From NCBI GenBank assembly GCA_019038645.1, contig JAHOYT010000080.1, positions 1 through 38,923 of the forward strand: a DNA stretch of 38,923 nucleotides, in the 5' to 3' direction. Under the pieces are notes generated by a model. The model saw only the letters and a program-made list of their open reading frames with translations. It did no database searches and was not told the DNA's origin. Both the position numbers and the translations under genes were made by a program. Positions 1 to 38,923 of the stretch are shown here, in pieces. Source of the DNA: Bacteroidales bacterium. Its GTDB lineage: Bacteria > Bacteroidota > Bacteroidia > Bacteroidales > UBA12077. Numbering within the stretch: the stretch's first letter is position 1; each line of letters opens with the position of its first letter.

Positions 1-33
1 CAACAAAACTCTATATGTTAAGATTAATGACTA

Positions 34-74
34 AAAATGAAGAAGCCATCCAAACTGGATGGCTTCTTCATTTT
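34..74. terminator. Bidirectional hairpin terminator
   Basis: Positions 34-52 and 56-74 are perfect reverse complements (19 bp) around a 3-nt loop. The core is GAAGCCATCCA / TGGATGGCTTC, and each side is flanked by an A-run or T-run, so a T-tract follows the stem on both strands. It lies just past the stop of the minus-strand permease and would also stop any gene entering from the left edge. Confidence 0.85.
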
Positions 75-93
75 GATACCAAAAGAGTCTTTA

Positions 94-2448
94 TCATTCG
101 TATCTCAAACTTTCGGCAGGATTTATACGTGCAGCTTTACTGGTTTGTATATTAATTGTAATTAAAGCTATAATTAAGGCACTTAATCCTCCAAGTACAA
201 ACATCCACCAATCCAGATTAATTCTATAGGCAAAGCTATCTAACCATTTATTCATAATATAGTATGTAATTGGTGTTGCTATAACAAAAGATATAAGGAT
301 CCATTTTGTGAAATCTTTCGAAAGAAGAACAATAATTGTTTTGAAATTTGCCCCCAAAGCTTTTCTTATTCCAATCTCTTTTGTTTTCTGTTCTATGGAA
401 TATCCAGTCATGCCTATTAATCCTAATATTGAAATAAGTATTCCAATTGTGGTAAAGAATAGTATGATTTTACGAATAACCTTATCTTGTTCGTAAAGGT
501 TTGCAAGGTCTTCATCGAGAAAATTAATATTTAATGGACTTTGTGATTCATAAGCGATCCAGTGTTCTTCTAATTTTTTGCTTATAGAACTCAGCTCCTT
601 AATATTGATTTTTAAAATGGACCAGTAACATTGACTTGGTTGAAACATAATTATTTGCGGTTCAATGTCAGTGTGTAGCGATCTATAATGAAAATCTTTA
701 TTGACACCTACAACTGTCATTTTTCGAGGGTTTTCTACAAACCATAGTTGTTTTCCTATGGGATTATCAAACCCTATTGCCTTTGCTGCTGCCTCGTTTA
801 AAATAATAGCTGATGAATCAGATGCAAAATCTTTTGAAAATTCTCTTCCATCGGCGAATTCTATGTTGTAAGTTGAGAAATAATCGTAGTCGGCAAATGT
901 AGCCCGGAATAAAGTTTCTTTCGAAAGATCTTGCCCTTCCCATCTAAAACGACTGTTGGAGAAATTATATCCATATGTGGGCATGCTTCCTGCTCGTGTC
1001 ATGTTTAATACTCCCGGCGATTTTAACATTTCATCTTTTATCGATTCAAAATGTTCTTGAAAACCTTCTGACATTCCAAAGTAGATAATACCTTCTTTAT
1101 CATATCCCAAATCTTTATTTAACATAAAGTTAATTTGACGAGACACAAAAAAAGTGGAAGTGATTAATATAATTGAAATGGTAAATTGAAAAATCACCAA
1201 TATTTTGCGGAAATTATATTTTTTTGATTCACCCGAACCGCCTTTTAATACTGCAACTGGTTTAAACGAAGCTAAATAAAATGCAGGATAACTTCCTGCA
1301 AAAAGGCCCGTTGTTAAAACAATCCCAAATAGTGCTAAATATATTCGAAAATCTGTATAGTCAATTTTCAATCCCATTTGGGTTATGTTATTAAATGTTG
1401 GGCGAAATAGTTCAACCAACATCATCGCGATGAAGACGGCGATAAAGGAAATTAAAATTGCTTCACCAATAAATTGAAATATTAAGTTGGGTTTATGGGC
1501 TCCGGAAACTTTTTTCATTCCAATTTCTCTCATTCTACGTGATGATCGAGCCGTTGCAAGGTTCATAAAGTTTATGCATGCCACAACAATTAAAAATATC
1601 CCAATTATTAAAAATATTTTAACATATTTTCCATCTATTATATCCGCACGCTCCATATCAATTCCTGCCGTAAGGTGAATTTCTTTTATGGGCTGTAAGT
1701 CAAGCTTTGCAAACTCTTCCAGGGTTGGTTTCGGACCTAAGAAATCTTCAATTTTAGTAACAACTTGTTCTTTTGTTACACCTTCTTGTAATGATACATA
1801 GGTGTTATATCCGCTATTATCCCATTGATCTATTGTGTAACCAAGATTTCCCAGATGTTCAAAAGGAATCACATAGTCAAACCAAATATGACTTTCCTGT
1901 GGATAATCTTCAAACACTGCTGTAATTAGAAACTCCCTATCAGGTAATGCACTTATGGTTTTCCCTATAGGATCTTCATCACCAAAATACTTTTGTGCGA
2001 AGCTTTCTGATATTGCAATATTGTTAGGCTCAGAAACAGGAGAGTTTTTTAATTTTTTAGTTACGTTAATTGTAAACATGTTAAAAAAAGATGGATCGGC
2101 ATAGGTTCCTCTCTCACGAAAACTTTCTTCTCCCTTAATAAACCGAAGTCCGGATTGATTTAATCTGCAATAATCTTCTATTTCAGGAACTTCTTCTTTC
2201 AGATCAGGACCTAAAGGACCCTGAGTAATGGCCCATGTAGTATAATCTTCAAATTTAATGTGTTGTATAACCCTGAAAATATTGTCGGCTTTTTCGTGAA
2301 ATTTATCATAGCTCGTATGATGTTTTACCCAAAGTAAAATAATTATTGAACATGCCATCCCTACTGATAATCCAATTATATTTATAGAAGAGAATCCTTT
2401 GTATTTCCAAATATTTCGAAATATGAGCTTTAAATTTGTTCTAAACAT
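94..2448 (-). CDS. FtsX/MacB-type ABC transporter permease
   Basis: Large inner-membrane permease of the Bacteroidetes two-copy FtsX family (MacB_PCD plus FtsX, repeated). The N-terminal helix (KGFSSINIIGLSVGMACSI) is the family's first transmembrane segment. A periplasmic domain follows, then an FtsX block around residues 270-400 (with MREIGMKKVSGA), then a second copy ending in a helix block with TKEIGIRKALGA. Such permeases work with separate ATPases to move lipids or peptides, or as mechanotransmission pumps; the substrate here is unknown. The open frame runs upstream to an ATG at 2478 (794 codons), but the family normally begins at MFRTNLKLIFRN, so I place the start at 2448 (784 aa). A possible sigma-54 promoter overlaps the longer start, which agrees. 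It diverges from an NtrC-type regulator and kinase, a frequent pairing in Bacteroidetes. Confidence 0.88.
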   Translation of the reverse strand: MFRTNLKLIFRNIWKYKGFSSINIIGLSVGMACSIIILLWVKHHTSYDKFHEKADNIFRVIQHIKFEDYTTWAITQGPLGPDLKEEVPEIEDYCRLNQSGLRFIKGEESFRERGTYADPSFFNMFTINVTKKLKNSPVSEPNNIAISESFAQKYFGDEDPIGKTISALPDREFLITAVFEDYPQESHIWFDYVIPFEHLGNLGYTIDQWDNSGYNTYVSLQEGVTKEQVVTKIEDFLGPKPTLEEFAKLDLQPIKEIHLTAGIDMERADIIDGKYVKIFLIIGIFLIVVACINFMNLATARSSRRMREIGMKKVSGAHKPNLIFQFIGEAILISFIAVFIAMMLVELFRPTFNNITQMGLKIDYTDFRIYLALFGIVLTTGLFAGSYPAFYLASFKPVAVLKGGSGESKKYNFRKILVIFQFTISIILITSTFFVSRQINFMLNKDLGYDKEGIIYFGMSEGFQEHFESIKDEMLKSPGVLNMTRAGSMPTYGYNFSNSRFRWEGQDLSKETLFRATFADYDYFSTYNIEFADGREFSKDFASDSSAIILNEAAAKAIGFDNPIGKQLWFVENPRKMTVVGVNKDFHYRSLHTDIEPQIIMFQPSQCYWSILKINIKELSSISKKLEEHWIAYESQSPLNINFLDEDLANLYEQDKVIRKIILFFTTIGILISILGLIGMTGYSIEQKTKEIGIRKALGANFKTIIVLLSKDFTKWILISFVIATPITYYIMNKWLDSFAYRINLDWWMFVLGGLSALIIALITINIQTSKAARINPAESLRYE

Positions 2449-2479
2449 GATATAAAGATATTGGTTTTCTTGTTTCATT

Positions 2480-2494
2480 CCTAAAAATGTGCCA
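2480..2494 (-). promoter_or_regulatory. Candidate sigma-54 (-24/-12) promoter
   Basis: On the minus strand TGGCAC starts at 2494 and matches the -24 element of sigma-54 promoters. At the right spacing the -12 region reads TAGG rather than TTGC, keeping only the first conserved G. Transcription would begin near 2468, inside the longest permease frame but 20 nt before the preferred ATG at 2448. The neighbouring gene is a sigma-54 activator. The match is imperfect, so this is a candidate only. Confidence 0.4.
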
Positions 2495-2559
2495 GTATTT
2501 GTAAGTAATAGTAAAAGAGGGTGTAAGGTGGACTTGAGCTGTATTTCGGAATTATGAAA

Positions 2560-2579
2560 GTGTTGTGAAAACGCAACAC
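2560..2579. promoter_or_regulatory. Palindromic candidate activator site
   Basis: GTGTTG at 2560-2565 and CAACAC at 2574-2579 form an interrupted palindrome (GTGTTGnGnnnnCnCAACAC). It sits about 100 bp upstream of the proposed sigma-54 start for the permease and about 55 bp before the regulator gene. That is the usual distance for an enhancer-type site bound by an NtrC-family dimer. Binding is inferred. Confidence 0.45.
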
Positions 2580-2631
2580 CGAATGTGCGATATTATAACA
2601 ATTTATTATCTTTATGCAGAATTATTAAGTT

Positions 2632-4005
2632 ATGGTTTTAGAAAAAGGTAAAATATTAATTGTTGATGATGATCAGGGCGTGTTACATAGCGCCAAAATG
2701 TTCCTTAAGCAAATTTTCGATGAAGTAGAGATTACAGATAAACCATCTGTAATGCTTTCAATGCTTAAAAAGGAAAATTTTGATCTTGTACTTTTGGATA
2801 TGAATTTTACAAAAGGCGAGATTGATGGTAAAGAAGGGATTGGTTTATTACAACAAATTCTGAAAATAGATCCGGATTTGCCGATAATTTTTATTACTGC
2901 ATATGGCGAGTTTGACTTAGCAGTGAACGCTATAAAATCCGGGGCGTATGATTTTTTGGCGAAACCATGGAAAAATCAAAAACTGCACGCTACGATTCTT
3001 TCTGCCTTAAAATATAGAAATTCCAAAAACGATTTAAGTAAATATAAAGAAACCATTAGTCAACTTGAAACTGATAGTGAAACTGATTATAAAGATTTTA
3101 TTTGTGATTCGTTGGCCATGAATCGTGTAAAGGATTTAATTAAAAGAGTTGCAATTACTGATGTTGATGTTTTAGTTACAGGAGAGAATGGTACCGGAAA
3201 AGAAATGATTGCACGTCAGATTCATTTACATTCAACCAGAAAAGACAAAATTTTTCTAAAAGTGGATGTGGGATCAATACATGAGAATTTATTCGAAAGC
3301 GAATTGTTTGGTCACGAAAAAGGGTCGTTTACAGATGCAAAAGAAAAGAAAACCGGACGATTTGAATTAGCATCGGGCGGGACACTTTTTGTGGATGAAA
3401 TAGGAAACATTGATTTAAAACTTCAGGCAAAGTTACTAAGTGTATTACAAAATCGGGAAATAAACAGGGTTGGTGGAACGAAATCAATTCCAATTGACAT
3501 TCGGTTAATTTGCGCAACTAATCAGAATATAGCTGAGATGGTTAAGCAAGGAACTTTTCGAGAAGATTTGTACTACAGAATTAATATGTTTGAGTTGCCA
3601 ATTCCGCCGCTACGTGATAGGATTGATGATATTTCTGCACTAAGCCTTTATTATCTTGAAAAGTTTAAAAATAAATATTCAAAGAGTAATCTAAAAGTAT
3701 CACCTTCAACTATTGAAAAACTTAAAAGATACAATTGGCCGGGTAATATACGAGAGTTAAAAAACTCAATTGAACGGGCTGTTATTTTGGAGAATAAAAC
3801 CCAAATTTCTGCAGAATCAATCTTTCCTGTTCAACAATCTTTTTCGAAAGCAAAATCTAACAAGACTTTTAATTTGGTGGAGAATGAAAAGCAACTCATT
3901 CTTGAAGCAATTCAAAAAAACCGCGGGAATATGACAAAAACAGCGCATGATTTAGGTTTGGAAAGAACAGCTTTGTATAGAAGAATGAAAAAGTTCGGAT
4001 TATAA
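2632..4005 (+). CDS. Sigma-54-dependent NtrC-family response regulator
   Basis: Full-length NtrC/AtoC-type activator (457 aa). The receiver domain covers residues 1-125, with acidic pocket DDD at 12-14, phosphoacceptor Asp56 in LLDMNF, conserved Thr in FITAYG and Lys in LAKPW. The AAA+ domain has Walker A GENGTGKE near residues 184-191 and a sigma-54 contact loop reading GSFTDA near 231, where the textbook sequence is GAFTGA; an Asp at the fifth position is common in Bacteroidetes. The C-terminus is a Fis-type helix-turn-helix (MTKTAHDLGLERTALYRRM). It is 10 nt upstream of a histidine kinase, its likely partner, and diverges from the permease, its likely target. Confidence 0.93.
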   Translation: MVLEKGKILIVDDDQGVLHSAKMFLKQIFDEVEITDKPSVMLSMLKKENFDLVLLDMNFTKGEIDGKEGIGLLQQILKIDPDLPIIFITAYGEFDLAVNAIKSGAYDFLAKPWKNQKLHATILSALKYRNSKNDLSKYKETISQLETDSETDYKDFICDSLAMNRVKDLIKRVAITDVDVLVTGENGTGKEMIARQIHLHSTRKDKIFLKVDVGSIHENLFESELFGHEKGSFTDAKEKKTGRFELASGGTLFVDEIGNIDLKLQAKLLSVLQNREINRVGGTKSIPIDIRLICATNQNIAEMVKQGTFREDLYYRINMFELPIPPLRDRIDDISALSLYYLEKFKNKYSKSNLKVSPSTIEKLKRYNWPGNIRELKNSIERAVILENKTQISAESIFPVQQSFSKAKSNKTFNLVENEKQLILEAIQKNRGNMTKTAHDLGLERTALYRRMKKFGL

Positions 4006-4015
4006 ATTATCATAT

Positions 4016-5380
4016 ATGTTATTAAAGAAATTCTATATTAATCTTATCATTCGAATTGTATTAATCCTTTCGAATATGATTGCAATATCATTGATTTTTC
4101 CTGTTTTGTTGAAAAACCAGCTGATGTTTACATTCGTTGTTTTAGTTATTATTTTAACTCTGCAAATTATTTTTTTAATTAATTATTTAAAAAAATCAAA
4201 CAGGCTTTTAGCAAAATTTATATTAGCTATTTCAAACTCAGATTTTACTTCCAAATTTGGAATTGATTATACCGATACGCCATACAAGGATTTAAACCTT
4301 GCATTCAATAAAATAATTGATCAATATCAGTTTATTTCGAAAGAAAAGGAGACTCAATATTCCTTTACTAATCATTTAATTCAGACAATTCCTGCAGGAA
4401 TTTTAGTCTTTAATAAAGACGAAAAGATTTCTTTTAAAAATAAACTCGGAGAGAGTTTACTCGGTCTAAAAGAGATTTATTCGCTTAAACAGATTGAAAG
4501 AGAACTTCCTTTGTTTTATTTAAAACTTACCGAAATTGAAATATCAGGAAGCTTTGTTTACGAATTATTTAATTCTGGTGATAAGAAAAAACTTTCGGTT
4601 ACAGTAAAATCATTTAAGCTATTCGAACAAAATCAGAAATTGGTTTCAATACAAGATATCAGCAAGGAAATTGATGCCGGAGAAATAGATGCAATACAAA
4701 GATTAATGAGAATTCTTACTCACGAAATAATGAATTCTTTAACACCAATAAATTCTTTAACAGAAACAATTACAATGATAATGAATGATGAAAAAGGGAG
4801 CCCTAAATCATTTGAAAAGTTGAGCACAAAGAATTTTAATGATATAAGAGAATCTATTTTGGCAATAAAAGAACGGGGAGAAGGTTTAGATCATTTCGTT
4901 AATAATTTCAGGATTTTAACCAAACTACCGGAAATGTTGGAAACCGAAACAGTTTTAGTGAAAGATATATTAAGTGCCGTATGTAAAATAATGGAGGTGG
5001 AGTTAAAAAATAGCGATGTTCAAATTGATATTGAAAGCGACGAATTAGACATAAGTGTTGATATTGCTTTAGTAGAGCAAGTGCTAATTAATCTTATTAC
5101 AAATAGTTTAACGGCAATGTCGAATACAAAGAATCCCATTTTGAATCTTAAATCTTTTCAGATGGAAGATCAGGTTATAATACAAGTGTTGGATAATGGA
5201 GATGGAATACCAGAACAAAAACTTACAGATATATTTATACCGTTTTATTCAACTAAAGAAAAAGGTTCAGGAATTGGCTTGAGCTTTGCCCGACAAATAA
5301 TGCGATTGCATAATGGATCTATAAATGTGCAATCTGAATTAGGAGAACGAACAACTTTTTCACTTAAGTTTCAAAAATGA
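4016..5380 (+). CDS. NtrB/NtrY-like membrane sensor histidine kinase
   Basis: Inner-membrane kinase of 454 aa, probable partner of the sigma-54 regulator just upstream. Two adjacent membrane helices (about residues 12-31 and 36-56) leave almost no periplasmic loop, so the signal is probably sensed in the membrane or cytoplasm. A HAMP-like linker and a PAS-like domain (about 115-210, IPAGILVFNKDEKISFKN) follow. The H-box reads HEIMNSLTP with the phosphorylated His near 236. The ATPase domain shows the N-box (NLITNSLTAM), the G1 box (DNGDGIP) and a GSGIGLS G2 box. The start is an ATG 10 nt after the regulator stop, so the two are co-transcribed. Confidence 0.92.
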   Translation: MLLKKFYINLIIRIVLILSNMIAISLIFPVLLKNQLMFTFVVLVIILTLQIIFLINYLKKSNRLLAKFILAISNSDFTSKFGIDYTDTPYKDLNLAFNKIIDQYQFISKEKETQYSFTNHLIQTIPAGILVFNKDEKISFKNKLGESLLGLKEIYSLKQIERELPLFYLKLTEIEISGSFVYELFNSGDKKKLSVTVKSFKLFEQNQKLVSIQDISKEIDAGEIDAIQRLMRILTHEIMNSLTPINSLTETITMIMNDEKGSPKSFEKLSTKNFNDIRESILAIKERGEGLDHFVNNFRILTKLPEMLETETVLVKDILSAVCKIMEVELKNSDVQIDIESDELDISVDIALVEQVLINLITNSLTAMSNTKNPILNLKSFQMEDQVIIQVLDNGDGIPEQKLTDIFIPFYSTKEKGSGIGLSFARQIMRLHNGSINVQSELGERTTFSLKFQK

Positions 5381-5448
5381 AAACGGGAATTATTCTAAAG
5401 AAAAAAGATGAAGTTAAATAAAAAAGCAATAATCTGTTAGCACTAATT

Positions 5449-5895
5449 ATGAATTGTGTTAACTGTTTTATGATATGCGAAGTTAGTATCTGTGTTTACT
5501 TTAATTTTCCTGATAAAGAAATGAAAAACTTATATTTTACAAGTCCGGAAAAATCTGTTGAGATAATTACAGAATTATTGAAAAATAAAGATTGGGAAGA
5601 GCTAACAAACTATTATTATTTAAAGAACTGTAATCAGAGTATAATAGATTCAATGCTGTCAGGAGACTATTTTATTAGAAAGGATAAACCCGAAATTGCT
5701 CATCCGGGAGGATTCTGGAAATTTAAAAACCCTTTTCCTCCAGGTTTTAAATATTCTTTTTATGAAGAATTAGAAGACAATATTATTCTTGTTAATTTGA
5801 CAATTGAAATTGATCAGGGTGATAATAATATTCAGGAGGGAAGAACATTTTTCCAATTAATAAAATTCGGGGAAGGATACCAGTTAATTCCCTGA
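5449..5895 (+). CDS. Small hypothetical protein
   Basis: I do not recognise this 148-residue frame. It is soluble in appearance, acidic, and has no convincing signal peptide or membrane segment. Residues 25 onward (MKNLYFTSPEKSVEIITELL) look like a helix-rich start followed by a beta-rich C-terminal half (FKYSFYEELEDNIILVNLTIEI), reminiscent of small NTF2-like folds, but this is only an impression. The start is uncertain: an ATG at 5449 gives a Cys-rich leader, while the ATG at 5521 gives a cleaner 124-residue protein. It lies 68 nt after the kinase stop and may be the last gene of that operon. Confidence 0.55.
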   Translation: MNCVNCFMICEVSICVYFNFPDKEMKNLYFTSPEKSVEIITELLKNKDWEELTNYYYLKNCNQSIIDSMLSGDYFIRKDKPEIAHPGGFWKFKNPFPPGFKYSFYEELEDNIILVNLTIEIDQGDNNIQEGRTFFQLIKFGEGYQLIP

Positions 5896-5923
5896 TCTCT
5901 TCATAGTGTTATATTTTGTTTTT

Positions 5924-5947
5924 GCATTTTTTATTAATAAAAAATGC
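5924..5947. terminator. Perfect AT-rich palindrome, possible terminator
   Basis: A perfect 24-bp palindrome: GCATTTTTTATT followed by its exact reverse complement. It begins 29 nt after the stop of the small hypothetical gene. No clean T-tract follows on the plus strand, so termination is plausible but not certain. Confidence 0.45.
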
Positions 5948-5979
5948 TATAAATCGTACTGTATTGTAAAAATGATGGC

Positions 5980-6070
5980 TTGTCACTTATTTGTCCCATT
6001 CTAACAGCGGGCTCTATCAGGGTGTGTTCTAGCGAGTTATACCACAATGGCCCATTTATACTATAAAACA
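5980..6070. repeat. Diverged direct repeat, copy A
   Basis: This stretch shares several boxes, in the same order, with 15981-16063: TTGTCACTT at the left end, a TTCnAG..TTATA box, and a right end where 20 of 25 bases match (AATGGCCCATTTATACTATA here, AATGTCCCATTTATATTCTA there). The two copies lie in the same orientation and bracket the dCache kinase and the whole glycan/polyphosphate operon. It could be a decayed mobile-element end or a shared regulatory region. Confidence 0.35.
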
Positions 6071-6141
6071 TGTAAATCAGGCCTAATTATAAAGCTCATA
6101 ATAATAACTTTCATCACCTTGCCTCGTAAACAATTTTGAAG

Positions 6142-6158
6142 CACAAATTCTATTTGTG
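6142..6158. promoter_or_regulatory. Inverted repeat before the dCache kinase
   Basis: CACAAAT (6142-6148) and ATTTGTG (6152-6158) form perfect 7-bp arms around TCT, 25 nt before the preferred ATG at 6183. It may be an operator. It also covers the GTG at 6156 that would extend the frame, which argues against that GTG being the start. Confidence 0.35.
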
Positions 6159-6182
6159 TGTTCTTTTAAACCAAAGTTACAG

Positions 6183-8273
6183 ATGTTCCATTTTAGAAAA
6201 AGAATAATTGTATCACTAATAATCCTGTATATTATAGTTGAAGGACTGGCTTTCCTTGTTATTGAGAGATCCCACGACAGGGAAATGAACCAGACATTAA
6301 ATAAATATACCGATGAACTTGAGGTAAAATATAAAGCGGCGCAAAGTGCGTATGTATTGTTGACCGAGAACATTATTCGTCCATATATTAATAAGCCAGA
6401 GGTAATGCAACTTTTTAGTAAGGCAAATCATGCAGATAGCTTACAAAAAATTGAAATTAGAGATAGCCTGTATTCAATATTATTACCTGTGTATAAGTAT
6501 CTTGAAGCGAGTAATGTTGAACATTTCCATTTTCATTTGCCCAATAACGAAAGTTTTTTAAGATTTCACCGGCCTGAAAAATACGGAGACGACCTGAGCG
6601 ATATCAGATATTCCGTAAAAATGGCAAATTTAACAAAACAGGATTATAAGGGCCTTGAAGAAGGCCGAACACTCATGGAGTTTAGCTATGTTTTTCCATT
6701 GTTTTATGAAAACGAGCATATAGGAAGTGGTGAAACATGTTTTTCTTTTGATGCTATAAAAACACAGCTTAAGGTTCACGGTAACGAAGTTTTCGATTTT
6801 ATGATAAAAAAAGACACTGTAAACACAATAGTTTTTGAAGATGAAAAAAGTAGTTATATGCAGAGCTTAATATCTGATGACTATTTTCATGAAGAAAAAC
6901 GTCTAAATTATAAAGATGATACACTAAATATTATAAATCAAATCAATAAGAGCTTAAAAGGTAAAATAGAAAAAAAACTGGCAAACAATAAAAATTTCAC
7001 AACATATCTCAAAATCAATAAAGATTACTATTTGATTTCATTTGTTTCTGTAAATAACATTGAGGGCAAGCATGCTGCATATGTTATTTCTTATCAGCGA
7101 GACAATAAAATTGCTCAACATAAAACACGACATTACCATACTCATAGTTCAAGTTTTATTGGATTTTTTGCTATAGGTTTATTCGTTTTATTAATTGTCA
7201 AAAAAAATGAAAAAATTAAAGAAAGCGAAGAAGGGAAAAAAACAAAAAAGGAAATATTAGACACTTTTAAAGATGGTATTTATATTAGCACACCTGATTA
7301 TAGAATTAGTTATGTAAACTCTGCTCTTCAAGAAAAGTTAGGTTGTGACCCTATTGGTGAATATTGTTATAAAGCACTGTTTAATTATGAAAAGAAATGT
7401 AGTTGGTGCGCCTATGAAAAACTTAAAAAAGAAAAAAATAAAAATTCTTATGAATTAAATACTGAAAATGGGAAAACCCTTGTGGTTAGCAATACCTTAA
7501 TCGAAAACAATAACAAAATAACCGTTTTTCATGATATTACTAATCGCAAAAAAATGGAACAAGCTTTAACAGAAAGCATTCAAACAAAAAATAAATTTTT
7601 CTCAATTATAGCACATGATTTAAAAAATCCTTTTAACACATTATTAGGTTTTTCAGATCTTTTATTAAAAAACTATAAAGTATATGATGAAGAAAAATGT
7701 GGGCATATTGTAAAAATAATTAATGACAGTACAAAAAACACATATAGTTTATTAGAAAATTTACTTACATGGTCACGTTCACAATCGGGCAAAATTAAAT
7801 TTTCACCGGAAGAAATAAAGATCAAAACAATAATCAATGAAGTTATATTATTATTGCAACAATCGGCAAAAAATAAAAATATTCGTTTATCAGACAATAG
7901 TGAAGCCAACCTGACTGTTTATTCCGACAAAAACATGCTAAATACTATTTTGCGGAATCTGGTATCAAATGCAATAAAATTCACTCACCAGAATGGAGCA
8001 ATAATTATTTCAGCTTGTGAAACAAAGAACCAGGATTTTATAGAAATAACGGTAGCAGATACTGGTGTAGGTATCTCAAAAGAGAAAACAGCTGACTTAT
8101 TCCGGATTGAAAAATCCGACGCAACCTATGACACAGATAATGAGCGCGGAACAGGTCTCGGGCTAATTCTTTGCAAGGAATTTGTAGAAAAAAATGGTGG
8201 CAGAATTTGGGTAGAGAGTGAACTGAACAAAGGTAGCAAGTTTGTTTTCACTACACCCACAATTATGCGATGA
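6183..8273 (+). CDS. dCache-PAS sensor histidine kinase
   Basis: Membrane kinase of 696 aa from the ATG at 6183; an in-frame GTG at 6156 would add nine residues before an otherwise typical start. TM1 is near residues 8-26. The periplasmic domain has the FHFHLPNNESFLRFHRPEKYGDDLS signature (shown here as FHFHLPNN..SFLRFHRPEKYGDDLS) of double-Cache type 3 sensors. TM2 is about 322-342. A cytoplasmic PAS domain follows, with four cysteines in a C-x6-C-x10-C-x2-C pattern near 387-410, a type also seen in PAS domains of Deltaproteobacteria. HisKA has IIAHDLKNPF with His near 478, and the ATPase has NLVSNAIKF, DTGVGIS and GTGLGL. It carries no receiver; the lone receiver gene at 8675 is a possible partner. 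Confidence 0.92.
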   Translation: MFHFRKRIIVSLIILYIIVEGLAFLVIERSHDREMNQTLNKYTDELEVKYKAAQSAYVLLTENIIRPYINKPEVMQLFSKANHADSLQKIEIRDSLYSILLPVYKYLEASNVEHFHFHLPNNESFLRFHRPEKYGDDLSDIRYSVKMANLTKQDYKGLEEGRTLMEFSYVFPLFYENEHIGSGETCFSFDAIKTQLKVHGNEVFDFMIKKDTVNTIVFEDEKSSYMQSLISDDYFHEEKRLNYKDDTLNIINQINKSLKGKIEKKLANNKNFTTYLKINKDYYLISFVSVNNIEGKHAAYVISYQRDNKIAQHKTRHYHTHSSSFIGFFAIGLFVLLIVKKNEKIKESEEGKKTKKEILDTFKDGIYISTPDYRISYVNSALQEKLGCDPIGEYCYKALFNYEKKCSWCAYEKLKKEKNKNSYELNTENGKTLVVSNTLIENNNKITVFHDITNRKKMEQALTESIQTKNKFFSIIAHDLKNPFNTLLGFSDLLLKNYKVYDEEKCGHIVKIINDSTKNTYSLLENLLTWSRSQSGKIKFSPEEIKIKTIINEVILLLQQSAKNKNIRLSDNSEANLTVYSDKNMLNTILRNLVSNAIKFTHQNGAIIISACETKNQDFIEITVADTGVGISKEKTADLFRIEKSDATYDTDNERGTGLGLILCKEFVEKNGGRIWVESELNKGSKFVFTTPTIMR

Positions 8274-8346
8274 TTTACAAAACCGTGTATTGTCTAGACG
8301 AATAATCGAAATAATTTGTTCCCCCTGATCCTTTAAGAACCCAAAC

Positions 8347-8425
8347 AAAAAAGACCACTAATTTTCGGAAGCCTTTTAAAAACTGTTGACTCATCGGAAT
8401 CTGATGCCCCGGATTTTAATTATGG
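8347..8425. repeat. Possible degenerate tRNA 3'-half/terminator copy (R0)
   Basis: The order of blocks resembles the repeats at 17252, 18612, 20819 and 21974: an A-run with GAC, CTAATTT, AAGCCTTTT, then CTGTTGACTCA, GCCCC and ATTATG. The hairpin can form on the minus strand with G-U pairs. Similarity is patchy and may be chance in AT-rich DNA. Confidence 0.3.
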
Positions 8426-8494
8426 TTAATAATTCCATTAATACTAATAATCTCAAATTAATATAATATAGGCAGTTTATAGATATATGTAGAA

Positions 8495-8519
8495 ATTAAT
8501 CATTTATGGAATGATTAAT
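8495..8519. promoter_or_regulatory. Perfect 10-bp inverted repeat upstream of operon
   Basis: ATTAATCATT (8495-8504) and AATGATTAAT (8510-8519) are perfect reverse complements separated by TATGG. The element is 155 bp upstream of the first gene of the operon and has operator-like geometry. No T-tract follows, so it is unlikely to be a terminator. Confidence 0.4.
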
Positions 8520-8609
8520 CATGTTCAAATTTCAGAAGGTCTATTTGCCAAATAAATTAAAATTCAAGAACAATATATGCATTTATAATGTATTTAAATT
8601 AAAGAAACT

Positions 8610-8640
8610 TTGACTTTGTTAAATCAAAGCCGTAACTTGA
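8610..8640 (+). promoter_or_regulatory. Weak Bacteroidetes-type promoter for the glycan operon
   Basis: TTG at 8610-8612, a 20-nt spacer, then TAACTTGA at 8633-8640, an imperfect match to TAnnTTTG. Transcription would begin near 8647, about 28 nt before the first ATG. The -7 match is weak. Confidence 0.3.
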
Positions 8641-8674
8641 AGTAAATCAGTTTGGAGCATTAAATTATAATTTT

Positions 8675-9052
8675 ATGGCAACTATTAATTGCTTAATAAT
8701 TTCTGAAGATATTGTATTTAACGAGATTATTCACCGTTTAATTTGTTATAACATTAAAGAGGTTAGTTTTATTAGTTTCCGGTCATTTGCAAAGCTTAAA
8801 AACTTTCCAAAAGAAAATAAAATAGATATTGTAATTCTTGATGATTCTATTTCTGACTGTGTCCATTACGAGGTAATAACACATCTAAGGCTTACAAAAG
8901 AAATTGTTGCACCCATTTATTTTTTTAGTCCGGTTGATTACATTGAAAAACAAGCGTATTCTAATGGAGTAAATTTCTTTTTTAAAAAACCATTTGAGCC
9001 CAAAACTGTTATAAATCATATCATGTCAACTATTCAGTCAATATCACAGTAA
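8675..9052 (+). CDS. Stand-alone receiver-domain protein
   Basis: A single CheY-like receiver of 125 aa with no output domain. The acidic pocket is ED (residues 10-11), the phosphoacceptor is the Asp in VILDDS near residue 56, and the conserved Lys is in FFKKPF near 105. The usual Thr/Ser position reads FFSPVD. It probably passes a kinase signal by protein contact, perhaps to the HEAT-like or GT2 protein encoded downstream. Its TAA overlaps the ATG of the next small gene by one base (TAATG), so it belongs to the glycan operon. The dCache kinase upstream is a candidate partner. Confidence 0.82.
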   Translation: MATINCLIISEDIVFNEIIHRLICYNIKEVSFISFRSFAKLKNFPKENKIDIVILDDSISDCVHYEVITHLRLTKEIVAPIYFFSPVDYIEKQAYSNGVNFFFKKPFEPKTVINHIMSTIQSISQ

Positions 9053-9186
9053 TGAAATTGAAAAACGTCATATTAAGTTGTTGTCTCTTTATGTCTGTTC
9101 AGGTAATGAGTCAGACCACTATTGATTCCTTATTTAATGCTGCCGATGAGTATTCAAAAGAATTATTTTTTAAACAAAGGTTCTGA
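9052..9186 (+). CDS. Small secreted peptide with YaiO-like N-terminus
   Basis: A 44-codon gene. It starts on the ATG overlapping the receiver stop (TAATG), and its TGA overlaps the ATG of the HEAT gene (TGATG), so it is tightly coupled on both sides. The product has a clear signal peptide (MKLKNVILSCCLFMSVQVMS, then Q) and a mature part of about 25 residues starting TTIDSLFNAADEY. The mature start resembles that of the operon's TPR/barrel protein (SQDVDSLFNIARE). It may be a functional short periplasmic peptide, or the remnant of a truncated YaiO paralogue. Preserved overlaps at both ends favour translation either way. Confidence 0.6.
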   Translation: MKLKNVILSCCLFMSVQVMSQTTIDSLFNAADEYSKELFFKQRF

Positions 9187-10415
9187 TGTTTTTTCTTACT
9201 AAAACATATCTTAAAAATCACGTAAAGTATTTGCTATTTTTAATGGCAATAAGCTTCCCGTTAATTATATTTCTTTTTTTAACAAATCCCGGAGTTATAA
9301 TTTTTGGATACTTTATTGAAAATCCTATATACCAGAAATTTCCGGTCTGGGCTGTTGTAATTTTCGTTTTTATCATATTTAGTCTGGCAAGTTTTATAAT
9401 GTTTTTCGTAATTAATCTTTTCTTAACATCACTAAGGAAAAGATCCGACAGGCAAAGTAAAAGATTGCAGGGACTGTTCTTAAGGCTAATTATTAGTTAT
9501 TTATATCCGGTAGAACAAAGTATTGATGAAGAATACAAAACCATTGCCAGAATAAAGAAATTTCTTTACAATGGGTTTAGCAAAAAGGAACTTCTAATTT
9601 CTATAACAAAAGTGGCAGAAAATATTAATACTGATTTTAGTTATCAGTTTAAAAATCTGGTGCTAAAATTAAAATTGGATGGTATCGTTAAAAGCATGTT
9701 GTATTCAGCAAACCTGAGCGATAAAGTATTAGCAATGCATATTATTTATTATCTGGATTTAGGCAATGTGGGATATTTAAAAAGAATAATGAAATATTCT
9801 GAAAGTAACAATTTTGCATTACGAACGGAATCTTATATAACATTAATTCGCCTGATGAAAGATGAAAGTCAATTGGTTGAGTTTATCGGGAAGAAATATA
9901 ATTTATCTATGTTGGATATAAATGTTATTGTGAATGCAATTTTAAATAATCCAATGCTTAAGATAGATTTTATTAAGCTACTGTCTTCTGATAAGACCAG
10001 AAAAATTCTTATTGGATTACTAATGGCGCAATATAAATACAGGGATAACTCAAGGAGTATTATTCTTATCCTGAATCAACTGGATAATGAAAACTTAATG
10101 GTTAAAAGGTTAGCATGGGACGCTTACTTAAGTCTGGTTCCCGAAAAAGAGGGTTTCGACTTAATCCGGGAACATTATCATGAATTAGATCATAATGTCA
10201 AGCTTATGATAATAAAGCATTTCGATTTTTACAACAATAAGCCGGAAATTGATTTTTTAGATGAAATTATTTTAAGTGAGCCAGCATCAATTAAAATAGA
10301 AGCAATGAAAAAAATGTTTAAGCTTAATATGAAAACTTTTATTAAGTATGTTGAAATAGAAGACCCGGTAATGGTGTCGGTTTGCAGTGAAGTAATAGAT
10401 ATTAATATAAATTAG
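9186..10415 (+). CDS. Membrane-anchored HEAT-like repeat protein
   Basis: A protein of 409 aa with two N-terminal membrane helices (about residues 15-40 and 53-82), followed by a strongly basic stretch (RKRSDRQSKR) that places the rest in the cytoplasm by the positive-inside rule. Residues 100-405 are helical repeats of HEAT type, for example AMHIIYYLDLGNVGYLKRIM, then FALRTESYITLIRLM, then RLAWDAYLSLV. No enzyme motif is visible. It is six nt upstream of the GT2 synthase; a scaffolding or regulatory role on the synthase, perhaps linked to the receiver protein, is inferred from position. Confidence 0.75.
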   Translation: MFFLTKTYLKNHVKYLLFLMAISFPLIIFLFLTNPGVIIFGYFIENPIYQKFPVWAVVIFVFIIFSLASFIMFFVINLFLTSLRKRSDRQSKRLQGLFLRLIISYLYPVEQSIDEEYKTIARIKKFLYNGFSKKELLISITKVAENINTDFSYQFKNLVLKLKLDGIVKSMLYSANLSDKVLAMHIIYYLDLGNVGYLKRIMKYSESNNFALRTESYITLIRLMKDESQLVEFIGKKYNLSMLDINVIVNAILNNPMLKIDFIKLLSSDKTRKILIGLLMAQYKYRDNSRSIILILNQLDNENLMVKRLAWDAYLSLVPEKEGFDLIREHYHELDHNVKLMIIKHFDFYNNKPEIDFLDEIILSEPASIKIEAMKKMFKLNMKTFIKYVEIEDPVMVSVCSEVIDININ

Positions 10416-10421
10416 AATAAA

Positions 10422-11849
10422 ATGGGAATAGAACATTTTTTACATTCTCTCATTAATGTATTTTTCCTGGTATATGGCCTTACTCTTTTTGTTTCATATA
10501 TTACTATAGGTATATTTTCAAGCCTTGAATTAACCTTTTATAATAATCGAAATAAGTACTTTAATTTCAATTCTATTACTGATTTTAAAGAGTTACCCAC
10601 GATTTCAGTAATTGCACCATGTTATAATGAAGAAAAAAGTATTGTAGAAAATGTTCGAAGCTTACTTTCGCTTAAGTATCCTGATTTGGATATAATTGTG
10701 GTGAATGATGGAAGCACTGATGATTCTTTAAAGATTTTGAAAGAAACATATCATTTGGTGAGAGTAAATTTTGCTTACGAGCAAAGCATTAACACTGAGA
10801 AGGTTAGGGGAATTTACAAATCTTCCGGTAAAGAATACTCTCAACTAATTGTAATTGATAAAGAAAATGGAGGTAAATCTGATGCATTGAATGCTGGAAT
10901 TAATTTATCACGTAACGAATTGTTTTTAGCAATTGATGTGGATTGTATTATAGAACAGGAAGCAATTTCAAGAATGGTTAAGCCATTCCTGGAAGAAGAG
11001 GATGACAGGAAAGTAATTGCTTCAGGTGGTGTTGTAAGAATCGCAAATAATTGTCAAATTGAAAATGGTCAAATTGCAAAAGTGAATTTTCCAAAGAATA
11101 TTTGGGCTGAATTTCAAACTCTGGAGTATATGCGCGTTTTCACACTGGGACGTATGGCCTGGAGCAGAATTAATGGACTTTTAATTATTTCAGGTGCTTT
11201 TGGACTGTTTGACAGGGATATTGTATTAAAAATTGGAGGTTATGATATAACAAGTGTAGGTGAAGATCTGGAATTGGTTTTAAGAATGAGGAAGTATATG
11301 CATAATGTAGAAAAAAAGAAATACAAAGTTGCATTTATTCCTGATCCATTATGCTGGACTGAGGTTCCTTCTAATTTAAAAATGCTTTCCCGGCAAAGAA
11401 ATAGATGGGCAAGGGGATTAATTGATACAATGATCAAACACCGGGATATGTTCTTTAATCCGAAATTTGGACGCATTGGGATGATTAGCTTTCCTTACTG
11501 GTTATTTTTTGAATGGATGGCGCCTTTTGTTGAAGTGATTGGAATTAGCTACTTAATTACAATGATTTCATTAGGCAAAATTGATCTAACTATTGTTATT
11601 TTATTTTCCATTTTTGCTTTTTCATTTGGACTACTTTATTCATCATTTTCGGTATTTTACGAAAAGTTAATATTTAGCAGATACAGAGATTATAAGTTCC
11701 TGTTTAAGATCTTTTTTATTTCAGTTACTGAAATATTTATTTTTCACCCTCTGAATACTATTTTCTCATTAAAAGGAAACTATGATTACTTTATTAAAAA
11801 GAAAAGAGGATGGGGAAAAATGAAAAGAGAAGGGTTTAATTCAAATTAA
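10422..11849 (+). CDS. Processive GT2 glycosyltransferase (PgaC/BcsA-like)
   Basis: Inner-membrane polysaccharide synthase of 475 aa. One N-terminal helix (about 12-32) precedes the GT-A domain. Motifs in order are the nucleotide-sugar binding start (TISVIAPCYNEE, near 59), VVNDGSTDDS, the metal-binding DVD near 172, the acceptor/catalytic GED near 280, and RQRNRW near 324, the (Q/R)xxRW motif of processive synthases. Several C-terminal helices would form the translocation channel. There is no PilZ domain, unlike BcsA. Size and layout are closest to poly-N-acetylglucosamine or hyaluronan-type synthases, but the sugar cannot be read from sequence. The downstream TPR/barrel gene supplies a plausible outer-membrane exit. 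Confidence 0.9.
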   Translation: MGIEHFLHSLINVFFLVYGLTLFVSYITIGIFSSLELTFYNNRNKYFNFNSITDFKELPTISVIAPCYNEEKSIVENVRSLLSLKYPDLDIIVVNDGSTDDSLKILKETYHLVRVNFAYEQSINTEKVRGIYKSSGKEYSQLIVIDKENGGKSDALNAGINLSRNELFLAIDVDCIIEQEAISRMVKPFLEEEDDRKVIASGGVVRIANNCQIENGQIAKVNFPKNIWAEFQTLEYMRVFTLGRMAWSRINGLLIISGAFGLFDRDIVLKIGGYDITSVGEDLELVLRMRKYMHNVEKKKYKVAFIPDPLCWTEVPSNLKMLSRQRNRWARGLIDTMIKHRDMFFNPKFGRIGMISFPYWLFFEWMAPFVEVIGISYLITMISLGKIDLTIVILFSIFAFSFGLLYSSFSVFYEKLIFSRYRDYKFLFKIFFISVTEIFIFHPLNTIFSLKGNYDYFIKKKRGWGKMKREGFNSN

Positions 11850-11855
11850 TATTTA

Positions 11856-13127
11856 ATGAAATATTTTAAAGGCCTTTTCACATTAATTATTCTACTAATT
11901 TCATTTCTTGCTAAAAGCCAGGATGTCGATTCGCTGTTTAATATAGCAAGGGAGTTGGCTTTTAATGGCAACCGCGAAGAAGCCCGAAAAGTATGCAATC
12001 AGATTTTAAACACAAAACCAACCTATCTGGATGCAGCAGTATTAAAAGGGAGGACATATGCCTGGGACAAAATGTATGATTCTTCAGTTGTAAGCTTTCA
12101 ATATGTTTTTTCTCATAAAATAGGACATCGGGACGGAATTTCTGCAATGACCGATGTATTGATATGGAGTAAGAATTACGAAGAAGCTTTAAAATACGCC
12201 AATATCGGAATTTCATTTCATCCCACTCATCAGGATTTCTACATTAAAAAAGCTACGATTCTTTTAAAGATTGACGAAATAGAAAAAGCTAAAAAGGCAT
12301 TGTCACAGGTTCTTGATTTAAATCCATCTAATGAAAAAGCATTGGCTATTTTGAAAAAAGAAAACCAAAAATTAATGCTGAGTAAAATAGAAGTAGTCCA
12401 TGATTTTGAATTTTTTCAAGAACCATATATTAGAAGACGTCATTTAACATATATTTCGTATGCTAATAAAACTCCAATTGGTAGTGTTATTGCCCGGCTT
12501 TATGTAAACGATATTGTAAAAGATAACGAGCACATATACCAGAATGAGTTAGGATATCAGGCAGAATTAACAGCATATCCTAAAATTGCCAATGGATTAT
12601 ATTCATATGTAAGTTATGGTTATGGATTTAACCGCTTATTTCCAAAACATAGAGCCGGACTTGAGTTATTTAAAAGTTTACCATGGAGTTTTGAAACATC
12701 GTTGGGTTTCCGGTATATGCAGTTTATAAGTTCCACTGACTCTTCGAAAAAAGACATTTTTGTACTTACAGGATCTTTAGGTAAGTATTATAAAAACTTC
12801 TGGTTTTCATTCAGGCCATATATTACTCCAAAAGATGTGGGTGTTTCTCAATCATACTTCTTAACAATCAGGTATTATTTGTCCAGTGCCGATCGATATA
12901 TTTTCTTACAATCAGGTATTGGTAGTACGCCCGATGAAAGTTCTGGTGATGTAGTTGATTACGAATTGTATAAACTCGATAAAAAGAAAATTAAAATTGG
13001 ATACGAAGGTCCAATAAAAGATAGGTGGACAATAAAAGCAAGACTTGGTTATGAATATACAGAATATGACACTCAAAAGTATAGGGATCAATGGAATATA
13101 ACCTTAGGTATTAATTACAAATTTTAA
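11856..13127 (+). CDS. TPR plus outer-membrane beta-barrel protein (YaiO family)
   Basis: A protein of 423 aa with a signal peptide (cleavage after LAKS, before QDVDSLF). TPR-like repeats cover about residues 22-165, including ALKYANIGISFHPTHQDFY and KALSQVLDLNPSNEKAL. The C-terminal part is amphipathic beta-strands ending in Phe (LGINYKF), the usual end of outer-membrane barrels. This matches the YaiO family. The arrangement of periplasmic TPR plus barrel is analogous to PgaA or the PelB/AlgK-AlgE export pairs. Being six nt after the GT2 synthase, it is the likely export porin for the glycan. Confidence 0.85.
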   Translation: MKYFKGLFTLIILLISFLAKSQDVDSLFNIARELAFNGNREEARKVCNQILNTKPTYLDAAVLKGRTYAWDKMYDSSVVSFQYVFSHKIGHRDGISAMTDVLIWSKNYEEALKYANIGISFHPTHQDFYIKKATILLKIDEIEKAKKALSQVLDLNPSNEKALAILKKENQKLMLSKIEVVHDFEFFQEPYIRRRHLTYISYANKTPIGSVIARLYVNDIVKDNEHIYQNELGYQAELTAYPKIANGLYSYVSYGYGFNRLFPKHRAGLELFKSLPWSFETSLGFRYMQFISSTDSSKKDIFVLTGSLGKYYKNFWFSFRPYITPKDVGVSQSYFLTIRYYLSSADRYIFLQSGIGSTPDESSGDVVDYELYKLDKKKIKIGYEGPIKDRWTIKARLGYEYTEYDTQKYRDQWNITLGINYKF

Positions 13128-13137
13128 GGCAAGCCTC

Positions 13138-14442
13138 ATGAGAAAATATATAGTTTCCGGTCTTCTCGTATTATTATGCATGCAACTTACTGCACAGAAT
13201 GATACAAATAAAAAAAAGCAAATTGGAGATGAATTTTTTAATGCCGATTTTGTACATGACATCCACATTAGGTTTGCCCAGTGTAATTATTGGGATTCAT
13301 TAATTCATTACAAAGAATATTACAAAGACCAAAATGAAATAAATAAATATTTACAAGCCAATGCAACTGTAACTGGAAAGAAATTTTATGCGGTTGGTGT
13401 GAGGATTAAAGGAGAATCATCATACGATTATACACCCGGTGATAAAAAATCGTTCAAAATAAAATTTAACAAATTCATTAAAAAGCAAGATTTGGATAAT
13501 TTATCAACCATTAATCTTAATAATGGATTTAAAGACCCCAGCTTTTTACGAGAAAAAATATTTTTTGATATTCTCAAAAGTGAAGGAATCCCGGCCCCAC
13601 ATATAAGCTTTGCAAACCTTAATATAAATGATAAAAACTATGGTTTATATGTAGTTTCTGAGCATATTAATAGTCGATTTTTAGAGAAATATTTCGGCAA
13701 TAAAAATGGAAATTTTTATAAGGGTGAGCCAAAAGCAACTTTTGAATATCTTGGCAATAAAACCGACGATTATCAAGGAAAATTTCATGCTGAACATAAA
13801 AAGAATAAAATAAGAAAAGACCTGGTTGATTTAATCAAAATTATTAACGATGACAGTTTAAATGAAACAGAATTTAAGGAAGAAATTGAGCAAGTCCTAA
13901 ATGTTGGTAATTGTCTTAAAATCTTTGCAATAACAAATATCTTTTGTAATGTCGATGCTTATAATATGATTTATCCACACAACTTTTATTTGTATAAAAA
14001 CACCGATACCGATCTGTTTGAATGGATTCCATACGATGCTAATTATGCATTTTGTGCCTGGAGTCCTGTTTTTGAATTACGTGAAGCAGAAAAGATGAGT
14101 ATTTTTTATCAGCACCCTGATAATAATAACCCTTTATTTCAAAAAATCATTTCAAATAGCTATTACAGAGATGACTATATTAGCTATATGCAATCATTGC
14201 TCGACAAATACTTCACCAATGAATATATCGAAGACCAGATTGACAACCTAAGTTTAAAAATAAGGAAATACGTCTATCTCGATGACATGAAAATGTATTC
14301 AAATGATGAATTCGAAAAAAACTTATATGAAACAATAGGCGATCCTGACGATCCGGGCGCATTTATTCCGGGATTAAAATCTTTTTGGATTAAAAGAAGA
14401 AAAGCAGTGAAGGCAGAAATTAAAAAGCTTAACCGCGATTAA
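13138..14442 (+). CDS. Exported CotH-type kinase
   Basis: A CotH-family atypical protein kinase, 434 aa, with a signal peptide ending LTAQ. Family landmarks are GVRIKGESS, the Lys-bearing strand KKSFKIKFNKF, NLNNGFKDPSFLREKI, YGLYVVSEHIN, the catalytic-loop-like CNVDAYNM..HNFYLY, and the metal-binding FEWIPYDANYAF. In Bacillus, CotH phosphorylates a spore-coat protein. Here the signal peptide places it outside the cytoplasm, where ATP is scarce, so donor and substrate are open questions. It is ten nt after the YaiO gene and precedes a VTC polymerase and a DUF4956 protein, a combination that recurs in bacterial genomes. Confidence 0.88.
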   Translation: MRKYIVSGLLVLLCMQLTAQNDTNKKKQIGDEFFNADFVHDIHIRFAQCNYWDSLIHYKEYYKDQNEINKYLQANATVTGKKFYAVGVRIKGESSYDYTPGDKKSFKIKFNKFIKKQDLDNLSTINLNNGFKDPSFLREKIFFDILKSEGIPAPHISFANLNINDKNYGLYVVSEHINSRFLEKYFGNKNGNFYKGEPKATFEYLGNKTDDYQGKFHAEHKKNKIRKDLVDLIKIINDDSLNETEFKEEIEQVLNVGNCLKIFAITNIFCNVDAYNMIYPHNFYLYKNTDTDLFEWIPYDANYAFCAWSPVFELREAEKMSIFYQHPDNNNPLFQKIISNSYYRDDYISYMQSLLDKYFTNEYIEDQIDNLSLKIRKYVYLDDMKMYSNDEFEKNLYETIGDPDDPGAFIPGLKSFWIKRRKAVKAEIKKLNRD

Positions 14443-14479
14443 TTGTAGCATCTGAACATTATTGATTTAAACCAAGGGA

Positions 14480-15238
14480 ATGTATAATACGGATAAACTA
14501 TATGAAATTATTAATAAGTTTGATTCCATTGGGCTTAAAGAGGCAGATCAAGTGAAGTTAATGAATCGAACTGATACTAAATACTGGTTTCATACAGATA
14601 TTTTACCCGAAGTGTTAGAGTTGATATATAAAAAGTATTTCGTTCTTAAAATTGATGGTATTAGCATTTTGCCATACACAACTACGTATTATGATAGTTC
14701 GGAGAACAGTATGTACATTGCACATCACAATGGGAAACGTAATCGATTTAAAATCAGAACAAGAAGTTATCTGTCAACCAACCTAAGTTTTTTGGAAATA
14801 AAATTTAAAAACAATAAAAACCGAACAATAAAGAAAAGAATAAAAATTACAGATGAGAGTACTGATTTTTCTGATCAGGGGAAAAAGTTCATTTCAGAAA
14901 ACACATCATTTAAAAGTGATGATTTGAAACCTGTTTTAATGAATAAATTTGATCGTATAACGATGGTAAATAAAGATTTTACTGAACGATGCACTATTGA
15001 TTTAAATATTCAATATAAAAATGATAGTAAGAAATCAAATCTTCGAAATTTTGCGATTGTTGAAATAAAAGCAGATGGAAAAAATCGTAATTCATCTCTT
15101 GGACATGCTTTAAAAGTGTTTAAGATCAAACCTTCACGATTTAGTAAATATTGTATTGGAATGCTTCAACTTTATGAAGGGCTTAAACACAATAGGTTTA
15201 AAAATAAAATGCAGAATATTAACAAAATAACACTATAA
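14480..15238 (+). CDS. VTC-domain polyphosphate polymerase-like protein
   Basis: A cytoplasmic protein of 252 aa of the VTC/TTM tunnel fold. Basic and acidic residues lining such tunnels are visible on successive strands: MNRTDTKYWF, TTYYDS, the RFKIRTRSY strand, LEIKFKNNKNRTIKKRI, CTIDLNIQY, VEIKADGK, and RFSKYCIGM at the end. In yeast Vtc4 this fold makes polyphosphate from ATP. There is no SPX domain and no membrane part. The gene ends two nt before the DUF4956 membrane protein, so the pair could act as polymerase plus membrane channel. Polymerase activity is inferred from family membership. Confidence 0.85.
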   Translation: MYNTDKLYEIINKFDSIGLKEADQVKLMNRTDTKYWFHTDILPEVLELIYKKYFVLKIDGISILPYTTTYYDSSENSMYIAHHNGKRNRFKIRTRSYLSTNLSFLEIKFKNNKNRTIKKRIKITDESTDFSDQGKKFISENTSFKSDDLKPVLMNKFDRITMVNKDFTERCTIDLNIQYKNDSKKSNLRNFAIVEIKADGKNRNSSLGHALKVFKIKPSRFSKYCIGMLQLYEGLKHNRFKNKMQNINKITL

Positions 15239-15240
15239 TT

Positions 15241-15837
15241 ATGGAGTTTTTAGGTATACCTTTTTTTGATGACGATTTCTTTAAGATGATTTTTCGTTTG
15301 GCAATAAATATGGTTTTTCTAACCATTATTATTCGTTTTCTATATTACAGAAGCACAAAAAAGCCAGAATATATATTCACTTATTACATGATTGGACTGG
15401 TTGTATTCTTCATTTGTTTTACCTTAAAAAAGTTTGAACTTGAGTTAGGTATGGCTTTAGGCTTATTTGCAATTTTTGGGATAATTCGATACCGGACCGA
15501 AGCTGTTGATACTAAAGAGATGACTTATTTGTTTATTGTAATTGGAGTTTCGGTAATTAATGCTCTGGCAAATAAAAAAATGAGTTATGCAGAAATTTTT
15601 GCCGCTAATTTGATAGTTATAATCGCTATTTATATTATTGAAAGAGTACTTTTCAAAAATAAAGAAAGATCTTTAGAAATGACATATGAGAAAATAGAAA
15701 ATGTACACTTTGAAAATAAAGAATTAATTATTGCTGATTTAAAATTGCGTTTAGGTATTAATGTTACACATTTTGATATCCATAGTGTCGATTATCTTAG
15801 AGACACTGCCAGGCTTACTGTATTTTATAAATTATAA
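15241..15837 (+). CDS. DUF4956 four-helix membrane protein
   Basis: A protein of 198 aa with about four membrane helices in residues 15-140, then a soluble C-terminal domain of about 55 residues. The conserved block GLFAIFGIIRYRTEAVDTKE between helices is the DUF4956 signature. The function of this family is not established. It follows the VTC gene by two nt, which suggests translational coupling and a shared complex. By analogy with the yeast VTC complex, where a membrane part passes polyphosphate across the bilayer, it may translocate the VTC product; this is inference. It is the last gene of the operon. Confidence 0.87.
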   Translation: MEFLGIPFFDDDFFKMIFRLAINMVFLTIIIRFLYYRSTKKPEYIFTYYMIGLVVFFICFTLKKFELELGMALGLFAIFGIIRYRTEAVDTKEMTYLFIVIGVSVINALANKKMSYAEIFAANLIVIIAIYIIERVLFKNKERSLEMTYEKIENVHFENKELIIADLKLRLGINVTHFDIHSVDYLRDTARLTVFYKL

Positions 15838-15970
15838 ATAGTCAAACACAAAATATATGTAATACGGTAGAATATTTTCCCGGGATGTGAAATTTATTAA
15901 GAAATAATTTAGCCAGGCTGGTAATTCTCCGTAAGGTTCCATAACAAAATCCAATAAACAAAGACTAAAT

Positions 15971-15987
15971 GTGACAAATGTTGTCAC
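15971..15987. promoter_or_regulatory. Perfect palindromic operator-like site
   Basis: GTGACAA, ATG, TTGTCAC: perfect 7-bp arms with a 3-nt spacer, like binding sites for dimeric regulators. It lies about 220 bp upstream of the zincin gene and 130 bp after the operon. TGGCAC at 16000-16005 resembles a sigma-54 -24 box but has no -12 partner. Confidence 0.35.
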
Positions 15988-16063
15988 TTCAAATTCGCCT
16001 GGCACATTGTAGAATAGATATTCAAGTCTTTATAAATGAATGTCCCATTTATATTCTAAACAA
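15981..16063. repeat. Diverged direct repeat, copy B
   Basis: Counterpart of 5980-6070, sharing TTGTCACTT at its left end and AATGTCCCATTTATATTCTA at its right end (20 of 25 bases match copy A over the right box). The copies are in the same orientation about 10 kb apart. Confidence 0.35.
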
Positions 16064-16204
16064 ACTGTCGAAATACATGAAGATATTGCCGTGCAATTTT
16101 AAAAAAAAGCCTAACTTTCAGGTTGAAATATTGCATAAAGTTTTTTGGTGGAATTAAGAAAGTGATTATATAGGTTATTTTTTAAACACTTAAAATATTA
16201 CAAA

Positions 16205-17059
16205 ATGAGAATAACAAATTCAAAAAAGAACATGTTGATATTAAGAACATCAGTGGTTACATTTGCGATTTGCCTTTTACTTAATAATCCTTGGGGAATG
16301 GCACAAACAAAAGAAACGTCTATTGATAAAAATCTGGTAATTACGTTGCCTCCAGCTAAATTGAAGCTTGATCCTTTTTATAAAAAATATATATGCGCAA
16401 ACGGGATACACATTATCAGTTCCGCAAAAGTTCCTGATGCAGCTATAATAGCCGCTTTCAAAACCATAAAATTTATGACCGATGCTCTTCCTGCTGAAAT
16501 ACATGAATCTATGATTAGCAGAGATACAAGGGTTGCCGTAATGGCACGATATGAAGGAACAACTGATATTCCCGAACACGCATTTCTGGCAAACGATACA
16601 ACATTAAACTGGGATGTAAGAGCTCGTGGTTTGGGAGGTACAGTAGAATTGCCTTTAACGAGTTGTGCCGAGGAAAACTTATTGTGCTACCAAATTGATA
16701 AATACCATGCTGAAGATATTTTGATTCATGAATTCGCACACACCATTCACGGAGTGGGAATAATGCCAATTGATACGACTTTTAATAATTTACTTCAGGA
16801 AAAAATGGATGCTGCCATTAATATTGGAAAGTACGAAAATACTTATGCGATAACTAATATTTGGGAGTATTTTGCAGAGGGTGTACAAAGCTGGTTTAAT
16901 GTGAATGCCGAAGTGCCAGAACCTGACGGCAAACATAATAGAATAAATACACGGGAGGAATTAAAAAAATATGATCCCGATCTTTACGAAATATTGAGTT
17001 GGTATTTTCCAATAACAAATGAATGCCCCTCATGCCATGAGGCAGAAAATAAATATTAG
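16205..17059 (+). CDS. Secreted zincin metallopeptidase-like protein
   Basis: A protein of 284 aa with an N-terminal export signal (hydrophobic stretch about residues 11-32, ending GMAQ; translation may also begin at Met10). The core has HEFAH at 175-179, the HExxH zinc motif, and downstream WEYFAEG near 220-226, whose Glu fits the third zinc ligand of gluzincin-like enzymes. The upstream block with RYEGTTDIPEHAFL and RARGLGGTVELPL looks like the N-terminal half of the same fold. I cannot name a peptidase family with certainty, and the substrate is unknown. Cys residues (SCAEENLLC, ECPSC) may form disulfides outside the cell. It stands alone between the glycan operon and the tRNA-repeat zone. 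Confidence 0.75.
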   Translation: MRITNSKKNMLILRTSVVTFAICLLLNNPWGMAQTKETSIDKNLVITLPPAKLKLDPFYKKYICANGIHIISSAKVPDAAIIAAFKTIKFMTDALPAEIHESMISRDTRVAVMARYEGTTDIPEHAFLANDTTLNWDVRARGLGGTVELPLTSCAEENLLCYQIDKYHAEDILIHEFAHTIHGVGIMPIDTTFNNLLQEKMDAAINIGKYENTYAITNIWEYFAEGVQSWFNVNAEVPEPDGKHNRINTREELKKYDPDLYEILSWYFPITNECPSCHEAENKY

Positions 17060-17251
17060 TACTATAAATGATTGTATCAGCGTCTGATTTTATTAAAGAA
17101 TCAGAGAATAACCACAATAAATGTTCATGAAATAATATATACATAGTTTAAAAAACCACCATTGAATTATGTATTAGTCTTAATTTTTTTGGATAGCGAC
17201 ATTTTTCATATTCGGCTACACATCGGGAATCGGGACGAATCAGGGACATAT
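17060..17251. other. Intergenic segment before the tRNA-derived repeats
   Basis: There is no gene here. Near 17222-17248 the motif CGGGACGAATCAGGGAC resembles, on the minus strand, a tRNA T-arm and may be more tRNA debris. The similarity is short and uncertain. Confidence 0.4.
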
Positions 17252-17342
17252 AAAAAAAGACTCCTAATTTCTTAGAAGTCTTTTGAAGCCTGTGGACTCA
17301 CCTATCTCGATAGCTATCGGTACCCCTGATTATGAGTCAGGT
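17252..17342 (-). repeat. tRNA(CAT) 3'-half plus terminator copy (R1)
   Basis: Matches the intact tRNA locus at 21974-22087 from the terminator hairpin through the acceptor 3' side (GCCTGTGG) and then again across the anticodon arm (CCCTGATTATGAGTCAGGT), after which it diverges. The T-arm between is replaced by a segment containing the 12-bp palindrome CGATAGCTATCG (17308-17319). It is not a functional tRNA because the 5' half is missing. I read it as the leftmost att-like scar of the array. Confidence 0.75.
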
Positions 17343-17376
17343 TTTAAATATATAGAGATTGTGTTATGAGTAAAAA

Positions 17377-17428
17377 ATGAACATAAACGCATCTTGTGTT
17401 CATTATTTGTTGTGAAAATGAACATGTT
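17377..17428. promoter_or_regulatory. Three ATGAACA-type boxes upstream of fic
   Basis: ATGAACA at 17377-17383, its inverse TGTTCAT at 17397-17403, and ATGAACATGTT at 17418-17428. The first two form an inverted repeat and the third contains the palindrome AACATGTT. They lie just upstream of the fic promoter, as expected for an operator, possibly autoregulatory through the Fic winged helix. That link is inferred. Confidence 0.45.
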
Positions 17429-17453
17429 ATTAGTTTTTTTAAATAAATGGACA

Positions 17454-17461
17454 TATATTTG
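17454..17461 (+). promoter_or_regulatory. -7 promoter element of fic
   Basis: TATATTTG is an exact match to the Bacteroidetes -7 consensus TAnnTTTG, 27 nt before the fic ATG. No TTG lies at the -33 position (only a T-run), which would suit an activated or weak promoter. Confidence 0.5.
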
Positions 17462-17487
17462 TATTACGTTCACAAAAGCTTAAATAT

Positions 17488-18609
17488 ATGGACATGAAAA
17501 AAATGTTTGAAAGAACAAAACCTTATAACCAACTTCCGATGTTACCACCACGTGAAGATATTGTTGATAAGGATGTTCTACTTGAGTGGGGTTTAGCAAG
17601 TAGGAACTTAGCGGAATTAAATAAAAATTTATATCGATTGCCTAATCCTGCAATGCTTATTAATACACTAACATTACAAGAGGCCAGGAGTTCGTCAGAA
17701 ATTGAGAATATATTTACAACTGACGATGAATTGTATAAAGCGGTATCAGATTCTTTAAAAGAAGAAAACGCGTCTCCAAATACTAAAGAGGTTCTAAGAT
17801 ATAGAGAGGCATTATGGGCTGGATATAATAACATACAAAATAATAGAGGAATAACATTAGATACAATTCTTAATGTATATCAGAAAATTAAAAATACAAC
17901 GCAGGAAATACGCTCTCTACAATCTCGGGTAGTAATTCGCAGAGGAAATAGTGAATTGCGTGCCGGAGAAATTATTTATACACCTCCAAGAGGTGAAAGT
18001 ATTCTTAAAGAGCTTATAAATAATTTTGTAATGTATCTGGCAGATAACAAGGATAATAATATTGATCCTTTAATTAAAATGGCCATAGCTCATTATCAAT
18101 TTGAGGCTATTCACCCTTTTTCTGATGGAAATGGACGAACAGGTCGAATAATAAATCTGTTGTATTTAGTTAAGGAAAATTTGTTAACTCAGCCTGTATT
18201 ATATCTGAGTAAGTATATTATTGAAAATAAAGATGACTATTATTTTAAATTAGGAGCTGTTACTCAACGTGGAGATTGGAAACCCTGGTTACTTTATATG
18301 ATGAAAGCAGTTCAATATACGGCATTCTATACCAATCATTTGATTGATGATATTGTTCTGCAAATGGATGCAACACTTGAATATGGAAAGCAAAATTTAA
18401 AATGGTATAACAAGGATGTGAATGAAGTACTCTTTATGCAACCATATGTAAAACCAAAGTTGCTTGGAGATGTTTTAGAGCGCTCAAGTCGTACTACTCT
18501 TACTAAATACATGCAGGAAATGACAGATTTAGGCATATTAAGCCCTAAAAAAGAAGGCAAAGAAGTCTTTTATCTCAATAATGATTTGATTAGAATTTTA
18601 GAAGGATAA
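17488..18609 (+). CDS. fic: Class II Fic domain protein (SoFic-like adenylyltransferase)
   Basis: A cytoplasmic protein of 373 aa. The Fic_N region contains the self-inhibitory motif S69-S-E-I-E73-N74, fitting the class II pattern [S/T]xxxE[G/N]. The catalytic loop HPFSDGNGRTGR begins at His209 and is intact, so AMP transfer from ATP to a protein hydroxyl is expected once inhibition is relieved. The C-terminal 60-70 residues (KPKLLGDVLERSSRTTLTKY) look like a winged helix. Length and layout closely match Shewanella SoFic. It is the only gene of its islet, between repeats R1 and R2, and ends two nt before the R2 hairpin, which may serve as its terminator. No antitoxin is adjacent, consistent with built-in inhibition. 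Confidence 0.92.
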   Translation: MDMKKMFERTKPYNQLPMLPPREDIVDKDVLLEWGLASRNLAELNKNLYRLPNPAMLINTLTLQEARSSSEIENIFTTDDELYKAVSDSLKEENASPNTKEVLRYREALWAGYNNIQNNRGITLDTILNVYQKIKNTTQEIRSLQSRVVIRRGNSELRAGEIIYTPPRGESILKELINNFVMYLADNKDNNIDPLIKMAIAHYQFEAIHPFSDGNGRTGRIINLLYLVKENLLTQPVLYLSKYIIENKDDYYFKLGAVTQRGDWKPWLLYMMKAVQYTAFYTNHLIDDIVLQMDATLEYGKQNLKWYNKDVNEVLFMQPYVKPKLLGDVLERSSRTTLTKYMQEMTDLGILSPKKEGKEVFYLNNDLIRILEG

Positions 18610-18611
18610 TT

Positions 18612-18662
18612 AAAAAAAGACTCCTAATTTCTTAGAAGTCTTTTGTGCCCGTGGATTCAGCT
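18612..18662 (-). repeat. tRNA-terminator copy (R2), mostly terminator
   Basis: The terminator hairpin block is nearly identical to that of the intact tRNA locus (GACTCCTAATTTCTTAGAAGTC) allowing for flanks, and about 20 nt of degenerate tRNA 3' end follows (GTGCCCGTGGATTCAGCTG). The rest of the tRNA 3' half is lost. It separates the Fic islet from the DUF1566 islet. Confidence 0.7.
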
Positions 18663-18868
18663 GTGATAACTTTTTGTTCCTCATTTGTCATTTTTAAAAA
18701 GTCCTGAGAAATAACATATAGTTAATCAGGGCTTTATTGTTCGATGTTTTATTTATGAATTAAATAGGCACTATAATTGAGACTGAAGCAATGTGTTATA
18801 TAACATAAGGATAAGGGGGTCACCTTTTTGTAGTTTTAAGAATAAATAGGTGAACAACCTAAACTTTA

Positions 18869-20755
18869 TTGATTATGAGAAATTATAAACGAGTTTATTT
18901 AACAATTACGTTAAGTCTAATAGTCTTTTTAAGTGTTGGACAATCACCAAAAACGTTCAAATATCAGGCTGTAATAAGAGATGTCGCAGGGCAAGTTATT
19001 GGTAACCAGAATGTATCTTTTCAAATTAGCATTTTGAAAGGTAGTACTAATGGAACCTTTGTTTATACGGAATCTCATTTCGTCACAACAAACCAATTTG
19101 GATTGGTGAATCTTAATATAGGTAATGGAGCAACTACGGATGACTTTACAAATATAGATTGGGGCAGCAACTTATTCTTTATTCAAATTGAGTTTGACCA
19201 AACAGGTGGTACCGATTACAAATTGATGGGGACAAGCCAACTTTTAAGTGTGCCTTATGCTTTACACGCTAAAACAGCCGAGAGTATTACAGGTAGTATT
19301 ACTGAAACCGACCCTGTTTATACAATCAGTGAGGCAGCTAACATTATTGCTGCTGATATTACCAATTTAGGTAATTTATCGGGAACAAATACAGGCGACC
19401 AGGATTTATCAGCGCTGGCATTAAAATCTAATGTACTGGAATTGGATAATATTACAGCATTTATACCCGATGCAGATTATGAACCTGCAACAAAAAAATA
19501 TGTAGATGATAAAACAGGTTTTCCTGATTATGGAGCAGACACACAAATACCTTTTATGAATGGTACTACAGATTTTGATTATACTGCTAATATGACATTT
19601 GATAGTACAAATATTCTTTTAGTATTAGGTTCTACATCACCACCAACTGCTTCTGCGGATGCTTCTTTGATTATACAAAGATCAATAACGGGTGATGGTA
19701 ATTCAATGTTTAGCGGTGGTAATACTCATGCTTTTGTTGATGAGAGTACTATTAATAGATCAAATACAACGGGTGGGGGTATAGGTTATAATAGTTTTGA
19801 TAATAAAATATTAATTAATGGTGCTTTTCAATATGATCATATTGCTGGATTCCAATCTAGAATAAATTATACTTCTTCTGGTATGGTAGACAGATTAACT
19901 GCTTTTCAAGCACTACCGACTCAAAATGGAGGTACAGCAAGTAGAGTAACAGGGTTTGAAGTGAGAGATCCTTTAGGTACAGGAACTATAACTCTTAATT
20001 ACGGTTTATATGTTAAGACATTAACAAGAGGGGGTACTAATGCTGCTATTGTTGTAGGGGATAGTGATGTTGATCAAACATTAATTCAAGTAGGCGTTAC
20101 TGGAACTCCTGAATTTATTTGGGATGAATCAGAAGATGCTTTTGATTTTAATAAGAAAGTTCATTTTCAAGTATTTCCAACTACACTAACTTCAGTTCCT
20201 TCTAATGATTATGATGTAGCAAATAAAAAATATGTAGATGATAATGCTGTTACAACCTATTCCGTTGGCGATTTTGCCCAAGGTGGTGTTGTGTTTTGGG
20301 TAGATGAAACCGGACAGTACGGTTTAGTGTGTAATAAAACAGACCAAAGTACAGGAGTTAGATGGTATGCAGGAACAGATGGTGATACACGCGCTTATGG
20401 AGATCATATTAACGCAGGGAAAATGAATACTGATGTTATTATTGGAAGTTTTATAGGAATTATTGGAGATGATGGTTCTCCTTATGCTTCTGAAATATGT
20501 AAAGATTTAACTTTAGATGGATATTCAGACTGGTATTTGCCTTCGAGAGAGGAATTAAACTTAATGTATAAAAACAAAACTACCATTGACGCAACGGCAA
20601 CGGCAAATGGTGGCATGGCATTTGAAACCCAACACTATTGGAGCTCTACCGAGTACGATGACGGCTATTCTTGTTTGCAGAATTTCAGTGATGGCACTCA
20701 GGATGTTACCGAAAAGGGTTATCTACAATATGTTCGCGCTGTGCGGGCTTTTTAA
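18869..20755 (+). CDS. Secreted mosaic protein with DUF1566/Lcl C-terminal domain
   Basis: A protein of 628 aa with a signal peptide (ending SVGQ). Residues 25-140 match the N-terminal domain common in Bacteroidetes surface proteins (FKYQAVIRDVAGQVI, SVPYALHAKTAE). The middle is built from units typical of phage tail-fibre and adhesin proteins: GNLSGTNTGDQDLS, then two YVDD repeats near 206 (ATKKYVDDK) and 450 (ANKKYVDDN) that bracket a Gly/Thr-rich beta module. The C-terminal 165 residues are the Lcl/DUF1566 lectin-like domain (GGVVFWVD, DWYLPSREELNLMY, YWSSTEY). No T9SS sorting domain is seen. It is the only gene of its islet, between R2 and R3, and is probably a surface or adhesive protein. 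Confidence 0.8.
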   Translation: MIMRNYKRVYLTITLSLIVFLSVGQSPKTFKYQAVIRDVAGQVIGNQNVSFQISILKGSTNGTFVYTESHFVTTNQFGLVNLNIGNGATTDDFTNIDWGSNLFFIQIEFDQTGGTDYKLMGTSQLLSVPYALHAKTAESITGSITETDPVYTISEAANIIAADITNLGNLSGTNTGDQDLSALALKSNVLELDNITAFIPDADYEPATKKYVDDKTGFPDYGADTQIPFMNGTTDFDYTANMTFDSTNILLVLGSTSPPTASADASLIIQRSITGDGNSMFSGGNTHAFVDESTINRSNTTGGGIGYNSFDNKILINGAFQYDHIAGFQSRINYTSSGMVDRLTAFQALPTQNGGTASRVTGFEVRDPLGTGTITLNYGLYVKTLTRGGTNAAIVVGDSDVDQTLIQVGVTGTPEFIWDESEDAFDFNKKVHFQVFPTTLTSVPSNDYDVANKKYVDDNAVTTYSVGDFAQGGVVFWVDETGQYGLVCNKTDQSTGVRWYAGTDGDTRAYGDHINAGKMNTDVIIGSFIGIIGDDGSPYASEICKDLTLDGYSDWYLPSREELNLMYKNKTTIDATATANGGMAFETQHYWSSTEYDDGYSCLQNFSDGTQDVTEKGYLQYVRAVRAF

Positions 20756-20818
20756 TTATTAACAATACTATAGAGGTAGTCGATACAGTAATTTGAGATA
20801 ATCCTTTACGAAACCCAT

Positions 20819-20902
20819 AAAAAAAGACTCCTAGTTTCCTAGAAGCCTTTTTTTGCCTGTGGGTCTACCTGGGCTCGAACCAGGGACCCCCTGATTATGA
20901 GT
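20819..20902 (-). repeat. tRNA(CAT) 3'-half plus terminator copy (R3)
   Basis: A 43-nt tRNA segment (20860-20902) matches the intact tRNA from the anticodon loop to the 3' end, with changes in the acceptor 3' strand (minus-strand TAGACCC for TGGGCCC). It is followed by the terminator hairpin (20819-20855). Homology stops exactly in the anticodon loop (ATTATGAGT, then GTCC instead of CAGG), a classic crossover region for tyrosine integrases. Hairpin changes are compensatory: CTAA/TTAG became CTAG/CTAG. Confidence 0.85.
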
Positions 20903-20963
20903 GTCCAAAATTTGGAGAATTGATTATCTCAAAACGAATCTTTTTGGCTATAACTATTAAATA

Positions 20964-21482
20964 CTATTTTTTAGTTATTGTAATCTCAATCCAATCATCT
21001 TCAATTTCTTTTTGTTCATAAATGGCTCCCATATGTTCTGCTATTATCTGATATACTTTTAATAACCAATTGTTAAATTCTTCATAACTTACTTCATAAT
21101 AATCGCCTTTTTCAAATAAAGATTTAGAAGTATTCTTTACTTTGAATATAATTTGATTCTCAGATTGTTGTAATATTTCAATTGCAGGTTCGCTTGCTAA
21201 ACGAAAACTTTCAAAATTAAAAAGTACTCCTTTTACAAAAGATTCAAAGCCACCTTCTTGATTCCATCCTGTTTTAAATAGGTTTCCTGTGTAAATACTT
21301 ACTTCTTCTGCTGTTTTTCCTAGACTTTTTGCATATGACATTTCTGATATTATTATTCCATATGTTTGCCATACGACCCTATTATGCTTCTGCTCAATAG
21401 TACGTTCAGGTACAGTAAAGTTCTGTCCAAATACAAATGTTAGGCACAAAAGAAACGATAATGTAAAAAGTAATTTTTTCAT
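20964..21482 (-). CDS. Secreted hypothetical protein
   Basis: A protein of 172 aa with a clear signal peptide (MKKLLFTLSFLLCLTFVFG, then Q). The mature part is a single small alpha/beta domain: a helical first half (RVVWQTYGIIISEMSYAKSL, SIYTGNLFKTGW), a stretch IIFKVKNTSKSLF likely to be strands, then a final helix (NWLLKVYQIIAEHMGAIYEQ) and a basic tail. I cannot assign a family or function. It is the only intact gene in the islet between R3 and the intact tRNA and reads opposite to the other islet genes. Confidence 0.7.
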   Translation of the reverse strand: MKKLLFTLSFLLCLTFVFGQNFTVPERTIEQKHNRVVWQTYGIIISEMSYAKSLGKTAEEVSIYTGNLFKTGWNQEGGFESFVKGVLFNFESFRLASEPAIEILQQSENQIIFKVKNTSKSLFEKGDYYEVSYEEFNNWLLKVYQIIAEHMGAIYEQKEIEDDWIEITITKK

Positions 21483-21839
21483 GATAGATTAGTTTTAATT
21501 AGAATTAGTAATTGATTTTTAATAAATTATAATATCGTTCTAACTGTTGCTATAATTTGCTAAAAAACTTAAATCTACAAAAGGACAAACAAGTTATATA
21601 ATAAATCTATTGATGTCAATTAAAGTGGAAAAAAAATTAAACAAAGCAATGGGTGATCCATTGATTATAGTAAGAAAAGAATGCCGTGGATTATGTTAAG
21701 ATGTAAAACAGATCGACAGCAAATAACTATTCATATGTTAGAGAAAGATCTTATAATTAATATTTGCTGATACCAAAATTCATTACTCACAACGAATCCA
21801 CATTTCCCTTATATTTGTTCTACACATCCTTTACGAATT
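21483..21839. other. Noncoding remainder of the third islet
   Basis: A 357-bp AT-rich stretch between the secreted hypothetical gene and the integrase remnant. A 28-codon frame at 21613-21699 (MSIKVEKKLNKAMGDPLIIV..) is present but I cannot support it as a gene. A TATATTTG -7 match at 21810-21817 precedes the integrase remnant. Confidence 0.5.
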
Positions 21840-21959
21840 ATGAGTACGTTAAAGATTACTCTTCATAGGAACAGGAAAAGAAAGGATGGGACTTACCCAA
21901 TTGTTATAAGAGTAGTTCATAATAGAAGAACCAAGGGGAGGTTTATTCTCAAAAATTAA
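21840..21959 (+). pseudogene. Remnant of tyrosine integrase (N-terminal arm-binding domain)
   Basis: A 39-codon frame begins MSTLKITLHRNRKRKDGTYP and continues IVIRVVHNRRTKGRF before a stop. This is the characteristic start of Bacteroidetes phage/ICE tyrosine integrases (arm DNA-binding domain). A full gene would have about 400 codons, including the SAM-like and catalytic R..H-x-x-R..Y domains, all of which are absent. Homology ends about 15 nt before the terminator repeat of the intact tRNA, so the rest was probably deleted between the gene and the att site. A -7-like TATATTTG lies 22 nt upstream of the ATG. It marks this islet as the relic of an integrated element. Confidence 0.72.
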
Positions 21960-21974
21960 CAAATGAACCCAATA

Positions 21975-22006
21975 AAAAAGACTCCTAATTTCTTAGAAGT
22001 CTTTTT
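21975..22006 (-). terminator. Terminator of the tRNA(CAT) gene
   Basis: The hairpin has a 9-bp stem (AAAAAGACT/AGTCTTTTT), one C-A mismatch, four further pairs (CTAA/TTAG) and a TTTC loop, with T-runs following on the minus strand directly after the tRNA 3' end. It is the parent form of the hairpins in the other repeat copies. Confidence 0.85.
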
Positions 22007-22013
22007 GTGCCTG

Positions 22014-22087
22014 TGGGCCCACCTGGGCTCGAACCAGGGACCCCCTGATTATGAGTCAGGTGCTCTAACCAGCTGAGCTATGGGCCC
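22014..22087 (-). tRNA. tRNA with CAT anticodon (elongator Met or Ile2)
   Basis: A 74-nt cloverleaf on the minus strand. The acceptor GGGCCCA pairs with TGGGCCC, the discriminator is A, and no CCA is encoded. The D-arm is GCTC/GAGC; the anticodon arm is CCTGA-CTCATAA-TCAGG with anticodon CAT; the T-arm is CCTGG-TTCGAGC-CCAGG. The strong first pair and absent initiator features rule out formyl-Met initiator. A tilS-modified Ile2 cannot be told from elongator Met by eye. Its 3' half and terminator are repeated three to four times to the left, so it is the likely integration target. Confidence 0.95.
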
Positions 22088-22115
22088 GATTTATCATCAG
22101 ATAAATTTCGGAGTG

Positions 22116-22146
22116 CAATATTAACGAAATGTTATTAATTACGCAA
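22116..22146 (-). promoter_or_regulatory. Bacteroidetes-type promoter of the tRNA
   Basis: On the minus strand TTG (22146-22144), a 20-nt spacer, then TAATATTG (22123-22116), one base off TAnnTTTG. Transcription would begin near 22110, about 22 nt before the mature tRNA. Confidence 0.55.
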
Positions 22147-22176
22147 TACTTTTAGAAAAAAATCAAAAAAAGCAGG

Positions 22177-22923
22177 TTAAATTTTTTTCAGGCTTGTTAA
22201 AATCAAGTCAATTACGTTATGTACGTTTTGATTAAAAATCTCTAAAACGGCTTCCCATGTAACAGGTTCTTCATCTGTTTTCCAGCAATCGTAATCGGTA
22301 CTCATGGCAATTGCTGCATATGGGATTCCAATTTCATTAGCCAGAATTGCTTCAGGTGCTACCGACATATTAATTACATCGGCACCCCACATTCGGAACA
22401 TATTCGATTCGGCACGAGTCGAAAACCTCGGACCTTCAATACTCACAACAGTTCCTTTTTTATGGAATTTAAGTTTTAATTCTTCAGCTGATTGAATTAA
22501 TAAATTTCGTAGATTTGAATCAAAAGGATCGGCCATTGGAGTATGTTTCATTTCGCCGGGCTTAAACTCATCAAAAAAAGTTGTTTTACGATGTTTCGTA
22601 AAATCAATAAACTGATCTAAAATAACCAAATCGCCACGTCCGATTTCTTCACGCAAACTACCACAGGCTGTTGTTGCTAAAATAAAATCACAGCCTTGTT
22701 CTTTTAATGCCCAAATATTTGCGCGATTGTTAACTTGTGTGGGAGGTATAGTATGTTTTTTCCCGTGTCGCGATAGAATTACCACATCGATATTTCCAAT
22801 TTTACCAGTTGTTAATTCAGATGTTGGTTCGCCATAAGGAGTATCAACTTTTATTGTTTTGGGTGATTTTAAAATATCAGGATCTTCTAAACCTGATCCA
22901 CCAATGATTGCAACTTTTGCCAT
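22177..22923 (-). CDS. mtnP: S-methyl-5'-thioadenosine phosphorylase
   Basis: A phosphorylase of 248 aa of the PNP/MTAP family, splitting methylthioadenosine (and probably 5'-deoxyadenosine) with phosphate into adenine and the 5-modified ribose-1-phosphate. Visible motifs are IIGGSGLEDP at the N-terminus, the phosphate site SRHGKKHTIPP, the ATTACGSLRE strand, IEGPRFSTRAES, and the base-binding VINMSVAPEAILANE followed by AMSTDYDCW. The Met-Ser-Val-Ala substrate loop favours MTAP over inosine phosphorylase. It starts two nt after the aldolase stop and is the last gene of a three-gene salvage operon with mtnA. Confidence 0.93.
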   Translation of the reverse strand: MAKVAIIGGSGLEDPDILKSPKTIKVDTPYGEPTSELTTGKIGNIDVVILSRHGKKHTIPPTQVNNRANIWALKEQGCDFILATTACGSLREEIGRGDLVILDQFIDFTKHRKTTFFDEFKPGEMKHTPMADPFDSNLRNLLIQSAEELKLKFHKKGTVVSIEGPRFSTRAESNMFRMWGADVINMSVAPEAILANEIGIPYAAIAMSTDYDCWKTDEEPVTWEAVLEIFNQNVHNVIDLILTSLKKI

Positions 22924-22925
22924 TT

Positions 22926-23522
22926 CTAGAATTTGTTAAAATATTTTAATATAATTTCTTCAGCTTCATTTAAGAATTTCCCGTAGGAAATAATTCCTTC
23001 GCGATGTCCACCCATTATAATTATTCCGGAACTTTGATTCGCTAACTTTTTTATTTCTAATGCAATTTCAGGAGTACCAAATTCTGCTTTTTTATTTGTT
23101 GTCGGAAGATGATTTAAATATTTCTTCCACATATCATTATGATGGACATGAATTACGGCATTTACTTTAGGATTTGATTCGTAAATAATGGCGTGACTTA
23201 ATGATTCCGAAGATGCTTTTGAAAATCCTTCACAACGAACACTGTTTTTATGAATATCATAATCCTTTACTAAAGAATAATGCTCTTTAGTAAGATTTTC
23301 AAAATTACCGGTTGCTGATCCGGAAATAATAAATTCATTTTTTTCAGTACGGATACTTAAATTTCCGAAACCAATTCCATCGGGATAAGCTCCGATTAAT
23401 CCTGTTTCAAAAAGATTTTTGCGAGTTGAATTAATTTGTGAAAAATCCTGATCGCTGAAATTAAAAGCTTTCTTATCCCAGTTTAAGTTAAATTTAATAT
23501 AGCCTTCGTCTGGTTGTTTCAT
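22926..23522 (-). CDS. Class II aldolase/adducin-family enzyme
   Basis: A protein of 198 aa with the zinc-aldolase fold. The metal-binding HVHH, the catalytic Glu region SSESLSHAIIYE, and a third His in GGHREG are present, as is an N-terminal phosphate-binding block (GFGNLSIRTEKNEFIISGSA). Family members include L-fuculose-phosphate aldolase, 5-(methylthio)ribulose-1-phosphate aldolase (Ald2) and the dehydratase MtnB. Sitting between mtnA and mtnP with no mtnC, mtnD or mtnK in view, it most likely acts on methylthioribulose- or 5-deoxyribulose-1-phosphate in the DHAP shunt, giving dihydroxyacetone phosphate and an aldehyde. An MtnB role cannot be excluded from sequence alone. Confidence 0.8.
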   Translation of the reverse strand: MKQPDEGYIKFNLNWDKKAFNFSDQDFSQINSTRKNLFETGLIGAYPDGIGFGNLSIRTEKNEFIISGSATGNFENLTKEHYSLVKDYDIHKNSVRCEGFSKASSESLSHAIIYESNPKVNAVIHVHHNDMWKKYLNHLPTTNKKAEFGTPEIALEIKKLANQSSGIIIMGGHREGIISYGKFLNEAEEIILKYFNKF

Positions 23523-23543
23523 TATTGAAATTTACTTATTAAC

Positions 23544-23606
23544 ACTTCGACAGGCTCAGTGTGACAAATTATTAGTGGAAAATTGTCATGCTGAGCTTGT
23601 CGAAGT
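23544..23606. repeat. REP-like long inverted repeat
   Basis: Arms of 24 nt (23544-23567 and 23583-23606) are reverse complements with three mismatches. The right arm read on the minus strand is ACTTCGACAAGCTCAGCATG. This CTTCGACAAGCTCAG motif is, to my knowledge, a common dispersed palindrome in Bacteroidetes genomes. It sits inside the salvage operon, between mtnA and the aldolase, and could act as an RNA-processing or attenuation hairpin. Confidence 0.8.
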
Positions 23607-23643
23607 ATAGACAATTTTATGTTCTATGGGAAATCTTCATATT

Positions 23644-24738
23644 TTATCTTAAATTATTGATTTCTTCTTCATTTGTTTCGCAAACACCTTTTTCTGTAAT
23701 AAGTGCTGTAACATACTTGGCAGGAGTAACATCAAATCCATAATTTGCTACAGGACTGTTTTCCGGCATCAATCTAACTTGTGTAATTTTATTATCATGC
23801 CATCCTTCAATATATTTTACTTCATCTTCAGAACGCTGTTCAATTGGAATTTCTTTAATTCCATCGTTAATATTCCAATCAATGGTTGAAAGAGGTAATG
23901 CAACATAAAAAGGAATATTATTATCGGTTGCAGCAAGTGCTTTTAAATAGGTTCCTATTTTATTTGCTACGTCTCCGTTTGCACTTGTTCTGTCGCTACC
24001 AACAATAACCATATCAACCATTCCTTTTTGCATTAATAATCCACCTGTATTATCGGCAATTACGGTATGCGGAATCCCTTCCTGTTCAAGCTCGTAAGCA
24101 GTTAATCTTGCTCCCTGATTTCGTGGTCGTGTTTCATCAACCCAAACATGAATTTTAATTCCTTTTTCATGTGCCAGATAAATAGGAGCAGTGGCTGTTC
24201 CATAGTCTACACAAGCTAACCATCCTGCATTACAATGGGTTAAAATATTCACTGTTTCTCCTCTTTTTGCTGCACTAATTTTTTCAATAAGTGGAAAACC
24301 ATTTTCACCGATTAACCGACAGTTTTCAATTTCATCCGCTTTTAATTTATTTGCCGTTTCAAAAGCCAGCTCAGTTTTTTCTTTTATGGATTTAGCGCAA
24401 CTGATTTTTTCTAAAACCAAATCCAGAGCAAATTTTAAATTCACAGCTGTTGGTCTCGATGACTCTAAATATTTTGCATGATCAATAATTTGATTTTTTA
24501 AATTTGCATTTTCTTTCAGACTTAATAATCCAAGATACATTCCGTAAGCAGCTGTTACTCCAATTAATGGAGCTCCGCGAACCCACATCTCTTTAATTGC
24601 CGTAAAAGAATCCTGAATTGTTTTTAGATCCTGAATTTTAAACTCAAATGGTAATAATCGTTGATCTATGATTTGAACAGTTTTCGGATCGTTTTCTTTT
24701 TCCCAAATAGTATGATAATGTTTTCCGCTAATTTTCAT
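23644..24738 (-). CDS. mtnA: Methylthioribose-1-phosphate isomerase
   Basis: Converts 5-methylthioribose-1-phosphate (and 5-deoxyribose-1-phosphate) to the ribulose form. I use the ATG at 24738 (MKISGKHYHTIW, 364 aa); the frame extends twelve codons further to 24774, but that leader is not family-like. Motifs are the substrate loop WVRGAPLIGVTAAYG, catalytic Cys in THCNAGWLACVDYGTA, DETRPRNQGARLTAYEL, and catalytic Asp in GSDRTSANGD with NKIGTY. The tail TPAKYVTALITEKGV is typical of the family. It is the first gene of the operon with the aldolase and mtnP, separated from the aldolase by 121 nt containing a REP-like repeat. Confidence 0.95.
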   Translation of the reverse strand: MKISGKHYHTIWEKENDPKTVQIIDQRLLPFEFKIQDLKTIQDSFTAIKEMWVRGAPLIGVTAAYGMYLGLLSLKENANLKNQIIDHAKYLESSRPTAVNLKFALDLVLEKISCAKSIKEKTELAFETANKLKADEIENCRLIGENGFPLIEKISAAKRGETVNILTHCNAGWLACVDYGTATAPIYLAHEKGIKIHVWVDETRPRNQGARLTAYELEQEGIPHTVIADNTGGLLMQKGMVDMVIVGSDRTSANGDVANKIGTYLKALAATDNNIPFYVALPLSTIDWNINDGIKEIPIEQRSEDEVKYIEGWHDNKITQVRLMPENSPVANYGFDVTPAKYVTALITEKGVCETNEEEINNLR

Positions 24739-24793
24739 CGAGCCTGATTTTTGATAAAAGTAAGAAAAGATCAACTAATCTTTAAATGTTTTT

Positions 24794-24801
24794 TATTTTT
24801 G
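24794..24801 (+). promoter_or_regulatory. -7 promoter element of HAD gene
   Basis: TATTTTTG (followed by C) matches TAnnTTTG, 23 nt before the preferred ATG at 24824. No TTG is seen at -33. Confidence 0.4.
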
Positions 24802-24823
24802 CTGATCAAATTAATTGAATTTC

Positions 24824-25453
24824 ATGCAAAAAGATTCTGTAAAAAATATCATTTTCGACCTGGGAGTTGTGATCATTAATATTAATACTGATTTGACGGT
24901 AAAGGCAATGAAAGAACTTGGTTTTTCAAATTTTGAAGAAAGTTATACTTTGTTTAAACAAACCGACTTATTTGATAGACTGGAAAAAGGATTAATTGAT
25001 GCTGATTTTTTTAGAAATGAGCTTCGTAAGCATATTATAAATGATGTAACAAATAAAAAATTTGATGAGGCATGGGGAGCTATGCTTCTTGATTTTCCGA
25101 AAGTACGAATTGATTTAATAAAAGAACTTGGTAAAAAATATAACATTTACCTTTTAAGCAATACCAATGCAATACATTACAAACAGTATACTCAGGATTT
25201 TATTGATCAATACGGATTTGAATTTAACAGCTTATTTATAAAGGCTTATTATTCATTTCAAATGGGAATGCGAAAACCCGATGTGGATATTTTTGAATTT
25301 GCTTTAACTGAAAGTAATTTATTACCTGAAGAAACTTTGTTTGTAGATGACTTACAGATAAATATAGAATCAGCTAAAAAAACAGGATTGCAAACTATGT
25401 GGATTGATATTTTAAAAGAAGATGATATTATTGAAAAGTTAAATGGATTTTAA
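24824..25453 (+). CDS. HAD-superfamily phosphatase (YihX-like)
   Basis: A cytoplasmic HAD subfamily IA hydrolase of 209 aa. Motif I reads FDLGVV, with the nucleophilic Asp and a Gly where many members have a second Asp, as in the YihX/epoxide-hydrolase-N group. Motif II is LLSNTNAIH, the motif III Lys lies in MRKPD, and motif IV is LFVDDLQIN. A helical cap lies at about residues 15-85. I take the ATG at 24824 rather than the TTG at 24815. The substrate is probably a small phosphorylated metabolite. It diverges from mtnA, so a link to salvage is possible but unproven. Its 3' end overlaps the convergent HU/SPOR gene by 15 bp. Confidence 0.85.
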   Translation: MQKDSVKNIIFDLGVVIININTDLTVKAMKELGFSNFEESYTLFKQTDLFDRLEKGLIDADFFRNELRKHIINDVTNKKFDEAWGAMLLDFPKVRIDLIKELGKKYNIYLLSNTNAIHYKQYTQDFIDQYGFEFNSLFIKAYYSFQMGMRKPDVDIFEFALTESNLLPEETLFVDDLQINIESAKKTGLQTMWIDILKEDDIIEKLNGF

Positions 25454-26425
25454 GATCCAGACGGATTTAATTTCAGATGTTTCCCGAAGTCTATAAAGCT
25501 TTTTTAAAGCTTCTGTTTCATTGTTGTAAGAAAAAATTGCTATTCTAATAAGGTCTTCATCAGACTTAATGATTTCAGGATTATAACCTTTGTTTTTTAG
25601 CTCCGATGAAAATTTTTCTGCATTTTCCATTTTCCTAAAACTCCCTGCAACAATGTGAAACGAAGAATATTTTGGTTTCGGGTCTTCTTTTACAGGCTCC
25701 TCGTAAAACAAAGCATCTTTTATGTCTGTATTATCATCAATCGAATTAACGATTAATGCTTTTAAACTATCCGCATCTGCAATACTATCAAGATTTTTTT
25801 CAGTAATATCTTTAAGAGAGTTTTCTGCGGCCTGAAATTCAGTATTCTTAAAAGAAAGTATACTAAAATCGGTAAATCTATCTGTAAAATACCAGCTTGC
25901 TGCAATAAGAAATAGAAATACGATTGCCGATGATCCTATTAATATGAGTTTCTTATATGATTTTTGTTGTTTAACTGGTTTCGCTGTTTTGATCGCAGAT
26001 TGCTGATGTATAATTTGTTTGGTTTTTACGCTTTTTAATCCGTAAGAATTGGATAGCAGGTTTGATTCTGTATTCTGCTCAAAAAGAATTACTCCTTTAT
26101 TTGTCTGAGATAAAGTTCCTATTTCAGGAAATTCTATTTTTTCTCCTTTTTTTAGTTTGCTTTTAATTTCTCCAACAAATTTCTCTAAAAGTTTTTCAGA
26201 GTTCTCCTCATCAATATTTTCTCTTTTCGATATAAAATCAGTTAAAAGATTGTCGTGATATGAATAATCAGGATTAAATAATATTTTTTTTGAAGGAGGA
26301 AGAAATTTATTTTCATTAACATCAAAAGCGGCAGGTTCATATTCAGACACAAAACCACCTAATCCGGGGACGACAACTCCCTGATTTGTAAATAATAATT
26401 CCTTTATGTAATCCTTTATTTTCAA
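25439..26425 (-). CDS. HU-CCDC81-like and SPOR domain membrane protein
   Basis: A protein of 328 aa. The N-terminal 130 residues form the Bacteroidetes HU/IHF-like CCDC81 tandem domain (GVVVPGLGGFVSEYEPA, KKILFNPDYSYHDNLLTDFI, IEFPEIGTLSQT). A basic linker precedes one membrane helix (about 158-180, LILIGSSAIVFLFLIAASW). The periplasmic part ends in a SPOR domain from about 250 (FHIVAGSFRKMENAEKFSSE), which in known cases binds denuded peptidoglycan at the division site. The protein therefore could link a cytoplasmic DNA-binding-like or protein-binding domain to the septum. It has a well-formed promoter of its own. Confidence 0.85.
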   Translation of the reverse strand: MKIKDYIKELLFTNQGVVVPGLGGFVSEYEPAAFDVNENKFLPPSKKILFNPDYSYHDNLLTDFISKRENIDEENSEKLLEKFVGEIKSKLKKGEKIEFPEIGTLSQTNKGVILFEQNTESNLLSNSYGLKSVKTKQIIHQQSAIKTAKPVKQQKSYKKLILIGSSAIVFLFLIAASWYFTDRFTDFSILSFKNTEFQAAENSLKDITEKNLDSIADADSLKALIVNSIDDNTDIKDALFYEEPVKEDPKPKYSSFHIVAGSFRKMENAEKFSSELKNKGYNPEIIKSDEDLIRIAIFSYNNETEALKKLYRLRETSEIKSVWILKSI

Positions 26426-26444
26426 TGTTTTTTTTAAACTGAAA

Positions 26445-26474
26445 CAAATATATAGAAAATTCTGTTTTGACCAA
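26445..26474 (-). promoter_or_regulatory. Promoter of HU/SPOR gene
   Basis: On the minus strand TTG (26474-26472), a 19-nt spacer, then TATATTTG (26452-26445), an exact TAnnTTTG. The predicted start is near 26438, 13 nt before the ATG. Confidence 0.65.
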
Positions 26475-26532
26475 TAATATCGAATGTGCTATTAATGAAC
26501 ATTTCATTAACGATGCTTTCAGTTCTTAATTA

Positions 26533-26562
26533 TTGTTTTCAGAATTATATGTTTTAAATTAG
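26533..26562 (+). promoter_or_regulatory. Promoter of galE-rfbB
   Basis: TTG (26533-26535), a 19-nt spacer, then TAAATTAG (26555-26562), one base off TAnnTTTG. The predicted start near 26569 leaves about 19 nt before the galE ATG. Confidence 0.45.
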
Positions 26563-26587
26563 CATTCACGAAAATTGTTATCACGAA

Positions 26588-27613
26588 ATGAATAAATTGA
26601 TTTTAGTAACAGGAGGTACAGGATACATTGGCTCTCATACTGTTGTAGAACTTATGAATGAAGGCTTTGATGTGGTAATTATTGATAATCTTTCAAATTC
26701 TGAAAAATCAGTTTTAGATGGTATTGCCGAAATAACCGGACGAAGACCTTATTTTGAGCAATTTGATATTTGTGATAAAGAGAAATTAGATAATTTTTTC
26801 AGGGTTTATAAGAAACTGGATGCAATTATTCATTTTGCAGCTTTTAAAGCTGTTGGAGAGTCTATTGAAAAGCCACTATCATACTATCAGAATAATCTGG
26901 TTTCTTTAATGAATCTACTGAAAGGAATGAATGATTATAATGTTCCTTACATTGTATTTTCATCATCATGTACTGTTTATGGCGAACCTGATGAATTGCC
27001 GGTTACTGAGCAGGCGCCAATAAAAGTTGCTAATTCGCCGTATGGAAATACAAAACAAATATCCGAAGAGATTATAAAAGATACAGTTGATGTTAATCAT
27101 AACCTGAAAGCTATTGCTTTAAGATATTTTAATCCTATAGGAGCTCATAATTCAGCACTGATTGGTGAATTACCGGTTGGTGTTCCGGACAATCTGGTTC
27201 CGTTCATTACTCAAACAGCGATTGGAATTCGTGACGAGTTAAAAGTTTTTGGTAATGATTATAATACTCCGGATGGTTCAGCAATTCGTGATTATATAAA
27301 CGTTGTTGATTTAGCAAAAGCACATGTGGTTTCTGTAAAAAGGATGTTGGAAGATAAATGTAAAAGTAATGTTGAGTTTTTTAATTTAGGAACAGGAAAA
27401 GGTTCTTCGGTACTTGAAATAATAAATGCATTTGAAAAAGCAACCGGCGAAAAATTAACTTATAAGATTGTTGACAGACGCGTTGGTGATGTTGAGTCGG
27501 TTTATGCCGATACAAAATTTGCTAATGAAGAATTGGGATGGAAAGCGGAAACAGGTCTGGAAGAAACCTTGCTTTCTGCATGGAGCTGGGAAAAATATAT
27601 TCGAAATAAATAA
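26588..27613 (+). CDS. galE: UDP-glucose 4-epimerase
   Basis: An extended SDR enzyme of 341 aa that interconverts UDP-glucose and UDP-galactose (or the GlcNAc/GalNAc forms). It has the NAD-binding TGGTGYIGSHT near the N-terminus, HFAAFKAVGES, the active-site Ser/Tyr pair in SSSCTVYG and SPYGNTK (YxxxK), and the substrate-binding RYFNPIGAH and RDYINVVDLA. Length is normal for the family. It is seven nt upstream of rfbB and provides nucleotide sugars for surface polysaccharides. Confidence 0.96.
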   Translation: MNKLILVTGGTGYIGSHTVVELMNEGFDVVIIDNLSNSEKSVLDGIAEITGRRPYFEQFDICDKEKLDNFFRVYKKLDAIIHFAAFKAVGESIEKPLSYYQNNLVSLMNLLKGMNDYNVPYIVFSSSCTVYGEPDELPVTEQAPIKVANSPYGNTKQISEEIIKDTVDVNHNLKAIALRYFNPIGAHNSALIGELPVGVPDNLVPFITQTAIGIRDELKVFGNDYNTPDGSAIRDYINVVDLAKAHVVSVKRMLEDKCKSNVEFFNLGTGKGSSVLEIINAFEKATGEKLTYKIVDRRVGDVESVYADTKFANEELGWKAETGLEETLLSAWSWEKYIRNK

Positions 27614-27620
27614 TAATAAA

Positions 27621-28679
27621 ATGGCAAAAAAATCAATTTTAATAACTGGTGGAGCTGGTTTTATAGGATCACATGTGGTTAAACTATTTGTAAATAAATA
27701 TCCTGATTACAAAATTGTAAATTTAGATAAGCTGACATATGCAGGGAATCTTGAAAATTTAAAGGATATTGAGAATGCACCAAATTACGAGTTTGTAAAG
27801 GGCGATATTGTTGATGATCCATTTATTTTTGAATTGTTCAAAAGATATCAATTTGAGGGTGTAATTCATTTAGCTGCAGAATCTCATGTAGATCGTTCTA
27901 TTGCAAATCCAAATGAATTTATCAAAACCAATATTGTAGGAACAGTTAATCTACTTAATGCTGCCCGAAATATTTGGAAGGATAATATAGAAGGGAAATT
28001 ATTCTATCATATTTCTACTGATGAAGTATATGGCTCGTTAGGTGATGAAGGATTATTTGTTGAGGAAACATCTTATGATCCACGAAGTCCGTATTCAGCA
28101 TCAAAGGCAAGTTCAGATCATTTAGTAAGAGCTTATAACCATACCTTTAAATTGCCGGTAGTTATTACAAATTGCTCGAATAATTATGGGGCTAATCAAT
28201 TTCCTGAGAAGCTTATTCCTTTAGCTATAAATAATATAAAGAATAAAAAGTCAATTCCAATTTATGGAAAAGGTGAAAATGTGCGCGATTGGTTATTTGT
28301 TGATGATCATGCAAATGCAATAGATTTAGTTTTCCACAAAGGGAATATTGGTGAAACTTACAATATTGGAGGAAATAACGAGTGGCAAAATATTCAGTTA
28401 ATTCATTCTCTTTGTGCGATTATGGATAAAAAACTTGGGAGGGAAGAAGGAGAATCAGCTCAATTAATAACATTTGTTAAAGACAGGGCCGGACATGATT
28501 TACGTTATGCAATTGATTCATCAAAAATACAGAACGAACTTGGATGGAAGCCGTCACTTCAGTTTGAAGAAGGCTTAGAAAAAACCGTGGACTGGTATCT
28601 GGGAAATTCTGTGTGGCTTGATAATATTTTGAGTGGTGATTACGAGAATTATTACGACGAACAATACCATAAAAGATAA
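27621..28679 (+). CDS. rfbB: dTDP-glucose 4,6-dehydratase
   Basis: An SDR enzyme of 352 aa in dTDP-sugar (rhamnose-type) synthesis. I start it at the ATG at 27621 (MAKKSILITGGAGFIGSH); the longer open frame back to 27468 lies inside galE and is an artefact. It shows TGGAGFIGSH, HLAAESHVDRSI, the catalytic STDEVYGSLG and SPYSASKASSD (YxxxK), NCSNNYGANQFPEKLIP, and GENVRDWLFVDDHANAI. All are hallmarks of RmlB. RmlA, C and D are not in the window. A strong hairpin follows the stop. Confidence 0.96.
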   Translation: MAKKSILITGGAGFIGSHVVKLFVNKYPDYKIVNLDKLTYAGNLENLKDIENAPNYEFVKGDIVDDPFIFELFKRYQFEGVIHLAAESHVDRSIANPNEFIKTNIVGTVNLLNAARNIWKDNIEGKLFYHISTDEVYGSLGDEGLFVEETSYDPRSPYSASKASSDHLVRAYNHTFKLPVVITNCSNNYGANQFPEKLIPLAINNIKNKKSIPIYGKGENVRDWLFVDDHANAIDLVFHKGNIGETYNIGGNNEWQNIQLIHSLCAIMDKKLGREEGESAQLITFVKDRAGHDLRYAIDSSKIQNELGWKPSLQFEEGLEKTVDWYLGNSVWLDNILSGDYENYYDEQYHKR

Positions 28680-28681
28680 AA

Positions 28682-28708
28682 AAAGGAGAGCGTAATTTGC
28701 TCTCCTTT
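28682..28708. terminator. Bidirectional terminator between rfbB and glmS
   Basis: AAAGGAGAGC and GCTCTCCTTT form a perfect 10-bp stem around GTAATTT. It lies between two convergent genes, with A/T-rich flanks on both sides. Confidence 0.85.
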
Positions 28709-28729
28709 CTAATTATAATTAATTAATGT

Positions 28730-30565
28730 TTATTCTACTGTTACCGATTTAGCCAGATTTCTTGGTTGATCAACATTACAACTTCTAAGAACAGCAATAT
28801 GGTATGATAATAATTGCAAAGGAACTACAGTGAGTAATGCTGAAAGCTCTTCGTGAGTTTCCGGAATTTCCAGAACATGATCAGCCATATTTCTTATAAT
28901 AGTATCACCTTCGCTTACAATTGCTATTACAATTCCTTTTCTGGCTTTTACTTCCTGAATATTATTTACAATCTTTTCGTATGACTTGTCTTTTGTTGCT
29001 ATTACAACAACAGGCATTTTTTCATCGATTAACGCAATAGGTCCGTGTTTCATTTCTGCGGCAGGATATCCTTCTGCATGAATATATGAAATTTCTTTTA
29101 ATTTAAGAGCTCCTTCAAGTGCAACCGGAAATAAATATCCACGGCCCAGGTAAAGGAAGTTTGTTACGTCTTTGTATAAATTACTAACTTTAAGATATTG
29201 GTCATTATTAGTTAATATTTTTTCAATTTTGGCTGGTATATCATGTAATTCTGAAATAAGCTTTCTAAAACTTTCTTTAGGAAGAACTTTTTTCTCATAA
29301 CCAAGAGTCATTGCAATCATTGCAAGTACAGTAACCTGTGCTGTAAAGGCTTTTGTTGAAGCTACACCTATTTCAGGACCTGCATGTGTGTAAACACCTG
29401 CGTCAGTTTCCCGTGGAATACTTGAACCAACCACATTACATATTCCCAGAACAGTTGCTCCTGCTTTTTTTGCCATTTTAATGGCAGCAAGTGTATCTGC
29501 TGTTTCGCCACTTTGACTAATAGCTATTACAATATCATTTTCGTCAATAATTGGATTTCGATATCTAAATTCAGATCCGTATTCCACTTCAACAGGAATT
29601 CGGGCCAAATCTTCAATTAAATATTCCCCAACTAAGCCTGCATGCCAGGAAGTTCCACAGCCAATAATAATAATTCGTTTTGCTTCAACAAGTTTAGGAA
29701 AAACGGTGTGTAATCCACCCAAATGAATCTCATTTTTATCTAAAGAAACTCTTCCTCTGAATGTATCAAGAATTGATCTTGGTTGCTCAAAAATTTCTTT
29801 AAGCATGAAATGATCAAACCCATTTTTCTCAATTTCTCCAATGTCTAAATCTACTTGCTGTACTTTTGGAGTTAATTGATCGTTCTTTAGGGTTTTTAGT
29901 GTTAAACCGTTTTTGCCTAAAATAGCAACGTCGTCATCATTTAAATAAATGACACTTTTGGTGTATTCTACTATTGGGGTAGCATCAGAAGCAATATAGT
30001 ATTCTCCCTCGCCAACTCCAATTACTAAAGGGCTTCCTTTTCTTGCTGCAATCAATTTATCCGGTTCGTCTTTACAAATAATTGCCAGGCCATAAGCTCC
30101 CACTACTTTAGACAATGCAAGCCTGACTGCTATTTCAGCACTTACTTTACCTTTTAAATATATGTACTCAATAAGATTTGCCAATACTTCTGTATCAGTA
30201 TCAGTCTGAAATTTATATCCTCTATCTATAAGCTTATCTTTTAACCGGCTGTAATTTTCGATTATCCCGTTATGGATTAATACAAAATGACCATTCATTG
30301 ATGAATGCGGATGAGCATTTAAATCATTGGGTTCACCATGAGTTGCCCATCTTGTATGACCTATTCCTATGTTTCCGGAAAGGTCTTCTTTTGCAACATG
30401 TTTTTCTAAATCAGAAACTTTACCTTTTTTCTTATAAATTTTAACTTCTTTATTTAATAAAGAAATTCCGGCTGAATCGTACCCTCTGTATTCAAGCCTT
30501 TTTAATCCGTTTACTAAAATCGGATATGCTTGTTTATCGCCTATGTAGCCAACTATTCCACACAT
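28730..30565 (-). CDS. glmS: Glucosamine-fructose-6-phosphate aminotransferase
   Basis: A full-length enzyme of 611 aa making glucosamine-6-phosphate from fructose-6-phosphate and glutamine, for peptidoglycan and lipopolysaccharide. Cys2 (MCGIVGYIG) is the glutaminase nucleophile, with RWATHGEPN and HNGIIENY in the same domain. Two SIS domains follow (GCGTSWHAGL, AISQSGETADT, GVASTKAFTAQ, LGRGYLFPVALEGALKLKEI). The C-terminus reads RNLAKSVTVE, as in the family. The 5' end is six nt from the DUF4270 stop, so it is the last gene of the GT5-like/DUF4270/glmS operon. No glmS ribozyme is expected or seen. Confidence 0.98.
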   Translation of the reverse strand: MCGIVGYIGDKQAYPILVNGLKRLEYRGYDSAGISLLNKEVKIYKKKGKVSDLEKHVAKEDLSGNIGIGHTRWATHGEPNDLNAHPHSSMNGHFVLIHNGIIENYSRLKDKLIDRGYKFQTDTDTEVLANLIEYIYLKGKVSAEIAVRLALSKVVGAYGLAIICKDEPDKLIAARKGSPLVIGVGEGEYYIASDATPIVEYTKSVIYLNDDDVAILGKNGLTLKTLKNDQLTPKVQQVDLDIGEIEKNGFDHFMLKEIFEQPRSILDTFRGRVSLDKNEIHLGGLHTVFPKLVEAKRIIIIGCGTSWHAGLVGEYLIEDLARIPVEVEYGSEFRYRNPIIDENDIVIAISQSGETADTLAAIKMAKKAGATVLGICNVVGSSIPRETDAGVYTHAGPEIGVASTKAFTAQVTVLAMIAMTLGYEKKVLPKESFRKLISELHDIPAKIEKILTNNDQYLKVSNLYKDVTNFLYLGRGYLFPVALEGALKLKEISYIHAEGYPAAEMKHGPIALIDEKMPVVVIATKDKSYEKIVNNIQEVKARKGIVIAIVSEGDTIIRNMADHVLEIPETHEELSALLTVVPLQLLSYHIAVLRSCNVDQPRNLAKSVTVE

Positions 30566-30571
30566 AAACTC

Positions 30572-31843
30572 CTAATGTTTTGTATATGTAACCTTTAATT
30601 TAATATTTTCACCTGTTTGCAGGATAACCCTGTTAGGATATAAACTGTAATCAGTCATACCAATGAATAACGTAGGGTCACTTAAGTCCCCGTTTATAAG
30701 ATTTTTTAAATGTTTTGATATATTAAAATTATATTCAGAATTGTCTTCATCATAATATCCATTAAAAGCAGCTGAGTTATCAGCATCTTCAATTAAAGTG
30801 TAATTGCTGTCAAGGTAAAAATAAAGCCTTTCCGGAGGTGGACATATTTCAAATAAATCATCTTTGTATACAGGAACTGATAGTTCTGCATTTAAAATAG
30901 AATATGAAGAATCCTGATTAAATACTGATTCATAATTTGAAAAAACAAGTTTTGATTGAACACCACCCAGTCCCCATAGAGATATCTGGTCTGCAGGTGT
31001 TTCAGGATCATTATAATTATTTATTTCTGCATTTGTAGTATCGACTGAATATTCTACGAATCTTTCACCGGAATAAAAACTATAATGGAATTCTTTAATA
31101 GTATCATCTAAGTAATACATAGTAATTCTTGATTCAATGACAGAAAAGTTGTATAATCCTCCTACGCCAACAGGCTCTTCCGGAATTATTGCAATTCCTT
31201 TAAATTCTTTAATAAAATCTTCTCCCGTAACGTAAAAGTTGTCATTTATATCAATCAGCCTGCTATAGAAATTTTCTTTCAAAGGAAAAATTAAGATTGA
31301 ATCACCCTGTACTTTCATTCCATCATTTATTGTTTCTATTGCTGAATAGTAATCGTTAATATTTGAATTGGAATCAAAATCCGCATCAGCTGGTATCGAA
31401 TCAGTTAATTCATATACGCTAAATTCAAATTCATCAACGGGAGAGCCGTACATGTAATTAATATTGATAACGATATTTGCAGAATCTATTATTATATCGG
31501 TGAACGCATTTGTAAATTCAAGATCAGTTAAATAGTAAGGAGGAACAAACTGACCGGCATATGCACCAACCATTTCTCCAAAATATGGATCCTTTATATT
31601 GCCAATTGAATAATGGGATAAATTTTTCGTGTTAAACTCTCCTGTATTCATTAAAAACCCATCAAATGTTAGGGTCGTGTTGTAGTCAATATCTATTCTA
31701 TCATCATCAGGAATTAAATCTGCACCCAGGGAGTTAGCATTATCTTCGCACGATAAAGTCATTGCAATTATTACAAATGGAATTAATACTGAAAAAAACT
31801 TTTTTAAGCTTTCAGTCTTTAGTTTTCGGAAATTTTTATTCAT
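30572..31843 (-). CDS. DUF4270 family lipoprotein
   Basis: A protein of 423 aa from the ATG at 31843 (MNKNFRKLKTESLKKF). The open frame extends upstream, but that part overlaps the GT5-like gene and lacks family character. A hydrophobic stretch ends in a lipobox-like TLSC, then EDNANSLGADLIPDD, the typical start of mature DUF4270 lipoproteins. The remainder is beta-rich (SANIVININYMYG, IGMTDYSLYPNRV). Function is unknown; surface or periplasmic location is inferred from lipidation. The association with a GT5-like protein and panC is a conserved Bacteroidetes neighbourhood. Confidence 0.88.
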   Translation of the reverse strand: MNKNFRKLKTESLKKFFSVLIPFVIIAMTLSCEDNANSLGADLIPDDDRIDIDYNTTLTFDGFLMNTGEFNTKNLSHYSIGNIKDPYFGEMVGAYAGQFVPPYYLTDLEFTNAFTDIIIDSANIVININYMYGSPVDEFEFSVYELTDSIPADADFDSNSNINDYYSAIETINDGMKVQGDSILIFPLKENFYSRLIDINDNFYVTGEDFIKEFKGIAIIPEEPVGVGGLYNFSVIESRITMYYLDDTIKEFHYSFYSGERFVEYSVDTTNAEINNYNDPETPADQISLWGLGGVQSKLVFSNYESVFNQDSSYSILNAELSVPVYKDDLFEICPPPERLYFYLDSNYTLIEDADNSAAFNGYYDEDNSEYNFNISKHLKNLINGDLSDPTLFIGMTDYSLYPNRVILQTGENIKLKVTYTKH

Positions 31844-31853
31844 AAAATTATTA

Positions 31854-32657
31854 CTATAGGATGTTGTCATAAAATTTTGAGTACGCTTCAATATATTGTT
31901 CTTCATTTTGAAATTCAAGGTAAGGTTTTTCAGAATTTTTAATAAAACTTAATAATTCCGGATTTATTGTTTCGCTACCAATAATTGTTGCATCTGATGC
32001 TTCTATTGCGAGCTTACTCAAATTAATAAATGTAGGTTCTTTTAATATTTTTGTGTCGTTTTTTGTTATATTTTCATACAATAATTTATCCTTGAATTCT
32101 TTATTAAGGGGTTTGTCAAATTCATCGTCATACATCGAAAAAACTACTTTCGAATTAGCAAATAAAGGATCATCATTATACGCTTTTTTAATATATAACG
32201 GTACAAGACTTGTAAACCACCCGTGACAGTGAATAATGTCAGGAGCCCAGCGTAGCTTTTTTACAGTTTCCAGAACTCCTCTTGCAAAGAATATAGTCCT
32301 TTCATCGTTATCGTCAAAGAAAGTCCCGTTTTCATCCTGTAAAGTATTTTTTCTTTGAAAATAATCTTCATTGTCAATAAAATAAACCTGCATACGTGCA
32401 GCTTGTATTGAAGCAACTTTAATTATAAGCGGATGATCTGTATCATTAATAATTAAATTCATCCCTGATAAACGGATAACTTCATGTAACTGATTGCGCC
32501 GTTCGTTTATACTTCCGAATTTGGGCATGAATGTTCTAATTTCTTTTCCCCTCTCCTGTATCCCTTGTGGCAAGTGACGCCCAATTAACGACATCTTGCT
32601 TTCAGGTAAATAAGGTGTAATCTCTTGCGAAATAAATAAAACCTTGGTATTTTCCAT
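31854..32657 (-). CDS. Half-length GT5 glycogen/starch synthase-like protein
   Basis: A protein of 267 aa starting at MENTKVLFISQEITPY (ATG at 32657; the TTG four codons upstream is less likely). It matches the N-terminal ADP-glucose synthase domain of glycogen/starch synthases: FISQEITPYLPESKM, the block MPKFGSINERRNQLHEVIRL, and PDIIHCHGWFTSLVPLY. Full enzymes have about 480 residues and a second Rossmann domain carrying the nucleotide-sugar site; that half is missing. The usual KxGG near the N-terminus is also altered. It probably does not make glycogen. Short versions of this protein next to panC are, to my knowledge, widespread in Bacteroidetes, so it is likely a repurposed protein, not a broken gene. 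Confidence 0.8.
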   Translation of the reverse strand: MENTKVLFISQEITPYLPESKMSLIGRHLPQGIQERGKEIRTFMPKFGSINERRNQLHEVIRLSGMNLIINDTDHPLIIKVASIQAARMQVYFIDNEDYFQRKNTLQDENGTFFDDNDERTIFFARGVLETVKKLRWAPDIIHCHGWFTSLVPLYIKKAYNDDPLFANSKVVFSMYDDEFDKPLNKEFKDKLLYENITKNDTKILKEPTFINLSKLAIEASDATIIGSETINPELLSFIKNSEKPYLEFQNEEQYIEAYSKFYDNIL

Positions 32658-32686
32658 TTGGAAATTCAAATTAATTTAAACCACCG

Positions 32687-32717
32687 CAAAATTACTAAAA
32701 ATTATATTAATCATCAA
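32687..32717 (-). promoter_or_regulatory. Promoter of the GT5-like/DUF4270/glmS operon
   Basis: On the minus strand TTG (32717-32715), a 20-nt spacer, then TAATTTTG (32694-32687), an exact TAnnTTTG match. The predicted start near 32680 leaves a leader of about 23 nt. Confidence 0.6.
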
Positions 32718-32817
32718 CATAATACTAATTGCTTAAACTATTAAGTACATTATGATTGTTAATAATTGAAATATTATTTTTTACTTTGCCTCTCGGTTAG
32801 CGAAAAAATATGAATAT

Positions 32818-33663
32818 ATGAAAGTCGTTGAAAACAGAAATGAGCTGAATAATACGGTTGCGGATTTAAGATCAAGTGGCAGATCTATAGGATTTGTGCC
32901 TACGATGGGCGCTTTACACGAAGGACATCTTTCTTTAATTGAATGCTCTAACCGAGAAAACGATATTACTATAGTAAGCATTTTTGTTAACCCAACTCAG
33001 TTTAATGATTCTGAAGATTATAAAAGATACCCAAGAATAATACAGGATGATATTAAAAAATTAAAAAGGGTTAAGTGTGATTTTCTTTTTACACCTTCAA
33101 AGGATGAAATGTATCCGGATGAGGATAAAAGAGAGTTTGATTTTGGAAATCTCGAAAGTATAATGGAAGGAGCGCACAGACCAGGACATTTCAGAGGAGT
33201 TGCACTTATCGTCAGTAAATTGTTTGAAATTGTTAATCCACATAGAGCATATTTTGGGGAAAAAGATTTTCAACAGGTTGCAATTATTAATCGCTTAACC
33301 AAATTGCTAAATTTAGATATTAAAATAGTTTCTTGTCCGATCATGAGAGAAAAGGACGGACTTGCTATGAGCTCACGAAATATGCTTTTATCAACAGAGC
33401 AACGTGATAATGTATCAATAATTTCAGAAACTCTGTTTGATTCTTTACAGAAAAAGAAAATATTAAGCATTGCAGAAACAAAAGAATGGGTTATCCGTAA
33501 AATAAATGAAAACCCATTTTTAGAAGTTGAGTATTTCGAAATAGTTGATTCTGAAACTCTTAATTCCGTAAATGAATGGAGTCAAGTGGTAAAAATTACA
33601 GGATGTATTGCAGTTCAGGTTGGCAATATAAGACTGATAGATAATATTAGATTTTATTCTTAA
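32818..33663 (+). CDS. panC: Pantothenate synthetase
   Basis: An enzyme of 281 aa that joins pantoate and beta-alanine with ATP. It has the HIGH-type motif in [48 protein letters not shown], and the KMSKS-equivalent LAMSSRN. Length is typical. It is followed 25 nt later by panD, which supplies beta-alanine. A weak promoter (TTG 32756-32758; TTACTTTG 32781-32788, 22-nt spacer) lies upstream, diverging from the GT5-like operon. Confidence 0.97.
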
Positions 33664-33688
33664 ATTTGTACAAAATATTATTGTTGTT

Positions 33689-34039
33689 ATGAACATCGAA
33701 GTTGTAAAGTCGAAAATACATAAAGTAACTGTTACAGAAGCCAACCTGCAATATGTTGGTAGTATTACTGTTGATGAAGATTTAATGGACGCTTCAAACA
33801 TTATTGAGAATGAAAAAGTTCAGATCGTTAACATAAATAATGGAGAGCGATTGGAAACTTATGTTATAAAAGGGGAGAGAGGATCAGGAGAAATTTGCCT
33901 GAATGGACCGGCTGCCCGTAAGGCCACGGTAGGCGATGTTATTATTATTATCTCATATGCTTCAATGGACTTTGAAGAAGCTAAAAAATTCAAACCATCT
34001 TTGTTATTTCCCGATACCGCAACCAATAAACTGATCTAA
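33689..34039 (+). CDS. panD: Aspartate 1-decarboxylase
   Basis: A pyruvoyl enzyme of 116 aa making beta-alanine from aspartate. The self-cleavage site is Gly24-Ser25 in YVGSITVDE, giving the pyruvoyl group at Ser25. Other family landmarks are the Lys in the N-terminal [26 protein letters not shown], and [10 protein letters not shown]. Length is typical. It sits between panC and an LPG-synthase-like membrane protein. Confidence 0.97.
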
Positions 34040-34043
34040 ATTC

Positions 34044-35060
34044 TTGAAACGCAAGATTGTAAGAATAGTAAATTTTTTCATTTTTTTAGCTTTAGGAATA
34101 CTACTGCTTTATCTTGCTTTTAAAGATGTCGAATTTGATACTTTAGCGGAAGATTTAAAAAATGCAAATTATTACTGGGTTCTGTTATCACTCCTTTTTG
34201 CATTGATTGGATACATTAGCAGAGCATACCGATGGAAATTATTGATAGAGCCTCTTAATTATAATCCTCCCATAAAAAATGTCTTTTATGCTGTTATGCT
34301 TGGTTATCTTGCAAATCTTGCATTTCCCCGAATTGGTGAAATTAGCAGGTGCGGATCATTAACGAAATCAGATAAAATTCCAATGGATTCTTTAATTGGA
34401 ACAGTAATTATTGAGCGTGCAATTGATTTGATGGTTCTGTTATTTTTTTTATTAGTTATTTTTATTGTAAAGTTGGAGTCTTTTGGCTTTTTTATTAAAG
34501 ACAACGTATTTATTCCATTATCCGAAAAATTTATTAATACCGTTGATTTTTCAATATATTATTGGCTTATAATAATTGTTGTAGCTGGAACAACAATTGG
34601 TTTATTTTATTATTTCAGGAAAAAATTTAAAAGAGTAAAAAGTATTATTAAAATCAGAAAAATAATACGAGGAGTTATTTCCGGCATAAAAACAGTTACA
34701 AAAATGCGAAGTCGTTCAGCTTTTTTAGTTCATACTGTTTTAATTTGGGTAATGTATTTTTTAATGACGTATGTTGTAATATTCTCAATTCCTGCCACCC
34801 AGGGATTAAAACCCATTGACGCATTATTTTTATTAGTTATTGGTGGTTTGGGAATGTCAGCGCCGGTTCAGGGAGGTATTGGAGCATTTCACTGGATAAT
34901 TTCTTCCGGACTCACCTTATATGGAATTTCCAAAGCCGACGGACTCGTTTTTGCTACTATTCAGCATGAATCACAAGTAGTAATGGTGTTAATCTTAGGT
35001 GCTTTTTCAGTACTAATGTTATTTTTTAATTCCCGCCGTAAAAGAAAAAATAATATTTAA
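34044..35060 (+). CDS. LPG synthase-like flippase-type membrane protein (UPF0104)
   Basis: An integral membrane protein of 338 aa with about eight helices, of the lysylphosphatidylglycerol synthase transmembrane family. The start is a TTG at 34044, four nt after the panD stop; no earlier or nearby ATG gives the expected N-terminus (KRKIVRIVNFFIFLALG). Family landmarks are YISRAYRWKLLIEPL, GYLANLAFPRIGEISRCG, GTVIIERAIDLMVL, and GGLGMSAPVQGGIGAFHWI. The catalytic aminoacyl-transfer domain of MprF is absent, so it probably moves a lipid or glycolipid and does not aminoacylate one. The substrate is unknown. Confidence 0.87.
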   Translation: MKRKIVRIVNFFIFLALGILLLYLAFKDVEFDTLAEDLKNANYYWVLLSLLFALIGYISRAYRWKLLIEPLNYNPPIKNVFYAVMLGYLANLAFPRIGEISRCGSLTKSDKIPMDSLIGTVIIERAIDLMVLLFFLLVIFIVKLESFGFFIKDNVFIPLSEKFINTVDFSIYYWLIIIVVAGTTIGLFYYFRKKFKRVKSIIKIRKIIRGVISGIKTVTKMRSRSAFLVHTVLIWVMYFLMTYVVIFSIPATQGLKPIDALFLLVIGGLGMSAPVQGGIGAFHWIISSGLTLYGISKADGLVFATIQHESQVVMVLILGAFSVLMLFFNSRRKRKNNI

Positions 35061-35090
35061 CTTTACTGTTTTATCTTCAAATGTGCTTTT

Positions 35091-35579
35091 ATGAATAAAC
35101 TGGATGTTATTAAATCTAAGATTATTGATATTGATAATATCAAACCTTTTCTTGTAAACTGGAAACTGAAAAATCAAAAAATTGTATTTACGAATGGGTG
35201 TTTTGATATTTTGCATCGTGGACATGTTGAATACCTTGCTAAAGCGGCGGACTCCGGCGATGTTTTAGTTATTGGCTTAAATACAGATAATTCTGTTAGA
35301 AGAATTAAAGGTGAGTTCAGACCTGTTCAGGATGAATATGCCCGTGCTATTTTGTTGTCCTCATTAAGCTTTGTGTCTGCTGTAATTTTATTTGATGAGG
35401 ATACTCCTTATGAATTAATTGGAAAGATTAAACCCGATGTGCTTGTTAAAGGAAGCGATTATAAGGCAGAAGATATTGTCGGATATGATATTGTTAAAAC
35501 AAACGGAGGAGAAATAGTGACAATAGATTTTATTGAAGGATATTCAACAACATCAATAATTGAAAAACTAAAAAAATAA
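35091..35579 (+). CDS. rfaE2: D-glycero-beta-D-manno-heptose 1-phosphate adenylyltransferase
   Basis: A nucleotidyltransferase of 162 aa equal to the C-terminal half of HldE. It activates heptose-1-phosphate to ADP-heptose for lipopolysaccharide core. Seen are the family start IVFTNGCFDILHRGHVEYL (HxGH), VLVIGLNTDNSVRRIKG, RPVQDEYARAILLSSL, PDVLVKGSDY, and the signature STTSIIEKLKK at the end. The stop is directly followed by the radA ATG (35580). Confidence 0.94.
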   Translation: MNKLDVIKSKIIDIDNIKPFLVNWKLKNQKIVFTNGCFDILHRGHVEYLAKAADSGDVLVIGLNTDNSVRRIKGEFRPVQDEYARAILLSSLSFVSAVILFDEDTPYELIGKIKPDVLVKGSDYKAEDIVGYDIVKTNGGEIVTIDFIEGYSTTSIIEKLKK

Positions 35580-36947
35580 ATGGCAAAATCTAAAACCATA
35601 TATTTTTGCCAGAATTGTGGTGCTGAATCTGCAAAATGGATAGGCAGATGTCCTTCTTGCGGTGAGTGGAATACATATGTGGAACAGGTCGTTTCAAAAA
35701 CAAAAGTACAAAGTCTGGCTGCATATGAAACTGAAAAACAAATTCCGCAAAAAATAGCTGAAATTAAATCTGCAAAGCAAGGAAGAATATCAACTGGAAT
35801 AGGAGAGTTGGATAGAATTTTGGGTGGAGGATTAGTGTACGGTTCAGTAATTCTTATCGGAGGCGAGCCCGGAATAGGTAAATCTACTTTATCTCTTCAG
35901 ATGGCGCTAAAATTAGAACAACATAAAGTGCTATACATTTCAGGTGAAGAAAGTCCGCAACAGATTAAATTAAGAGCCGAAAGACTGAATCTTCAAAATG
36001 ATAATTGTTTTATTCTCAGCGAAACATTGCTGGAAAATATTTATACTCATGCAGTAAATATAAAACCTGATATTATTATTGTTGATTCAATTCAGACATT
36101 ATATACAGATAAACTTGAATCCTCAGCAGGTACTGTATCTCAAATAAGAGAAACCGCAGCTTCTTTACTAAAATATGCGAAAGAAACCGGTACTCCTGTT
36201 TTTTTAATTGGGCATATTAACAAAGAAGGTAATCTGGCAGGCCCAAAAATTCTGGAACATGTAGTTGACACCGTTTTACAGTTTGAAGGGGATCATAACA
36301 ACATGTACAGAATATTAAGGACAACAAAAAACAGATTTGGTTCTACTTCTGAATTGGGAATATTCGAAATGAATAATAAAGGCTTAATCGAAGTAAAGGA
36401 CCCGTCACAGGTTTTGATTACGCGTACAGATGAAAATTTAAGTGGTACATCAATTGCTTCTACTGTCAACGGAGCAAGGCCGTTGTTGCTTGAGATACAG
36501 GCTCTTGTAAGTTCTGCAGCATATGGTACTCCTCAAAGGTCTACTACGGGGTTCGATAACAGAAGATTAGGGATGTTGCTTGCTGTTTTGGAAAAAAGAG
36601 CCGGATTCAGACTTGGACAAAAAGATGTGTTTTTAAATATAGCCGGAGGAATTAAAGTTGATGATCCGGCAACCGATCTTTCTGTAATAGCTTCAGTTTT
36701 ATCATCTAATCTTGATATGCCCGTTGATAAAACATTCTGTTTTGCAGGTGAGGTTGGACTAACAGGTGAAATCAGGCCTGTAAATCGCATTGAACAAAGA
36801 ATAGGAGAAGCAGATAAGCTCGGATTTAAGAAAATATTTATTTCAGAATTTAGTTCCAATAGTATGAATCTGTCTAAATACAACATTCAGGTAGTTAAGG
36901 TTGCGAAAGTAGAGGAGCTGTTCAGAGCTCTGTTTAAAAGAAATTAG
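35580..36947 (+). CDS. radA: DNA repair protein RadA
   Basis: A RecA-like branch-migration protein of 455 aa. It has an N-terminal C4 zinc finger (C10, C13, C24, C27), Walker A GGEPGIGKSTL near 94-104, Walker B IIIVDSIQTL, and the RadA-specific KNRFG. The C-terminal Lon-like domain includes LNIAGGIKVDDPATDLSV and GEVGLTGEIRPV. It acts in processing recombination intermediates in the cytoplasm. Length is normal. It lies directly after rfaE2, a common arrangement that probably reflects co-transcription only. Confidence 0.97.
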   Translation: MAKSKTIYFCQNCGAESAKWIGRCPSCGEWNTYVEQVVSKTKVQSLAAYETEKQIPQKIAEIKSAKQGRISTGIGELDRILGGGLVYGSVILIGGEPGIGKSTLSLQMALKLEQHKVLYISGEESPQQIKLRAERLNLQNDNCFILSETLLENIYTHAVNIKPDIIIVDSIQTLYTDKLESSAGTVSQIRETAASLLKYAKETGTPVFLIGHINKEGNLAGPKILEHVVDTVLQFEGDHNNMYRILRTTKNRFGSTSELGIFEMNNKGLIEVKDPSQVLITRTDENLSGTSIASTVNGARPLLLEIQALVSSAAYGTPQRSTTGFDNRRLGMLLAVLEKRAGFRLGQKDVFLNIAGGIKVDDPATDLSVIASVLSSNLDMPVDKTFCFAGEVGLTGEIRPVNRIEQRIGEADKLGFKKIFISEFSSNSMNLSKYNIQVVKVAKVEELFRALFKRN

Positions 36948-36951
36948 TTTT

Positions 36952-38655
36952 GTGAAAATACTGGAAATAAAAAATTTATCATTATCCTTTGTAAATACTT
37001 CAGGAACAAAACAAGTTCTTAAAAATATTTCTTTTTCACTTGAAAAAGCAAAAACACTTGGTATTGTGGGCGAATCCGGCTCCGGAAAATCATTAACGGC
37101 CCTGTCCGTTTTAAAATTACTTCCAAATAATGCTGTAATTGATAATGGGAATATTTTTTTAGTTGACCAGGATTCAAAAATTGATTTACTCACTCTTACT
37201 GAAAAAGAACTTGTTAAAATAAGAGGAAATGAAATTTCTATGGTTTTTCAGGAACCAATGACTTCTCTTAACCCATCAGTGAAATGCGGGAAACAGGTAG
37301 TTGAAGTACTGACTAATCATGAAAGAGTTAGCAAATCAGATGCAAAAAAAAGAGTAATTGAATTATTTGATGAAGTTAAATTACCTGATTCTGAAAGGAT
37401 ATATAACAGTTACCCACATGAGATTTCCGGAGGACAGAAACAAAGAGTGATGATTGCTATGGCAATAGTGTTAAAACCCAAAATACTAATTGCTGATGAG
37501 CCAACAACAGCACTTGATGTTACCGTTCAAAAGGCTATTTTAGATTTGCTAAAGGAAATTCAGAAGAAGTATAAAATGAGTATAATTTTTATATCTCACG
37601 ATTTAGGAATAATATCAAGAATTGCGGATGACATATTAGTTATGTATGGTGGCGAGGTTGCTGAATCAGGAAGAAAAAATGATATTTTAACAAAATCTGT
37701 AAATAGTTACACCAAAGGTTTGTTAAGTTGCCGCCCTGCACTAAATATGAAAAAAGAAAGACTACCGGTTCTTTCAGATTTCACTGAAAACTCAATGTCT
37801 GAATTATCGCTTAAAAATCAGGAAAACAAAAAAACAGAGGGACTTGGTAATATTTCAGATGAAATTATTTTAAAAGTCAATCATTTGTCAAAAAACTTTA
37901 TTGTTAAAAAGAATTTTTTCGGGAAATCCAAACATATTTATTCTGCGGTAAATGACATGAATTTTGAGTTGTTTAAAGGTGAAACGCTTGGTCTTGTTGG
38001 TGAATCAGGATGTGGAAAAACTACATTAGGAAGAATGCTAGTGAGGTTAATTGATAGCACATCAGGCTTGATTGAATATAAGGGGAGAGCTTTGAATGTA
38101 TTAACTAATAGGGAGTTAAAGAATTTGAGAAGAAATGTTCAGATAATATTTCAGGACCCATATTCTTCACTAAACCCAAAGCATACTATTGGAGATGCTT
38201 TATTAGAGCCTCTTATTGCTCATAAATTAATAAGCAACAGAAAGTCCGGAATAAAAAAAGTTTATGAGGTTCTGGAAAAAGTAAAACTGCAATCCGAAAG
38301 TTTTTATAAATTTCCACACGAATTTTCGGGTGGAGAAAGACAAAGAATTGTTATTGCCAGAGCTTTAATATTGCAGCCCCAATTTATAATTTGCGACGAA
38401 TCAGTTTCTGCTCTTGATGTTTCAGTTCAGGCAGAAATTCTAAATCTTTTAAATGATTTAAAAAAAGAATATCAGTTAACGTATATATTTATTTCGCATG
38501 ATTTAGCGGTTGTTAAATACATGTCAGATCGAATTATGGTAATGAAAGAGGGCCGGTTAATTGAAATAAATGAAGCAGATGAATTGTATCGTTCTCCTGC
38601 CTCAGAATATACTAAAAAACTTATTGGTTCAATACCTGAAATTAGTCTTTCTTAA
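36952..38655 (+). CDS. Dual ATPase of oligopeptide/dipeptide-type ABC importer
   Basis: A protein of 567 aa made of two fused ABC ATPases, as in YejF or fused DppDF/OppDF. The first has GESGSGKS near 39-46, ISGGQKQR and ADEPTTALD; the second has GESGCGKT near 348-355, FSGGERQR and CDESVSALD. Each domain has its Q-loop (VFQEPMTSLNP, IFQDPYSSLNP) and an ISHDL switch His. The start is a GTG at 36952, four nt after radA; no ATG is nearer. Partner permeases and a binding protein are not in the window, so the substrate is only presumed to be peptides. Its stop overlaps the convergent PBP stop by four bases. Confidence 0.93.
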   Translation: MKILEIKNLSLSFVNTSGTKQVLKNISFSLEKAKTLGIVGESGSGKSLTALSVLKLLPNNAVIDNGNIFLVDQDSKIDLLTLTEKELVKIRGNEISMVFQEPMTSLNPSVKCGKQVVEVLTNHERVSKSDAKKRVIELFDEVKLPDSERIYNSYPHEISGGQKQRVMIAMAIVLKPKILIADEPTTALDVTVQKAILDLLKEIQKKYKMSIIFISHDLGIISRIADDILVMYGGEVAESGRKNDILTKSVNSYTKGLLSCRPALNMKKERLPVLSDFTENSMSELSLKNQENKKTEGLGNISDEIILKVNHLSKNFIVKKNFFGKSKHIYSAVNDMNFELFKGETLGLVGESGCGKTTLGRMLVRLIDSTSGLIEYKGRALNVLTNRELKNLRRNVQIIFQDPYSSLNPKHTIGDALLEPLIAHKLISNRKSGIKKVYEVLEKVKLQSESFYKFPHEFSGGERQRIVIARALILQPQFIICDESVSALDVSVQAEILNLLNDLKKEYQLTYIFISHDLAVVKYMSDRIMVMKEGRLIEINEADELYRSPASEYTKKLIGSIPEISLS

Positions 38656-38923
38656 AAGAAATCATCTCCGAAATTGTCTTCGTCTGTCTTGTTTTCCAGA
38701 TATTTATCACAATCTAATTCGACAGAAAAATTTAATGGTTTTTCGAATTTATCCAGAGTTGTAATATTTAGTGTTGAATCTGCATATATTTTTTTCATGT
38801 AAAGAGCAAAAACTGGTAATGCCATGTTATGACCACCACCTTGTACGGTTCCTTTAAAGTGAATGCTTCTGTCTTCTCCTCCAACCCAAACACCAGAAAC
38901 CAAATTTGGAGTTACACCCATAA
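38652..38923 (-). CDS. C-terminus of PBP1A-type penicillin-binding protein (partial)
   Basis: Only the last 90 or so residues lie in the window; the gene continues past the right edge. The fragment TPNLVSGVWVGGEDRSIHF followed by GHNMALPVFALYMKKIYAD is the end of the transpeptidase domain of class A penicillin-binding proteins (PBP1A/MrcA-like), enzymes that polymerise and cross-link peptidoglycan. An acidic tail (KTDEDNFGDDFF) follows, as is usual for Bacteroidetes members. Confidence 0.85.
   Translation of the reverse strand, partial: MGVTPNLVSGVWVGGEDRSIHFKGTVQGGGHNMALPVFALYMKKIYADSTLNITTLDKFEKPLNFSVELDCDKYLENKTDEDNFGDDFF

Follow-up and report, generated by a model that had tools for sequence, protein, structure and literature searches.

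As judged from sequence, the eight reading frames at positions 8675–15837 of the window (the whole 38,923-nt stretch analysed: JAHOYT010000080.1, positions 1–38,923, assembly GCA_019038645.1, Bacteroidales bacterium; Bacteroidota; UBA12077) form a mosaic operon that combines a Bacteroidota exopolysaccharide-type module, a CotH-family kinase and a VTC-DUF4956 pair, with CotH as the link between the module and the pair. Such an arrangement suggests that phosphate is attached, outside the cell, to the exported polymer or its partner. The favoured reading, to which we give a probability of about 0.4, is that CotH, fed by polyphosphate from VTC-DUF4956, adds phosphate either to the glycan or to a glycan-bound surface protein. 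A kinase working outside the cell, where little ATP is available, must draw its phosphate from some donor; a polyphosphate polymerase in the cytosol, paired with a membrane protein of its own, is a candidate source. To our knowledge, no function has been agreed on for the CotH/VTC/DUF4956 set, which recurs in bacteria.

Layout and conservation of the operon

All eight frames lie on the + strand, with intergenic gaps of −1, −1, 6, 6, 10, 37 and 2 nt. A first-pass annotation of this DNA had listed the same frames, strand and gap sizes, all of which were reproduced; the joining of a GT2 synthase and a TPR/barrel protein to CotH, VTC and DUF4956 that it described was borne out, and its domain calls were upheld. 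The GT2, TPR-YaiO barrel, CotH, VTC and DUF4956 products gave Pfam matches above the family cut-offs, while the receiver (REC) matched below its cut-off. No c-di-GMP domain was present among the Pfam matches of the eight frames. Promoter and terminator scans gave no excess over shuffled sequence, and a Bacteroidota-type promoter pattern matched at two places, both outside the operon.

The nearest relative found (locus L116) carries seven of the eight genes in unchanged order, with a 44-aa frame as the exception. The gaps from the HEAT gene onward are 6, 6, 10, 36 and 2 nt, against 6, 6, 10, 37 and 2 nt in the window, and dN/dS between the two loci is 0.05–0.17 across the seven genes (REC, 0.107; GT2, 0.047; VTC, 0.17; DUF4956, 0.12). 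The shared order, near-identical spacing and low dN/dS indicate that these seven frames are real genes under purifying selection and that their arrangement goes beyond chance. Values of dS were 0.92–1.22 in REC, HEAT and GT2 and 0.24–0.40 from YaiO to DUF4956. Despite this contrast, sliding windows were patchy, so the idea of one breakpoint between GT2 and YaiO was dropped; recent exchange is likely, though not of one clean cassette.

The exopolysaccharide-type module

The REC, HEAT, GT2 and YaiO genes constitute a module found at 106 distinct Bacteroidota loci, for which a literature search returned no published name. All four lie in one same-strand cluster in both the window and L116. The GT2s of these loci are 42–90% identical to that of the window, with the same catalytic residues. 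The commonest order is REC-YaiO-HEAT-GT2 (40/106), whereas in the window YaiO comes after GT2 and CotH-VTC-DUF4956 is added.

The first gene (8675..9052, +) encodes a stand-alone receiver that matched PF00072 with an E-value of 1e-4 and 22.8 bits, under the cut-off of 30.2. In an alignment of 99 module receivers, 96 share D56, 98 share K105 and 94 have S or T at the site of S85; the acidic pair of the window receiver is shifted or partly lost (S10-E11 where others have E-D). A receiver is present in 90 of the 106 distinct module clusters. A sensor histidine kinase gene (6156..8273, +; dCache_3, HisKA and HATPase_c, with PAS below cut-off) lies 402 nt upstream of the operon, and its product is a possible, though unconserved, input to the receiver: a same-strand kinase was found within 600 nt upstream of REC at 19 of the 88 loci with enough flank, L116 lacks one, and the window has no homology to L116 upstream of 8590.

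The HEAT-like protein (9186..10415, +) had no match in Pfam or NCBIfam. Hydropathy revealed hydrophobic stretches at residues 15–33 and 58–76, and the AlphaFold model (mean pLDDT 89.1) contained two long N-terminal helices and an alpha-solenoid whose best Foldseek matches in the PDB were armadillo/HEAT proteins (E about 1e-4, TM about 0.25). Its gene adjoins GT2 in module loci, and the modelled HEAT/ARM solenoid is probably a membrane-anchored regulator of the synthase. The processive GT2 synthase itself (10422..11849, +; PF13641, 8.2e-24) carries residues D96, D100, D172, D174, E281, D282, Q325, R326, R328 and W329, which were invariant in 17 aligned rows.

The product of 11856..13127 (+) is assigned by its barrel domain to the YaiO outer-membrane family (PF19413, 1.5e-47, 162.3 bits against a cut-off of 23.9; TIGR04390, 128.4 against 32), and this TPR-YaiO barrel is probably the export porin. 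The YaiOs of its GT2's sister loci form an 11-row clade that did not include it, while the AU test did not reject its membership of that clade (p 0.084); replacement of the native YaiO by the window barrel is suggestive only. A literature search from which subscription journals were mostly absent found no paper on YaiO with a glycosyltransferase in Bacteroidetes.

The 44-aa frame (9052..9186, +), which had earlier been counted as a secreted peptide belonging to the operon, occupies the slot that YaiO has in the commonest module order. Its 23 mature residues matched best the YaiO N-terminus of locus L118, with a score of 43 (300 shuffles gave a mean of 31 and a maximum of 42). About 97 bp of the frame (window 9063–9159) have no counterpart in L116, so that it is not conserved even there. 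It is probably the N-terminal stub of a lost native TPR-YaiO gene and not a working part; a role as a signal or pheromone was ruled out by this lack of conservation and the YaiO-like N-terminus.

The first-pass annotation had also likened the synthase and barrel to Pga-type export, an assignment that did not hold. A processive GT2 family and the idea of a TPR-plus-barrel protein are common to the window and the Pga/Ica systems. However, the GT2 scored 151.7 bits against the PgaC/IcaA profile TIGR03937 (cut-off 422.3) and the barrel 15.6 bits against the PgaA porin profile TIGR03939 (cut-off 366.65), no PgaB deacetylase was matched in the eight frames or the seven neighbouring frames scanned (4016 to 20755), and PgaD was absent from the Pfam/NCBIfam matches. 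Pga/Ica membership was therefore ruled out.

CotH and the VTC-DUF4956 pair

CotH (13138..14442, +) matched PF08757 with 213.5 bits (cut-off 23.8; 7.1e-63) and aligned to the solved CotH 5jd9 (E 6e-18), a spore coat protein H that is its only close solved relative. Residues D273, H281-N282 and D300, which we take to mark the catalytic region, are kept in 10/10 members of the clade described below; a signal peptide or lipobox was recognized by eye in nine of the ten, and a signal peptide in the window protein. Its domain and the residues in register with 5jd9 identify it as a secreted CotH-family kinase, secretion being predicted.

A CotH search covered 335 genomes of the class, with the window's own match set aside. 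The seven best non-self matches (L335–L341) all adjoin a GT2 module, as does the CotH of L162 (a Chitinophagales MAG); the next 13 relatives fetched have no neighbouring GT2 module. The CotHs of the window, L116, L162 and L335–L341 formed one 10-row clade (96 bootstrap/93 SH-aLRT in the careful tree and SH-aLRT 96 in the quick one). Nine of these loci show a GT2, and those nine synthases did not form one clade (AU p 0.00037; 4 changes), indicating that this type of CotH has been paired with different synthase lineages. The loci L162 and L335–L341 share with the window the CotH clade and the module, in their case arranged as REC-YaiO-CotH-HEAT-GT2; they differ from it in that CotH lies between YaiO and HEAT, adjoining YaiO in 7/8, and VTC is outside the operon stretch seen (the L335 contig ends inside HEAT, REC was not seen in L339, and REC-YaiO is on the opposite strand in L340). 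The co-occurrence elsewhere that the first-pass annotation had expected was thus found for CotH with the module, at these eight loci, and for the trio in L116; the complete set of module and CotH-VTC-DUF4956 was confined to the window and L116 (2/106 distinct modules). A CotH belonging to VTC that had merely landed in the module operon was dropped as an explanation because CotH adjoins the module in seven more loci, and a joint gain of YaiO and CotH from REC-YaiO-CotH operons was not supported, as the window YaiO did not group with theirs.

Spore-coat CotH phosphorylates protein. The substrate of the window CotH could likewise be a secreted or surface protein, and this protein, not the sugar, would partner the GT2 polymer in the matrix. 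The spore coat identity of 5jd9 and the 13 relatives without a GT2 module would fit this explanation, which we consider somewhat unlikely given that the operon contains no obvious substrate protein and that CotHs of this clade accompany the synthase operon even where the GT2 lineages are unrelated.

The next gene (14480..15238, +) encodes, by its tunnel domain, basic residues and SK motif, a VTC-type polyphosphate polymerase (PF09359, 8e-29, 101.3 bits against a cut-off of 23). Residues K34, R93, R95, K108, K118, R159, R170, E195, K197 and S222-K223 were invariant in 24 rows, and the family profile matched yeast Vtc4 (E 1.4e-15) with the conserved basic residues in register. The catalytic tunnel domain, predicted to be cytosolic, is thus common to the window protein and the yeast VTC complex. 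In contrast to Vtc4, the window protein (252 aa) has no further domain and no hydrophobic helix by hydropathy; the candidate membrane part is the separate DUF4956 protein (15241..15837, +; PF16316, 9.2e-50), for which hydropathy predicts four hydrophobic helices (a structure model built from two sequences was unusable, pLDDT 43.8).

DUF4956 was found near VTC in 83/85 VTC loci, and a GT2 module, besides the window, only in L116; VTC-DUF4956 appears to be a pair separate from the exopolysaccharide module. CotH lay within 5 kb of VTC in 23/85 loci, 33 of the 85 being shorter than 5 kb. Among the VTC loci longer than 5 kb, 34/52 had no CotH within that distance by the CotH profile, which points to other roles for the pair. 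A second VTC-DUF4956 copy (38–39% identical) is present in the window's genome, and in three genomes of the same genus VTC is present and HEAT absent.

At the genome level, VTC was held by 10/10 genomes with the EPS-type CotH (in eight, away from the operon stretch seen), compared with 9/20 module genomes outside the CotH set (p 0.003) and 22/40 genomes of the order with a strong HEAT match (p 0.006), the larger comparison weakening the CotH-VTC link. Counted by family, the figure was 6/6 (p 0.02 and 0.04 against the two comparison sets), and 5/5 once the window's own family was left out (p 0.04 and 0.07); the association at family level is marginal.

These counts bear on whether VTC-DUF4956 is a phosphate-storage pair that shares the transcript without serving the glycan system. 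Such a role would agree with the constancy of DUF4956 beside VTC, the smaller share of VTC loci with CotH nearby, the near absence of GT2 modules there, the second copy in the same genome and the presence of VTC in roughly one in two module genomes that lack EPS-type CotH. It is nevertheless unlikely, as VTC occurs in every genome with EPS-type CotH, the operon is intact in L116 with gaps of 2–37 nt and the dN/dS values for VTC and DUF4956 given above, and, according to PMC7112168, the trio also stands beside Pel loci in other phyla.

Phosphate transfer and comparable systems

According to PMC7112168, CotH, polyphosphate polymerase and DUF4956 genes adjoin Pel loci of Gram-positives, which are unrelated to the GT2 module, and are contiguous as in window 13138–15837; this association is already published. 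The synthase genes described there are pelDEADAFG, with DUF4832 or DGC/PDE, whereas the window synthase is a GT2 with REC, HEAT and YaiO as neighbours, and Pfam/NCBIfam scans of the window operon detected no Pel family. The literature search, again mostly outside subscription journals, found no paper tying CotH to VTC, a polyphosphate polymerase operon or exopolysaccharide. In a looser search on polyphosphate as a phosphate donor for protein kinases, CotH was unmentioned among the matches listed.

In the favoured reading, the receiver and the membrane HEAT solenoid would control the GT2 synthase, and the TPR-YaiO barrel would pass its chain through the outer membrane. VTC-DUF4956 would produce polyphosphate at the cytoplasmic face of the inner membrane and move it across as a phosphate supply, since there is little ATP outside the cell; in the periplasm, CotH would phosphorylate either the nascent glycan chain or a surface protein that is bound to it. 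Polyphosphate as the donor for CotH is speculative, characterised CotH being an ATP kinase, and we doubt the strictest form of the scheme, in which polyphosphate made by VTC crosses the inner membrane by way of DUF4956 and serves the secreted CotH, in place of ATP, for phosphorylating an exported polysaccharide. If true, a polyphosphate-fed CotH would explain why CotH, VTC and DUF4956 recur across phyla beside two unrelated synthases (GT2/HEAT/YaiO and Pel). The earlier proposal that exported polyphosphate itself joins the glycan in the matrix would suit an operon that encodes a polymerase together with a membrane partner and an outer-membrane barrel, but it leaves unexplained why CotH, not VTC, recurs beside the GT2 module, and is very improbable.

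An LtaS/OpgB-like PF00884 protein is encoded in 30/106 module clusters, in 13 as a fusion to GT2; in six loci its gene follows YaiO, the slot of CotH-VTC-DUF4956 in the window. Such proteins were found in 0/10 CotH operons against 30/103 modules (p 0.04, with kinship ignored). They score far under curated phosphotransferase cut-offs and may be hydrolases; by analogy, they could represent a precedent for phospho-decoration inside the same module. Taken with the CotH clade tied to the synthase module, these partners lead to a testable prediction, namely a phosphate-decorated exopolysaccharide in a widespread Bacteroidota system.

The operon and its nearest relative

The operon (8675-15837, + strand) had been described in the first-pass annotation as eight ORFs on one strand with gaps or overlaps of -1, -1, 6, 6, 10, 37 and 2 nt, all of which was borne out in the window sequence. 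The interpretation offered there, an exported polymer phosphorylated or co-assembled with polyphosphate and switched through the lone receiver, was right in part only. Pfam assigned a receiver (REC; below cut-off), a GT2 synthase, a TPR plus YaiO protein, CotH, VTC (polyphosphate polymerase family) and DUF4956. The third protein, named HEAT here, matched no Pfam or NCBIfam model. Its AlphaFold model, built from a 40-sequence alignment, predicted an alpha-solenoid plus two long N-terminal helices (pLDDT 89.1). Among PDB entries, armadillo and HEAT proteins matched this model best; the TM-scores were low (~0.25), and the matches therefore identify a fold class and no specific relative; as modelled, the protein is of the armadillo/HEAT class.

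A single near relative was found, locus L116 (MAG 'Bacteroidales bacterium isolate CSMAG_1991'; GT2 90% identical), which shares the gene order for seven genes, with gaps of 6, 6, 10, 36 and 2 nt from HEAT onward. Blastn aligned it to window positions 9160-15840 (87.8%) and 8590-9062 (83.1%); no L116 counterpart was detected for 9063-9159, within the 44-aa ORF (9052-9186), and in L116 HEAT follows REC after 21 nt. The dN/dS values between the two loci were 0.107 (REC), 0.073 (HEAT), 0.047 (GT2), 0.142 (YaiO), 0.102 (CotH), 0.171 (VTC) and 0.119 (DUF4956). Order, spacing and dN/dS together mark these seven as real genes, the 44-aa ORF being the exception. The dS values fell into two levels: 0.24-0.40 for YaiO, CotH, VTC and DUF4956, with the low values patchy along YaiO and CotH, versus 0.92-1.22 for REC, HEAT and GT2. 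For three flanking genes dS was 0.63-0.79; for the second VTC-DUF4956 copy it was 1.05 and 2.47. The difference between the two halves points to a recent exchange of the second one between lineages.

Short repeats near the window tRNA-Met (22013-22087), at 20792-20902 and 21971-22029, match L116:15414-15495, directly downstream of the L116 DUF4956. Both operons lie near one anchor, since 22000-24600 of the window can be aligned to 18786-21411 of L116; the sequence between differs. The window also encodes a protein that, by eye, has an HExxH motif and begins with a signal-like stretch (16205-17059; one sub-threshold Pfam match only, PF07737 E 0.0096). A further product, of the Fic/DOC family (17488-18609), carries Fic_N and a SoFic-like C-terminal domain.

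The base module and the 44-aa ORF

A single-sequence search with HEAT gave matches in 22 of 393 order genomes (E<=1e-3), and an alignment search in 57 of 393 (E<=1e-6), the 16 weakest of which (E above 1e-20) were mostly partial solenoid matches. Of 554 loci confirmed in a GT2-alignment scan of named genomes, the best 80 were taken. HEAT adjoined GT2 in 106 distinct loci (duplicates dropped by GT2 sequence). With clusters defined by a common strand and gaps under 600 nt, REC was present in at least 90 and YaiO in at least 76 of the 106, contig ends making these counts lower bounds; the commonest order was REC-YaiO-HEAT-GT2 (40/106). The GT2 catalytic residues did not vary across 17 aligned rows. 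In E. coli, a glycosyltransferase gene is presumably the partner of yaiO.

The window and L116 grouped with loci L117 and L125 in the GT2 tree (98), within a 14-row clade (100). YaiO lies upstream of HEAT in 11 of the other 12 members, and none was seen in L121; the 44-aa ORF occupies the position of this upstream YaiO. Among 105 YaiO rows, its mature 23 residues best matched the N-terminus of the L118 YaiO (score 43, reached by 0/300 shuffles; maximum 42). Most simply, the native YaiO would have been lost except for a 44-aa stub, its role passing to the YaiO 3' of GT2. A YaiO tree is in line with such a replacement, but an AU test did not reject a native position for the window YaiO (p 0.084). 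Nor did the window YaiO group with those of the CotH operons.

Three close REC-YaiO-HEAT-GT2 loci carry a hemerythrin-like protein (by eye) 3' of GT2 (L056:10998-11438, L057:11092-11496, L058:11674-12702), possibly an oxygen sensor; that of L056 had no hemerythrin match in Pfam. A GT2 of this group, outside the 106 modules, lies on a short contig assigned to an Armatimonadetes MAG (L144, JAAYKE010000180.1), through mis-binning or transfer.

CotH, the glycan module and the VTC-DUF4956 pair

In the first sets, CotH lay within the cluster in 3 of 106 modules (window, L116, L162); in L056 a long CotH from a different clade lies 692 nt downstream, and L127 (= L281) has a CotH on the opposite strand. 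A search of 335 class genomes with the window CotH gave matches in 134 (1e-10), and 20 of the best places were fetched. The seven best non-self matches (38-47% identity; L335-L341, genomes G1050, G970, G1013, G919, G1014, G844 and G841) all adjoin HEAT, with YaiO in 7/7, GT2 in 6/7 (the L335 contig ends inside HEAT) and REC in 6/7 (none seen in L339); REC-YaiO is on the opposite strand in L340. The next 13 matches (36-39%) lacked the module, and four of them lie near VTC-DUF4956. The CotHs of the seven loci fall into one clade with those of the window, L116 and L162 (96/93; SH-aLRT 96 in a quick tree), while a single clade was rejected for the GT2s of the nine GT2-bearing loci (AU p 0.00037), whose tree has four changes. 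By these trees, CotH of this type was either combined with differing synthase lineages or retained alongside them. We place CotH with the glycan system.

VTC-DUF4956 is a unit of its own, since DUF4956 is near VTC in 83 of 85 distinct VTC loci. Among these 85, the GT2 module was present at the window and L116 only, and CotH (own profile) lay within 5 kb in 23, or in 18 of the 52 loci longer than 5 kb. The VTC profile aligns with yeast Vtc4, with the basic residues in register. VTC occurs in 57/395 phylum genomes and 188/393 order genomes; counted among VTC holders, 55 of the 57 phylum genomes have CotH somewhere. All ten CotH-operon genomes have VTC, including the seven newly found, where DUF4956 adjoins every VTC locus returned. 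For comparison, VTC is present in 9 of 20 module genomes whose cluster lacks this CotH, a sample based on 22 loci from the 80 named ones, for the most part the nearest (Fisher p 0.003 by genome, 0.02 by family, 0.04 without the window's family). Among the other order genomes in which HEAT matched at E<=1e-20, 22 of 40 have VTC (0.006, 0.04 and 0.07), as do 21 of the 35 of these whose HEAT loci were fetched (0.014, 0.07 and 0.10). L116 was counted in the window's family, and the samples carry phylogenetic dependence. The link between the EPS-type CotH and VTC presence is suggestive.

A recurrent unit of CotH (~510 aa), two small genes (~135 and ~195 aa; one only visible in L351), VTC and DUF4956 was seen in L343, L346, L350 and L351; the small proteins gave weak CarboxypepD_reg-like matches only. 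The window's own genome (G000) has a second VTC-DUF4956 pair (contig C40, L004:5320-7884, - strand; 38-39% identical). Next to it is a gene for a 353-aa protein in which CotH-like motifs were seen by eye and which had no Pfam match; this gene comes after the pair.

Putative phosphate addition to the exported polymer

By eye, CotH starts with a signal peptide in the window, L116 and L335-L338, and with a lipobox-like signal in L339, L341 and L162 (L340 ambiguous). Hydropathy gave 0 membrane helices for VTC, four for DUF4956 and two for HEAT. These features would place the polymerase VTC inside, the kinase CotH outside and the membrane protein DUF4956 between; CotH may act on the glycan, with polyphosphate as its putative phosphate donor. 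According to PMC7112168, streptococci and clostridia have CotH, a polyphosphate polymerase, DUF4956 and DUF4832 directly adjoining pelDEADAFG, bifidobacteria have a variant of this arrangement, and CotH may regulate Pel synthesis via protein phosphorylation. In the literature collection searched, no further paper was found on CotH with VTC or a polyphosphate polymerase, on CotH with exopolysaccharide, or on YaiO with a glycosyltransferase in Bacteroidetes. New here are the EPS-operon CotH clade, the operon mosaic, the interpretation given to the 44-aa ORF and, for CotH/VTC/DUF4956, a phosphate-donor hypothesis that can be tested.

An LtaS/OpgB-like protein (PF00884) accompanies the synthase in 30 of 106 clusters (L126, L139, L165, L184 and L286 among them), and none was seen in the ten CotH operons. 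Its profile scores lie far below the curated cut-offs, so that it is a candidate transferase. The sole solved relative found was 3lxq, an uncharacterised protein. In six loci it follows YaiO, the slot of CotH-VTC-DUF4956 in the window. We read the two as alternative ways of adding phosphate to the exported polymer, and modules with PF00884 may represent a separate system for phospho-decorated exopolysaccharide. In 13 clusters PF00884 is fused to the synthase, C-terminally to GT2 in proteins of ~1140 aa in Sphingobacterium, Chryseobacterium and Kaistella.
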